NCBI GenBank assembly: GCA_947258695.1
Contig: CAMYJG010000011.1
Location: 1-54,952, forward strand
Source of the DNA: an uncultured Ectothiorhodospiraceae bacterium
Lineage (GTDB): Bacteria; Pseudomonadota; Gammaproteobacteria; UBA6429; Thiohalophilaceae
Length of the DNA: 54,952 bases
Reading direction: 5' to 3'
Shown piece after piece: positions 1 through 54,952 of the stretch. The notes beneath the pieces were generated by a model that was not told where the DNA came from, ran no database searches, and was given only the letters and a program-made list of their open reading frames with translations. The position numbers were made by a program, and so were the translations under genes. Position 1 is the stretch's first letter. The number at the start of each line of letters is the position of its first letter.

Positions 1-64
1 CCGATATAAGTACTAATTGAAGCAAAAGCACTGCTTTTCTTCCTCAACAGATAAGGTGATTCAC

Positions 65-193
65 ATGAAAAAGTTCGTTGTTATATTAGCAAGTTTTGTT
101 CTTTCAAGTGGTGTAGCTTTAGCAAACCCAAACTCTACTGATTGTGGTGACGATGACTCGAAACCAATTACAGTATCAAAGGTTCAAAAATAA
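65..193 (+). CDS. Small secreted peptide, 42 aa
   Basis: A 42-codon reading frame starts at an ATG preceded by an AAGGTGAT ribosome binding site (53-60). The N-terminus MKKFVVILAS...GVALA is a typical Sec signal peptide, with a likely cut after ALA near residue 20. The mature part would be only about 22 residues, acidic (DCGDDD), with a single Cys. A good rho-independent terminator follows 28 bases after the stop, so the gene is framed as its own transcription unit. I do not recognise the family. The RBS, signal peptide and terminator together argue it is real despite its size. Confidence 0.6.
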   Translation: MKKFVVILASFVLSSGVALANPNSTDCGDDDSKPITVSKVQK

Positions 194-220
194 ACAGCAG
201 TAAAGAATCTTCTATAAATT

Positions 221-251
221 AAGCTTCTTCTATATGGAAGCTTTTTTTTTT
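221..251 (+). terminator. Rho-independent terminator after the small secreted peptide
   Basis: AAGCTTC (221-227) pairs with GAAGCTT (237-243) around a 9-base loop, and the right arm runs into a T tract ending at 251. It ends transcription from the 42-aa peptide gene. Confidence 0.75.
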
Positions 252-680
252 GCCTTAAAAAACTCACTCCGTTCAAAGTACTGACAAACAATCTCCCATA
301 TAACCTTGTTTAGATTAAGGATATGCTGTTTGCATTGTTTATTTTAACTACCATTCATCTCTCAGCTGTAAGTCTAAACGTTGTCCATTAACTGTATCGC
401 TATGACCATTAATAAATAAAATAAACTAATAGTAATAGCTAGTATATTATATGGCCTGCTGTTAAAACGGGGTTAGTAACCGAAATGTTACCCTTCATCA
501 AACAACGCTGATAAATATAAACAAAATAAATTAATAATAATATTCTAATAAGAAATTGAGATGCACCACAACTCTTACGTTGTGTATCTAAGCTAATAAA
601 CTTTTCTTGATAAACATGAAGAGTAAGACGAATGTTATTGAGTAGGGCTTTTTAGCGTAGTTGGAGGAAACACCTAAACC
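252..680. promoter_or_regulatory. Long AT-rich leader region upstream of dabB
   Basis: These 429 bases hold no convincing gene. They should carry the promoter of the dabB operon. A perfect inverted repeat GTAAC-N6-GTTAC lies at 476-491, and the overlapping GGTTAGTAACC (471-481) is also palindromic; either could be a regulator site. TAATAT at 538-543 resembles a -10 box but I see no matching -35. An RBS GGAGG (663-667) precedes dabB. No copy of the ATAGA-N6-TCTAT palindrome of the cso promoters is visible here. Confidence 0.4.
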
Positions 681-2360
681 ATGATGTCTAAGCTCATCTT
701 ACTTATTATATCGTTGCCATTATTATCCGCCCTGTTGACACATCTTTTGGCGGGTCAACTTGGTCGATGCGTAGCCCGTATTAGTGTCGCTGCCATTTTA
801 CTCAGCGTAATCAGTTCAGCCGTATTACTAGGGATGTCTCTATCAGGGGATTTAGTCGGTGAATCTATCGCAACCAGTCCCTGGACAGTGCTGTTTTATG
901 ACCCATTGAGTATTTTAATGACGCTGGTTATCAGCATCATCAGCTTAATCGTGCATATCTACTCAATACGCTACATGGCTGAAGAGTCAGGCTACGCACG
1001 ATTCTTCGTCTTACTCGATTTAATGACTGCCTCACTCATACTCATGGTAGCTGCAGGCGACTTAATTACCCTCGTCATTGCATGGCACTTTGTTGGTGTG
1101 CTGCTTTATTTCTTGCTTGGTCACGATACACGCAATACTTCAGCATACCGTTACGCTTTTTGGACCTTTATTACTTACCGCATAGGTGACTTACCTTTAG
1201 TTCTTGCCGCGGTATTGTTATTTCAAGCATATGGAACATGGTCGCTACCCACCATATTTGAACAAATGAGTCAGAATCCCAATGCCCATGAGGTATTTGG
1301 ATTAGCTTTACCTGAAATGGTTGGAATCCTGATCGCGCTGGCGGCCTTTGCCCGCTCAGCACAATTCCTGTTGCATACATGGCTGCCTTATACAATGGAA
1401 GGTCCAACTCCGGTATCAGCCTTAATGCATGCAGGTATCGTAAATGCGGGTGGGTTCTTAATTAATCGTTTCGCACCCGTATTCGCGAATACCAGTGATG
1501 TGTTGCAATGGGTCTTTATCGTCGGTTTTATCTCTGCGGTAATTGGTTCAGTTCTAATGCTGACACAAAACGATATTAAAAAATCACTTGGTTATTCTAC
1601 CATGGGGCAAATGGGCTTCATGGTGATGGAGTGTGGTATCGCAGCATTCTCACTCGCGATATACCATCTTATCGTACACGGTGTATTTAAAGGTACCTTA
1701 TTCCTAAGTGCCGGTAGCGTAATTAATGCAACACGAAAAAATGATGGTGTACCGAAAGATGATTTATATACCTTTATTGTCGAGAAACGGCCAGGTATTA
1801 CACGTAAACCCTGGTTGTTAATGGCGTTAATAACGTTAGCAGTGCCATTAGCTATCTTAGTAATATCTCATTTGTTTATTTCGGTAGATTACTTCAAAAA
1901 ACAAGGCGCAATTATCTTATTGTTCTTTGGCTGGATCACCGGGGCACAACTTATTTTTGCCACCTATCGCACCCGAACGCAAAACCTTTGGCGTCTGGTA
2001 TTCATCAGTATCTTATCGTTTGCGGTTGTGATTATGGGTTATATCTTTATCAGCCATGCCTTCGATCTTTATCTCTATCCTGACGCAGCACTACGTGAAC
2101 AACTCTATGCTGCAGCGAGTATTGATAAGATACGTTTTGATATCATTGTTGCCATCATTGCAGTAGCCATTGTAATTAGCTGGTTAATGGCGTATTACTC
2201 CGAGCGTATAGGTGTAGAACAAAAAGATAAAAGCCGTTGGTGGAAAACATTTTATGCCTTGTTCTCACGTGAGTTTTATATGACCGATCTTTACACACGA
2301 CTTACACGAAATATCCTTGCTACCTCCAATAAACTCAATGTTTGGTTAAGGTGGAATTAA
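681..2360 (+). CDS. dabB: DabB: proton-conducting (NuoL/MrpA-like) subunit of DAB inorganic carbon pump
   Basis: This 559-residue protein is a polytopic membrane subunit of the NuoL/MrpA proton-channel family. Hallmarks are HTWLPYTMEGPTPVSALMHA, the DIKKSLGYSTMGQMG segment and the HGVFKGTLFLSAGS helix. It is shorter than NuoL at the C-terminus and has no complex I genes around it. The neighbour dabA makes the DAB (DUF2309) system the right context. DabB is thought to conduct cations and so energise one-way CO2 hydration by DabA at the inner membrane. An RBS GGAGG lies at 663-667. Two ATGs are adjacent (681 and 684), and either may be used. Confidence 0.9.
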   Translation: MMSKLILLIISLPLLSALLTHLLAGQLGRCVARISVAAILLSVISSAVLLGMSLSGDLVGESIATSPWTVLFYDPLSILMTLVISIISLIVHIYSIRYMAEESGYARFFVLLDLMTASLILMVAAGDLITLVIAWHFVGVLLYFLLGHDTRNTSAYRYAFWTFITYRIGDLPLVLAAVLLFQAYGTWSLPTIFEQMSQNPNAHEVFGLALPEMVGILIALAAFARSAQFLLHTWLPYTMEGPTPVSALMHAGIVNAGGFLINRFAPVFANTSDVLQWVFIVGFISAVIGSVLMLTQNDIKKSLGYSTMGQMGFMVMECGIAAFSLAIYHLIVHGVFKGTLFLSAGSVINATRKNDGVPKDDLYTFIVEKRPGITRKPWLLMALITLAVPLAILVISHLFISVDYFKKQGAIILLFFGWITGAQLIFATYRTRTQNLWRLVFISILSFAVVIMGYIFISHAFDLYLYPDAALREQLYAAASIDKIRFDIIVAIIAVAIVISWLMAYYSERIGVEQKDKSRWWKTFYALFSREFYMTDLYTRLTRNILATSNKLNVWLRWN

Positions 2361-2361
2361 T

Positions 2362-3126
2362 ATGCAGGATATGACTCTACTACTCACAGCACTATTCCTG
2401 CCTCTGTTCCCATTAAGCATGGTGTTTAATGCGCTGTTTACTCGTATACAACATGTAGCATTACGTGTCATTTTACTCGCAACGTGGCCACAAATTGGTC
2501 TTGCCATACTCTTTACAACAGACACCGCGGTACCAACCTGGATGTTAACCTGGGCACTCATTACTGCATTACTTTATGCCTTTAGAATGTTAGCGCTGCG
2601 TGATGTTGGGCAATGGACCAGTTTTCTCGCAACCTCCTGGTGGGCAGTGTTATGGTTACTCGCAACCGATCATAATCAAGACACATTACAACTTTACGCA
2701 ATCGGTTTAACTATACCCTTCATATTGCTGACACTATTAAGTGCAAATTTAATAAAACAATTTGGCGCAGCGTACTCGGGTTTACATGGTGGGCTGGCTC
2801 AATCTATGCCACGGTTTTCTGGCGTACTCGTTGTTGTCATACTCGCATCAATCGCAACACCGTTGTTCCCTAACTTCTTTATTATGTTAAAAATCATACT
2901 CAACACCTCTTCAGCCATGCCTATTGCTATCTTGGTATTACTTGTCATCTGGTTGTTATGGAGCTGGGCAGGCGTGCGTTTACTGCAAGGGTTAATTGTT
3001 GGCACAGCCAAGCCGGGTAGTGAAGGTGAAGTTTCCGATATAAAAACAGCAACGAGTTGGCTTTACGCGTTGATATTAATCACACTGGTTGCTGGCAGTG
3101 TATATTTTTCAGGAGTGTTTGCATGA
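2362..3126 (+). CDS. Unassigned polytopic membrane protein between dabB and dabA
   Basis: This 254-residue, very hydrophobic protein has roughly seven predicted membrane segments. It starts one base after the dabB stop and overlaps dabA by the four bases ATGA, so all three are surely co-translated. I do not recognise a defined family. The sequence has some feel of a Mrp/Nuo-type antiporter fragment, but no motif I can name. By position it is probably an accessory membrane subunit of this DAB complex; the best-studied DAB systems are described with DabA and DabB only. Function is inferred from context alone. Confidence 0.7.
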   Translation: MQDMTLLLTALFLPLFPLSMVFNALFTRIQHVALRVILLATWPQIGLAILFTTDTAVPTWMLTWALITALLYAFRMLALRDVGQWTSFLATSWWAVLWLLATDHNQDTLQLYAIGLTIPFILLTLLSANLIKQFGAAYSGLHGGLAQSMPRFSGVLVVVILASIATPLFPNFFIMLKIILNTSSAMPIAILVLLVIWLLWSWAGVRLLQGLIVGTAKPGSEGEVSDIKTATSWLYALILITLVAGSVYFSGVFA

Positions 3127-6100
3127 GTCTTCCTCTTGGTACAAAACTCAAAATAAGATCAATGATCTATATTGCCGGCGAGCCGATTCCTTACTTCTGG
3201 CCAATGCGATCATTTATTCACCACAATCCATTACATGCACTTGAGCATTTACCATTCAAAGACGCGGTATCAGAAGGTGAACGCTTGTTTCATGGTCGAG
3301 GTTATTTACCACGGACAACGTACCAAGGTTATCTTGAGCAAGGAAAAGTTGACCATGAACATTTACGTCAAGATATAAAAACATTTTTATCCACACGCGA
3401 TAATATAAACGATATCGACGAAGAACGTTGTTTGATGAACCTACTCACCAAAACAACACAGCCGGTTATTCAAGATCATTCACTTGCCAGTAGCGCAGAT
3501 TTAAAAGCCGCGTTTAACGGGCAAGTTCCCACAACTGATACATCTATCAATATAGAACAAATAAAAGAATCATTACGTCAAAAATTACAGGGCGACCGTC
3601 CGGTATACGAAGCGATCGATGCGTTGTATGGAACGGAGATAGGTAAAGAACTCGATGAATTAGTGATTAAAAGTTGTCTCGACTTCTTTGATGAAGGCCA
3701 ATCAGTCTGGGGTATGCCAGAGCGTGAACAAGGATTTTTCTGTGCCTGGCGTGAAGTCGCATCCTGTAACGCGAAACTGTTTGTTCGCGGTAAAGACATT
3801 AATAAAATACTTGAAGCCAATAAAAGTCCTGAAGGTATTATTTGTCGTGTTATGGAAACCCTACAAATACCCGAAGAAAACTGGGTTGCTTACTTCACCA
3901 GTGAACTCACTCGTTTACATGGTTGGGCTGGTTTTGTGCGCTGGCGCGCTAGCGCAAAACATTATTACTGGAACGAAAAATATCCTGCAGACTTAGTTGA
4001 CTTTGCCGCTGTAAGATTAATTTTTGCTTTAGCATTATTAAAAGAACAAGCGCGTAAGCATATCCCTTCAACAGCAAGCGAAATTAGCAATCTTATTGAA
4101 AACCATGCCGAAGAAACCTACCTTCGCTACGAACTTAACAGCGGTTCTGTCTTACCTGCCTTTGCTGTACAAGTAGAACAAGCGCTGGCCATCGGTAATA
4201 AAAAACGCATTATTAACGTTTTCAATAAATATGTCATCAACAAACGTGCGCATGAAGCAAGTCAACAAGCGAAACGCTTACGCCAACTCGCTATCGCAGC
4301 CGATTGTAAAATCGAAGCCTTAAAAAATATGTCAGAAGACAACCTCGCTAAACTGGTAAATACATTTTCAGACTTTGAAAAACAGGAAGGTTACACCTGG
4401 CTAAGAGCGATGGAATCGCACGCCATGTCGCAATTATTAAAAGGTGTAAGCCTGCAACCAGAACCGAAAAGAGAAAAACGTCCTTTCGTGCAAGCCATGT
4501 TCTGTATCGATACCCGCTCAGAACGTATCCGTCGTCACCTTGAAAGTGTCGGCGATTACCAAACCTTTGGTATTGCCGGTTTCTTTGGTATACCCGTGAG
4601 TTTTATGGAGTTAGGTAAAGGTAGTCAAAGCCATCTTTGCCCAGTACTGCTTACACCAAAGAACCTGGTGTTAGAAATGAGTGTTGCTGAACAGCTTGAT
4701 GTTAATGCGGCAACGGCAATGAAAAAAGCTGTGCATGAACTCAAAGAGTCCATCTTCGGACCATTCGTGACTGTAGAAGCTATTGGTATTCTTTTTGGTT
4801 TCGACATGCTTGGCAAAACACTTATGCCACAAACCTATCATCATTGGCGCTCGCAGTTTAAAAAGAAAAAACCACCGACACATATGTTGCTGGATAAACT
4901 CGATCGTGAACAGGCCGACTCTATCGTACGCGCAGTACAACGTGCTGTTATCGTGCAAGCGGTGCATCAAGAATTTAAACTCGAAACAGAGCAAGTTAGT
5001 GATGGCATGGTACGTGAATTACGCGAAGCCTCACTGGGTAAACTTAATGACACGGTTGTGTTTAAACAAACACTCAAGTTAAGCAACCAACAAGCAAAAG
5101 ACTTTGTTAAACGTTTACAAGACGTTTACCGTATTACCCCAGCCTTCTCTCGGATACAACTCGAACAACTCGCACGTATCGGTTTTAGCCTTGATGAACA
5201 GGTGAACTTTGTTAGCCAGGCATTACGTTCTATTGGTATGACGAAAGAGTTCTCTCGTTTCATACTGTTGTTTGGTCATGGTAGTACCTCTGATAACAAC
5301 CCGTATGAATCAGCACTTGATTGTGGTGCCTGTGGTGGTAATCACGGCCTGGTCAATGCGCGCGCATTAGCGCAAATGGCAAATAAAGCTGAAGTGCGTT
5401 ATCGCTTACGCAAACAAGGTATCGATATTGCTGAAGATGCCTGGTTCATACCCGCATTGCACAACACTACGACTGATGAATTAAAACTCTATGATCTCGA
5501 TCGACTTCCATCATCACACATCGTGTACATCGATCGATTACGTAACGGTTTATTATCTGCATCACGTTTATGTGCACAGGAACGTTTACCCAGCTTACAA
5601 ATTCAAGAAACACCACGTGAACCCGCTGCGGCGTATCGCGAAATAGAACGCAACTCAATGGACTGGTCACAAGTGCGTCCTGAATGGGGTTTATCACGTA
5701 ATGCCTACTTTATTATTGGCCGACGTGCACTCACGCATGAGTTAACACTTGAGGGGCGTGCCTTTTTACATTCTTATGATTACCGGGTCGATACTAAACG
5801 TCGTTTATTAGAAAACATCCTCACCGGCCCATTGGTTGTTGGCCAATGGATTAATATGGAACATTATTTTTCCACGGTCGACAATGAACGCTTTGGTAGT
5901 GGTAGTAAGGTATACCACAATGTCGCCGATCGTTTTGGTGTGATGACAGGCAACTTAAGTGACTTGCGCACGGGCTTACCATCACAAACCGTATTAAACA
6001 AAGGTTTGCCCTATCATGAACCATTACGTTTAATCACAGTGATGGAAGCGCCATTTGAACATGCAAAACAAGCTATTGAAGCCGTTGTCACGGTTAAATA

Positions 6101-6245
6101 CCTTGTTTACAACGCCTGGATACGTTTACTCATTATCGATCCCGAAGAACAACTCGTATGCTCTTATGAGAACGGTGAATGGATCAAACGCCCATTATCT
6201 TCATTACAAAAACCCGTTTCGCCTGAGGAGGCTAATACGTTATGA
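3123..6245 (+). CDS. dabA: DabA: DUF2309 carbonic-anhydrase-like subunit of DAB pump
   Basis: This 1040-residue soluble protein of the DUF2309/UPF0753 family is the catalytic partner of DabB. It is believed to hydrate CO2 to bicarbonate in the cytoplasm, driven by ion flow. The zinc site known from Halothiobacillus is intact: C461 and D463 in FCIDTRSERIRRHLE, H719 in LLFGHGS, and C734 in DCGACGG, with the same H-to-C spacing of 15. I chose ATG 3123 (MSLPLGTKL) because it has an AGGAG site at 3111-3115 and overlaps the previous stop (ATGA). An in-frame start at 3057 would lie inside the upstream gene. It belongs to the longer members of the family. Confidence 0.92.
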   Translation: MSLPLGTKLKIRSMIYIAGEPIPYFWPMRSFIHHNPLHALEHLPFKDAVSEGERLFHGRGYLPRTTYQGYLEQGKVDHEHLRQDIKTFLSTRDNINDIDEERCLMNLLTKTTQPVIQDHSLASSADLKAAFNGQVPTTDTSINIEQIKESLRQKLQGDRPVYEAIDALYGTEIGKELDELVIKSCLDFFDEGQSVWGMPEREQGFFCAWREVASCNAKLFVRGKDINKILEANKSPEGIICRVMETLQIPEENWVAYFTSELTRLHGWAGFVRWRASAKHYYWNEKYPADLVDFAAVRLIFALALLKEQARKHIPSTASEISNLIENHAEETYLRYELNSGSVLPAFAVQVEQALAIGNKKRIINVFNKYVINKRAHEASQQAKRLRQLAIAADCKIEALKNMSEDNLAKLVNTFSDFEKQEGYTWLRAMESHAMSQLLKGVSLQPEPKREKRPFVQAMFCIDTRSERIRRHLESVGDYQTFGIAGFFGIPVSFMELGKGSQSHLCPVLLTPKNLVLEMSVAEQLDVNAATAMKKAVHELKESIFGPFVTVEAIGILFGFDMLGKTLMPQTYHHWRSQFKKKKPPTHMLLDKLDREQADSIVRAVQRAVIVQAVHQEFKLETEQVSDGMVRELREASLGKLNDTVVFKQTLKLSNQQAKDFVKRLQDVYRITPAFSRIQLEQLARIGFSLDEQVNFVSQALRSIGMTKEFSRFILLFGHGSTSDNNPYESALDCGACGGNHGLVNARALAQMANKAEVRYRLRKQGIDIAEDAWFIPALHNTTTDELKLYDLDRLPSSHIVYIDRLRNGLLSASRLCAQERLPSLQIQETPREPAAAYREIERNSMDWSQVRPEWGLSRNAYFIIGRRALTHELTLEGRAFLHSYDYRVDTKRRLLENILTGPLVVGQWINMEHYFSTVDNERFGSGSKVYHNVADRFGVMTGNLSDLRTGLPSQTVLNKGLPYHEPLRLITVMEAPFEHAKQAIEAVVTVKYLVYNAWIRLLIIDPEEQLVCSYENGEWIKRPLSSLQKPVSPEEANTL

Positions 6246-6580
6246 AAAATCTTAATTTCAGCCAAGTCAAAAAATTAGAAATTATTTTAGAAGGCGAGCA
6301 CCAGGGATTAGTGACCGACTTACTCGATCATGCCGGCGTTACCGGTTATACCATTGTTAATAACCTCTCGGGTAAAGGCAGTCATGGTTTTCATGAAGGT
6401 CACCTTATGTTTAATGAAGATGATGTGCTGGTAATGATTATTGTTGTGGTACCTGAAGAACTGGTTAATCCCATCCTCGAAGGTCTGGCGCCTTTTTATA
6501 ACGATCACACAGGTATCGTCTTTATCTCTGACATCCAGGTGACTCGATTAATTAAATTTAAAAGCGATGACAATGATTAG
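6242..6580 (+). CDS. PII-like protein of the carboxysome/DAB type (CPII-like)
   Basis: This is a 112-residue PII-fold protein (KKLEIILEGEHQGLVTDLLDHAGVTGYTIV, then GKGSHGFHEG in the T-loop region). It overlaps the dabA stop by four bases (ATGA), so its synthesis is coupled to the pump. Related carboxysome-associated PII proteins bind adenine nucleotides in a bicarbonate-dependent way. The classical GlnB uridylylation tyrosine motif is not visible. I infer that it senses adenylate or carbon status and gates the DAB complex or the nearby SulP transporter. No amt or ntr gene is nearby, which argues against a nitrogen role. Confidence 0.8.
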   Translation: MKNLNFSQVKKLEIILEGEHQGLVTDLLDHAGVTGYTIVNNLSGKGSHGFHEGHLMFNEDDVLVMIIVVVPEELVNPILEGLAPFYNDHTGIVFISDIQVTRLIKFKSDDND

Positions 6581-6597
6581 TAGAGTTAACCATTAAT

Positions 6598-6633
6598 TAA
6601 CCGGCACAAGTTAACCATTTTCGTGTCCGGTTA
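6598..6633. terminator. Inverted repeat between convergent genes, possible bidirectional terminator
   Basis: TAACCGGCAC (6598-6607 region) pairs with GTGTCCGGTTA (6623-6633) with one bulged T. It lies in the 67-base gap between the PII-like gene and the convergent SulP gene. There is no strong T tract on either side, so termination is an inference from position. Confidence 0.4.
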
Positions 6634-6647
6634 TTAGGCTAAAGCCG

Positions 6648-8297
6648 CTATGCCGTATGCTTTGCACTAATACTTTCCAGCGCAACTTCTCTACCAACAA
6701 TAATATTTTCGTCTGGTATATTTTTAAGTACATCCAACTTACCCAGTCTTTTTAAAGCCTGCTCTTTCGTTGTCACGATATAAACGGAGCGCCCAGCATT
6801 CACCATTTCAAGGATAGATTCTTCAAGCGCTAACGCTGCCGAAACACCAAGATGTTTAACATCAGTAATATCGACAACAAGTGTATGACAACCACCGAAC
6901 TGAGAGTTCTTACGTGTGATTGCGCGTGAGCTACCAAAGATCATTGAACCACGTAAATATAACAACATGATTTTGCCTTTAGCCTCTCTTAATATTTCTT
7001 TTTCGCGTGACGATAACTCCAGGTCTGTTTTATCAGGATCCGTCACTGCGGTAACATCATTTTCCTGCAGCTCGGATAATTTAGTGATTGTCATGATATT
7101 AGCTACAAATAATCCAATACCGACAGCAGCAATCAAATCAACAAAAACGGTAAGTAGTATTACGCCATAGGTAATTAGCGCCCCTTTACCAGAAATGAGA
7201 TGGGCACGTTTAAGAAAACCCCAATCAATAATATCAATACCGACTTTTAACGCGATACCCGCTAAAACGGCTAATGGTATGACGGAAGTTAAACCTGCCG
7301 CCCATAATATTACAATCAGTAATATTCCGGCTCTGACAAGGCCAGCCAAAGCAGTTCGTGCGCCAGCCTGGATACTGACTACGGTACCCATGGTTGCACC
7401 CGCACCGGGTAAACCACCAAACAAGCCCGACATGATATTACCAATACCCTGACCAACTAATTCTTTATCTGAGTGGTGTCGTTCACGTGTAATACTATCT
7501 GCAACCACTGATGTAAGTAATGCATCGATACAACCCAACATACCGAGTACGATGGCATCGATTAACATCACTTGCCACTGTTCAACACTAAACACAGGCA
7601 GTCGTAAATCAGGTAAACCTGTTGGTATTTCACCAATCCGACGTACATCTGTCTCACTTAAAAATATCACTGATATCAAAGTACAGACAACCAATGCGAC
7701 TAATGGAGGTGGTAGGTGTTGTTTAAGTTTTTTAGGTATCAGGAACAGGATTGATAATGTCAATATTGCTAAAACTGTTTCTTTTGTTTGCATACCAGAA
7801 AGTAGTGTGGGTAAATTTTCTAGTACGCCAATCACACCACCACCTGGTGCTGCTTGCCCGAGCAAAGGACCAATTTGTAATATGATTAAAATTATTCCGA
7901 TGCCTGACATAAAACCGGATACGACGGTATAAGGCATCAAGGTGACATACTTACCTAACTTCATTACCCCAAACAAAATTTGAAACATGCCGGCCATAAT
8001 CACAACTGTAAACGCCATCGCCATGCCATTAACAGGATCTGAAGCAATCAACTTTGCAATAACAGCAGTAAAGACAACTGTCATTGGACCGGTGGGTTCT
8101 GATATCAAGGTCGGTGAACCACCAAATAATGCAGCGAAAAAACCGATCAGGATAGCACCATATAATCCAGCCTCAGCGCCGGCACCGGATGCTACACCAA
8201 ATGCCAGTGCCATTGGTAACGCAATCACCGCGGCTGTAACGCCACCATAAATATCACCGCTCTTATGCTTTAAATTAATTTCATTAAAAACTTTCAT
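6648..8297 (-). CDS. SulP/SLC26-family anion transporter with STAS domain, candidate bicarbonate importer
   Basis: This 549-residue SulP transporter has an N-terminal membrane domain of about 10-14 helices, with the typical GLYGAILIGFFAALFGGSPTL start and the TGPMTV motif. A cytoplasmic STAS domain covers roughly the last 120 residues (ILREAKGKIMLLYLRGSMIFGS... HTLVVDITDVKHLGVSAALALEE). SulP proteins move sulfate or bicarbonate; cyanobacterial BicA is a bicarbonate member. Placement between a DAB-PII operon and cbbR makes bicarbonate the better guess here, but sulfate cannot be excluded from sequence. It starts at ATG 8297, 136 bases downstream of the cbbR stop. Confidence 0.88.
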   Translation of the reverse strand: MKVFNEINLKHKSGDIYGGVTAAVIALPMALAFGVASGAGAEAGLYGAILIGFFAALFGGSPTLISEPTGPMTVVFTAVIAKLIASDPVNGMAMAFTVVIMAGMFQILFGVMKLGKYVTLMPYTVVSGFMSGIGIILIILQIGPLLGQAAPGGGVIGVLENLPTLLSGMQTKETVLAILTLSILFLIPKKLKQHLPPPLVALVVCTLISVIFLSETDVRRIGEIPTGLPDLRLPVFSVEQWQVMLIDAIVLGMLGCIDALLTSVVADSITRERHHSDKELVGQGIGNIMSGLFGGLPGAGATMGTVVSIQAGARTALAGLVRAGILLIVILWAAGLTSVIPLAVLAGIALKVGIDIIDWGFLKRAHLISGKGALITYGVILLTVFVDLIAAVGIGLFVANIMTITKLSELQENDVTAVTDPDKTDLELSSREKEILREAKGKIMLLYLRGSMIFGSSRAITRKNSQFGGCHTLVVDITDVKHLGVSAALALEESILEMVNAGRSVYIVTTKEQALKRLGKLDVLKNIPDENIIVGREVALESISAKHTA

Positions 8298-8433
8298 ATC
8301 ATCTCAGTCTCTGCAAAAAATACTGCAATAGTTATAACATGAGTAAATTTATTAAATATTATGGCTGTGAGTATAAAAATTACTAATTTATGCTTGTTAT
8401 ATATTAATAGCACGCCAACAATAAATTTAACTT

Positions 8434-9495
8434 TTATTTTTTTGTTTTTTTCTTACTAGATTTTTTCTTATTTAATGTCGTCTTTTGATCTTCTTTTAAA
8501 ATGTTTTCTAATTGAGGCCACATCTTTTGCATACGTTTGCGAATTTTTGGCTCAGAACTAATAACAAAATCGCGAAATGTTTGAGCCACCAGCGATAGCT
8601 CTTTTCCCTTGGGATAAACAATATACCAGTTACGCAATATTGGAAAACCCTCTACATCAAGTACAGTAACCGGACCATCACTACCTTCTAATGATAAAGT
8701 GTGAAGTGATAACACCGATAGACCCAGGCCACCTGCAATAGCATGTTTGATGGCTTCATTATCACCCAGCTCCATACGAATAGTCGGTTGCACGCCTACT
8801 TTTTCAAACGCTTTAAACATGGAATCTCTGACGCCTGAACCCGCTTCTCGAATAATCAACGGCTCCCTGGCGATTTCTTCGAGTTTAATATTTTTCTTAC
8901 CGACTAACGGGTGATTGCGTGGCGCCATAACGACCAACGGGTTAGGTGCAAAGGTAAACGATTCAACCTCAAATTCACCTTCCGGTGCCTGTCCCATGAT
9001 ATACAGGTCATCTTCGTTAGCACGTATACGACGGATAATACTTTCACGGTTTGTCACCATTAATGAGGGATCAATCCCCGGGTAAATCTTGCTGAATTCA
9101 CCCAGTAACTCAGGAGTCAGATATTTTGCTGTCGTCACCACGCCCATATGCAAGCGTCCACGTTTCAGGCCCTTCATATCAGAAATTTTCATTTCCAGGT
9201 TTGAAAGTGTTTCAAACATACTACGGCAGGCAGCATATAACTCTTTACCTGCCTCCGTTGGTTCAACAGTGCGACCAACATGCTCAAATAAGGGTAAACC
9301 GATTGCCTCAGATAATTTTTTTATCTGCATCGATACGGTAGGTTGAGTAAGAAAGAGCTCTTGGGCAGCACGTGTAAAGCTACCCTGGCGATAGATAGCT
9401 TCAAACACCTGAAACTGACGAAAGGTGGCATAGCGAATAAGATGATCCGGCATGGCTGACGGAGGAGTAAAATCATTGTCATTGTATATTGACAT
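8434..9495 (-). CDS. cbbR: CbbR-type LysR transcription regulator
   Basis: This LysR-family protein of 353 residues has an N-terminal winged helix-turn-helix (FRQFQVFEAIYRQGSFTRAA, then LFLTQPTVSMQIKKL) and a C-terminal periplasmic-binding-like sensor domain. Its position beside the cso operon and its CbbR-like HTH (TLR-type FRQFQVFEA start) identify it as the Calvin-cycle/CCM regulator. I start at ATG 9495, which has AGGTGA five bases upstream; the longer GTG start at 9504 would lie inside that RBS. The tail is a run of Lys and Ser (KKKSSKKKTKK), unusual for CbbR. Two palindromes upstream suggest autoregulation. Confidence 0.85.
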   Translation of the reverse strand: MSIYNDNDFTPPSAMPDHLIRYATFRQFQVFEAIYRQGSFTRAAQELFLTQPTVSMQIKKLSEAIGLPLFEHVGRTVEPTEAGKELYAACRSMFETLSNLEMKISDMKGLKRGRLHMGVVTTAKYLTPELLGEFSKIYPGIDPSLMVTNRESIIRRIRANEDDLYIMGQAPEGEFEVESFTFAPNPLVVMAPRNHPLVGKKNIKLEEIAREPLIIREAGSGVRDSMFKAFEKVGVQPTIRMELGDNEAIKHAIAGGLGLSVLSLHTLSLEGSDGPVTVLDVEGFPILRNWYIVYPKGKELSLVAQTFRDFVISSEPKIRKRMQKMWPQLENILKEDQKTTLNKKKSSKKKTKK

Positions 9496-9599
9496 ACGGC
9501 TCACCTAATCTTTAATTATTGCTCTGTGATGGCTTAAGCTCTGCGATAGTATTATGTCTGACGTCACTGCATTAATTATATCGCAAATCATATGTAAAA

Positions 9600-9637
9600 A
9601 TAGATGTTTTTTCTATTTTACATAGATTTTATTCTAT
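9600..9637. promoter_or_regulatory. Paired candidate CbbR operators upstream of cbbR
   Basis: ATAGA-N6-TCTAT lies at 9622-9637 and ATAGA-N7-TCTAT at 9600-9616; the latter is inside a longer near-perfect inverted repeat (GTAAAAATAGA with TCTATTTTAC). Their centres fall about 62 and 40 bp upstream of the predicted cbbR start. Confidence 0.5.
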
Positions 9638-9777
9638 AACAAATATATTTTACAACGTTAAATACTTTATTTGTTAGTTTTGAAAATGCTGCTTTAGAGT
9701 TATTACGAGGGAAAACTAAGTCGTGCTAGGAAGGTTAATACTTAATTGAAACTTGGGTGTGTAGACAGGAGTGATAA

Positions 9778-9813
9778 ATTCAACCAGATTTTCCAGCTGG
9801 CAACTGGTTGAAT
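9778..9813 (-). terminator. Stem-loop after mcdB, likely end of the cso operon
   Basis: ATTCAACCAG (9778-9787) and CTGGTTGAAT (9804-9813) are perfectly complementary over 10 bp, with CCAGCTGG inside the loop. It sits 20 bases past the mcdB stop on the minus strand. The following T tract is poor (AATTTATC), so it may be a weak terminator or an mRNA 3'-end stabiliser. Confidence 0.5.
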
Positions 9814-9832
9814 AGCATCAATGTATTTATCC

Positions 9833-10036
9833 TTAGTCCGGCCAAACGCGACAACCAGAACCACTGCTAAAACTAGCGACTGCTGCTTTGTTTGCTGGTT
9901 TCTTAGCTGGTGCGCTAGCCTTTTTAGTTACTGGCTCTTCTTTTTTTTCTGATGCGGTTGTTGTTTTCGCCGTACCTTGTTTTGTCATTTTCATAGAATT
10001 GACAAGTTTATTTTTCATACTTTCGTTACCGCTCAT
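9833..10036 (-). CDS. mcdB: McdB-like carboxysome positioning protein
   Basis: This 67-residue protein has low complexity, is rich in Lys, Ala, Thr and Ser, and is probably disordered. Its one distinctive feature is a tryptophan two residues from the end (GCRVWPD, W65). Alpha-McdB proteins are small, disordered, encoded next to mcdA, and have a near-terminal invariant Trp needed for carboxysome association. Its start overlaps the mcdA stop by four bases. Sequence similarity alone would not identify it, so the call rests on the overlap with a ParA gene, the carboxysome operon context, size, composition and terminal Trp. Confidence 0.75.
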   Translation of the reverse strand: MSGNESMKNKLVNSMKMTKQGTAKTTTASEKKEEPVTKKASAPAKKPANKAAVASFSSGSGCRVWPD

Positions 10037-10653
10037 TGCAAAATCTCCTGGATTAAATTCTCAATTTCTTCAACTGCCGCATCACCACGACGACCAACAT
10101 CATAAATACTCTTGCCTTCGAGTGCACTACTTCTGAAAACAGCACGTCGGCGAACCATGGCATCCGCAACCGGAATGCCTATTTCACTAACGGCATCACG
10201 AACTAGCTTTGATAGCATGGTACGTGGCTCTAGCTGGTTAATTACGAGTAAGGGTTTTAATTCAGTGTTGATCTGACGGGCTTTTTCAACAGCCTCTAAT
10301 ATATGTACTGTTGCCCACAAGTCCATCGGTGACGGTTGCACTGGGATAATGGCTCGATTGCTCACTTCCAATGCTTTATTCGTTTGTGGTGCGTAGACCG
10401 AGGGAGGACAATCTATAACAACCTGCTCATAGTCTTGTCTTAGTGTGTTAGCTTGTGCAGCGAGATCGTCTTCTGCTTCATAAACAGATACGGCATCACT
10501 TTCAGAGAAAGCACGCCATTGTAAAGAGGATCGTTGAGGATCAGCATCAATGACTGCTGTACGGCTTCGATTATTTAAGCCAGTAGCAACATTCAAAGAT
10601 AATGTTGTTTTTCCTACCCCACCCTTGTTACCGACAATGGCAATGATACTCAT
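10033..10653 (-). CDS. mcdA: McdA-like ParA-family ATPase for carboxysome positioning
   Basis: A 206-residue ParA/MinD-family ATPase. The deviant Walker A motif is KGGVGKTT with signature lysine K10 and K15; DADPQRSS and VVIDCPPS follow. It lies in the cso operon, 11 bases after the acRAF stop, and overlaps the McdB-like gene by 4 bp. ParA relatives of this type bind nucleoid DNA as ATP dimers and, with McdB, space alpha-carboxysomes through the cell by a Brownian-ratchet gradient. It lacks plasmid-partition neighbours such as parB or parS, so carboxysome positioning is the preferred role. Confidence 0.85.
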   Translation of the reverse strand: MSIIAIVGNKGGVGKTTLSLNVATGLNNRSRTAVIDADPQRSSLQWRAFSESDAVSVYEAEDDLAAQANTLRQDYEQVVIDCPPSVYAPQTNKALEVSNRAIIPVQPSPMDLWATVHILEAVEKARQINTELKPLLVINQLEPRTMLSKLVRDAVSEIGIPVADAMVRRRAVFRSSALEGKSIYDVGRRGDAAVEEIENLIQEILQ

Positions 10654-10664
10654 GAGTTAATACT

Positions 10665-10925
10665 CTATTGGTTTTTCTCACTAAACAGCGCATCTAATTG
10701 TACTGCAAATTGACGTTGTTGATCTGTGACAGATTCATCGTCTTCAGGCGCATGAATAGTTACATTAACATAATCACGGCCAAATCCCATATCGGGATAA
10801 TATTCTTCTTTTTCTGATAGTTCGGCAGCTCGATCAAGGAAATCACGTAAATCTTCGTAATCCTCAAACTGGTATTGATTTTCCAAGCGATTTGGGCGTT
10901 TTCGCTCTTTCCACTCGTTTTTCAT
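10665..10925 (-). CDS. acRAF: alpha-carboxysome Rubisco assembly factor (PCD-like)
   Basis: An 86-residue member of the pterin-4a-carbinolamine dehydratase fold. The segments RPNRLENQYQFEDYEDLRDFL and YYPDMGFGRDYVNVTIHA are characteristic of the carboxysomal branch. The catalytic histidines of true dehydratases (HHP motif) are replaced by YYP, so it is not expected to act on pterins. Family members from cso operons act as a chaperone for form IA Rubisco assembly. It is in the expected place, between the bacterioferritin-like gene and mcdA. Confidence 0.85.
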   Translation of the reverse strand: MKNEWKERKRPNRLENQYQFEDYEDLRDFLDRAAELSEKEEYYPDMGFGRDYVNVTIHAPEDDESVTDQQRQFAVQLDALFSEKNQ

Positions 10926-10965
10926 ACTATCCTCACATTAATTAAAATGTAACACGTGAAGATTG

Positions 10966-11418
10966 CTAAGTCTTGGGTGTTTCAAGTATTTTTATCCATT
11001 GAACTAGATCTGCATCATGTGCCTGCTCTTCTTTGAGTAAATCTTCAAAGAATTTACGACCGTCATGATCACCATTTTTCGCGCAGTGACGCGTTGCCTG
11101 GCTATAAAGCTCAACCAGATCTCTTTCTAGTATTGCATCTTCGAGAAGTAGTTGTCGTAAGTTAGTACCCAGTTTCACTGGACGTAGCATAGAAGCATTA
11201 GGTGCCACCCCAAGAGCGAGCATGCGAGAGATAACTCTCTCAACATGCCCCATCTCTTCGAGCGATTCCTTCTGTAACTTACTTGCATCTTCAGTCAGGC
11301 CCCAGGCCGACACCAGTTTAGCTTGAGTCGCGTACTGCTGTACTGCGGTCATTTCTAAACTAAGTGCCCTGCCTAAAAATCCCAGGACTTTATGATCTGA
11401 ACTTGTTGCGTATTGCAT
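10966..11418 (-). CDS. Bacterioferritin-like protein of the cso operon
   Basis: A four-helix-bundle ferritin-like protein of 150 residues. Visible diiron ligands are a glutamate in the first helix (LSLEMTAVQQY), the ExxH pair in LEEMGHVE, a glutamate in LEDAILERDLVELY and the ExxH pair in KEEQAHDADLV. Such genes are regular members of proteobacterial cso operons; iron storage or redox protection of the carboxysome is proposed but unproven. ATG 11418 is preceded directly by a GTG at 11421, and the choice between them is open as the RBS is weak. Confidence 0.82.
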   Translation of the reverse strand: MQYATSSDHKVLGFLGRALSLEMTAVQQYATQAKLVSAWGLTEDASKLQKESLEEMGHVERVISRMLALGVAPNASMLRPVKLGTNLRQLLLEDAILERDLVELYSQATRHCAKNGDHDGRKFFEDLLKEEQAHDADLVQWIKILETPKT

Positions 11419-11443
11419 CACGAATTATAAACGTGAAAGGTTC

Positions 11444-11761
11444 TTAAGAAGCTTTAGCAGCTTTAGCGCCTTTGCTTTTAGCAATAACAGGTTCAACTTC
11501 AGAATGCGGGCGAGCAATAATGTGAGCAGCAACTAAGCCGTCACCTACACGTTCACACGCATCAGCACCAGCACGAACTGCTGCGTTAACCGCACCAGTT
11601 TCACCACGAACTAGAACAGTTACATAACCACCACCAACGAACTCACGTCCGATCAGGGTAACTTCTGCTGCTTTAGTCATAGCATCAGCTGCTTCAATTG
11701 CTGGTACAAGACCACGTGTTTCGATCATGCCTAAAGCAATGCCGTAGGTATCTTCAGCCAT
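11444..11761 (-). CDS. csoS1: CsoS1 carboxysome shell hexamer, long form
   Basis: A BMC-domain shell protein of 105 residues ([29 protein letters not shown]... [16 protein letters not shown]). CsoS1 hexamers tile the flat facets of the carboxysome shell, with a small central pore for bicarbonate and other metabolites. It differs from its neighbour at only about six of the first 95 residues but carries an extra Ala/Lys tail (SKGAKAAKAS). An RBS GGAG lies upstream, after a strong intercistronic hairpin (11788-11821). Confidence 0.95.
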   Translation of the reverse strand: MAEDTYGIALGMIETRGLVPAIEAADAMTKAAEVTLIGREFVGGGYVTVLVRGETGAVNAAVRAGADACERVGDGLVAAHIIARPHSEVEPVIAKSKGAKAAKAS

Positions 11762-11787
11762 AGTAATTCTCCTTCAATTATTAAGAA

Positions 11788-11821
11788 TTTAATTAGCTGC
11801 GTAGCTACGCAACTAATTAAA
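11788..11821 (-). promoter_or_regulatory. Strong intercistronic hairpin between the two csoS1 genes
   Basis: Two 17-base arms (11788-11804 and 11805-11821) are complementary apart from a single C/A mismatch, with the centre at AGCT. It fills most of the 70-base gap between the csoS1 copies. No T tract follows, so it looks like an mRNA processing or stabilising element rather than a full terminator, adjusting the level of the second csoS1. Confidence 0.6.
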
Positions 11822-11831
11822 CAGTCCTACC

Positions 11832-12119
11832 TTACTTAGGTAAAACTGGCTCTACTTCTTTGTGTGGACGTGCAATGATGTGTGCAGCTACTAAGCCGTC
11901 ACCAACACGTTCACAAGCATCAGCACCGGCACGAACTGCTGCGTTAACCGCACCTGTTTCACCACGTACTAAAACTGTTACATAACCGCCGCCAACAAAT
12001 TCACGACCGATTAAACGAACTTCTGCCGCTTTAGTCATTGCGTCTGCTGCTTCGATTGCTGGTACTAAGCCACGAGTTTCGATCATGCCTAAAGCAATAC
12101 CATAGTTATCATTAGCCAT
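11832..12119 (-). CDS. csoS1: CsoS1 carboxysome shell hexamer, short form
   Basis: A single BMC domain of 95 residues, nearly identical to the adjacent CsoS1 (about 89 of 95 residues the same) but without the C-terminal Ala/Lys extension. It is expected to be a main facet component of the alpha-carboxysome shell. It follows csoS4B by 51 bases and has a GGAGA ribosome site just upstream of the ATG. Two copies in tandem are usual for proteobacterial cso operons, some of which have three. Confidence 0.95.
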
Positions 12120-12170
12120 TTGTATTTCTCCTGATATCTCAGTTTAATTAATAATAAAGTTAGTTATCTT

Positions 12171-12425
12171 TTAACCGGCACTTTCGTCCCAGTTATCAAT
12201 AATTCCTGCGATCGTTAAGTCAGTCAGTACTTCAAAATCACCTGCTGCAAAACGCGCCGCTGAACCACTTGCCGTAAATACCCAGTTTCCTTCTCTAACA
12301 CCTACTGGATCTGTAGCAACAACCTTGTTGCCCATTTTATTACGCAAAATTCTCAAACTTGTTTGTTTCAAGCCAGGTACTCGACTTGTACAAACTAAAG
12401 TTTTATCTGCCTGGTAGATATCCAT
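12171..12425 (-). CDS. csoS4B: CsoS4B carboxysome shell vertex pentamer
   Basis: An 84-residue EutN/CcmL-family (BMC-P) protein. Visible family features are VCTSRVPGLKQTSLRILRNK near the start and GVREGNWVFTASGSAARFA in the middle. Pentamers of this family close the twelve vertices of the shell. It starts 5 bases after csoS4A ends. The A/B assignment follows gene order relative to csoSCA in Halothiobacillus. Confidence 0.92.
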   Translation of the reverse strand: MDIYQADKTLVCTSRVPGLKQTSLRILRNKMGNKVVATDPVGVREGNWVFTASGSAARFAAGDFEVLTDLTIAGIIDNWDESAG

Positions 12426-12430
12426 AAAGC

Positions 12431-12676
12431 TTATTTATCATCCCAGTGGTCAATAATTCCCACTATGGTCAGATCACTTGGATATCCTTTACTTCCTGCT
12501 GCTTCACGTGCTGCAGAACTACCAACGCATATCACCCAATCTCCAGGTTTTGCGCCTACCGCATCAACAGCAACTGCCTGTGATGAACCGTCAAGCACAA
12601 CCTGCAAATGTTTGTGTTCCATCTCTGGTATACGATTCGTCGATACCAATGGTTTAACTACCTTACAGATTTTCAC
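12431..12676 (-). CDS. csoS4A: CsoS4A carboxysome shell vertex pentamer
   Basis: An 81-residue BMC-P vertex protein (MKICKVVKPLVSTNRIPEMEHKHLQVVLDG, then GDWVICVGSSAARE). It pairs with csoS4B directly downstream and follows csoSCA with a 16-base gap, the standard order. Low-abundance pentamers prevent leakage at shell vertices. Confidence 0.93.
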   Translation of the reverse strand: MKICKVVKPLVSTNRIPEMEHKHLQVVLDGSSQAVAVDAVGAKPGDWVICVGSSAAREAAGSKGYPSDLTIVGIIDHWDDK

Positions 12677-12692
12677 CTAGTTTCTCCGTGGC

Positions 12693-14216
12693 CTATATCG
12701 CCGTTTTTAACGACGAACCTAAAATTTCAATTTGTCCGTTAGCATTACAATCACGTATTACTAACAATGTATGCAGCAAACCTTTTTCAGCTAAGTCGCT
12801 ATAGCGAGCCGCTGCTGCATCGGATACACGTTGGCAATGCTCGATTGCTCTTTCACGTGATCCTGGTACTTGGCCGTGATAATCAAAACGAATCACAACG
12901 GGTACCGGTAAACCATGTGCAACATTTAACTTGCTGAAGATTTTTATTCCTACATCGAAATCCGCTGTAGATTCTTCAACTGTGTTCAAATACGCAAAGT
13001 ACGTTAAGTTGCGTAGTTGCACTTCTTCAAAGCCAATGCCTGCACCTATAAAGCGCTCAGCATGTCCGATATCTTCGTAGTGACTACCGTAGTAGTTCAT
13101 TACGTATTCAATCTGCGACAAGTTGTTGATGATGAGCTTGCTGATTAATTTCAGCATGCCTTCGCCAACACCGGCTTGCGCTTCGCGAACCATCTGCTCA
13201 ATACGTTGCGTCGCATCGTTTACAGAGAGTCGCTGTGTTTGTTGATAAACATCTTTTGCATCAACAAACTTTTCTAAATCTATGTCACCGTTTGCATCAG
13301 GTACGTGTACCTTGATTGCATCAGTGTCTGTGTCAATGCCGAGTAACAACAAGTCAATCGAGGCACCACAACAAAAACTATTTTCTATCGCCTGTTGAAA
13401 CGCTTTTAAACGATTCAAACCTTGTTTGGCGGCTAACGCATCATCTGAACCATGTGCCGCACAACCTTCATGACTCGGATCAACCGAACTAAAGTGATAC
13501 GCCACTGCTTTCAAATACCGTGTCGGCTCATCCGCTGTATTAGGGCGGCCTTCACGAAAACGCAGCATTTCTGTTTCAACCCACTTCTGGATGCTGTTAT
13601 CTATATCAAACATTGCACCGGCGTATGATTTACGACGCACCGCTTCAATCGGTAGTCTTAAAACATAACGAATAGCGTGAGCTAAACGTCCGTCCGCACA
13701 AGGCGATACATCCATGGTGTGGAATCCACACTGCTGAATAAAGTTTTGAAACTCTTCAGCACCTGATTTACTTAAACCAGTATTACTTAATGGTGCCGTA
13801 CTAAAAAAATCATCACAATAAAGCTGATAACTTTTAAACACACACCAGGCAAACAATGAACGCATATCCAGCTGTTCTACCCAGGCATCTTCCAAAACTG
13901 CTTTTGGTAACTCATACCCGAGTTCTTGTTTTGCCAGTGCTTGCGCACGCGCCACAAAATCTTCTTCGTGCTGATAGGCTGAAACCTTTCTCAAGGTTGG
14001 CACAATCGCATCAAACGATTTCTTTACAGAAGTTTCGTATTGATACAACTGTCCATTTTCAGCACCATCTACCAGCGCATGGTTCGCAGAAACCTGGGCA
14101 TAATTCAGGTTCGCAGCAGGCGTAGCAGTTGGTCGAGCCCGACCTGCTGCTGTGCCTGTTACGGCCCTTTGTCGATGCTTTGACAAAAGGCTACCTGTTG
14201 GTTTACGCCTAATCAT
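12693..14216 (-). CDS. csoSCA: CsoSCA (CsoS3) carboxysomal carbonic anhydrase
   Basis: This 507-residue epsilon/beta-type carbonic anhydrase is carried inside the carboxysome, where it turns bicarbonate into CO2 for Rubisco. Zinc ligands match the Halothiobacillus enzyme closely: C173 (with D175 and R177 in SPCADGRLAH), H241 in AYHFSSVDPSHEGC and C252. The large C-terminal half is the catalytically dead duplicated domain typical of the family. The first 35 residues are basic and unstructured (SKHRQRAVTGTAAGRARP); in relatives this end binds Rubisco, and the VTGT element resembles CsoS2 repeats. It lies between csoS2 and csoS4A. Confidence 0.95.
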   Translation of the reverse strand: MIRRKPTGSLLSKHRQRAVTGTAAGRARPTATPAANLNYAQVSANHALVDGAENGQLYQYETSVKKSFDAIVPTLRKVSAYQHEEDFVARAQALAKQELGYELPKAVLEDAWVEQLDMRSLFAWCVFKSYQLYCDDFFSTAPLSNTGLSKSGAEEFQNFIQQCGFHTMDVSPCADGRLAHAIRYVLRLPIEAVRRKSYAGAMFDIDNSIQKWVETEMLRFREGRPNTADEPTRYLKAVAYHFSSVDPSHEGCAAHGSDDALAAKQGLNRLKAFQQAIENSFCCGASIDLLLLGIDTDTDAIKVHVPDANGDIDLEKFVDAKDVYQQTQRLSVNDATQRIEQMVREAQAGVGEGMLKLISKLIINNLSQIEYVMNYYGSHYEDIGHAERFIGAGIGFEEVQLRNLTYFAYLNTVEESTADFDVGIKIFSKLNVAHGLPVPVVIRFDYHGQVPGSRERAIEHCQRVSDAAAARYSDLAEKGLLHTLLVIRDCNANGQIEILGSSLKTAI

Positions 14217-14258
14217 TTTGTCTTACCTACTAAAGCCAGGGCCCAGCTCAATACAAGC

Positions 14259-16538
14259 TTAACCGCGAGCTCCACCAGAGTAAGTGATTAATGAACCATT
14301 TTCAGTATTACCACTGCTACCTGTTACTTTACTGACAGGTACAGCCGCTTCTTCATTACGTTTATTAGTCACAGCCATTGATGACATGTCACCGCGTATC
14401 GTCGGGTTACGACGTACCGCTGAAGCGCCTTCAGTACCTGTTACATGCTCACCACGGTCCCAATCATCACCTGTGATTTTCAAACCCGCTGCCTGGCCTT
14501 CGCCAGTAACGCGTGAAACAACACGACCATCAACCTGTTGAGCTACCACTGGTGCAGGTTCTGGCATGTAACTTGTGTTTCCGCCACCAAAACGTGCTTC
14601 TTCAGTACCGGTTACCTTGCCACCAGCCATGCCGAATGGACCTGTAATATGGCCTGCCTCGTATTGGTTACCAGTAACATTACCCATGTTTGCTCCTTGA
14701 CCTTGCTGAGCACCACCAGATGGTTGTGCCACACTAAAGTCACCCCATGGTTGGCCACCCATTGATTGTGGATAGTCCGGGCTGGCTGGCGTCGCTGCTG
14801 TTGCAGGACAAGCCTGTGCCTCCTGGTCCGCACCAATGTAAGGCGTACCTGTCAATGGTTCACATGCACCTCTGCCTGCACCTGTCATCACGCCACCAAT
14901 CCCCGGTTGAATACCTGTCATTGGTGCGCCAACGTTGGTCGTGCCTTTTTGTGCACGCGCCATCGCCATATTTTTCTCAGGTGAAGCACAATAGGCTTCT
15001 GTTTGAGCCGCACCCACATAAGGTGTGCCCGTTAATGCTTTACAAGTACCTGCTTCGCTGCCAGTTACGCCATCACCACGATCAGTCATAGTGCCGGTGA
15101 CGTTCTTACCCATCAACGTATTTGATAGTCCAACCTTTCTATCAGTCGGTGCTGGTGCAGTTTTGCAGAAATCAGAATACTGCTCTGCGCTAACATAATC
15201 GTCTCCGGTAACATTGCGGCATGTACCTGGTTCATCACCAGTCACATTAGAACTACGACCTACAGTGGTACCAGACACAGAGCCGCCACGTAGTGTGCTA
15301 CTAATAGCCACTTTGTTTGGTGCTGTATCTTGTCCTTTAGCCATATATTGCGTACCTGTTAAAGAGCGATCTGAACCTGGTTCATCGCCGGTTACATTTT
15401 CAGAACGACCCACGTTATTACCTGTTACAGCTTTGCCTTTTGCCGTTTGTGACATGGTCATAGCAGCAGGCTTAGTTGGGCCTTTTGAAGCACAAAAATC
15501 TTGCGCTTGTTCTGTCGATACATACTCTGTACCCGTTACCGCTTTGCATGTTCCAGGCTCATTGCCCGTTACTGCTGCACTTCGGCTAACGTTGTTACCA
15601 CTTACACGATTACCACCACCGGTTGAGGTTACGCTTACTCGGTTAAAAGAAGCTTTTGCATCAGTCTGGCAATAATCTTTAAAAACATCCGCGCCCATGT
15701 ATTCAGTACCAGTGATGGCACGACAAGTACTTGCCTCTGTACCTGTTACATCTTCTGTACGATCAACCATGGTGCCTGTTACCGCCTGGCCAGTTGCTGT
15801 TTCAGTTACACCCACTTTCCAGGGTGCATCTGCGGCAGCTGCCTGTGCTTTACGGTGACGACCTGGGCCAGTTGCCTGAGTCTTAGTTGCTTTAGTCGTT
15901 TGCGTTTTACCCTTTTGACTACGCTGTTCGCGTAACGTTTTTGCTAACTCACGGCTAGTCATTTTAGGGTTCGCCGCGCGAGCAGCACTCGCTTCGCTTA
16001 CTGTACCGCCGGCTAATGCTGCTTTACCTTTAGTAGACATGGCCTGACGACGTGCTAAATGTGCTGCACGTGTAGGATTCATTCCAACTTTTCTCAAGTT
16101 TGGAGAAATCGCTGCAGTTGTCACACTTGCCGTTAAACTCATGTCTGTTGTTGCAGCAGGCTTATCTTTGCCTCCACAGCCACAACCACAATCTCCTTTT
16201 CTCTCAGCGCTGGCTGCCGGAGCAGTTGCCGCTGGAGTTTGAGTTGCTGTTGTACCTGGCGCAGTACGAACGCGTTCTTTACTGGCTACTGCACCTTTAC
16301 CGCTTTGAGACATCGCGATACGTCGTGCTAATGCCGCTTTTTTTGCACTACCACCTTGAGTAGCTGCTGGCGCAGATGCATAACTCGTTGCTGGAGCAAC
16401 ACTCGTCGCTGGCGCAGAAGTCGTTGCTGCTGTACCTGTAGCGTTTCGCGTACGATCAGTACTACCTAAGGCATTTTTACCTTGAGTAGACATCGCGATG
16501 CGTCGTGCTAAAGCTGCTTTGCGTGCTGTTTGTGCCAT
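14259..16538 (-). CDS. csoS2: CsoS2 carboxysome scaffold protein
   Basis: This is the disordered scaffold that ties Rubisco to the shell, 759 residues. The N-terminal domain has Rubisco-binding repeats at about residues 5-22, 65-82, 157-174 and a divergent one near 194-211 (ARKAALARRIAMS-type). The middle region (about 241-580) has six modules built on VTGT/ITGT triplets with paired cysteines. The C-terminal domain ends in the shell-anchoring peptide GSLITYSGGARG, as in Halothiobacillus. A Cys/Gly run (GDCGCGCGG, 116-123) lies between N-repeats 2 and 3. One A7 run in the coding strand (16338-16344) could allow slippage, but no frameshift heptamer was found near the middle/C-terminal boundary. 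Confidence 0.95.
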   Translation of the reverse strand: MAQTARKAALARRIAMSTQGKNALGSTDRTRNATGTAATTSAPATSVAPATSYASAPAATQGGSAKKAALARRIAMSQSGKGAVASKERVRTAPGTTATQTPAATAPAASAERKGDCGCGCGGKDKPAATTDMSLTASVTTAAISPNLRKVGMNPTRAAHLARRQAMSTKGKAALAGGTVSEASAARAANPKMTSRELAKTLREQRSQKGKTQTTKATKTQATGPGRHRKAQAAAADAPWKVGVTETATGQAVTGTMVDRTEDVTGTEASTCRAITGTEYMGADVFKDYCQTDAKASFNRVSVTSTGGGNRVSGNNVSRSAAVTGNEPGTCKAVTGTEYVSTEQAQDFCASKGPTKPAAMTMSQTAKGKAVTGNNVGRSENVTGDEPGSDRSLTGTQYMAKGQDTAPNKVAISSTLRGGSVSGTTVGRSSNVTGDEPGTCRNVTGDDYVSAEQYSDFCKTAPAPTDRKVGLSNTLMGKNVTGTMTDRGDGVTGSEAGTCKALTGTPYVGAAQTEAYCASPEKNMAMARAQKGTTNVGAPMTGIQPGIGGVMTGAGRGACEPLTGTPYIGADQEAQACPATAATPASPDYPQSMGGQPWGDFSVAQPSGGAQQGQGANMGNVTGNQYEAGHITGPFGMAGGKVTGTEEARFGGGNTSYMPEPAPVVAQQVDGRVVSRVTGEGQAAGLKITGDDWDRGEHVTGTEGASAVRRNPTIRGDMSSMAVTNKRNEEAAVPVSKVTGSSGNTENGSLITYSGGARG

Positions 16539-16553
16539 TATTATCTCCGTATT

Positions 16554-16593
16554 GTCAGTTCTGAGCGTGAAACCTTCACGCTCATTTGCTGAC
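16554..16593 (-). promoter_or_regulatory. Intercistronic stem-loop between cbbS and csoS2
   Basis: A perfect 10-bp stem (16562-16571 with 16575-16584, 3-base loop) is extended by an outer GTCAG/CTGAC pair (16554-16558 and 16589-16593). It occupies the 80-base gap after cbbS. No T tract follows. A likely role is partial termination or protection of the cbbLS mRNA end, giving more Rubisco than scaffold from one operon. Confidence 0.6.
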
Positions 16594-16618
16594 GCTGGTG
16601 ATTTGTATTAACTCGTTA

Positions 16619-16948
16619 TTAACCTTCGTAAACTACAAAGCAAACTTGCTGAGTTTGAGTGTATGCATCGTAACCGATCAAACGGATGTTGTGATCAGGG
16701 TAAGAACGACGACATGCCTCTAACTCACCAAGGATGTTAGCCATGTTAGTTTCACCGAAGAATGGAAGCTTCCACATAGTCCAGTAGTGTTCCATTTTAT
16801 TTGCAGGAAGCTCATGCTCGATAGCTGGAGACCAGCCATTAGCAACCATATAAGCAATTTGCTTTTGAACATCTTCAGCGCTTAACTTTGGAAGAAAACC
16901 AAAAGTTTCCAAAGTCGCTTTAGTTTGATAATCACCTTGTGTATTCAT
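16619..16948 (-). CDS. cbbS: Rubisco small subunit, form IA
   Basis: A 109-residue small subunit. Recognisable parts are ETFGFLPKLSAEDVQKQIAYMVANGWSPAIEHE, the WTMWKLPFFGETN segment and ACRRSYPDHNIRLIGYDAYTQTQ. Together with CbbL it forms the L8S8 enzyme packed inside carboxysomes. It follows cbbL by 41 bases and precedes csoS2, the standard cso order. Confidence 0.97.
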   Translation of the reverse strand: MNTQGDYQTKATLETFGFLPKLSAEDVQKQIAYMVANGWSPAIEHELPANKMEHYWTMWKLPFFGETNMANILGELEACRRSYPDHNIRLIGYDAYTQTQQVCFVVYEG

Positions 16949-16989
16949 TGATTAATCCTCAATATTTTATACGTTAAACGAAACTTGAC

Positions 16990-18408
16990 TTACTGAACGT
17001 CTAGTTTGTCAACAGTATCAAATTCAAACTTGATTTCTTTCCAAGTATCCATAGCGATAGCCAATTCCGGGCTGTGCTTAGCAGCTTCAGTAAGAATGTC
17101 ACGAGCTTCTTTCTCGATTTCACGACCTTCGTTACGAGCTTTAACCGATGCTTCAAGAGCAACACGGTTTGCACAAGCACCTGCAGCGTTACCCCATGGG
17201 TGACCCTGTGTACCACCACCGAACTGAAGACATGAGTCATCGCCGAAGATAGTTACTAGCGCTGGCATATGCCATACGTGGATACCACCCGATGCTACAG
17301 CGAATACGCCTGGCATTGAGCCCCAATCCTGGTCGAAGAACACACCACGTGAACGATCTTCAGGAACGAAAGATTCACGTAATTGGTCAACGAAACCTAA
17401 TGTAGAGTTACGGTCACCTTCTAACTTACCTACAACAGTACCAGTGTGAAGCTGATCACCACCTGATAAACGTAAACACTTAGCTAATACGCGGAAGTGA
17501 ATACCGTGATGTGGGTTACGATCGATTACCGCGTGCATTGCACGGTGAATGTGTAACAAGATACCGTTTTCACGACACCAGTTAGCAAGACCTGTATTTG
17601 CAGTGAAACCACCGGTTAAGAAGTCATGCATGATGATTGGCATGTTAAGTTCTTTTGCATACTCAGCACGCTTGTACATTTCTTCTGGTGTAGAAGCTGT
17701 TACGTTTAAGTAGTGACCTTTACGCTCACCCGTTTCACGTTCTGCTTTATCGATTGCTTCTGCAACGAAGTCCCAACGATCTCTCCAACGCATGAATGGT
17801 TGTGAGTTGATATTTTCATCATCTTTCGTTAAATCAAGACCACCACGTAAACATTCGTATACTGCACGACCGTAGTTCTTAGCTGATAAACCTAATTTAG
17901 GTTTGATAGTACAACCAAGTAATGGACGACCGTATTTGTTTAAACGATCACGTTCTAATGCAATACCCGCTGGTGGACCACCACAAGTCTTGATGTATGC
18001 AATTGGGAAACGAATATCTTCTAAACGTAAAGAACGTAATGCTTTAAAGCCGAATACGTTACCAACTAAAGAAGTTAATACGTTTACAACTGAACCTTCT
18101 TCAAAAAGGTCTAATGGGTATGCGATGAACGTGTAGAACGCGCTTGGATCACCCGGTACGTCTTCGATGCGGTATGCACGGCCTTTGTAGAATTCTAAAT
18201 CCGTTAAGTATTCAGACCATACAGTTGACCAAGTACCCGTTGATGATTCAGCAGCTACAGCAGCAGCAACCTCTTCACGGGGCACGCCTTCCTGACCAAT
18301 AACCTTGAAACAAGCCAAAAGATCGGTATCTAGAGGCACATAGTCTGGCGTCCAATATTTATCGCGGTATTCCTTAACACCCGCTTCATAAGCTTTTGAT
18401 GCTGACAT
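16990..18408 (-). CDS. cbbL: Rubisco large subunit, form IA
   Basis: This 472-residue large subunit carboxylates ribulose-1,5-bisphosphate. Active-site segments are all intact: TIKPKLGLS (catalytic Lys169), [10 protein letters not shown] with Lys195 carbamylated in the active enzyme, [12 protein letters not shown], the loop-6 segment [11 protein letters not shown] and [10 protein letters not shown]. The N-terminal segment and operon mark form IA of the carboxysomal kind. An AGGAG ribosome site lies at 18416-18420. It is the first gene of the long cso operon running to mcdB. Confidence 0.98.
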
Positions 18409-18439
18409 GATTAAACTCCTACATAGTTTAAGTATCTAT

Positions 18440-18467
18440 GATGTTTAAAAAACGATGTTTAAAAAAC
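18440..18467. repeat. Tandem 14-bp direct repeat in the cbbL leader
   Basis: The unit GATGTTTAAAAAAC occurs twice head to tail (18440-18453 and 18454-18467). It lies between the predicted cbbL start site and the RBS, so it would be transcribed. It may be a simple slippage duplication. Confidence 0.8.
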
Positions 18468-18542
18468 AACTGTTAAAAATTCGATGGCGCAAGCATAGTC
18501 GTAACCCTATACATTGATCCAATTGATATTTCATAAATAAAA

Positions 18543-18560
18543 CATAGATAAACATCTATG
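18543..18560. promoter_or_regulatory. Candidate CbbR operator upstream of cbbL
   Basis: CATAGAT-aaac-ATCTATG is a perfect 7-bp inverted repeat. Its core ATAGA-N6-TCTAT is shared with sites upstream of csoS1D and cbbR. It is not a strict T-N11-A LysR box, since the centre falls between bases, so the regulator is inferred. Confidence 0.55.
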
Positions 18561-18734
18561 ATTTATATCTTTTACCTGTCTAAACAAGTATATCTAGCCA
18601 ATTGAGCATAAATATTACCTATGCTCACGTTTCCATTTCGGTTATTTAGTGAATTCTGCAAATTTGAAAGGCGTAAATATAGCACCGAATCAATTTATAG
18701 CCAGATTTTCACTCAATAATCGATAATTAAATAT

Positions 18735-19313
18735 TTATGCTCTCCAATGGCGTTGCTGCATTGTGTTTCGCATTTCCCGGGTTTTCTCCAACATACGGTA
18801 TGTTGAGCGATTGCGGTTGTAATGCGATACCGCGAGCAAATCAATCCAAAGGACTTCATGTGACTCATCATTGCCCGGTACTGGTAGGCGATCATCAATT
18901 TCGAGCAAAAAGCGAATATCGATATGCTGATGCTCTGGATCATTGCCATACGGGGCAATAGAGTGAATATCAACATCAAAAATGCCGCCATCCACTAATT
19001 TAATCTGTTCGGCACTAATGCCGGTTTCTTCTTCTGTTTCTTTTAAGGCAACACGTACAATGTCCGCATCACCATCTGCATGCCCACCAGGTTGAAACCA
19101 CTGGTTCAACTTTTTGTGGTGCATCATCAAAACCTTACTTCGATCAGGATTGACAACCCACGCAGAACCCGTCACATGTGCTGGCCATAATTCACGAAAG
19201 AAAACATTTTCATGGCCTTCAACATAACCAATTGCGCGTTGCACAAAGCCAGATTCGTCCATAAAACGCGTCTGGTAATTCACTAACAGGCTAAGTAACT
19301 GTTGGCGATGCAT
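18735..19313 (-). CDS. Nudix hydrolase linked to csoS1D
   Basis: A 192-residue Nudix-fold hydrolase. The Nudix box is recognisable but altered: GHADGDADIVRVALKETEEETGI keeps the metal-binding EExxEE-type glutamates, while the first conserved Glu is Ala and the Arg is Lys. I start at ATG 19313, which has GAGG overlapping the csoS1D stop; a longer frame would run back into csoS1D. Translation coupling to a shell protein gene suggests a carboxysome-related job, possibly clearing a damaged sugar phosphate or nucleotide. The substrate is unknown. Confidence 0.8.
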   Translation of the reverse strand: MHRQQLLSLLVNYQTRFMDESGFVQRAIGYVEGHENVFFRELWPAHVTGSAWVVNPDRSKVLMMHHKKLNQWFQPGGHADGDADIVRVALKETEEETGISAEQIKLVDGGIFDVDIHSIAPYGNDPEHQHIDIRFLLEIDDRLPVPGNDESHEVLWIDLLAVSHYNRNRSTYRMLEKTREMRNTMQQRHWRA

Positions 19314-19323
19314 CGGTTCTGCC

Positions 19324-19944
19324 TCAGGTTCCTGCCGGGTTCTGTACCGCAGCAATGGCAGCTGCTGCTGCCTCTTCAACGTCCGCTTCACGCCCGGATA
19401 TGGTTAAACGGCCATAAGCACCGACTGCCTTCACATCAACCAGGTTGATATTGGCGGCTTTTTCCGCCTGGTTAGCAGCATAAACGATGTAACCTGCTGG
19501 TTCGGTTTCAAGAATAAACATGCTGTCCCCTGGAATCATCATGTTACCCCGGCGATCTGAACGGTTTACCAGCATGGTGTGATCCGAGGTCATACCGCGG
19601 ATAATTTCCTGCCAGGTAATTTCACACCGCTGGCGATCATTCACATTAGCATTGAGGTTACGCAATACTGCGTGCCCTGCTTCAATGACGTCACTTGAAG
19701 TTCGGTGATGTAAAATCATGGAGCCAAATGCACGCTCAACAACTTGCTGGGCCAGGTGAACTTGGGTAGCCTTTAAGGCGATATCAGTATATTGGTGGAT
19801 GGCCATACCTGGCGCTACTTCAACCCACAAAGCAGCATTACCCGGCACAGGCGGAAAACCCTGCGACACACCCGCTATGTATTCAGCAAGTTGTGGCTGC
19901 AGAGAATCGATATAGACATAGGTTCTAAGTTCTACCTTATCCAT
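19324..19944 (-). CDS. csoS1D: CsoS1D tandem-BMC shell protein
   Basis: A 206-residue BMC-T protein with two fused BMC domains ([20 protein letters not shown]... and [39 protein letters not shown]). CsoS1D forms stacked pseudohexameric trimers with a large, gated pore thought to admit RuBP. It heads a two-gene unit with the Nudix gene, placed upstream of cbbL and under its own promoter, whereas in Halothiobacillus it lies downstream in the cso region. Confidence 0.92.
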
Positions 19945-20055
19945 ATTTATTCACTTTTCTCTTCAAAATTGCCCATTGATATATGCCTATATTTTGCAGC
20001 CGGAAATTTTAGGAAATTCTATAGTTTTATACAAATTAATATTAACTAGATAATC

Positions 20056-20073
20056 GATAGACTATCGTCTATC
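20056..20073. promoter_or_regulatory. Candidate CbbR operator upstream of csoS1D
   Basis: GATAGAC-tatc-GTCTATC is a perfect 7-bp inverted repeat with the same ATAGA-N6-TCTAT core as the cbbL and cbbR upstream sites. It is centred about -65 from a well-formed promoter. Confidence 0.58.
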
Positions 20074-20410
20074 TGACAGATATTACTTCGAAGATATCAT
20101 TCTGTGTTTGCTACACGTGATTCTTCCATTTGCGGTTGTATATATTTTAAGAATACTCGTAAACAGATAGATTAAATTAATTTTCAAATCATTAAAAAAT
20201 AACAATGGCTTACATTCAATATTTCAATGACATTATATTTTCAATCCATGTAGAAAAGTGATTTCACTCGTACAATAAACACCGTAGTGAAATAAAAATT
20301 GAAACTATGAAAAATAACGAAGCCACTATTATAGTTTATTAAACAGATTCATCAACAAGGTTGGAATCATGCTTAATCCTATAAATTAATTGATATTCAT
20401 TTTGATGTTG

Positions 20411-20446
20411 CAAAATAAAAAAGGCTTAGCAGTTTTGCTAAGCCTT
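20411..20446 (-). terminator. Terminator of tRNA-Lys
   Basis: An 11-bp perfect stem (20421-20431 with 20436-20446, 4-base loop), read on the minus strand, is followed by TTTTTTATTTT. It lies 8 bases past the tRNA 3' end. Confidence 0.85.
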
Positions 20447-20454
20447 ATAGTATA

Positions 20455-20530
20455 TGGTGGGCCGTCCGCGACTCGAACGCGGGACCAATGGATTAAAAGT
20501 CCACTGCTCTACCAACTGAGCTAACGGCCC
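20455..20530 (-). tRNA. tRNA-Lys(TTT)
   Basis: A 76-nt tRNA on the minus strand. The acceptor GGGCCGT pairs with ACGGCCC, the anticodon loop is CTTTTAA (anticodon TTT), the T-loop is GTTCGAGTC, and CCA is encoded. A strong terminator follows directly. Confidence 0.97.
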
Positions 20531-20606
20531 TTGTTTGGAGGCCGGAATTCTACCGAACTCACTGGGAATAACAAGCCCAATGAGCCGATAATTTCCTAAT
20601 TATTGA

Positions 20607-21881
20607 TTAAATTGCATCTAATTTACGCATGCCTGAAGGCAGTAACTTCATATCAACCAATGAGCTTAGAAGTGACTTCATAAAAGTTGCTTCTTCTTCA
20701 TAGACCATTTTGTAGTACTGAATTTTCATGGTTAAAGCACTACCAAATACGATGCTGATAAATACCAGGAATGAACCCACGGCCAATGTAGAAACACCGG
20801 TGATTGCCTGACCAACAGTACAACCCAGGCCGAGTACACCACCAAAGCCCATCAGAACAGCACCGATCATGTGCATGTAGAAGTCTTTGAAAGAATTAAA
20901 CCATTCGATACGGAAGCTGCGTGTAATTAAAGTCCAGATTAAAGAACCTAAGATAACACCAAATACAGATACAACACCGAATGTTAAGAATGCACTTTCA
21001 AGGCTTGAACCCACATAACCAAATACCTGGCCAATTGGGCTAATGAAAGTAAAAGATTGTGCTTGTAAGTTAGTAGAACCATTTTTAGGTTTACCTTCTT
21101 CGCTCTCCATCATCATATCCCACTCACCGTAGAATTGAGTCAGTTTCATTGTGCCATCATCTGTTGCTACTGCTGTGTTCGAAGTGAAATACCAGGCCAG
21201 TAATACAAGAAGACCAATCGCAACACCAGCGAAAATGTTATCGCCACTTTTACGGAAATCACTAGATTTAAAGATATAACGCAACGCAATCGCCGCGACA
21301 ACAATACCTAAGATGATACGCATTGTTACATCAGAAACACCAAACCAGTTACCAACGATACTACCCATATCTTGTGGCGTATTTAATGAAATTGACGCTG
21401 CACCTAACCATGGCGAGAAGTAAGTTTGATACCAGGTAGAAGGTAACTCTTTAAACGGGTCAACCATATAATAAGCGATTACAGCGATTACAGCGAAAAC
21501 TAAGAGTGATTTGATATTACCGCCACCAATACGAATCAGGGTTTTATTACCGCAACCACTGGCGAAGGTCATACCGATACCAAATAAGAAGCCACCCAGA
21601 ATGTAACGACCCCATTGAAATTCACTACCACGGTAAGGCGGTAATGTAGAAGACAGGTCAACCCGACCCAGAACTTCAAGAATAACAACACCAATCAAGG
21701 CAACTGTTGCGGCCAGAACCCAGGCGCGTAATCGACCCGAGTCGCCCATATTCACTAAATCTGATACCGCACCCATGGTGCAGAAATTTGTTTTATTTAC
21801 CACGACACCTAACACAACAGCGATGATAAATGTTGACCACAAAAAGAAACTTTGGGCCGCTAAGAAGCTTTCAAAAGACAT
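20607..21881 (-). CDS. YeeE/YedE-family sulfur-compound transporter
   Basis: A 424-residue polytopic membrane protein with two Sulf_transp (YeeE/YedE) modules. Conserved cysteines that pass sulfur species through the channel in this family are visible: C34 (NFCTMG), C110 (SGCGNKTLIRIGGGN) and the second-module GLGCTVGQAITG. YeeE-like TsuA imports thiosulfate; other members are less defined. A loop of about 50 residues between modules (WDMMMESEEGKPKNG...) is soluble and acidic. Transport of thiosulfate or a related reduced sulfur compound fits a sulfur oxidiser, but the substrate is inferred. Confidence 0.85.
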   Translation of the reverse strand: MSFESFLAAQSFFLWSTFIIAVVLGVVVNKTNFCTMGAVSDLVNMGDSGRLRAWVLAATVALIGVVILEVLGRVDLSSTLPPYRGSEFQWGRYILGGFLFGIGMTFASGCGNKTLIRIGGGNIKSLLVFAVIAVIAYYMVDPFKELPSTWYQTYFSPWLGAASISLNTPQDMGSIVGNWFGVSDVTMRIILGIVVAAIALRYIFKSSDFRKSGDNIFAGVAIGLLVLLAWYFTSNTAVATDDGTMKLTQFYGEWDMMMESEEGKPKNGSTNLQAQSFTFISPIGQVFGYVGSSLESAFLTFGVVSVFGVILGSLIWTLITRSFRIEWFNSFKDFYMHMIGAVLMGFGGVLGLGCTVGQAITGVSTLAVGSFLVFISIVFGSALTMKIQYYKMVYEEEATFMKSLLSSLVDMKLLPSGMRKLDAI

Positions 21882-22047
21882 GTCTATAGTTCCTGTAAAA
21901 TAACTACTTGATTAATATGGCAATTTCATCTGCCATATCCCAATTTATTAACGGCGGGTATTATAAACGGAAGCATGCCCCGATGTAACCCACAAAAGTA
22001 GTGCGCCATCACAAAGCTGCATTTTACAGCGGCAAAAATAGCGCATG

Positions 22048-22737
22048 TTACCCTTCTGAATAAAGGGTTGGATCGGGTAAATTTGCTTCAGCAAATCCCT
22101 GTTGCCGCAGTCGGCAGGAGTCACATAAACCACATGCTCTTCCTTTTTCGTCCGGCGAATAACACGACAGTGTTTTCGAGTAATCCACTCCTAAACGGGT
22201 TCCATTCTGAATAATTTCAGCCTTAGTGAGATTAATCAGTGGTGTTTCAATCTTGATTAACTGGCCTTCGACCCCTTTCTTGGTTGCCAGGTTAGCCATG
22301 GTTTGGAATGCTTCAATATACTCAGGCCGACAATCCGGGTAACCCGAATAATCGACAGCGTTTACACCAATAAAAATTGCATCGGCATCCAGCACTTCAG
22401 CCCAGCCCAAAGCCAGGGATAAAAATACCGTGTTGCGGGCAGGTACATAAGTCACCGGGATGTCAGTAGAAATTTCTTGTTCTGGATTTTGCGGAACAGC
22501 AATATTGTTATCCGTTAACGCAGAACCACCAATATCGCCCAATCCTAGCTTAACAACTTTATGGCTAAGCACACCCATTGACTCAGCAATCATGTGGGCA
22601 CTTTGCAGTTCAACCATGTGGCGCTGGCCATAATTAAAACTCATGGCATAGCAGTCATAGCCCTGCTCTTTAGCAATGGCAAGCGTAGTGGCTGAATCCA
22701 GTCCACCTGAAACAAGAATAACGGCTTTTTTAGTCAT
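22048..22737 (-). CDS. queC: QueC, 7-cyano-7-deazaguanine (preQ0) synthase
   Basis: A 229-residue ATP-dependent enzyme that converts 7-carboxy-7-deazaguanine to preQ0 for queuosine. The ATP-binding P-loop SGGLDS is at residues 10-15. The C-terminal zinc site appears as [17 protein letters not shown]. It follows queE on the same strand, separated by a 144-bp inverted-repeat element. No odd features are seen in the protein. Confidence 0.95.
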
Positions 22738-22757
22738 GGCGAGATTTTACAAAATTA

Positions 22758-22901
22758 TAGCCACCAAGGACACAAAGAACACCAAGAATAAAAATATTTA
22801 ACCACGGGGAGCACAAGGTACACTGAGTTTTTAATATTAAAGTGCCCTCCATGGTTTTCTTTTAAATTTTTTCTTCGTGTCCTTTGTGTCCTTGGTGGCT
22901 A
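22758..22901. repeat. Nested inverted-repeat element between queE and queC
   Basis: Outer arms of 31 bases (22758-22788 and 22871-22901) match at 29 positions as inverted copies. An inner pair (22800-22814 and 22842-22856) matches at 12 of 15. The arms read like CCACCAAGGACACAAAG. The element fills nearly the whole gap, has no coding potential, and looks like a MITE or REP-type element. Confidence 0.8.
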
Positions 22902-22908
22902 ACCGTTT

Positions 22909-23592
22909 TTATCTACCGGGCTCGTCATTCCAAAGATATTTATGTAACTGCATTTGAAAACGCACGGCTAACTGATCTTCTAAGATCCAGTCCGCAAGTT
23001 GCTGCGGTTTTAATTGCTGATGGCTGCTGGAGAAAAAAACTTCACAGCGGGATAACAAGTTGTATTCTTTAATCTTTGCAACCGACCATTCATAATCCTG
23101 GCGATCACAGATAACAAACTTCAACTGGTCATGGCTGGTTAACAGCTCAATATTGGAATAAAGGTTTTTAGCCTCTTCTCCGGATGCCGGTGTTTTTAAA
23201 TCCATAACCCGGCTAACGCGAGAATCAACTTTTGATATATCTAATGCACCACTGGTTTCCAGGGAAACCTCGTAACCCTCATCACATAAATTATTAAGTA
23301 ACTCGATACAATGCTTTTGTGCTAAAGGCTCACCGCCAGTCACGGTAACATACTTGGTTTTATATTTTTTTACTTCATCAAGAATAGCCTGAAGCGAATA
23401 CCATTCGCCACCTTTAAATGCGTAAGTGGTGTCACAATAATCACAACGCAATGGACATCCTGTTAAACGGATAAACACGGTCGCATAACCAGAGCTACGT
23501 GATTCACCTTGTAGTGAATAAAAAATCTCTGTTATGCGTAAACGTGAGCCTGATGAATCAACTACGGCTTCAGGCCCATCTAGTTTAGTCAT
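22909..23592 (-). CDS. queE: QueE, 7-carboxy-7-deazaguanine synthase
   Basis: A 227-residue radical SAM enzyme converting 6-carboxytetrahydropterin to 7-carboxy-7-deazaguanine in queuosine biosynthesis. The iron-sulfur motif is C46-x3-C50-x2-C53 (GCPLRCDYCDT). TVTGGEPLAQ is the SAM-binding segment, and SLQGES near the start is typical of QueE. It follows cpoB by 6 bases, so it is likely co-transcribed with the tol-pal genes. Confidence 0.95.
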   Translation of the reverse strand: MTKLDGPEAVVDSSGSRLRITEIFYSLQGESRSSGYATVFIRLTGCPLRCDYCDTTYAFKGGEWYSLQAILDEVKKYKTKYVTVTGGEPLAQKHCIELLNNLCDEGYEVSLETSGALDISKVDSRVSRVMDLKTPASGEEAKNLYSNIELLTSHDQLKFVICDRQDYEWSVAKIKEYNLLSRCEVFFSSSHQQLKPQQLADWILEDQLAVRFQMQLHKYLWNDEPGR

Positions 23593-23598
23593 ACAAGC

Positions 23599-24420
23599 TT
23601 ACCTGGATTTTTGTTGACGGATTTTTCTTAATAAACTTTCCGCCTGGCCTGCTTCAGTGGTACCTGGATAGGTCTGGATTAACTTGTTTAAAACATCCTC
23701 TGCTTTAGCAAAAGATTTTAATTCAAACTGACTATAACCAATTTTTAATAAAGCATCAGCACGTTTTGGACTTTTAGGATATTGATTAATTAAAGTCTGG
23801 TAGTCCTTAACGGCAACAGAATATTTACGAGTATGGTAACTCGTTTCTGCTAACCAGTATTGTGCAATATGCGCATAACGACCATCGGGGTAATCATTTA
23901 AAAACTGGCGGAAAGCTTGGGTGGCTTTTTCATATCGTAGCGCACGTAATAAATCAAACGCTTTTTGATACGCAACCTGTTCGCCTTCTTTTTGTTTAAC
24001 AACTCGCGGCGTCGGTTTAGTAACAACAGAACTGGTTGCATTTTGTTGAGACCTTTCTACCGGCGCAGTCGTTTCTACCGGACCTGAGGTTGAAACTGGT
24101 GCAGATACAGAGCCCGCACCTGAACCGCGTTCAATTTGTAATAAGCGTCGGTCAATATCAAGATATAAATCACGTTGACGCTTCTTAATTTCATCCAGCG
24201 CATGCTTTTGTAATTCAATTTCGCCTAATAAACGCTGCAACTCACTTTGTAAACTTTCTACCCGTACCATGACATCAACCAGGCCTTTGCTGTTTACCAG
24301 TCGTTCTAATCGATTCAAGCGGTCTTCTACTGTTTTTGTTTTTGCAGCTGCAGCATATACTGAAGAACTTATCATGCTGACAAACAATGAAGCGAAAATA
24401 ACTTTTGAATAACTTTTCAT
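23599..24420 (-). CDS. cpoB: CpoB (YbgF), Tol-Pal associated periplasmic protein
   Basis: A 273-residue periplasmic protein. A signal peptide of about 23 residues is followed by an N-terminal coiled coil (VEDRLNRLERLVNSKGLV... LQSELQRLLGEIEL), a Ser/Thr/Pro linker and C-terminal tetratricopeptide repeats (AFDLLRALRYEKATQAFRQFL and two more). CpoB coordinates peptidoglycan synthesis with outer-membrane constriction. It begins one base after the pal stop. Confidence 0.93.
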   Translation of the reverse strand: MKSYSKVIFASLFVSMISSSVYAAAAKTKTVEDRLNRLERLVNSKGLVDVMVRVESLQSELQRLLGEIELQKHALDEIKKRQRDLYLDIDRRLLQIERGSGAGSVSAPVSTSGPVETTAPVERSQQNATSSVVTKPTPRVVKQKEGEQVAYQKAFDLLRALRYEKATQAFRQFLNDYPDGRYAHIAQYWLAETSYHTRKYSVAVKDYQTLINQYPKSPKRADALLKIGYSQFELKSFAKAEDVLNKLIQTYPGTTEAGQAESLLRKIRQQKSR

Positions 24421-24421
24421 T

Positions 24422-24979
24422 TTAATAACCAGTATAAAGAATTTCTACACGACGATTTAAACTCCACGCCGAACTATCATGTCCTAAAGCAACAGGCCGT
24501 TCTTCACCGAAACTAATCACCTGGATTTGCTTTTCTGTAACACCTTGCAATGTCATTAGTTGTTTAACCGCTTTTGCTCTTTTTTCACCTAAAGCAACAT
24601 TATACTCACGAGAACCTCGTTCATCTGCGTGTCCTTCTAGAACAACGGTAATCTCTGAGTGAGCTGCCAGGAACTCTGCATGAACAGTAATAATTTCTCT
24701 GTCAGCATCTTTTATCTGGCTGCTATCAAGATCAAAATACATGACACGTTGTGACAAAGGACTGTTAGGATCATTTAACGAGCTGACTTCCAGAGTATCA
24801 CCAGAGACAAACTTATTCACCTCTTCATCACTGGGTGTCGAATATTGATTATCCTCTACCTGCTTGTCAGGAGTTTCTGTATCTGCTTGTTCGCCACGTT
24901 TTTTTAACGGTCCTAAACCACAGCCCGCTAATGCCGCAACTACGGTCAATATTATAAAATAGCGCAGTATCTTAATCAC
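24422..24979 (-). CDS. pal: Pal, peptidoglycan-associated lipoprotein
   Basis: A 185-residue outer-membrane lipoprotein. The lipobox LAGC puts the lipidated Cys at residue 20. A linker rich in acidic residues precedes the OmpA-like peptidoglycan-binding domain (YFDLDSSQIKDADREII..., LEGHADERGSREYNVALGEKRAKAV). It binds TolB and the cell wall as part of Tol-Pal. Confidence 0.96.
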   Translation of the reverse strand: MIKILRYFIILTVVAALAGCGLGPLKKRGEQADTETPDKQVEDNQYSTPSDEEVNKFVSGDTLEVSSLNDPNSPLSQRVMYFDLDSSQIKDADREIITVHAEFLAAHSEITVVLEGHADERGSREYNVALGEKRAKAVKQLMTLQGVTEKQIQVISFGEERPVALGHDSSAWSLNRRVEILYTGY

Positions 24980-25004
24980 ATTATGCTCCTTATTTTTAAA
25001 ATTC

Positions 25005-26318
25005 TTACTTATTCACGCGATACGGAGACCATACTGGTTCTCTAACATCACCACTCTTAAAACTTAAACGTTGTCGTGCCCTACCATCAACTGAAACGGC
25101 AGATAATATTCCCCGATATTTTTCTTCAGTTGCATAAATAATCATACGACCATTCGGCGCAAAACTGGGCGATTCATCTAGTTGGCCATTGGTTAAAACA
25201 CGAAAATTCTGCGTACCTCTTTCCAGCACGGCAATTCTAAATGTTCCCTGACTTCGATGCACCATAGCAATATAACGGCCATCGGAAGATACTGTGGCTC
25301 GGGAATTATAATTCCCTTCGAAAGTAAGACGCTGAGCCCGGCCAACCGGTTTATTCCTGTTTAACTTAATCTCATAAAGTTGCGGCGAGCCGCCACGATC
25401 CGAAGTAAAAACTAAACCTTTATTATCTGGTAACCATTCGGCTTCAGTATCAATGGCATAACTGCGAGTTACACGTGTTAACTTACGCGAATTGACATTT
25501 AATATGTAAATTTCCGGATTACCATCCTTAGATAACGTTAATGCAAGGTGTTTTCCATCTGGCGACCAGCGTGGTGCATTATTTAGACCTTTAAAAGAAG
25601 CCAGGATTGTTCTTTTTGCTGAAAAAACATTTTGTACGACCACCTCAGGACGGCCACTAAGAAAAGAAACATACGCTAAACGGGTGCCATCAGGTGACCA
25701 GCTTGGTGACATTAAAGGCTGCGGTGAGGTGTATATTATTTTTTCGTTATAACCATCGGCATCTGCAATCGCAAGCTGATAACGTTTTTTATTATTTTTA
25801 CCCCGTGTCACCGTGATATAAGAAATATGTGTATTGAAAGCCCCTTCTTCGCCGGTAATTGTTTTATAAATAATATCGCTAATATGGTGTGCCGTGCGTC
25901 TCAAGCCACTGTTTAGACTGCGGATACTGTAACCGGCGAGCTGCCGTCCTTTAAACACATCCAACAACTGAAACTGAACCTGAAAGCTACCATCTATCAA
26001 TGAGTGAATCTTACCGACAACCAGGTATCCAACATTTAATGCACGCCATGTTTGATATTTAACCTGAGAGCCTTCATGAGGCTTAGAAAGTAAATCTTTA
26101 TTTGGAAGAGGCGCAAACAACCCGCTTCTTTGTAAATCAGCAGCGATAATATTTTTAAGACTAACAGGCGGTGTTCCTTTTCCTTTCCATTCAAATGGAA
26201 TAATGGCAATAGGTTGCGCTCCTTCTGAACCATGAGTAATTTCTATGGTTAGCACCGCATGCGCTAACGAAGAGAAACTTAACCATAAAATTAACAATAT
26301 GCTACTGTATCGAATCAT
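25005..26318 (-). CDS. tolB: TolB periplasmic beta-propeller protein
   Basis: A 437-residue periplasmic protein. A signal peptide (about 22 residues) is followed by an N-terminal alpha/beta domain and a six-bladed propeller with repeats such as PSWSPDGTRLAYVS and PRWSPDGKHLALTLS. It links Pal at the outer membrane with TolA. It lies in the usual tolA-tolB-pal order. Confidence 0.96.
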   Translation of the reverse strand: MIRYSSILLILWLSFSSLAHAVLTIEITHGSEGAQPIAIIPFEWKGKGTPPVSLKNIIAADLQRSGLFAPLPNKDLLSKPHEGSQVKYQTWRALNVGYLVVGKIHSLIDGSFQVQFQLLDVFKGRQLAGYSIRSLNSGLRRTAHHISDIIYKTITGEEGAFNTHISYITVTRGKNNKKRYQLAIADADGYNEKIIYTSPQPLMSPSWSPDGTRLAYVSFLSGRPEVVVQNVFSAKRTILASFKGLNNAPRWSPDGKHLALTLSKDGNPEIYILNVNSRKLTRVTRSYAIDTEAEWLPDNKGLVFTSDRGGSPQLYEIKLNRNKPVGRAQRLTFEGNYNSRATVSSDGRYIAMVHRSQGTFRIAVLERGTQNFRVLTNGQLDESPSFAPNGRMIIYATEEKYRGILSAVSVDGRARQRLSFKSGDVREPVWSPYRVNK

Positions 26319-26348
26319 TATATAAAATCTCTATTCTCTTTTTCACTT

Positions 26349-27188
26349 TTAAGCATTTGGATCAAAAACAAACTCAACTTCACGAAAATGATCAAACAAA
26401 CCAGTACTCGACTCAGGTACTGGTAGTGGTGATGCTTTGTTAACCGCCATTTCGACTGAACGGTCAAACGCCGCATTGCCACTGCTCTGAGTTACACGCA
26501 CACTCACAACATCTCCACTCGGTATCAGCCTGACAAGAATTTTACACTTCATTCCTTTTTGATAGCTAGCAGGAAAAATCCAGTTTCGCGTTATCTGGCC
26601 TCTGATTAACCCTTTATATTTCGAAACTTCACTTTGCTCAAATGCAGCACGTTTCTTTTGGGCGGCGGCACGCTTTTGTTGTGCAATTTTTTCCTGTCGC
26701 AGCTTTTCTTCAAACTCAAGCTGCGCTTGTTTTTGCTGACGCTCTTTTTCCAGTTTTTTAATTTTTTCCTGTGTTTCTTTTTCTTTGCGTTCCTGTTCTT
26801 TGCGTTTTCTTTCTAGTACTGCAAGTCGTTTCTTTTCTTCAGCTCGTTTCTTTTTGTTCAATAAAGCCTGTTCTTTTTGTTTTTTCTTTAATGCACGTAA
26901 CTTACGTTCTTCTTTTTTACGATCTCTTTGAGCTTTCTTTGCCTTATCCTGTAATTTTTTTTGTTCACGTTTCTTACGTATATCCGCTTGCTTTAGCTTT
27001 TTTATTTCTTCTTCAATTTTTCGTTCATCTATGGCAACAGCTTCTATCACTTTATCTTTTTTTACTGCTGAAATATTTGGTTCAGAAGATTTAAAACTAA
27101 CACCGATAGCAATAAATGCCAGCACATGCACAATCACTGCCCAAATAAGCACAGTCGGGTTTTCTTTAATAGTCTGCCAGATAGTCAT
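26349..27188 (-). CDS. tolA: TolA membrane-spanning energy transducer
   Basis: A 279-residue inner-membrane protein. One N-terminal membrane helix (PTVLIWAVIVHVLAFIAIG) is followed by a long Lys/Arg/Glu/Gln-rich coiled coil (about residues 45-185) and a C-terminal TonB-like domain (YKGLIRGQITRNWIFPASYQKGMKCKILVRLIPSGD). TolA transfers proton-motive energy from TolQR to Pal and TolB. Low-complexity bases give many shadow frames here. Confidence 0.94.
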   Translation of the reverse strand: MTIWQTIKENPTVLIWAVIVHVLAFIAIGVSFKSSEPNISAVKKDKVIEAVAIDERKIEEEIKKLKQADIRKKREQKKLQDKAKKAQRDRKKEERKLRALKKKQKEQALLNKKKRAEEKKRLAVLERKRKEQERKEKETQEKIKKLEKERQQKQAQLEFEEKLRQEKIAQQKRAAAQKKRAAFEQSEVSKYKGLIRGQITRNWIFPASYQKGMKCKILVRLIPSGDVVSVRVTQSSGNAAFDRSVEMAVNKASPLPVPESSTGLFDHFREVEFVFDPNA

Positions 27189-27191
27189 TAC

Positions 27192-27641
27192 TTAATAATC
27201 CGGTGTTTCTGTCACTAAACCGACTTTGGCAACACCTGACTTTTGCAGCTGTGCCATAATAGAAACAACTGCACCGTAGTTAACAGACTTATCACCTTTA
27301 ATATAAATCCCCTGGCCGGGGCGATGACGCATAACCGCAGCAACACGAGTAATTATATTTTCTACGCTTAATGGTTTATCTGAATCATCACCAATATTAA
27401 TATAATATTGTCCCTTGGCATCAACAGAAACAACAACTGGCTCTTCCTGATCTTCTGTCATTGCTTTTGCAAAGGTTTGTGGTAATTCCACTTGCACCCC
27501 TTCAGTCAGTAAAGGTGCGGTCACCATAAAAATAACAAGTAACACAAGCATGACGTCAATGTAAGGAACGACATTAATTTCTGACATACGACGCTTACGA
27601 AAACGCGTGCTTGAATTTTGTGGTGATGAACCGGTACTCAT
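27192..27641 (-). CDS. tolR: TolR inner-membrane protein
   Basis: A 149-residue ExbD/TolR-family protein. The single membrane helix has the conserved proton-path aspartate (NVVPYIDVMLVLLVIFMVTAP), followed by a periplasmic domain. It works with TolQ as the proton-driven motor of Tol-Pal. It begins 5 bases after tolQ ends. Confidence 0.96.
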   Translation of the reverse strand: MSTGSSPQNSSTRFRKRRMSEINVVPYIDVMLVLLVIFMVTAPLLTEGVQVELPQTFAKAMTEDQEEPVVVSVDAKGQYYINIGDDSDKPLSVENIITRVAAVMRHRPGQGIYIKGDKSVNYGAVVSIMAQLQKSGVAKVGLVTETPDY

Positions 27642-27646
27642 AACAA

Positions 27647-28324
27647 TTAACTTATATGTGCCTGACGTTGTAGTAAGGTTGAAAACTCTTCCAGGAAAAT
27701 ATCGTAACGATTAATTATTCGTTCAATATCATTTGAATAACGGTTATATGCAATTACAGCTGGAATCGCAGCAAATAAGCCCATCGCCGTTGCAATTAGA
27801 GCTTCTGCAATACCCGGTGCTACCGAACCAATCGATGCATGTTTAACGGCGCCTAACGCTAAAAATGAGTTCATAATGCCCCAAACCGTACCAAATAACC
27901 CTATATATGGACTAATTGAGCCAACGGTTGCCAAGAAGGATAAATGGTTTTCCAATTCATCAACTTCCCGGTTTAATGCGACTCGCATAGTTCTTTGTGC
28001 ACCCTCAACCGTGACAACCGGATCAATTCCAGAACTTTTACGCAAGTGAGCAAACTCACGAAAACCTGATTCAAAAATAGCTTCTAAACCTGTTACTCGC
28101 TTTTTCTTAGCGGCAATTTTTGCGTAAAGCTCGGCTAAATCGGTACCAGACCAGAACCGTCGTTCAAAATAATCTGCTGCCACCTTGGCATCCTTAACCA
28201 TGATCCATTTCGCACGAATAATGACCCATGACAGTATTGATAAGACAAGTAATAACAACATCACCAGCTGAACTAAAAAACTGGCATCCAATATCAAACT
28301 TACTATTGAAAGTTCTGTGGTCAC
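27647..28324 (-). CDS. tolQ: TolQ inner-membrane motor protein
   Basis: A 225-residue MotA/TolQ/ExbB-family protein with three membrane helices. The family segment VGSISPYIGLFGTVWGIMNSFLALG and the GIAEALIATAMGLFAAIPAV helix are clear. The start is a GTG at 28324 with an AAGGGA site upstream; no in-frame ATG fits better. It follows ybgC closely. Confidence 0.95.
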   Translation of the reverse strand: MTTELSIVSLILDASFLVQLVMLLLLVLSILSWVIIRAKWIMVKDAKVAADYFERRFWSGTDLAELYAKIAAKKKRVTGLEAIFESGFREFAHLRKSSGIDPVVTVEGAQRTMRVALNREVDELENHLSFLATVGSISPYIGLFGTVWGIMNSFLALGAVKHASIGSVAPGIAEALIATAMGLFAAIPAVIAYNRYSNDIERIINRYDIFLEEFSTLLQRQAHIS

Positions 28325-28345
28325 AATGGTATCCCTTAAAAATAA

Positions 28346-28753
28346 TTACACTTTATTATATATATCAGCTGGCATTACTGCCGGCTTAAAATTATCTGCT
28401 GTTAAACAAGCTATTTTAATAGTGGCAACACATAATACATCGCTATTTCGTTTTACCACTTGCTCTACTGTAATACTTGCTTTACCTTTTTTTACTCGCT
28501 TGGTGCTGACAATAATTTCATCATTGAACCTGGCAGGTAACAAGTAATCTACCTGAACTGAGCGCACAACAAATATGACATTATTCTTTGCAATGAGTTC
28601 ATCCTGCTCAAAACCTTCTGCGCGCAACCATTCAGTTCTTGCCCGCTCCATATATTTCAGATAATTTGCATAGTAGACAACCCCACCTGAATCTGTATCT
28701 TCATAGTAAATACGTACAGGCCAAAGGAACGCGTTCTCATTTTCGGAAGTCAT
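28346..28753 (-). CDS. ybgC: YbgC-type acyl-CoA thioesterase
   Basis: A 135-residue hotdog-fold thioesterase. The motif YYEDTDSGGVVYYANYLKYMERARTEWLR contains the catalytic Asp region of the tol-pal-associated YbgC family. It acts on acyl-CoA or acyl-ACP and is linked to phospholipid metabolism. It is the first gene of the tol-pal cluster. Confidence 0.94.
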   Translation of the reverse strand: MTSENENAFLWPVRIYYEDTDSGGVVYYANYLKYMERARTEWLRAEGFEQDELIAKNNVIFVVRSVQVDYLLPARFNDEIIVSTKRVKKGKASITVEQVVKRNSDVLCVATIKIACLTADNFKPAVMPADIYNKV

Positions 28754-28811
28754 TATTAATAGTATATTTTCAAAATATTCACATTGCTGTGAACTGATGA
28801 TTATTTATCTC

Positions 28812-29849
28812 TTATTCTTCATTCTCAGAAATGTATTGCGTTATTGTTTCCGGTGCTTTGAGACCAAAATGTAAATAAGCATTTTGTGTTGCTACTCGAC
28901 CGCGAGGTGTGCGCATAATGAATCCCTGTTGAATTAAATAGGGTTCAATAACATCTTCTATGGTGCCACGTTCTTCACTCAATACTGCAGCTAAATTTTC
29001 TACACCAACCGGGCCACCCTGGAATTTCTCAATAATGGCCAGTAGTAAGCGTCGATCCATCATATCAAAACCAAACTTATCAACATCTAACAAATCCAGT
29101 GCTTTTATTGCTGTATCTTCATTAATAACACCGTTAGATTTTATTTCGGCAAAGTCACGTACCCGGCGCAATAAACGATTGGTAATTCGTGGTGTTCCAC
29201 GTGAGCGTCGGGCTATTTCATGTGCACCAGAGTCATCAATTTCCACTCCGAGAATAACAGCAGAACGTTTCACTATTGAGACAAGATCATCAACCGAGTA
29301 AAACTCAAGACGTTGTACAATACCAAAACGATCACGCAGTGGTGAGGTCAGCAAACCTGCTCTTGTTGTTGCACCGACAAGAGTAAAAGCGGGTAAATCC
29401 AGTTTAATTGAACGGGCCGCAGGTCCTTCACCGATCATAATATCTAACTGATAATCTTCCATTGCGGGATATAAAATTTCTTCAACAACAGGGCTTAAAC
29501 GGTGGATCTCATCAACAAACAAAACATCATGTGGTTCAAGATTGGTTAAAAGTGCGGCAAGATCGCCTGGCTTTTCTAATACCGGACCTGATGTATGACG
29601 CATATTCACGTCCAGCTCGTTGGCAATAATGTGTGAAAGTGTTGTTTTACCTAATCCCGGTGGTCCAAAAATAAGAACATGATCGAGGGCTTCTTTACGA
29701 CCACGTGCTGCCTGAATAAAAATATCCATTTGCTCCCGAACTTTTGGCTGACCTGCATAGTCAGCTAATTTTTCTGGGCGCATTGCTCTATCAATGGCTT
29801 CTTCACCATCAATTGAAGCTGCAGCGATTAAACGATCATTTTCTATCAT
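28812..29849 (-). CDS. ruvB: RuvB Holliday-junction branch-migration ATPase
   Basis: A 345-residue AAA+ motor. Walker A is GPPGLGKTT, Walker B is VLFVDEIHR, and sensor 1 is [21 protein letters not shown]-terminal winged helix ends the protein ([14 protein letters not shown]). RuvB hexamers drive branch migration at junctions bound by RuvA. A repeat element separates it from ruvA. Confidence 0.98.
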
Positions 29850-29865
29850 TCTTTATATTTACCCT

Positions 29866-29958
29866 GTCATTGCGAGGAAACAAAGTGACCGCGGCAATCT
29901 CATGACGAATAGCACTTTTCTGAAGATTGCTTCAGTCATTTTATTCCTTCGCAATGAC
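29866..29958. repeat. Inverted-repeat element between ruvA and ruvB
   Basis: Ends GTCATTGCGAGGAA (29866-29879) and TTCCTTCGCAATGAC (29944-29958) are inverted copies apart from one extra base, with an inner GCAATCT/AGATTGC pair. It has no coding potential. It resembles the GTCATTGCGAGG-type short interspersed repeats I recall from many proteobacteria. A second small palindrome GACAAT-aac-ATTGTC (29956-29970) touches the ruvA stop. Confidence 0.75.
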
Positions 29959-29968
29959 AATAACATTG

Positions 29969-30583
29969 TCATTTTATAATGGATGCTTTTAATGCATCAC
30001 GAATAATTTCTTCACTGTTTAAATCTTGTGTATCAATTTGTGTCACCATCCTGCTTGCCTGTGGTGGTTTATAGCCTAACGCGATAAGTGCACTGACTGC
30101 TTCTTCCACAGGATCCGCTTTATGCTCAGCTTTTATTAATCCGGCCTGTACATTTTCGTCAGTCGGTGAAGCGGTGTGCCAATCTTTCAATTTATCACGC
30201 ATTTCAATGACTAATCGTTCAGCCGTTTTTTTACCAACGCCCGGTAAACGTACTAACGTTGCGGTATCATTATCCTGTATACAGCGGGCAAAATCATCTG
30301 CGCTAATACCTGATAAAATACTCAAGGCTAATTTAGCGCCAACACCATTAATTCTGATCAAACTTCTAAACATACGACGCTCTGCTTCTGTAGCAAAGCC
30401 GCATAACTGTTGTGCATCCTCGCGAACAACTAAATGTGTATGCAGTACGACTTCCTGATTAAGATCAGGCAACTGGTAAAACGTCGACATAGGCGCATCA
30501 ACTTCATAGCCGACGCCATTTACATCCAGCAGCAATGTCGGTGGTTGTTTAGTCAGCAATATACCTTTAAGTCGTCCGATCAT
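29969..30583 (-). CDS. ruvA: RuvA Holliday-junction binding protein
   Basis: A 204-residue tetrameric junction-binding subunit. It starts MIGRLKGILL at ATG 30583, as in other RuvA proteins; the longer frame would use a GTG at 30607 inside the repeat element. Helix-hairpin-helix motifs (LSILSGISADDFARCI, LVRLPGVGKKTAERLVIE) and a C-terminal RuvB-binding domain are visible. The length is close to the Escherichia coli protein. Confidence 0.96.
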   Translation of the reverse strand: MIGRLKGILLTKQPPTLLLDVNGVGYEVDAPMSTFYQLPDLNQEVVLHTHLVVREDAQQLCGFATEAERRMFRSLIRINGVGAKLALSILSGISADDFARCIQDNDTATLVRLPGVGKKTAERLVIEMRDKLKDWHTASPTDENVQAGLIKAEHKADPVEEAVSALIALGYKPPQASRMVTQIDTQDLNSEEIIRDALKASIIK

Positions 30584-30602
30584 ATGTAATATTCTTGTAA
30601 AC

Positions 30603-30726
30603 TTCACGAATAGTAAGAACTTAGATTACTACGTTAAAAACTTCCTCAAAATGCTCATGTACTTATTGTACACTCCGCTTTTTCGTCAGCTTTTGCCTTG
30701 TACTCTAAGTTCTTACTATCCGTGAA
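30603..30726. repeat. MITE-like element between ruvC and ruvA
   Basis: Terminal inverted repeats of 23 bases (30603-30625 and 30704-30726) match at 22 positions. The 78-base interior has no open frame and carries a small TGTAC-TTATT-GTACA palindrome (30659-30673). It fills the gap between ruvC and ruvA, so it is transcribed within the operon. Confidence 0.8.
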
Positions 30727-30738
30727 AACTCCTCGTTA

Positions 30739-31272
30739 TTAACGAACTCTTTGTATACGAGTTCGGGATGACGTTTTTCTCAGGGTTTCGATTCTGTTTT
30801 CCAGTGTCTGGCCGGTATGAGCATGACACAAGGCAATCGCTAACGCGTCTGCGGCATCTTCTTGCGGTGCGCGTGATAAACCCAGTAAATTCACCACCAT
30901 GTGTTGTACCTGTGTTTTAGCCGCATTTCCCTTTCCGACAACCGCTTTTTTGATTTGTGTTGGCGTGTATTCGCTCACCGGGATTTTTCTCAAGGCAACG
31001 GTAGATATCGCTGCTCCCCTGGCTTGACCCAGCTTTAAAGCTGAATCAACATTCCTGCTGACAAACACTTTTTCAATCGCCATTTCATCCGGCTGGAATT
31101 CATCCAGCAAGGCATTCAAGCCTTCGGCAATAATACAAAGTTTGTCGGCTAAATTATCAGCCTCAACCCGAATACAGCCGCTATTTAGCCAGATTGATTT
31201 ACCGGCAGTAAGCTCGATAATGCCATATCCTGTAAAGCGAGAACCGGGATCAATGCCTAAAATGCGTTTCAT
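30739..31272 (-). CDS. ruvC: RuvC Holliday-junction resolvase
   Basis: A 177-residue endonuclease that cuts Holliday junctions. Catalytic acidic residues are seen in GIDPGSR (D8), AIEKVFV and the PQEDAADALAIAL region. I start at ATG 31272 (MKRILGIDPG); the ten-residue extension would need a TTG and is not conserved. The gene begins only 32 bases past a strong bidirectional terminator. Confidence 0.95.
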   Translation of the reverse strand: MKRILGIDPGSRFTGYGIIELTAGKSIWLNSGCIRVEADNLADKLCIIAEGLNALLDEFQPDEMAIEKVFVSRNVDSALKLGQARGAAISTVALRKIPVSEYTPTQIKKAVVGKGNAAKTQVQHMVVNLLGLSRAPQEDAADALAIALCHAHTGQTLENRIETLRKTSSRTRIQRVR

Positions 31273-31304
31273 GGTTATGTAGGATACAAGGTAAACAGAC
31301 AAAG

Positions 31305-31332
31305 AAAAAGGGGAGTAAAAACTCCCCTTTTT
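31305..31332. terminator. Bidirectional terminator between yebC and ruvC
   Basis: AAAAAGGGGAGT (31305-31316) pairs perfectly with ACTCCCCTTTTT (31321-31332) around AAAA. Read from yebC, the stem ends in a run of T, a textbook terminator 18 bases past the yebC stop. Confidence 0.85.
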
Positions 31333-31350
31333 CCACTAATATTCAGTCAC

Positions 31351-32097
31351 TTAAACCAGCTGTTGCATGACTTCATCTGAAAAATCAGCATTTGTGTACA
31401 CATTTTGTACATCATCGAGATCCTCAAGCGCATCAACCAGACGCATGACTTTTTCCGCGTCGGCTAATTCGAGTTCTACCGAGGAGGATGGATTCATGGT
31501 TATTTCAGCCATATCAGTTTCAAAGCCTGCCGCAAACATCGCTTCTTTTACAGAGGTAAAAGTATCAGGGCTTGTTGTCACTTGTATCGAACCATCATCA
31601 TTGGTTTCAACATCTTCTGCACCCGCTTCCAATGCAGCTTCCATAATCGCATCTTCATCACTCCCCTGCGGATAAGTGATGGTGCCGATCTTAGTAAATA
31701 AATAGGAAACCGAACCATCTGTACCCAAATTACCACCTGACTTGGTAAACGCATGACGTACTTCAGACACCGTGCGATTAATATTATCTGTTAGACAATC
31801 AACCATAACGGCGACACCGGCAACACCATAACCTTCATACCGTACTTCATTATAATTTTCGCTATCACCTGCGCCGGCCCCACGCTGTATCGCTTTTTCT
31901 ACCGTGTCACGCTTCATATTTGCACTTAATGCTTTACTCACAGCATCTCGCAAGCGAGGATTATTATCTGCTTCAGGACCACCCATTTTCGAAGCGACGA
32001 CAATTTCCCGAATGAGCTTGGTAAAAATCTTACCGCGCTTTGCATCTTGTGCCGCTTTGCGATGCTTAATATTTGCAAACTTACTATGACCGGCCAT
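31351..32097 (-). CDS. yebC: YebC/PmpR-family protein
   Basis: A 248-residue YebC/TACO1-family protein. I start at ATG 32097 ([22 protein letters not shown]), which is the family N-terminus, with AAGAGA upstream; the longer frame has an unrelated 35-residue extension. Members have been described as transcription regulators and, more recently, as translation factors at poly-proline stalls. Linkage to ruvC is common in bacteria. Confidence 0.95.
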
Positions 32098-32200
32098 ACA
32101 AAATCTCTTAGTAACATTTAATAAAAAATTAATTTTAGCACGAGCTAAGCCAGGGATACGATGATTTTCAGTCAGAAAAAAAACTGGCTTATTTTTAAAC

Positions 32201-32229
32201 AAATAAAAAAGCCTGCTAAAAAGCAGGCT
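32201..32229 (-). terminator. Terminator of the FHA/PP2C/kinase operon
   Basis: AGCCTGC (32210-32216) pairs with GCAGGCT (32223-32229) over a 6-base loop, and read on the minus strand is followed by TTTTTTATTT. It ends the signalling operon 24 bases past its last stop. Confidence 0.82.
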
Positions 32230-32252
32230 CTTACTATTTAGATAATTTATCT

Positions 32253-32609
32253 TTAATCTTCATCCGGCAAATAGATGGCCGTTGATTCCATACCCGCTGA
32301 CTCATCATTTTCATAAATGAAATGGTGACTACCAATTTGAATATCATCACCGTTTCTGAGCTCAACAGATTTAACCAGGCAACCGTTTACTTGTGTGCCA
32401 TTAGTACTCCCCAGGTCTTCTAACCTGGCATCAAACTGTTCTTCCATATACTCATTTGGTGTCACAATAACCACAGCATGATGGCTGCTAGCCACGGCAT
32501 CATTGAGTTGAATATTATTATCCGACTTACGGCCAATCGTGGTTTTATTTAACCCCAGGTCATAGGTGTTGAGTGTTACACCTTCATGTTTAAGATATAA
32601 TTTAGGCAT
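32253..32609 (-). CDS. FHA-domain protein
   Basis: A 118-residue protein that is essentially one FHA phosphothreonine-binding domain: [22 protein letters not shown] and [13 protein letters not shown] carry the Gly-Arg, Ser-His and Asn residues that contact phosphothreonine. It is last in an operon with a Ser/Thr kinase, PP2C phosphatase and a second FHA protein, so it probably reads the kinase's output. Confidence 0.88.
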
Positions 32610-32621
32610 AATTCAGTTCAC

Positions 32622-33245
32622 TTATTCTTCTATCGTAAATTTAAGTTCAGTAGATGCAACCTCGATAACGTCACCATCACCCAGCACCATACTTTCAGCA
32701 CCAATTTGTTTGCCATTTAATTTTGGAGAATCACCTTTTGCTCCTCCTGTCATAGGCATCAGATAGTAACTCTCACCGCGACGAGCAATGACAGCGACCT
32801 GGCTTGATGAACCTAACTTGGTGTAAGGTTTATTCAGTGCGATCGACTCACCTGCTTTAGCGCCTTTGGCAATAACAACACTTGCCTTAGCCGCTTTTTT
32901 CGCTTCTTTCGTTTCCTTCACAGGTGGTGCAATGACAACCGTACTTTCAAAATCCTGAACTGCATCATCAATAAATTTAAATTCGTGCTGACCAATTAAA
33001 ACCAAGTCACCATGGTTTAGCTGACGCTTACTGATCTGTTTACCATTAAGCTTGATACCATTTGTACTATTCATATCCTCAACATAAGTATGCTGCATAT
33101 GTAAAAAAGCGGCATGCGTTCCACTGACTGTTGGATCGTCCAGCACGATATCATTAGACGGTTTTCGTCCTACCGTGACTTTTTCTTTCGACAAATCATA
33201 TTCCTTAATGACTGTGCCCTGGTGTGTAATAATTAATCTAGCCAT
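32622..33245 (-). CDS. Two-domain FHA protein
   Basis: A 207-residue protein. The N-terminal FHA domain (residues about 1-95) is canonical: TVGRKPSNDIVLDD, SGTHAAF, EDMNSTNGIKLNG. After a Lys/Ala-rich linker, a second FHA-like domain (about 122-207) keeps the fold pattern but lacks the GRK and S-H residues (KLGSSSQVAVIARRG), so it probably does not bind phosphothreonine. Operon context as for its neighbours. Confidence 0.85.
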   Translation of the reverse strand: MARLIITHQGTVIKEYDLSKEKVTVGRKPSNDIVLDDPTVSGTHAAFLHMQHTYVEDMNSTNGIKLNGKQISKRQLNHGDLVLIGQHEFKFIDDAVQDFESTVVIAPPVKETKEAKKAAKASVVIAKGAKAGESIALNKPYTKLGSSSQVAVIARRGESYYLMPMTGGAKGDSPKLNGKQIGAESMVLGDGDVIEVASTELKFTIEE

Positions 33246-33275
33246 AAAAACTTTCTCTTATATTAAATATGTGTA

Positions 33276-34037
33276 CTATTTGCATGCAACCAGTATAACA
33301 GACACATTATCATGCCCGCCGTGATCTTTTGCCATCTCAACAAGATTTTCACTTGCTCTTTGTAAGTCCTGTCGTGATTTTACTAGTGTAGAAAATATTT
33401 GTTCATCGGTTATCATGTCACTTAAACCATCTGAACAAAGAAGATAAATATCATCTTTTTCAATTGCTTCTTGTGTCACATCAACCTTAACCTCTTCTGC
33501 AATACCTAAAGCACGAGTAATTAAATTCCGGTTAGTGGAGTTCAATGCTTCTTCTTCACTCATATAACCATTATCTATCATTTCCTGTACCAATGAGTGA
33601 TCTGTTGTGACCTGTTTTAATTCACCTTTACGGAAGCGATAAATACGTGAATCGCCAACACTGGCAAGAATAACCGCGTCATCATGAAATAGAGTCATTA
33701 CTACCGTTGTGCCCATCCCTGAGCATTCGGGATGAGTTTTTGCATGCAAGTTTATTTCATCATTTGCAAAAACAACTGCATCATGAACAACTTCTTTGAA
33801 ATCCATATCACCGGAATTTTTAATTTCAGGTGTCAGGACTTCTTCCAGTGCATCACTAATACTAGTGACAGCAAGTTCACTGGCAACCTCGCCAGCATTA
33901 TGCCCACCCATTCCATCAGCGAGGATGATCAGGCCTGATTCAAGTTTCCAGGAAATGAAATCTTCATTATGATCCCTGACTAAACCATCATCAGTTAATC
34001 CATGAATTTCAAGTTGTGGCGTTTTATTCACAATCAT
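33276..34037 (-). CDS. PP2C-family Ser/Thr protein phosphatase
   Basis: A 253-residue PppA/PrpC-type metal-dependent phosphatase. Motifs in order: DHNEDF, LADGMGGHNAGE, GMGTTVVM, SVGDSRIYRFRKGELKQVTTDHS, LLCSDGLSDM and GGHDNVSVI, with all metal-binding aspartates present. It lies 9 bases after the kinase gene and is expected to reverse its phosphorylation. Confidence 0.94.
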   Translation of the reverse strand: MIVNKTPQLEIHGLTDDGLVRDHNEDFISWKLESGLIILADGMGGHNAGEVASELAVTSISDALEEVLTPEIKNSGDMDFKEVVHDAVVFANDEINLHAKTHPECSGMGTTVVMTLFHDDAVILASVGDSRIYRFRKGELKQVTTDHSLVQEMIDNGYMSEEEALNSTNRNLITRALGIAEEVKVDVTQEAIEKDDIYLLCSDGLSDMITDEQIFSTLVKSRQDLQRASENLVEMAKDHGGHDNVSVILVACK

Positions 34038-34046
34038 AAACTCGCT

Positions 34047-36581
34047 TTACTTTTCATCAAACCTGGCTTTACAACGTTTAATTGCGCTCACCAGTTGACT
34101 TCCTGACTGGAAACGTCGATCAATGTCTTTGTGCAATGCCTTATTAATTATCTTAGCGACACATGACGGTAATTCCGGGTTAAACATACGAACATCAGGA
34201 TGTTTTTCATTCGCAATCTTATACATAAGGCTGGCCAGAGATTCTCCAACAAAAGGAAGTTCTCCTGACAACATCTGGTACATCGAAACACCAAGTGAGA
34301 ATAAATCCGAACGACCATCAAGCCGTTTACCTGCTAACTGCTCGGGTGACATATAAGAGGGGCTGCCCAATATCGTTCCAGTTTTAGTTTTACTGGTATC
34401 GGTTAAACAAGCGACACCAAAATCGGTAACCTTGAGTACACCTGTTTCTTTGTCATAAATAATATTTGCGGGCTTAATGTCGCGATGCACCACCTTTTGT
34501 TCATGCGCATAATCTAACGCATCTGCTACTTTTAAAATAACATCCAGTACTTCTTTTGCTGGCAGCAGGTTTTCTTTTTTTGTATATGCAAGTAGATCAA
34601 CCCCTTTTAGATAATCCATTGCAATATAGGACATATCCTGATCTTCACCGACATCATAAATCGTGACAATATTTGGATGGTTTAAACGACCTGCAGTTTC
34701 AGCTTCGCGGAAGAATCGCTCTTTCACTTCAACGAGTTTCTCACCTTCAAACTCCTGTGAAAGCATTAATGTTTTAATGGCAACGGTACGACCAATTTTT
34801 GGATCATGCCCCAGGTAAACCATCCCCATTGCACCACGACCTATTTCTTTATCAACCTGGTATCGGCCTAACATGGGTTTTTCCATGCCGGTATTGCTCA
34901 CTACCAATGTGCCATTGGCATTCGGTGCATGGGAGCCACCCAGAACTATAGCATTTGAAACTTCGGCATTTCTTGCCAGGCGTTCAGTAACATCTCTAAA
35001 GCCGGGAGAATTTTGCTGAATAGTCTCAAATACCGGAACCGCTTTATTAAATTGGCGTTTGCGTTCGTAGTCTAAACCAAGGTTATACATTTGTTCTAAC
35101 AATGCGTCGTCAACAATACACTTACGGTATTTTTCCATCGCCTGGTCAAGATTACCTTGAGCATGAAATGATTGACCGAGTAATTGATTAGCCTGTGACA
35201 GCTCAACAATAATGGCATTGAGATGTGAATCAACAAATTTTTTCGCTGCTAAAACCAGGTGTCCAATAACTAATGCCAGCAGTGGCGTCATCATCGGTAA
35301 CCAGATTGATTCTGACACCATAGATATAAAATGAACATTAAGAATCGCGATTAATAAAAAGCCACTAATTGCCATACCGGTGCCAATACGGAAACGCGGC
35401 AATAAAAACATCAGGTATAAACCTATGACGAATAAAAACAACAGTTGTATTGGCAATACCCAGTCAGGTACTTTATATAACTCATCATTCAATAAACTTG
35501 ATACTTTATTCGCAACAACACGCACCGGCGCCATCACTTCGCCAATCGGGGTAATCTGTGGCAAAGCATGTTGTGGTGCAGTCACACCAATAAGAATTGT
35601 TTTATCACGCAAGTCACTCCTGCTGACCTTGCCATTTAAAACATCCAACATGGAAAACTCAGGAAATGCACTTTCGTCTTTTTTTCCTTTATAAAATTTT
35701 GGATAAATACGCAGTTTCTTATCTACCTTAATATTTTCATGACCTAAGCTAACCTGGTGTTGTTCCAGATCAATTTTAATACTGCGAGTTGATAAGGCCT
35801 GATTTCGTGCCGCCATCATTAGCACGAAAGAAGGTACGTAATCCTTACCGTACTTAATAACTAAAGGTTCTGTTCGTATGTGTGATTTATCAACACCAAG
35901 GTATAAAGTTCCTGCTCCACCGGCCTGGCGTACCAAAGTTTTAATCGGGGCATATACTTTTTCAGTTGATAAAACAGGCTCCGGGGTAAACATTTTTTTA
36001 AGACCGGACACTTTTTCTGTGCGCCCGTGAATATCTTTTAAACGATAACGTTGCACGTGCTCCGCCAGGCCAGCAGGTGGTTTTGAGGATTTTTTACTAT
36101 CAAGAAAAGGGATAGCCAAAACAACCCGGCCAGCTTTACTCAAGCTCGATGCAAATACCTGGTCAGTATCAATGCTTGCTTCAGCGCTACGCAGTAATCG
36201 CTTAACACGCCTGGAATTTAAACCGGAATCCTTAGCGACAACTTTCTTTAACTCCTGGATATATTCCAGGCCATGAGTACTTTGCATTCGATCTAGCGGC
36301 AATACATAACCAATGACAGCCGGACGAGCCAGGGCAATTTTCCGTGTGGCTTCAGCCAGGATGTTACGTGGCCACGGCCAGCCACCTTTTTCCTGCAAAG
36401 AGGCTTCATCAATTTTTATAATGACAACATCCTGGTTAGCAGACTTGGTAGAAGAAAAACGAACCCCTAAATCATACCCCGCTAGCTCGATATCGCGGTT
36501 CAAATCAGTCACAGTAGCAAACATGCAAAGGAGCATGACTACAAGCCCGATTATCCAGTCTGATTGCCAGTATTTTTTCAC
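34047..36581 (-). CDS. CHASE2-domain Ser/Thr protein kinase
   Basis: An 844-residue receptor-like kinase. It has an N-terminal membrane helix, a CHASE2 sensor facing the periplasm (about residues 30-370, with the typical VVIIKIDEASLQEKGGWPWPR), three membrane helices (about 375-440), a helical TPR-like linker and a C-terminal kinase domain (about 575-840). Kinase motifs are complete: IGRGAMGMVYLG, VAIK, HRDIKPANI and DFGVA. It heads the operon with PP2C and two FHA proteins. The signal sensed by CHASE2 is unknown. Confidence 0.93.
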   Translation of the reverse strand: MKKYWQSDWIIGLVVMLLCMFATVTDLNRDIELAGYDLGVRFSSTKSANQDVVIIKIDEASLQEKGGWPWPRNILAEATRKIALARPAVIGYVLPLDRMQSTHGLEYIQELKKVVAKDSGLNSRRVKRLLRSAEASIDTDQVFASSLSKAGRVVLAIPFLDSKKSSKPPAGLAEHVQRYRLKDIHGRTEKVSGLKKMFTPEPVLSTEKVYAPIKTLVRQAGGAGTLYLGVDKSHIRTEPLVIKYGKDYVPSFVLMMAARNQALSTRSIKIDLEQHQVSLGHENIKVDKKLRIYPKFYKGKKDESAFPEFSMLDVLNGKVSRSDLRDKTILIGVTAPQHALPQITPIGEVMAPVRVVANKVSSLLNDELYKVPDWVLPIQLLFLFVIGLYLMFLLPRFRIGTGMAISGFLLIAILNVHFISMVSESIWLPMMTPLLALVIGHLVLAAKKFVDSHLNAIIVELSQANQLLGQSFHAQGNLDQAMEKYRKCIVDDALLEQMYNLGLDYERKRQFNKAVPVFETIQQNSPGFRDVTERLARNAEVSNAIVLGGSHAPNANGTLVVSNTGMEKPMLGRYQVDKEIGRGAMGMVYLGHDPKIGRTVAIKTLMLSQEFEGEKLVEVKERFFREAETAGRLNHPNIVTIYDVGEDQDMSYIAMDYLKGVDLLAYTKKENLLPAKEVLDVILKVADALDYAHEQKVVHRDIKPANIIYDKETGVLKVTDFGVACLTDTSKTKTGTILGSPSYMSPEQLAGKRLDGRSDLFSLGVSMYQMLSGELPFVGESLASLMYKIANEKHPDVRMFNPELPSCVAKIINKALHKDIDRRFQSGSQLVSAIKRCKARFDEK

Positions 36582-36717
36582 GAAAGAAGTCGATCCTTTA
36601 TTATTATTCTAATTTTTAGACTCAATTTAATATTATACCCATCAAGTGCGCCTTGTAGCTATAAACCAGCCTGTGCAACTTCCTTTATATATCGGTCACA
36701 TTTTTAACTTCATGAAC

Positions 36718-36757
36718 AAAAAAAGGGGCAACTGTGTGAAAAACCACAGTTACCCCC
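36718..36757 (-). terminator. Terminator of aspS
   Basis: GGGGCAACTGTG (36725-36736) pairs with CACAGTTACCCC (36745-36756) with one G-T wobble; read on the minus strand it is followed by seven T. It lies 45 bases past the aspS stop. Confidence 0.85.
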
Positions 36758-36801
36758 TCTAATTCGTACAATTATTAAGCGATTTAGTATTTAATTAGTC
36801 C

Positions 36802-38592
36802 TTAACTCTCTTTTTCTACCGTCGGTTTACGCAATTTAATGTGTAATTCACGTAGTTGAGCTTCATTTACAGCCGAAGGAGCCTGGGTTAACAAACAGCT
36901 AGCAGACTGAGTTTTCGGGAAAGCCATCACATCACGAATAGAGCTTGCACCTGAAATCAGCATGACAAGACGATCTAAACCAAAAGCAATACCACCATGA
37001 GGAGGACAGCCGTACTTTAATGCATCCAGCAAGAAACCAAATTTTTCTTCTGCTTCCTCATCAGAAATACCTAAAGCTTTAAAGACTTTCTTTTGCACAT
37101 GTTCACGGTAAATACGCATTGAACCACCACCAAGTTCAGTGCCATTGAGCACCATATCGTAGGCCCGTGAATAGCAATTTCCCGGATCTGACTCGAGCAA
37201 TTCAAGGTCGCTTTCTTTTGGTGAGGTGAACGGGTGATGTAATGCCTGCCAGCGCTTACCACCTTCATCCCATTCAAACATTGGGAAATCAACCACCCAA
37301 AGTGGTTCCCAATCGCCTTGCATCAGATCTAAATCTTCACCTAACTTAACGCGTAAAGCGCCAAGTGCTTCATTTACAACTTTCGCTTTATCCGCACCAA
37401 AGAAAACGAGATCCCCATCTTCAGCTGCAGTGCGCTCAATAATGGCATCCACTGCTTCATCAGGCAGGAACTTGAGAATAGGAGACTGTAAACCTTCGCG
37501 CCCTTTGGCCAGCTCATTCACTTTAATATATGCCAGGCCTTTCGCACCATAAATACCAACAAACTTGGTGTATTCATCAATATCTTTCCGACTTAATTTA
37601 CAACCTTGTGGTAAACGCATGGCCGCAACACGGCCTTTGTCATCATTTGCCGGGCCAGAAAAGACTTTAAATTCCACATCTTTGAGTAGGTCTGCAATAT
37701 CCACTAGTTCCAGTGCTATACGCATATCAGGTTTATCTGAACCAAAACGACGAATCGCTTCATCATACGGCATACGTGGGAATGGATTTACTAATTCAAC
37801 ATTTAATACTTTTAAGAAAATTTCACGCATCATGTCTTCTGTCATCGACATGATTTCTTCTTCATCTATAAATGAGGTTTCGATATCAAGCTGGGTAAAC
37901 TCTGGCTGACGATCGGCACGTAAATCTTCATCTCGGAAACAACGAACAATTTGATAATAACGATCCATACCCGACATCATCAGTAGTTGTTTAAATAATT
38001 GTGGTGACTGCGGTAAAGCAAAGAAATTGTTTTCATGGGTACGACTTGGTACTAAGTAATCTCGCGCCCCTTCTGGTGTCGCTTTTGTCAGCATTGGTGT
38101 TTCTATATCAAGGAAACCTTGATCATCAAGATTATTACGTAAGATACGCACAATATCAGAACGCATTTTCATGCGTTTTTGCATCGGCTCACGACGTAAA
38201 TCAATATAACGATATTTCAGGCGATGTTCTTCTGAAACCTCGCCATCAGCTATATCAAGCATAAAGGGAGGTGTTTCTGACTTATTTAAAATAGTGAGTT
38301 CTTTACCTAACACTTCGATCTGACCCGAGGTCAGCTTTTCATTGGTCGTTCCTTCCGGGCGATGACGAACTTTACCTTTTACTTGCAAGACATATTCGCT
38401 GCGCACACTTTCAGCCGTGGCAAAAGCATCCTCAATATCAGGATCATAAACCACCTGCAATAAACCTTCTCGATCCCGTAAATCAATAAAAATAACACCA
38501 CCATGGTCACGGCGACGGTGAACCCAGCCACAGACGGTAATTTCTTGATCAATCAAAGATTCGGTGACTTCACCACAGTAATGAGTGCGCAT
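36802..38592 (-). CDS. aspS: Aspartyl-tRNA synthetase
   Basis: A 596-residue class II synthetase. An N-terminal OB-fold anticodon-binding domain ([21 protein letters not shown]) precedes the catalytic core with motif 2 ([20 protein letters not shown]), a bacterial GAD insertion and motif 3 ([12 protein letters not shown]). It charges tRNA-Asp. Whether it is discriminating or also charges tRNA-Asn cannot be told from sequence by eye. Confidence 0.97.
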
Positions 38593-38816
38593 TGCTTATT
38601 CCTGAAACTATTTAAATAAAGGCGGGAATGTTACGGATCTGGGCTCTTGAGCGCAAGGTGAATCCGTCACCAAAATTCGCTAAAAGGAGTGATATCAGCA
38701 GATTTTAGCAATTTATGACAATTTTCAGTCTGTTTTTCACAGCAGCTAGAATACTATGATGGCTTAGCAGTTCTTCGTCGTCTAAAAACTGAAAAATACG
38801 GTAAATTTTAGCCCCT

Positions 38817-39092
38817 CTAACTTAATCCAAGTTCATCATGGCTCGATTTGGCACTGTATTCATCAACACTACGTGCTTTATTAATAGCTTGTACTAAGCG
38901 GGTATGCTCTCGCTCTCCCAGTCCACTATTTAAATAGTGTTCCGCGGCATGTAGCACCTGTTCCAGGTAGGTGGATTGGTAATGGCAATTTAGTAATGAC
39001 TTGGCGATAAAATGTGGATCTTCATCCCTTTCTCGCATCGATTTTGCCATTTCCAGGGCATGTTCCAGTTCTTGATGACTCGGTTTACTCAT
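38817..39092 (-). CDS. Small conserved-looking protein of unknown function
   Basis: A 91-residue, probably all-helical, soluble protein (HQELEHALEMAKSMRERDEDPHFIAKSLLNCHYQ...). I do not recognise a named family. It lies alone between aspS and the phosphorylase operon. No signal peptide or membrane segment is visible. The regular amphipathic pattern and complete frame support a real gene. Confidence 0.65.
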   Translation of the reverse strand: MSKPSHQELEHALEMAKSMRERDEDPHFIAKSLLNCHYQSTYLEQVLHAAEHYLNSGLGEREHTRLVQAINKARSVDEYSAKSSHDELGLS

Positions 39093-39212
39093 AGTGCTAC
39101 ACCTTGATTTAAACTACTCTATCTATTTATAGCATATACTTATAAATAATATATAAAACAATAAGATAGCATTTAATATGCAAATCACCTTTATAAATGG
39201 TAACGTAAATTT

Positions 39213-40763
39213 ATGAGTACTAATCCCACTTCAAAGACCACGTTAAAACTTAAACGGGTGGCTATTGATACCTACCATGAAAACGTGGCTTTCTTACATC
39301 GAAATTGTGAAATATATCGGGCTGAAGGTTTCCAGGCCTTAAGCAAAATATCCATTATGGCAAACGGCACGCGCATCCACGCTGTGCTCAATGTCGTTGA
39401 TGATGAACACATCGTTGCCCCGGGTGAACTTGGATTAGCTGAACAGGCTTACTTGCAACTGAATATGGAAGAGTCACACCAGGTTTTAGTGGAACATGCT
39501 GAACCACCGGGTTCAATGGATGCGGTACGACGTAAAATAAACGGGGAACGTCTAACCCTGGATGACTTTGAATTCATTACCCACGACCTTATCGATAACC
39601 GTTATTCAAAAATGGAGATGGCTACTTTCCTGGTTGCCTGCGCACAAAGCGGCTTAGATCGTGAAGAAATTTTATACCTAACCCAGGCGATGACCAACTC
39701 CGGTAAACGCATGTCATGGAACGCCAACCTGGTTGCGGATAAACATTGTATCGGCGGTATACCCGGTAACCGCACCACCATGATCATTGTTCCTATTATT
39801 GCAGCGCATGGTTTACTTATGCCCAAAACATCCAGCCGTGCAATCACTTCACCCGCAGGTACAGCGGATACCATGTCGGTGCTCTCCGAAGTTAACTTAT
39901 CACCCGACAGCATGCACAACGTGGTGAATAAAACACAAGCCTGTTTAGCCTGGGGAGGAAAAGCAAAACTTGCCCCCGCAGACGATATTTTAATTTCAGT
40001 TGAACGTCCTTTAGGTATTGATTCAGAAGGTCAAATGCTGGCGTCAATTTTATCGAAAAAACTCGCGGCAGGAGCGACACATTTACTGATTGATATTCCG
40101 GTAGGTCCGACAGCAAAAGTCCGTCATATGAACCAGGCCTTACGTTTGCGTAAAATGTTTGAATACTTGGGTGATCGTTTAGGTATTCACCTTGAAGTAG
40201 TTATTACCGATGGAAGCCAACCCATCGGAAACGGCATCGGCCCTGTGATGGAAGCACGTGACGTGATGATGGTTTTAGAAAATAAAGTAAATGCACCTGC
40301 CGATTTAAAGCAAAAAGCTCTCAGGTTAGCTGGCCGTATTCTTGAATTTGATCCGGACGTACGTGGTGGACAGGGATATACTATTGCCAGGGATATATTA
40401 GAAGATGGCCGGGCGTTGAAAAAGATGCAGCAAATCATTCAAGAACAAGGCAGCATAGAAATTAATTTTGATCCTGCACCTTTATGTATTGATATCAAAG
40501 CAGAACAAAAAGGTGTGGTCACGGCAATAGATAATTTCCAACTTGCAAAAATTGCCCGACGTGCCGGCGCACCTATGGATAAACATGCGGGGGTAGATCT
40601 AAATAAAAAACTTGGTGAGAGTGTTAATAAAGGTGATGTTCTTTATCGTATTTATGCCGAGTTTCCTGCTGACTTTAAGTTTGCTCAGACTTTAGCTGAG
40701 AGCTATAACGGTTATAAAATTGGTTCTGCCGATGAAGTGACACAACCTTATATGGAAATTTAA
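39213..40763 (+). CDS. AMP/thymidine phosphorylase-family enzyme
   Basis: A 516-residue member of the nucleoside/NMP phosphorylase family. It has an N-terminal extra domain like archaeal AMP phosphorylase, then the family core with [20 protein letters not shown] and [18 protein letters not shown]. Archaeal AMP phosphorylase turns AMP and phosphate into adenine and ribose-1,5-bisphosphate. The bacterial homologues are less well studied and are often annotated as thymidine phosphorylase. It heads a four-gene operon, 9 bases before a PRPP synthetase-like gene, which points to ribose-phosphate salvage. Confidence 0.88.
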
Positions 40764-40772
40764 AGCAGCTTC

Positions 40773-41654
40773 ATGACAACAGCAATTTATACATTTCCCA
40801 GTTATCGGCAACAGGGAGAACAATTAGCTAAAACCCTTAACTTACCTTGTGCTCAAGTTAAGGTGCATCATTTCCCGGATAAAGAAAGTCTCGTTACTCT
40901 CCCAGTAGAAAAATATGATCATATTATTTTTTGTTTAAGCTTAGATTATCCAAACAATAAGTTAATCGAATTGCTTTTTGCAGCAACATCTGTAAGAACA
41001 CAAGGCGTTAAACGACTTTCCCTGGTCGCCCCTTATCTTTGTTATATGCGCCAGGATAAATCCTTCCACTCGAATGAAGCCATTAGCCAGAAAATTATTG
41101 GTCAGTGGTTGAGTGATTTATTTGATGATCTTATTACTGTTGATCCACATTTACACAGGGTCACCTCGCTGGATGATGTCATACCCGGCACAAACAACAG
41201 TGTATTATCAGCCACGGCACTACTCGGTGAATTTCTTAAAAACCTGAAACAGGATGTTTTTTTAATTGGCCCAGATGAAGAATCACTACAATGGGTTAAA
41301 CAAGTTGCCATAATATGTGATGCAAATTATGCCGTAGCAAACAAAATAAGGCACAGTGATACTCATGTCAGTATCCAATTACCTGATAATAATTTTACAA
41401 ATAAACACGTTGTTCTGGTCGATGACGTCATTAGTACCGGCAATACCGTTTCTCAAACTGCGACAAGTTTATATCAAGCAGGCGCAAAGCAGGTCGATGT
41501 GCTGGTCACGCATGCATTATTCAGCAAAGATGCGATAAATATTCTAAATAAAGCAAATATAAAAAACATTTACAGCAGTGACAGCATTCCACATAAAACA
41601 AACTGTATTTTTCTCACAAATTTACTGGCCAGACAGATTAAAACCCTTTTATAA
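40773..41654 (+). CDS. PRPP synthetase-like protein (archaeal-type)
   Basis: A 293-residue ribose-phosphate pyrophosphokinase family protein. Visible features are YLCYMRQDKSFHSNEAIS (ATP loop), VDPHLHR (metal site) and the PRPP loop VVLVDDVISTGNT. It is closer in these motifs to archaeal-type enzymes than to the classical bacterial PrsA. Given the preceding phosphorylase, it may make PRPP from salvaged ribose phosphate. A second housekeeping prs gene is expected elsewhere. Confidence 0.85.
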   Translation: MTTAIYTFPSYRQQGEQLAKTLNLPCAQVKVHHFPDKESLVTLPVEKYDHIIFCLSLDYPNNKLIELLFAATSVRTQGVKRLSLVAPYLCYMRQDKSFHSNEAISQKIIGQWLSDLFDDLITVDPHLHRVTSLDDVIPGTNNSVLSATALLGEFLKNLKQDVFLIGPDEESLQWVKQVAIICDANYAVANKIRHSDTHVSIQLPDNNFTNKHVVLVDDVISTGNTVSQTATSLYQAGAKQVDVLVTHALFSKDAINILNKANIKNIYSSDSIPHKTNCIFLTNLLARQIKTLL

Positions 41655-41657
41655 ATT

Positions 41658-42302
41658 ATGCCTCTTATCTATCTTTTTATCTTGTCGACAATTTTACTTG
41701 TTGTATTACAACTAGGTATCTTTGGCATTGTATTGGCAAAACTTGGCTTATCTCCTGATTCAGCCATATTATTATTCATTAGCACGTTACTTGGCAGCTT
41801 TATTAACCTACGTTTATTTACTATGGATACCCCTTCCAGTGAAATCCCAGAAAATTACCCGGTACCACATTCCCTCTTCAACCCTTTCCCTATTACAAGA
41901 GGAAAAACAATTATTGCACTTAATGTCGGTGGTGCATTAATCCCTATTTGTTTTTCACTGTATTTAATTTCTCTGCATTCCGTCACTGCCTCGCAATATA
42001 TTCCAGCTATTTTATTTGTTGCTTTCATTAGTTACAGCTTTAGCCGTCCAATAAAAGGACTGGGGATTGGCATTCCTATATTTATTGCCCCACTAACCGC
42101 GGCGTTAAGTGCACTGATCATTTCACCCGAGCAGAGTGCGCCACTTGCTTATATTTGTGGTACCTTAGGTGTACTAATCGGTGCTGATTTATTTCGACTT
42201 AAAGACATAAAACACATTGGTGCACCCGTGGCATCGATTGGTGGAGCGGGTACTTTTGATGGGATTTTCTTTACCGGCATCATTGCGGTACTACTTGCAT
42301 AA
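41658..42302 (+). CDS. DUF1614 membrane protein
   Basis: A 214-residue membrane protein of the DUF1614 family, with about six hydrophobic helices and the segments NVGGALIPICFSLYL and GAPVASIGGAGTFDGIFFTGI. The gene starts 3 bases after the PRPP synthetase-like gene. The function is unknown; repeated linkage with this phosphorylase suggests a transport or membrane role in the same pathway. Confidence 0.8.
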   Translation: MPLIYLFILSTILLVVLQLGIFGIVLAKLGLSPDSAILLFISTLLGSFINLRLFTMDTPSSEIPENYPVPHSLFNPFPITRGKTIIALNVGGALIPICFSLYLISLHSVTASQYIPAILFVAFISYSFSRPIKGLGIGIPIFIAPLTAALSALIISPEQSAPLAYICGTLGVLIGADLFRLKDIKHIGAPVASIGGAGTFDGIFFTGIIAVLLA

Positions 42303-42310
42303 AGATAGTT

Positions 42311-43144
42311 ATGACAACGAATAATAAATCAATTTTAATTACTGGTTGCTCCACTGGCATAGGCTTGTGTGTTGCCCAGGGTTTGCAACAAAAAGGCTAT
42401 CGTGTATTTGCTACAGCACGAAAAAAAGACGACGTCGCCATGCTAAAGGCTAAGGGATTAGAAAGTCTGCAGCTAGATCTAACCGACTCACTCTCTATTC
42501 GGAATACTGTTACCGAAATTTTACAACGCACCGATGGAAAACTCGATGCCTTATTTAACAATGGCGCATATGGTCAACCCGGTGCTATAGAAGATTTAAC
42601 GACGGATGTATTGCGACAACAATTTGAAACCAATGTTTTTGGCTGGCATGAACTAACACACTTAATACTGCCTGTTATGCTTAAGCAAGGCTATGGCAGA
42701 ATCATTCAAAACAGTTCTGTACTTGGTTTTGTTTCTCTAAAATTTCGGGGTGCTTATAGTGCCAGCAAGTACGCGATTGAAGGTTTAAGTGATACCTTAA
42801 GGCAAGAGTTAAGTGGCACGAATGTTTATGTTTGCCTGATTGAACCCGGCCCGATTGAAAGTCATTTTAGAAAAAATTCTTTTGCCATGTACCAAAAACA
42901 CATTAACAAAGAAAAAAGTCGTTTTATAAACGAATACTCAGCTACAGAAGAGCGCCTCAGCAAAGAAGGTCCGGCCGTACCATTTACCTTGCCAGCTGAA
43001 GCGGTATTAAAGAAAGTCGTTCAGGCATTAGAAAGCAAGAAACCAAAACCACGCTATTATGTGACCTTTCCTACTTATTTATTTGGCTATTTAAAACGAA
43101 TTTTATCTTCATCGGTGATGGACAGACTATTGAATAAAGTTTGA
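42311..43144 (+). CDS. Short-chain dehydrogenase/reductase
   Basis: A 277-residue classical SDR. The nucleotide-binding motif is TGCSTGIG, NNGAYGQPG follows, and the active site is S-x12-YSASK (with NSSVLGF). It is last in the operon. The substrate is not evident from sequence; the closest feel is to the general SDR group that includes sterol and ketone reductases. Confidence 0.88.
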   Translation: MTTNNKSILITGCSTGIGLCVAQGLQQKGYRVFATARKKDDVAMLKAKGLESLQLDLTDSLSIRNTVTEILQRTDGKLDALFNNGAYGQPGAIEDLTTDVLRQQFETNVFGWHELTHLILPVMLKQGYGRIIQNSSVLGFVSLKFRGAYSASKYAIEGLSDTLRQELSGTNVYVCLIEPGPIESHFRKNSFAMYQKHINKEKSRFINEYSATEERLSKEGPAVPFTLPAEAVLKKVVQALESKKPKPRYYVTFPTYLFGYLKRILSSSVMDRLLNKV

Positions 43145-43147
43145 ACG

Positions 43148-43921
43148 CTAACTACGAATACCTTTTCCTGTATTTAACAAAAACAGGCAAAAACCAAATA
43201 GAGTCACGACAAACAAAATAATAATACTGAATGCGGTAAACAGATTGATATCTGATACACCTAGCATGCCATAGCGCATTGCATTCACCATGTACAAAAT
43301 AGGATTACCTAAAGAGACGCTTTGCCAAAACTCAGGCAACATTTCGATTGAATAAAAGATCCCACCTAAATAGGTTAATGGTATTAATACAAAGGTTGGA
43401 ATTATAGAAATATCATCAAAAGAATTGGCATAAACAGCATTAATAAAGCCACCCAATGAAAATAAGATTGCAGTTAAAATTACAACCGAAAACAATACAA
43501 AGTAACTATAAATATTAATTTCTGTAAAGAACATTGAAATCAAGGCAACTACGGCACCAACAGTTAATCCCCGGGCGACGCCACCAATAACATAGCCGGT
43601 AACAATTAAATAATTTGGCATAGGCGAAACCAGCATCTCCTCAATAAAGTGAGAGAACTTGGACATATAAAAAGACGCAACAACATTTGCATATGAATTA
43701 TTAATAACTGCCATTAGTATGATGCCAGGTACAATGTAATCCATATAGCTGTATCCCGCGATATTACTAAGCTGAGAACCGATCAGTTGGCCGAATATCA
43801 CAAAATACAAACCCGTTGTTATCACCGGTGGTACAACTGTTTGAACCCAGATACGGGCAAAACGTAACACTTCTTTTATTACAATGGTTTTAAAGGCGGT
43901 AAACTGTTGTTGAATATTCAC
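43148..43921 (-). CDS. ABC-2 type transporter permease (YadH-like)
   Basis: A 257-residue ABC-2 permease with six membrane helices (VVPPVITTGLYFVIFGQLIGS... LGGIFYSIEMLPEFWQ). It overlaps its ATPase gene by four bases. The pair resembles YadGH-type exporters; the substrate is unknown. Confidence 0.9.
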   Translation of the reverse strand: MNIQQQFTAFKTIVIKEVLRFARIWVQTVVPPVITTGLYFVIFGQLIGSQLSNIAGYSYMDYIVPGIILMAVINNSYANVVASFYMSKFSHFIEEMLVSPMPNYLIVTGYVIGGVARGLTVGAVVALISMFFTEINIYSYFVLFSVVILTAILFSLGGFINAVYANSFDDISIIPTFVLIPLTYLGGIFYSIEMLPEFWQSVSLGNPILYMVNAMRYGMLGVSDINLFTAFSIIILFVVTLFGFCLFLLNTGKGIRS

Positions 43922-44850
43922 AATGAGTCCTCTTCGACCAGGTGAACAAACAACTCTTCCAGCCGGTTACTTTTGCTACGCAAGCTACTCACTTCAATGT
44001 TACGTTTATCCAGTTCAGCGAATAATTTATTCAGACTATACTGTTTCGATATTTCTACCTCAAACGTTAAATCATCAATTTTTTTAATGCTACAACCTTC
44101 GCTTCCCATCCAGTTCTCTAACTTATTTTGCAAATTTAACTCAGTATTCAATATAAAAGTTTCTACATGTAATTTTGCCAGCAATGTTTTCATTGCCGTA
44201 TTTTCAATCACTACACCATTGTTGATAATTGCTATATGTTTGCATAAAGCTTCGGCTTCTTCTAAGTAGTGCGTGGTCAGAATTATCGTGGTTCCCTGTG
44301 CATTTATTTGCTGAAGAAATTTCCACATAGAGCGGCGAATTTCAATATCTACTCCTGCAGTAGGCTCATCGAGTATAAGAATACGGGGTTCATGAACTAA
44401 TGCGCGGGCAATCATTAAACGTCGTTTCATTCCACCTGATAGTTCCCGGCCAATCTCATTGCGTTTTTCCCAGAGACCAAGTTGTTTTAAATATTTTTCG
44501 GCACGTTGATAAGCCACCTTGCGACTTATACCGTAATAACCCGCCTGGTTAACAACAATTTCGATAGTCGGTTCGAATTGATTAAAATTGAATTCCTGTG
44601 GAACTAAACCAATAAAACTTTTCGCTGCTTCAAGCTCATTATCAAGATCATGACCATAAACTGTGACACGGCCACTGCTTTTATTGACTAATGATGAAAT
44701 AATACCAATTGTTGTTGATTTTCCGGCTCCATTTGGACCTAACAAAGCGAAAAAGTCGCCTTGCTTAACTTCAAGGTTTACTCCGGACAATGCCTGCATA
44801 CCGTTACGATATGTTTTGCACAGTTCATGAATTTCTAAAGCATTCGTCAT
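43918..44850 (-). CDS. ABC transporter ATP-binding protein (YadG-like)
   Basis: A 310-residue ATPase with a complete nucleotide-binding domain: Walker A GPNGAGKST, signature LSGGMKRRLMIARAL, Walker B ILILDEPTAG and the H-loop TTHYLEEAE. The last 80 or so residues form the extra C-terminal domain of this subfamily. It is transcribed before, and overlaps, the permease gene. Confidence 0.92.
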   Translation of the reverse strand: MTNALEIHELCKTYRNGMQALSGVNLEVKQGDFFALLGPNGAGKSTTIGIISSLVNKSSGRVTVYGHDLDNELEAAKSFIGLVPQEFNFNQFEPTIEIVVNQAGYYGISRKVAYQRAEKYLKQLGLWEKRNEIGRELSGGMKRRLMIARALVHEPRILILDEPTAGVDIEIRRSMWKFLQQINAQGTTIILTTHYLEEAEALCKHIAIINNGVVIENTAMKTLLAKLHVETFILNTELNLQNKLENWMGSEGCSIKKIDDLTFEVEISKQYSLNKLFAELDKRNIEVSSLRSKSNRLEELFVHLVEEDSL

Positions 44851-44924
44851 TAATTATTCTTTTGAGTTTAAAAGTGTTAGTAAAAATATAGGAAGGCTGA
44901 TCTAAATTAAAACTACTCGACAAA

Positions 44925-46169
44925 TCACATTATATTATCGCTTTCAATAATATCTTTAATATTAAAATCATATTCATTTTTGCTCAAGATGCTTTTCACT
45001 TCAAGTTTTTGAGCACCACTTTGCCACTTTGGATGTGCCAGGTTAATTAATTTAGGTTTAGGAAAAGTTTCACCTTTACTGTTTGAAACTAACAAGATAA
45101 TAGGACGCAATTTGCTTTTTTCACTTGCTGAAACAATTATCCCTACATGTCCAAGGTTTAATTTCACCACACAACCAATCGGGTAGATACCCAGGCACTT
45201 GATAAATTGCTCGATCATTTCTTTATCAAAGTCTTCCTTCACCCATTCATACATATTTCTTAAGGCATCATACGGAGAGATTGCATCGTGATAACAGCGA
45301 TCACTGGTAATTGCATCATAGACATCAACAATTGCTACGATACGGGTCTTATTATTTATTTCATCACCATTTAATTGTGAAGGATAGCCTTTACCATTAC
45401 GACGCTCATGGTGGTGCTTAACAATATCTAAAACATCACTAGGTACATCATTTTGCTCGCGCAACATCCTATACCCTTGTACAGGATGCGTTTTCATTAC
45501 TTCAAATTCATCAAATGTTAACTTGCTTGGTTTATTTAAAATCTCGAGTGGTACCCGCATTTTTCCAATATCATGCAGTAAGCCACCTAAACCTAAAATT
45601 TCCAATTCTGACTTATCCATTCCTAAACAACGACCAAAACTAACGGAGAGAATGCAGACATTCATACAATGTATCGATGTATACTCATCACGTTCTTTCA
45701 TATTAGTCAGCCATACCATGGCGTGAGGACTACGGGTAATACTTTTGGCTATTTCTGTTACCAGCTCTTTAGCAGAGTCGGTATCAACCGCATTACCTAA
45801 TCGAACATCATCTAGTGCTTTATCAATATACTCTTTTGTCCGAGTATGAACTTTACGCGCAACTTTTAATTCTTTTTGGAAAGCGTGCTGTTCTCGATCT
45901 GCCATTGCAGATTCATGCTCAACAGAATTAGCTGAAGTATCAGTAGACCGTTCAAGTGTCGATAATGAACGTAAATGAGGGTAAATAGATTCATGTGATT
46001 TTTCACCATCAACATAAACGTATTCACATATTTCCTGGAAGCTGTAAATATCTTCAGCGCTTTCGATTAAAACGCCTTGTAATAAAAATGATGTTTCAGT
46101 CCATGGGCGATCCAGCTCACTGACGAACATGCCTATTTTTAACTGTGAAACATCAACCTTCACTTTCAT
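44925..46169 (-). CDS. HD-GYP domain protein, likely c-di-GMP phosphodiesterase
   Basis: A 414-residue cytoplasmic protein. The N-terminal DUF3391 domain (KVDVSQLKIGMFVSELDRPW) precedes an HD-GYP domain with HDIGK, HHERRNGKGYP and DVYDAITSDRCY, all catalytic residues present. HD-GYP enzymes degrade cyclic di-GMP to pGpG or GMP. It is a single gene without an obvious partner here. Confidence 0.9.
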   Translation of the reverse strand: MKVKVDVSQLKIGMFVSELDRPWTETSFLLQGVLIESAEDIYSFQEICEYVYVDGEKSHESIYPHLRSLSTLERSTDTSANSVEHESAMADREQHAFQKELKVARKVHTRTKEYIDKALDDVRLGNAVDTDSAKELVTEIAKSITRSPHAMVWLTNMKERDEYTSIHCMNVCILSVSFGRCLGMDKSELEILGLGGLLHDIGKMRVPLEILNKPSKLTFDEFEVMKTHPVQGYRMLREQNDVPSDVLDIVKHHHERRNGKGYPSQLNGDEINNKTRIVAIVDVYDAITSDRCYHDAISPYDALRNMYEWVKEDFDKEMIEQFIKCLGIYPIGCVVKLNLGHVGIIVSASEKSKLRPIILLVSNSKGETFPKPKLINLAHPKWQSGAQKLEVKSILSKNEYDFNIKDIIESDNIM

Positions 46170-46270
46170 TTCTTGCTACTCCAATAGCAATGAAACTCTT
46201 AAAAATAATCTAATATATAATTTACACCTTTTTCAACTATTAATACATACGGAGTAACAAGTATATTGAG

Positions 46271-49200
46271 CTAATCGACCCAACGGCGTGCATTTCGGAA
46301 TAAACGTAACCATGGGCCGTCTTCACCCCATTCCTCCGGGTGCCAGGAGTGTTGAACCGTTCTGAATAACCTCTCTGGATGGGGCATCATAATATTGAAA
46401 CGACCGTCATCTGAGGTTAAACCAGTAATACCGTTTACAGAACCATTTGGATTGTAAGGATATCGTTGTGTAGGCTGGCCATTGTGATCAACATATTTCA
46501 TTGAGACCAGGCCGCTATTATTCGTTTGTTGAGCCGATGACGCATTTACAAACTTAACCTGACCTTCACCATGTGCGACCGCGATTGGCATACGCGAACC
46601 CGCCATGCCCTCAAATAAAATGGATGGCGATTGCTGGATCTCAACTAAAGAATAGCGAGCTTCAAACTGTTCTGATTGGTTACGTACAAACTGTGGCCAA
46701 TGCGATGCACCTGGAATCAGGTCTTTTAAATGTGACATCATCTGGCAGCCATTACACACGCCTAATGCAAAGCTATCCGGACGATTAAAGAAAGTTTCAA
46801 ATTCATCACGTACTGCATTGTTATGCAATATGGTTTTGGCCCAACCACCACCGGCGCCTAAAACATCACCGTAGGAAAAACCACCACAAGCAACCAAACC
46901 CTGGAAATCATTCAGGTTATGGCGACCTTTAATCAGATCACTCATGTGAACATCAACACTGGCGAAACCTGCTTTTTCAAAAGCCGCAGCCATTTCTACA
47001 TGACCATTCACACCCTGCTCACGCAAAACCGCCATACGAGGGCGATGCCCTAAATTAAGGTAAGGCGCTGTGATATTTTCTTGCGCATCAAAACTTAAGT
47101 TTGCATGTAAACCCGGATCATTATTCTCGAGTAAGTTATCAAACTCCTGTTTTGCACAATCTGCATTATCTCGTAGAGCCTGGATCTGGTAAGACGCTTC
47201 CGACCAGATACGTTGTAAGTTGCGGCGTTTTTCATGCAACAAGTCCTGCTCATTATATTGAATAACAATATTGTCGTTGTTATTTATCTGTCCAATAACA
47301 TGACTATAATGCCCCAAACCAGCGTCATGTAATTCAGCCATTACTTCATCGGTATATTCATGTTGCACTTGTATGACCGCACCAAGTTCCTCGTTAAATA
47401 AACTCGCGGTAGAACTTTCACCTATTTCATCTAATACGATGTTAACGCCGGTGTGTCCGGCAAATGCCATTTCACAAATCGTTGCCAGCAAACCACCATC
47501 GGAACGATCATGATAGGCGAGCAAACGATTTTTTTGGTTAAGCTTTTGTATGACTTTAAAGAAGTTCTTCAAGCTATTCGCGTCATTAAGATCGGCAGCA
47601 TAATGTCCCAATTTTTTATAAACCTGGGCTAAACAGCTGGCTCCTAACCTGTTTTTACCTTTGCCTAAATCAATCAGGATTAAATTACTATCACCCAGGT
47701 CTGTGCGGAGCTGAGGTGTTAAAGTTGTCGAAACATCTTCAACTGGTGCGAATGCTGAAATAATTAAAGACAGTGGCGCAGTAACTGAATGAGCATCCTC
47801 ACCTTCATCCCAAACCGTTTTCATCGACATGGAATCTTTACCAACCGGGATAGCGATACCCAGTTTTGGACAAAGTTCTTCACCGACAGCTTTAACCGCA
47901 TCATATAAACCGGCATCTTCACCAGGGTGACCAGCGGGTGCCATCCAGTTTGCGGATAACACCATGTCACTAATTTTATTAATGTGCGCAGCGGCAATAT
48001 TAGTAATCGCTTCACCCACGGCCATGCGTGCCGAAGCAGCATGATCAAGCAGTGCAACCGGGGTACGTTCGCCCATCGCCATGGCTTCACCTTTTAAAGT
48101 GTCATATGAGGCAGCGGTAACAGCAACATCGGCCACTGGTACTTGCCACGGACCGACCATTTGATCGCGTGCCACCATGCCTGTCACCGTGCGATCACCA
48201 ATAGTGATTAAAAAGTTTTTAGAGGCAACAGTTGGTAATGCCAATACGCGCTTGGCAGCCTCTGTAATATCAATCTCATCTAAAGAAAAATCCTGTTTTG
48301 CTACCGGGTGGTGTTTCACGTCGCGGCGCATTTTTGGTGGTTTGCCGAGCAACACATCCATCGGCATATCAATCGGTGTATTGTCAAAATGGCCATCACC
48401 AACAACAAGCTTTTGCTCTTTGGTCGCCTCACCCACAATAGAGAATGGGCAGCGTTCACGCTCACATATTTCACTAAAAGCGTCGATATTCGTCGAACTT
48501 ACCGCTAAAACATAGCGTTCTTGTGCTTCGTTACACCAGATTTCCATTGGTGCCATGCCCGGTTCATCATTCGGTACTAGACGCAGCTCAAATTTACCAC
48601 CACGGCCACTATCATTTACCAGTTCTGGCAGCGCATTCGATAAGCCGCCGGCTCCTACGTCATGGATACTGATAATAGGATTTTGCTCACCTAACTGCAC
48701 ACAGCGATCGATGACTTCCTGAACCCGCCGTTCAATTTCCGGGTTACCCCGCTGTACCGAGGCAAAATCCAGGCTTTCATCACTGTCGCCCGAGGCCATC
48801 GACGAGGCAGCACCACCGCCCAAACCAATCAACATCGCAGGCCCACCGAGGACAACAATTTGCGAGCCTGGTGGAATATCATTTTTCTCAATATGATTGG
48901 CTCGAATATTACCCAGGCCACCTGCCAACATAATTGGCTTATGGTAACCACGCACCTCTTCGCCGCCAAAGCTGTGTACTTTTTCTTCATAGGTCCTGAA
49001 ATAACCACAGATATTTGGCCGACCAAATTCATTGTTAAATGCTGCCGCGCCGATTGGTGCTTCAAGCATAATATCTAAGGCAGAGACAATTCGGCTCGGT
49101 TTTCCATAATCGGTTTCCCAGGCTTGAGGGGACGCCGGTATTTTTAAGTTTGAAACAGAAAATCCACACAAGCCTGCTTTGGGTTTTGAACCTCGACCGG

Positions 49201-50164
49201 TCGCACCTTCATCACGAATCTCCCCTCCCGAGCCGGTTGCTGCACCAGGAAACGGCGCAATGGCTGTTGGATGATTATGTGTTTCAACCTTCATTAAAAT
49301 ATGAATATCTTCTTCATGATATTCATACTGATGACTTAACGGCTCTGCAAAAAATCGACCCGCTTTAGAGCCCTTCATCACGGCTGAATTATCATGATAG
49401 GCGGACAGCACACCACCTGGATTTTTTTGGTGAGTGTTGCGAATCATGCCAAACAGGGATTTCTTTTGCTCTTGACCATCAATCACCCAGTCAGCATTAA
49501 AGATTTTATGTCGACAGTGTTCAGAGTTTGCCTGGGCAAACATCATTAACTCAACATCGCTAGGATTACGCTTCATTGCCTTAAAGTTTTCGACCAGGTA
49601 ATCGATTTCATCTTCTGCCAGGGCTAAACCTAATTCAAGATTGGCCTTTTCAAGCGCATCCCGACCACCGGTTAAAATATCAACACTCTTTAATGGCGCA
49701 GGCTCTGACTGGTAGAACAAGCGTTCCGCTTCTTCAGGGTCTGAAAAAACAGATTCTGTCATGCGGTCATGCAGTAATGCACTAATGGCTTGCCAGTCAG
49801 CATCATCAAGTGAGTTATCACTAACTATTCTATATAAAATGCCGCGCTCAATTCGACGGACTTCGCTTAAGCCACAATTATGTGCAATATCAGTGGCTTT
49901 ACTTGCCCACGGCGAAATGGTGCCAGGACGGGGAATTACCAGGAATAATTTCTCACCCGCTGAGGCAGAAATAGACTGGGTTTCTGTATGTAGTAACGAG
50001 TCTAGTACATCTTTCGCTTCAGAGCTGAGGGTTTTATCAACATCAACAAAATGCATATAGTGCGCGTGTAAACCTGTAATTGCAGGAGCAACAGATTGCA
50101 GTGATGTTAAAAGTTTATTTTTACGAAAATCAGAAAGGGCCAACCCGCCGGGCAATTGCAGCAT
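46271..50164 (-). CDS. purL: PurL, phosphoribosylformylglycinamidine synthase
   Basis: A 1297-residue single-chain (large) PurL typical of Gammaproteobacteria. An N-terminal PurS-like domain, two AIRS-type ATP-binding halves ([39 protein letters not shown]) and a C-terminal glutamine amidotransferase ([12 protein letters not shown] with catalytic Cys, MPHPERLF) are visible. It performs the fourth step of purine synthesis. Confidence 0.97.
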
Positions 50165-50281
50165 GCGCTTAAAGTCCAGTTAAGTAGTTAAGGGAACGGC
50201 GATCATACACCATCCCGCTTTTTACGTCATACTGGAAAAGCCCATTGTACAGGGTCGATTTTATAAAAAATGAAATTCAAA

Positions 50282-50611
50282 TTACCAATGTGATGCTTCT
50301 TCCAACTCTTTCATCACTTCATTTCTTGAAGATTCTGCGGTGTTCATTAAACAGGCAAGATTACCTATACTGGCTACTGCAACGCCATCTCCCTCAACAA
50401 CCCACCCACCTGGCGGCGTCCAGCCACCCATTTGAGTAAACATGGAAAGTTGATCAGCATTACCCTGAACCAGGCGCTTATAATCATGGGCAAACTTAGC
50501 AAAACCACCGAGCATTTCATCAGGCATACCATAGCCTTCTACTAATGCGCCATCATCACGAAAGTGGCAAATAGCCATAACACCATCAATTGCTAATAGT
50601 CGTTTAATCAT
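50282..50611 (-). CDS. DUF2173 protein, copy 1
   Basis: A 109-residue DUF2173 protein, a small roadblock/LC7-like fold (MIKRLLAIDGVMAICHFRDDGALVEGYG, GGWVVEGDGVAVASIGNLACLM). It is the last of three tandem paralogs, 14 bases after the next. The family's function is unknown; it is frequent in sulfur-oxidising proteobacteria in my recollection. Confidence 0.82.
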   Translation of the reverse strand: MIKRLLAIDGVMAICHFRDDGALVEGYGMPDEMLGGFAKFAHDYKRLVQGNADQLSMFTQMGGWTPPGGWVVEGDGVAVASIGNLACLMNTAESSRNEVMKELEEASHW

Positions 50612-50625
50612 TGGTTTAGTCTCCC

Positions 50626-50964
50626 TTAGTCAGCTAGCGCAGCATAGGCCGCTTCGTAATCAACCTGACTATTTGGTACAACAACACCAAACTCTTCATT
50701 AACAATAACCGTCCAGTCCATTCCTACCATGGTAAAACCTTTTATAGGATAAAACCCTTTCATACCCGTCATGTTTTCCCAGCCACGCGCCTGCATGGTG
50801 GCGATCGCCATATTGGCAATACAAACATGACACAATAAATCTAAAATTTGTTCGTTTAACTCTGAGCCATCGGCAATAATGCTGTCAATTAATTCACCTT
50901 TACTACTAAATTTAAATGCTCCAGCTGCACCTTCAACCGCGATTAACTTATTTAAATCTGACAT
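50626..50964 (-). CDS. DUF2173 protein, copy 2
   Basis: A 112-residue DUF2173/roadblock-like protein (LNKLIAVEGAAGAFKFSSKGELIDSIIADG, KGFTMVGMDWTVIVNEEFGVVV). It is clearly diverged from its neighbours, so the triplication is old. The start has a GGAG-type site upstream and the spacing to copy 3 is 24 bases. Confidence 0.8.
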   Translation of the reverse strand: MSDLNKLIAVEGAAGAFKFSSKGELIDSIIADGSELNEQILDLLCHVCIANMAIATMQARGWENMTGMKGFYPIKGFTMVGMDWTVIVNEEFGVVVPNSQVDYEAAYAALAD

Positions 50965-50988
50965 TATTTACTCCAAAATAATTTTAAA

Positions 50989-51351
50989 CTAAACCAACTC
51001 ACCTTCTTGATCGGGAACATTCTCACGCATATATGACAAGATGGAATTAAGTGAAGCATGATCATTCTGTATAAAACAAAAATGATTAGCGATAACACAA
51101 ACACTGAAATTATCACCGTTAACAACCCAGCCTCGGGAAGGAACACAACCACATTCATGCCCTAAATTTTTAATCATATCCATTTGCATATGAACAGCCA
51201 GGCTAGTGGAACGACACATGATGGAAGCCATACGTGCCATATCATCTGACAATTCACCTTCACAGCTAAAACGATCACCACGATAGGAATATTCACCTGC
51301 GGCTATCACTCCATCCATTGCAGCAAGTTCAGGAACTATACTCATACTCAA
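50989..51351 (-). CDS. DUF2173 protein, copy 3
   Basis: A 120-residue DUF2173-like protein, first in the operon (ELAAMDGVIAAGEYSYRGDRFSCEGEL, RGWVVNGDNFSVCVIANHFCFIQND). It contains six cysteines, two of them close together (GHECGC), more than its paralogs. Heteromeric assembly of the three proteins is possible but not shown. Confidence 0.8.
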   Translation of the reverse strand: MSMSIVPELAAMDGVIAAGEYSYRGDRFSCEGELSDDMARMASIMCRSTSLAVHMQMDMIKNLGHECGCVPSRGWVVNGDNFSVCVIANHFCFIQNDHASLNSILSYMRENVPDQEGELV

Positions 51352-51494
51352 CCTCTTTATTTCTTTTTATGTTGAATTCGATACCCCTAGCTAACCGCAA
51401 ACAGAACGTAAATGCAACACTTAATATGATTGACATTATTTAGTTTAATGATCAACATAATAGTACTAATAAAGTATATTAATACAAACTAACT

Positions 51495-51989
51495 ATGCCA
51501 CAGCCGAACTTATTAAAACGCTTACTCGTTGCCATATATGATGGACTTTTAATTTTAGCGACCATCTTTTTTGCCACTGCACTAACTTTGCCATTTACAA
51601 AAGGTGAAGTTGCAGAAGGCAATAAAATTTATATGACAATTTATTTACTAACGGTAATTTATTTATTTCTTGGCTGGTTCTGGACGCATGGTGGACAAAC
51701 ACTCGGTATGCGAGCCTGGAAACAACGCTTAGTGCAAATTGATAATGATCAAGCGGTAACCTGGAAACAATCTTTTATCCGTTTTATTACCGCCTTACCC
51801 GCCTGGCTTTTATTTATTATCGGACTAATTTTGTCAATTAAAACAGAGATTGCAGAATCTATAACCAACATTCCCGGTTGGGTATTTGCTGTCACAGGTT
51901 TTTTCTGGGTGCTATTTAATAATCAAAATAATAATTGGCGGGATAAACTGAGTGGAACAAAAATCATCCTAACTAATAATGAAAAATAA
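51495..51989 (+). CDS. RDD-family membrane protein
   Basis: A 164-residue membrane protein of the RDD family with three hydrophobic segments and the family motifs near LLKRLLVAIYDGLLIL (R-x5-D), GGQTLGMRAWKQRLV and WRDKLSGTKII. The function is unknown; transport of ions has been proposed for some members. It is divergent from the DUF2173 genes and convergent with lptG. Confidence 0.85.
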   Translation: MPQPNLLKRLLVAIYDGLLILATIFFATALTLPFTKGEVAEGNKIYMTIYLLTVIYLFLGWFWTHGGQTLGMRAWKQRLVQIDNDQAVTWKQSFIRFITALPAWLLFIIGLILSIKTEIAESITNIPGWVFAVTGFFWVLFNNQNNNWRDKLSGTKIILTNNEK

Positions 51990-52008
51990 AATATTAATTA
52001 AAGGCCTT

Positions 52009-52272
52009 CTAGCGGATTCGTCGATAACTCCATATAGTAATTGCTATCACGATTAATGTCGGTAATAAAGCACTTAACACAGAAGGCACACCATAAACTA
52101 TTCCCATTTGACCGATTAAACGACTACCCACAAAGAATGCAATCCCGACCAAAAAACCGAGTAACACTTGCTTTCCAATAGAAACATGCCTGACTGAACC
52201 AAACACAAAGGGAATGGCTAATAACACCATGGCCAGGATAGTTAACGGACCAAACAATTTTGACCAGTACAC
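52009..52272 (-). CDS. lptG: LptG, C-terminal fragment after frameshift
   Basis: This 87-residue frame matches the end of LptG: YWSKLFGPLTILAMVLLAIPFVFGSVRHVS, RLIGQMGIVYGVPSVLSALLPT. It holds the last three membrane helices. It begins with a GTG that shares its G with the TAG stop of the preceding frame (TAGTG), so re-initiation is possible. The two frames together equal one normal LptG. Confidence 0.85.
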   Translation of the reverse strand: MYWSKLFGPLTILAMVLLAIPFVFGSVRHVSIGKQVLLGFLVGIAFFVGSRLIGQMGIVYGVPSVLSALLPTLIVIAITIWSYRRIR

Positions 52273-53084
52273 TAAACTAACTCATACTTGGCAAAATCCA
52301 GGTCATTATTTTTCAGGTAATCAATATAACCGTTTAATTTCCAGATTGATAAAAGTTCAGGGCGTACTGCAACAATTTTTACCGTATTTAAATCCAGTAA
52401 CGTTTTCCATTTCATTTTCTTGCTTCGTTTTATTGTAAAAGAATCGTTTACATGAACCGTTTCTCTTACCGATTTTAATAACCAATGTTTGCCTGCTTCA
52501 TCATAAACGGCTTTCGACGCATGAATTCGGCGCTTAATAATATTATTATCATCAAACTGATACAGTTTGATACCAATTAAATGGCCATCATTGCGAACAC
52601 TATTCACATTAATATATGTATTGCCATCCCGAGCCCATAAACCAAAATTCGTATTCATATTTATATGACCATGTAATGCTTTAATTCGTTTATCACTAGC
52701 ATATTGATATAAAGGTGGCGCAATACCCTCTCCAATCAGCATCGCAAACAACATTAACATAATCGCCGTTTTCATAATTGAACCAACGATACCCAGCAAG
52801 GATACGCCTGCCATACGGATAATCACTAACTCATTATTATTTGCTAACCAACCCAGACCTAGCATAGTGCCTAATAACATTGAAAGCGGGAATAACTCGT
52901 AGACATGTTGTGGAATACGAAGTAGAGAATATTCTAAGGCAGCCCAAACAGTATAATCTGCCTGGCCTATTTGGTTTGTTTCACCGGCAAAAGCAAATAA
53001 CTCATACAGTACGATAAAAATAATAAGCACAAGCATTACACCCGTAATAATTGCCTGCCCTATATACCTGTCTAAAAGTTTCAT
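52272..53084 (-). CDS. lptG: LptG, N-terminal fragment ending at a frameshift
   Basis: A 270-residue frame with the first membrane helices of LptG and the periplasmic jellyroll domain. It starts at ATG 53084, overlapping lptF by four bases. It stops at TAG (52272-52274) right after KYELV, where relatives continue into the last three helices. Plus-strand ACTAAACTAA (52271-52280) shows a 5-bp tandem duplication; removing one copy restores the frame. LptG with LptF exports lipopolysaccharide and is normally essential, so this is either a sequencing error, a recent mutation or a tolerated split. Confidence 0.88.
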   Translation of the reverse strand: MKLLDRYIGQAIITGVMLVLIIFIVLYELFAFAGETNQIGQADYTVWAALEYSLLRIPQHVYELFPLSMLLGTMLGLGWLANNNELVIIRMAGVSLLGIVGSIMKTAIMLMLFAMLIGEGIAPPLYQYASDKRIKALHGHINMNTNFGLWARDGNTYINVNSVRNDGHLIGIKLYQFDDNNIIKRRIHASKAVYDEAGKHWLLKSVRETVHVNDSFTIKRSKKMKWKTLLDLNTVKIVAVRPELLSIWKLNGYIDYLKNNDLDFAKYELV

Positions 53085-54172
53085 GATTTAACTTTACTGG
53101 AAAAGAAATATCGAAAACCTGTTTGCTGAACTAGCAAGAAAATAACTAACACTAACATAACGGCATAGACCCACCATAGGCCTACCATCGTTGCTACCTT
53201 ACCGGTGGCGATCCAGCTTTTTCCGACGTTAATTAAATTGGTAAAAATAATATAAAAAATCAAACCTAAACCTAAACGCAAATAACGACCCTGGCGTGGA
53301 GATGTTTGACTCAGTGGCACAGCAAGTGCTGCGAGCAATATACATAAAAAAATGGGTGCTAAGCGTGAATGAAATTCAGAAATATAAATGGGCTTATCTT
53401 TTTCTAATAAATCTAACGTTGGTATCGCTGTATGCTTTTTTTGTTTTATGCTGCTTGATTTTTCACGTATTCGAACACCATGCTGTTCAAATTCAATCAC
53501 AGTAGATTCGAGTTTGCCCGGTGCTTTTTGATATCGCATACCATTTTCAAGCACCATAAAACGGTCACCAGTTTGTTGCTTGATTTCATACTGGCCTTTT
53601 TTTGCGCGAATAACTAACTCTTGTTTATTTTTTAAACGTTGCTGTAAAAACACCCCTTCCATTTTTGAACGTTCATCATTAATATTTTCAACATACATTA
53701 CGCCCACACCCGCGGAAATCTCTCTGAAACGACCAGCTACCAAGCCTTCTAACTCAGATGAACTTTCTGCCTTAATATCAATTTGTTGTTTCAACCCGTT
53801 TGCCCATGGCGTCACTTGCAAAGAAAAAATCCCAACCACAATGGAAAAAAGAAAGGCAAAACTTAAAACGGTTCGTAGAATATATGTCTGACTAATGCCA
53901 CTGGCAGATATTGCCGCCATTTCATTGTTCTGATGAAACCGGCTTAAGGTCATTAACACCGCAAGGTAAAGTGATAAAGGGAAAATAACCAGGATCATTT
54001 TTAATGATTTCAATCCCAACACCACTAAAACGGTATTTACACTTAATGTGCCTTCGGCAACATCAGAAAACACGCCGACCAGTTGGCCGCTTAAGCCAAT
54101 AAGCATCAATACCAGAAAGACTGCAAACAAAGTCAGGGTTATTTCTTTTATCAGGTAACGGGCGATTATCAT
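53081..54172 (-). CDS. lptF: LptF lipopolysaccharide export permease
   Basis: A 363-residue YjgP-family permease with six membrane helices and a central periplasmic jellyroll domain (GRFREISAGVGVMYVENINDE). The N-terminus IIARYLIKEITLTLFAVFLVL is typical. Together with LptG and LptB it extracts LPS from the inner membrane. It is the first gene of the pair and divergent from pepA. Confidence 0.94.
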   Translation of the reverse strand: MIIARYLIKEITLTLFAVFLVLMLIGLSGQLVGVFSDVAEGTLSVNTVLVVLGLKSLKMILVIFPLSLYLAVLMTLSRFHQNNEMAAISASGISQTYILRTVLSFAFLFSIVVGIFSLQVTPWANGLKQQIDIKAESSSELEGLVAGRFREISAGVGVMYVENINDERSKMEGVFLQQRLKNKQELVIRAKKGQYEIKQQTGDRFMVLENGMRYQKAPGKLESTVIEFEQHGVRIREKSSSIKQKKHTAIPTLDLLEKDKPIYISEFHSRLAPIFLCILLAALAVPLSQTSPRQGRYLRLGLGLIFYIIFTNLINVGKSWIATGKVATMVGLWWVYAVMLVLVIFLLVQQTGFRYFFSSKVKS

Positions 54173-54309
54173 GTTTTAGTTTTGTAAAATCACTTTGGTA
54201 TTTTCAGGGCTAGTTCTTAAAACAAAATCAGCGTTTATATGCTGAAACTTAGCATTATTTCGAGTAAGCTGACACTCTATATAATATTTCAAGCTTACAG
54301 GAATCCGGT

Positions 54310-54952
54310 ATGGAAATCAGCGTCAAAACAATCAACTTTGAAACAGTAAAATCACCATGCATAGTTGTTGGTGTTACAGACAAACGAAAATTAACGGATT
54401 CTGCACAGCAACTCGATACCATTTGTAATGGCTTTTTAACGAAATTACTACGCCGTGGAGATATTTCAGGTGCTGATGGCGACGCATTAATGCTACACGA
54501 TGTGCCTGGATTAAATGCTGAGCGAGTACTGCTGGTCGGATGCGGCAAACTCAATGAAATGACGCACCAGCGCTTCAGCAGCATCATTGCTAATGCATCA
54601 ACTGAGTTAAGCAAAGCAAAAATTAAAAGTGCTGTTATTAGCCTCTCTGATTTAGAGTGCAAAACACTGTCTCACCACATGCAAATTCGCCTGGCAACCG
54701 AGGCGTTGTATCAAAATAGTTATCATTTTTCTGAACTCAAAAAAGACGATGCCCCTTCTTTAAATAAGGTAGCAGTGCACTTCGCTGAAAAACGGTCGAT
54801 GAAAAAAGCCAAGCTGGCTGTCGAAATTGGTAGCGCAATCGGTGTTGGTCGAAACACTGCGCGTGATCTGGGTAACCTGGGCGGCAATATTTGTACCCCG
54901 ACATACCTGGCTAAACAAGCAACTCAATACGGTAAAAAATACAGCAAACTTA
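54310..54952 (+). CDS. pepA: PepA leucyl aminopeptidase, N-terminal part (cut by window end)
   Basis: An open frame of 214 codons runs to the window edge without a stop. It starts MEISVKTINFET with a GGAATCCGG-type upstream site and contains the family N-terminal domain and GRNTARDLGNLGGNICTPTYLAKQA. The catalytic metal-binding domain would lie beyond the window. PepA cleaves N-terminal residues from peptides and also binds DNA in some bacteria. Its placement divergent from lptFG is common in Gammaproteobacteria. Confidence 0.92.
   Translation, partial: MEISVKTINFETVKSPCIVVGVTDKRKLTDSAQQLDTICNGFLTKLLRRGDISGADGDALMLHDVPGLNAERVLLVGCGKLNEMTHQRFSSIIANASTELSKAKIKSAVISLSDLECKTLSHHMQIRLATEALYQNSYHFSELKKDDAPSLNKVAVHFAEKRSMKKAKLAVEIGSAIGVGRNTARDLGNLGGNICTPTYLAKQATQYGKKYSKL

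Follow-up and report, generated by a model that had tools for sequence, protein, structure and literature searches.

The carboxysome locus described here raises the question of which protein recognizes a palindrome shared by three of its promoters. The window, which is the whole stretch of 54,952 nucleotides analysed, comes from an uncultured Ectothiorhodospiraceae bacterium and contains exactly three copies of ATAGA-N6-TCTAT, about 115-150 bp upstream of the genes cbbL, csoS1D and cbbR. The sequence-only reading had reported the same 16-bp repeat at these promoters, and the matches are indeed exact (9622-9637, 18544-18559 and 20057-20072). The palindrome very probably serves to dock CbbR, a LysR-type regulator whose gene belongs to the cluster. 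The features concerned are as follows.

18544..18559, minus strand: candidate CbbR recognition site (RBS) of the cbbL/carboxysome operon, ATAGATGTTTATCTAT, exact match, at -151.
18512..18527, minus strand: activation-site (ABS) register +32 of cbbL, ATCAATTGGATCAATG; left half conserved in 17 relatives' promoters.
18492..18497, minus strand: -10 box TATGCT of cbbL, placing the RBS centre near -66.5; the promoters of 17 relatives have their -10 peak at +62.
20057..20072, minus strand: candidate CbbR recognition site of csoS1D, ATAGACGATAGTCTAT, exact match.
20025..20040, minus strand: ABS register +32 of csoS1D, ATTAATTTGTATAAAA; register only.
20006..20011, minus strand: -10 box TAAAAT of csoS1D, placing the RBS centre near -65.5.
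9622..9637, minus strand: candidate CbbR recognition site of cbbR, ATAGAATAAAATCTAT, exact match.
9590..9605, minus strand: ABS register +32 of cbbR, ATCTATTTTTACATAT; register only.
9575..9580, minus strand: -10 box TATAAT of cbbR, placing the RBS centre near -61.5.
8434..9504, minus strand: cbbR, LysR-type regulator (Pfam HTH_1 and LysR_substrate).
9313..9348, minus strand: recognition helix of CbbR, TQPTVSMQIKKL, QPT class (HTH alignment).
16990..18408, minus strand: cbbL, first gene of the carboxysome operon (Pfam RuBisCO_large).
19324..19944, minus strand: csoS1D-type shell protein gene (Pfam BMC).
6648..8297, minus strand: gene for a BicA-like bicarbonate transporter of the SulP type, scoring 845 bits with the NCBIfam BicA model, below the cut-off of 880.

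Short palindromes can arise by chance in AT-rich intergenic DNA, and the genome-wide and one-mismatch counts agree with such an origin. The pattern scan of the whole window found no copies with one mismatch, and the window-wide shuffle test at up to one mismatch is not significant (mean 1.82, with 29 of 100 shuffles reaching 3). Of the 81 palindromes of the 5-N6-5 type in the window, three carry the arm ATAGA and another three the low-complexity arm TTTTA. Exact places number four in the bacterium's own genome (3.2 Mb in 164 contigs), the window's three and one within an open reading frame on contig C28, compared with six for the reversed control pattern. One-mismatch copies occupy 104 places as against 166 for the control, and degenerate copies are thus not enriched genome-wide. 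The one-mismatch places were accordingly set aside as a guide to target genes. Shuffling of the individual regions gives a different result. The exact sites in the three upstream regions are significant: among 20,000 dinucleotide shuffles of each 300-bp upstream stretch, an exact site arose in only 18 (cbbR), 21 (cbbL) and 43 (csoS1D). Taken together with the near-fixed position and spacing in relatives and with the prediction on promoters outside the rule, both described below, this reduces chance to a negligible explanation.

The position of the palindrome is that of a LysR recognition site. When the start is placed 12 bp beyond the first nucleotide of the -10 box, the centre lies 61.5 bp (cbbR), 66.5 bp (cbbL) and 65.5 bp (csoS1D) upstream, in agreement with the 62-67 bp given by the sequence-only reading. 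Relative to these predicted starts, the RuBisCO and cbbR promoters thus carry the palindrome at about -60 to -70, as CbbR operators do. Position, spacing and conservation all speak for the proposed even-centred LysR site at about -62 to -67. In relatives, a second, weaker element begins 32 bp downstream of the palindrome and the -10 box follows at 62 bp, which together give the layout of a LysR recognition site and activation site; a second site near -35 in a fixed register is also a mark of CbbR operators. The weak -35 boxes would fit an activation site that overlaps the -35 region.

The strength of these downstream signals varies between promoter sets. The +32 profile scores 6.2/10 in 50 ATAGA-class and 8.4/10 in 39 ATAAG-class promoters, the sets for both the +32 and the -10 profiles including some chance one-mismatch picks. 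In 17 carboxysomal cbbL promoters the left half of the element alone stands out (5.6/7, followed by 4.2 at +36); the dyad as a whole is not outstanding (4.65/10 versus 4.59 at +36). The -10 score of these promoters peaks at +62 (3.59, next 2.71). The -10 signal is weak in the pooled ATAGA class (2.48/6 at +62 versus 2.40 at +45), and in the ATAAG class position +45, within the second element, slightly exceeds +60 (3.67 versus 3.54). An N7 variant of the palindrome at 9600-9616 had been suggested as the activation site of cbbR. It is present in the sequence but falls outside the conserved register, and it is rejected in this role because relatives conserve the element starting at +32; at cbbR this register is 9590-9605 and has only the right arm of the variant in common with it.

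The upstream regions of relatives were chosen by protein similarity alone, and the window was excluded. The site of carboxysomal cbbL lies at -94 to -132 in 17 relatives. An exact match is found within 350 bp of cbbL in 12 of the 17, and as four of these, at -252 to -287, belong to csoS1D, the count at cbbL's own place is 8 exact, 16 with at most one mismatch, and two mismatches in the remaining promoter. The conservation extends across genera. Where csoS1D and cbbL diverge, each promoter has its own site in all four pairs seen (L032, L034, L039 and L045). An exact site precedes csoS1D in 5 of 14 relatives and cbbR in 5 of 44; the one-mismatch count at cbbR is 11/44, compared with up to 6/44 at other spacings. 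In a class-wide sample of 25 cbbL promoters without an adjoining CbbR (84-93% identity), 13 have a site with at most one mismatch, 2 have one with two mismatches, and 10 have none within two. Across 40 family genomes, 22 of 62 exact places are upstream of cbbL, csoS1D, cbbR, SbtA or SulP, and the other 40 are elsewhere, 22 of them within open reading frames.

The spacing in relatives also bears on the identity of the binder. The OxyR spacing, ATAG-N7-CTAT, corresponds to N5 between 5-bp arms. The palindrome might be bound by OxyR or another such LysR-type regulator, since OxyR repeats also read ATAG/CTAT, the available literature excerpts describe repeated ATAGnt elements as recognized by OxyR, and other LysR proteins are present in the genome. 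Within 350 bp of carboxysomal cbbL, however, N5 gives 0/17 promoters both for exact and for one-mismatch sites, as against 12/17 and 16/17 for N6, and none of the 17 has an exact match at any other spacing from N0 to N15. Moreover, the letters vary with the class of the adjoining CbbR, which leaves another LysR protein a very improbable binder. The sequence-only reading had offered either a distinct CbbR site or another regulator; CbbR is favoured, because the operator letters track its helix class on promoters outside the rule. In the bacterium's own genome, the LysR protein closest to CbbR shares just 35% identity with it.

Three classes of recognition helix go with three sets of operator letters: QPT with ATAGA-N6-TCTAT, QPAVSM with ATAAG-N6-CTTAT, and QPAVSI with ATTTA-N6-TAAAT. 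The helix of the window's CbbR is of the QPT, or NdhR, type. The nearest solved chain to this protein is 5y2v, 'Rubisco operon transcriptional regulator', which we take to be NdhR and whose recognition helix is TQPTVSSQIKQL. The operator classes were set after inspection of sequences and then tried on other promoters. From 128 loci, 53 with no CbbR start found, 2 that were not divergent and 9 with a helix outside the classes were dropped. On the 64 promoters outside rule-making, the prediction was uniquely right in 51, wrong in none and undecided in 13 (47, 0 and 17 at up to one mismatch); permutation gave a mean of 20.6 and a maximum of 34 in 20,000. The test pattern was broader than the preset wording, as it admitted helices of the QPT.SA (L320, L329 and L330) and QPAIS kinds and left the KKL, KQLE and KRLE ends optional; the score minus the three QPT.SA rows is 48/61. 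A few test promoters came from genomes with another locus already used, and few independent evolutionary changes lie behind the rule, with two independent pairs on the tree. These comparisons suggest that a few residues of CbbR suffice to predict the letters of its operator. On balance, we lean slightly towards a code in the T-N12-A frame (QPT for ATAGA, QPAVSM for ATAAG, QPAVSI for ATTTA), with one operator common to alpha-carboxysome CbbR and NdhR and with regulons that could be assigned from sequence.

By combining these observations, it is possible to propose how the promoters might work. We consider it highly probable that the palindrome is the high-affinity RBS of the cluster-encoded CbbR, which would serve as the one regulator of the carboxysome genes. 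A CbbR tetramer would place one dimer on ATAGA-N6-TCTAT, centred near -66, and the other on the weaker element, which spans the -35 region three helical turns (32 bp) further downstream. A metabolite signalling carbon shortage might then shift the second contact, causing RNA polymerase to start. With CbbR on all three sites, one regulator would co-control its own gene cbbR, the RuBisCO/carboxysome operon starting with cbbL, and csoS1D together with the adjacent NUDIX gene. The bicA-like gene follows cbbR in the same orientation; it is possibly co-transcribed with cbbR and may be under the same control.

CbbR might instead occupy its site mainly as an NdhR-like repressor that is released under carbon shortage. 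The motif and the QPT helix are common to cyanobacterial NdhR, which the accessible part of PMC13249358 reports mostly as a repressor, but the centre near -66 and the second element at the -35 region form the layout of a LysR activator. Repression as the main role is therefore unlikely, and activation by CbbR is preferred.

The motif extends to transport genes in single relatives, where it stands before those of SbtA and SulP. The SbtA-like protein is named by Pfam and receives no name from NCBIfam; the sulP upstream regions have an exact site in 1 of 21. The dabB promoter of the window has no site with two or fewer mismatches within 400 bp (best 3), and the relatives' dabB genes have a site at their own place in 0 of 3, one L051 site being shared with csoS1D. 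The 3-kb locus of the own genome's phosphoribulokinase gene has no site (best 3 mismatches). The sequence comparisons suggest a single regulator for the carboxysome and shell genes and, in some of the relatives, also for those of bicarbonate uptake. Five further cases served for comparison and are the base of no claim: Cupriavidus necator pHG1 has TTAAG-N6-CTTAT, N5 is the better fit for a Nitrobacter hamburgensis plasmid, and no clear site was found in the named comparison operators of Cereibacter, Acidovorax and an Igneacidithiobacillus MAG.

The rule turns the prediction of CbbR targets into something testable in sequence. If the code is true, the common operator of alpha-carboxysome CbbR and NdhR would allow CbbR regulons to be assigned from sequence alone, and RuBisCO, shell and bicarbonate-transport genes of many uncultured autotrophs could be placed in them.

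For a large group of chemolithoautotrophs, the probable CbbR operator can now be given in a precise form outside the published consensus. In the available part of PMC2942843, proteobacterial CbbR operators are T-N11-A and TNA-N7-TNA. The window's sites resemble them in their RuBisCO promoters, their LysR-type regulator and the pairing of recognition and activation sites, and differ from them, as the sequence-only reading had recognized, in the even centre (T-N12-A); in addition, the arm in the dyad register is TAG, and TNA-N7-TNA is not matched. Looser forms in the excerpts seen (TNA-N7/8-TNA, TnA-n7/8) admit the even spacing but not the letters. The CutR operator of Mycobacterium sp. JC1, TTAAG-N6-CTTAA, has the T-n12-A spacing and a site at -60; as far as the available text of PMC12609908 goes, its letters are different, CutR is dimeric, an activation site was not found, and the target is CO dehydrogenase. 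Cyanobacterial RbcR, in the accessible text of PMC13249358, is a CbbR-type regulator that activates genes of RuBisCO and carbon uptake; its motif, ATTA(G/A)-N5-(C/T)TAAT, differs in its odd spacing and in its letters.

The closest system is that of cyanobacterial NdhR/CcmR, from which the motif itself is already known. The sequence-only reading had not mentioned that ATAG-N8-CTAT is the published NdhR motif. NdhR/CcmR is reported to bind ATAG-N8-CTAT (PMC13249358, available part), and the same motif lies upstream of carbon-concentrating genes here. The two systems have in common, within what these sources describe, the letters and spacing, the QPT helix and carbon-concentrating gene targets, and differ in the activator layout found here, in the host (Gammaproteobacteria) and in the presence of alpha-carboxysome genes among the targets. 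The control of the proteobacterial alpha-carboxysome is thereby linked to the cyanobacterial NdhR operator.

Several lines of evidence bear out both the observation of the sequence-only reading and its main interpretation: on sequence grounds, the palindrome ATAGA-N6-TCTAT very probably serves as an operator for CbbR; its letters resemble the NdhR motif and not the consensus published for proteobacteria. The 16-bp repeat is present as exact copies at all three places claimed, 9622-9637 (cbbR), 18544-18559 (cbbL) and 20057-20072 (csoS1D), and the names given to the neighboring genes are correct:

8434-9504, minus strand, cbbR
16990-18408, minus strand, cbbL
19324-19944, minus strand, csoS1D-type gene

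The carboxysome genes are located between cbbL and cbbR, the order being taken from open reading frames (ORFs) and their translations. When the upstream regions of cbbR, cbbL and csoS1D are shuffled, the exact site appears in 18, 21 and 43 of 20,000 shuffles, respectively. The genome-wide scan that had been proposed finds four exact copies in the organism's own genome; three are the sites of the window, and the fourth lies within an ORF (fatty acid desaturase-like by eye). The window count at one mismatch or fewer, however, is not unusual, and at this threshold the own genome has no excess of copies (104 versus 166 for the reversed control). The signal therefore consists of exact sites at particular promoters.

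The relatives of CbbR were collected by protein similarity, giving 80 loci that were mapped for carbon genes, and the cbbL loci of the family genomes were added. Promoters were counted in loci fetched by protein only, with the window left out and carboxysomal cbbL defined by an identity of at least 88% (n=17). The site lies at -94 to -132 from the cbbL start codon in these 17 promoters, and at -151 in the window. It is exact in 8 of the 17 and within one mismatch in 16, the remaining one having two mismatches. Within 350 bp, no exact match occurs at any other spacing from N0 to N15, and the best alternative spacing reaches 5/17 at one mismatch. The exact site of the divergent csoS1D is also present in 4 of these promoters. 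Exact sites precede csoS1D in 5/14, cbbR in 5/44 and sulP in 1/21 of the loci fetched by protein; upstream of cbbR, N6 is found in 11/44 at one mismatch and other spacings in up to 6. Both cbbL and csoS1D are preceded by exact sites in one relative's genome (G038), and a plasmid of Candidatus Thiodictyon syntrophicum carries one at -129 of cbbL. When sampling was widened to the class, 25 cbbL promoters with 84-93% identity and without an adjoining CbbR were compared: 13 have the site within one mismatch, 2 have it with two mismatches, and 10 lack it at up to two mismatches. Thus, the site is strongly kept among the relatives of the window's CbbR, not across all carboxysome-type lineages.

The 40 genomes of the window's family contain 62 exact places of the site and 113 of the reversed pattern. 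The contexts of all 62 (58 in relatives, 4 in the own genome) were inspected: 22 are upstream of cbbL, csoS1D, cbbR, or an SbtA-type or SulP-type transporter (one place each for SbtA and SulP), the place in locus L164 sitting within the cbbR ORF as extended by the ORF caller. The other 40 comprise 22 within ORFs and 18 between genes. Among the reversed control places listed, one is on the same contig as a family cbbL, more than 7 kb apart. Another sulP gene, in locus L044, likewise has an exact site. The SbtA-type gene (Pfam Sbt_1), in a same-family relative, has its site 122 bp upstream (L189, 2544-2559). In three genomes of one genus (L119, L120 and L121, at 1501), an exact site stands 9 bp before a 159-aa ORF, CoaD-like by eye in L119; this site, although conserved, seems to have no connection with carbon fixation.

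The recognition-helix classes of CbbR go with the operator letters: QPT with ATAGA-N6-TCTAT, QPAVSM with ATAAG-N6-CTTAT and QPAVSI with ATTTA-N6-TAAAT. Once recorded, this rule was put to the test on promoters drawn from 274 genomes searched across the class, in which 128 loci yielded 73 with a divergent CbbR start and 64 with a predicted class. Of the 64 predictions, 51 were uniquely right and none was wrong; the 13 undecided cases comprise 7 ties and 6 promoters that lack a site. With the predictions shuffled 20,000 times, 20.6 were right on average and 34 at most. Restriction to one mismatch or fewer gave 47 right, 0 wrong and 17 undecided. At that threshold N6 is preferred in all three classes (24/31, 19/23 and 5/10; next best spacings 5, 7 and 2). 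In a tree calculated with the helix columns removed, the helix threonine and ATAGA occur together in 77/77 rows, but the class labels need just 3 changes there and form only 2 independent pairs. Judged by these comparisons, CbbR clade and operator letters are firmly linked, whereas the proposal that individual helix residues recognize individual bases is not firm. The rule is the most novel part of the analysis, a good predictor with few independent events behind it. After CbbR itself, the most similar LysR protein encoded in the own genome shares 35% identity with it.

When 50 ATAGA-class promoters are aligned on the site, a conserved element begins 32 bp downstream; it agrees with ATTGA-N6-TTTAT at a mean of 6.2 of 10 positions, against 4.6 for the second-ranked offset. 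It is clearer in the ATAAG class (8.4, next 5.7; 39 promoters). In the 17 carboxysomal cbbL promoters just its left half stands out (5.6/7, next 4.2), as does a -10 box at +62 (3.6/6, next 2.7). The palindrome had been placed at about -62 to -67, and the predicted -10 boxes of the window indeed put the centers at -61.5, -66.5 and -65.5 for cbbR, cbbL and csoS1D, respectively. The +32 register falls in the window at:

9590-9605, cbbR
18512-18527, cbbL
20025-20040, csoS1D

The predicted operator would tie RuBisCO and the shell genes to one regulator, and in single relatives bicarbonate uptake too. A BicA-like bicarbonate transporter gene (6648-8297; 845 bits versus a model cut-off of 880) follows cbbR on the same strand. 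As a sulP gene comes after cbbR in many mapped relatives, the cbbR promoter may also drive the BicA-like gene. The dabB/dabA-like and P-II-like genes (681-6580, plus strand) are named by eye and synteny; the 400 bp upstream of dabB contain no CbbR site at up to two mismatches. The csoS1D-type protein matches the beta-carboxysome CcmP model below the cut-off (219 versus 340 bits). Its ORF overlaps a NUDIX gene, which adjoins the csoS1D-type gene in many relatives.

In an alignment, the QPT helix is also found in chain 5y2v ('Rubisco operon transcriptional regulator'), which we take to be NdhR. The ATAAG-type arms in the cbbR-cbbL region of a Nitrobacter hamburgensis plasmid (L204, 2786-2997) fit N5 spacing, not N6, so that operator spacing may differ in Alphaproteobacteria. 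In print, CbbR sites are described as T-N11-A or TNA-N7-TNA, with a looser TNA-N7/8-TNA in a supplement legend (PMC2942843), and TnA-n7/8-AnT served as a manual search pattern (PMC5506194). The window sites, in contrast, are T-N12-A; the looser N7/8 form admits their spacing, although TNA does not describe their arms. For CutR and others, PMC12609908 reports even T-n12-A sites. A search for CbbR with these operator letters, covering only a minority of subscription papers, yielded a single review (PMC13249358). The same review gives the closest match to the window sites, the NdhR/CcmR operator ATAG-N8-CTAT.
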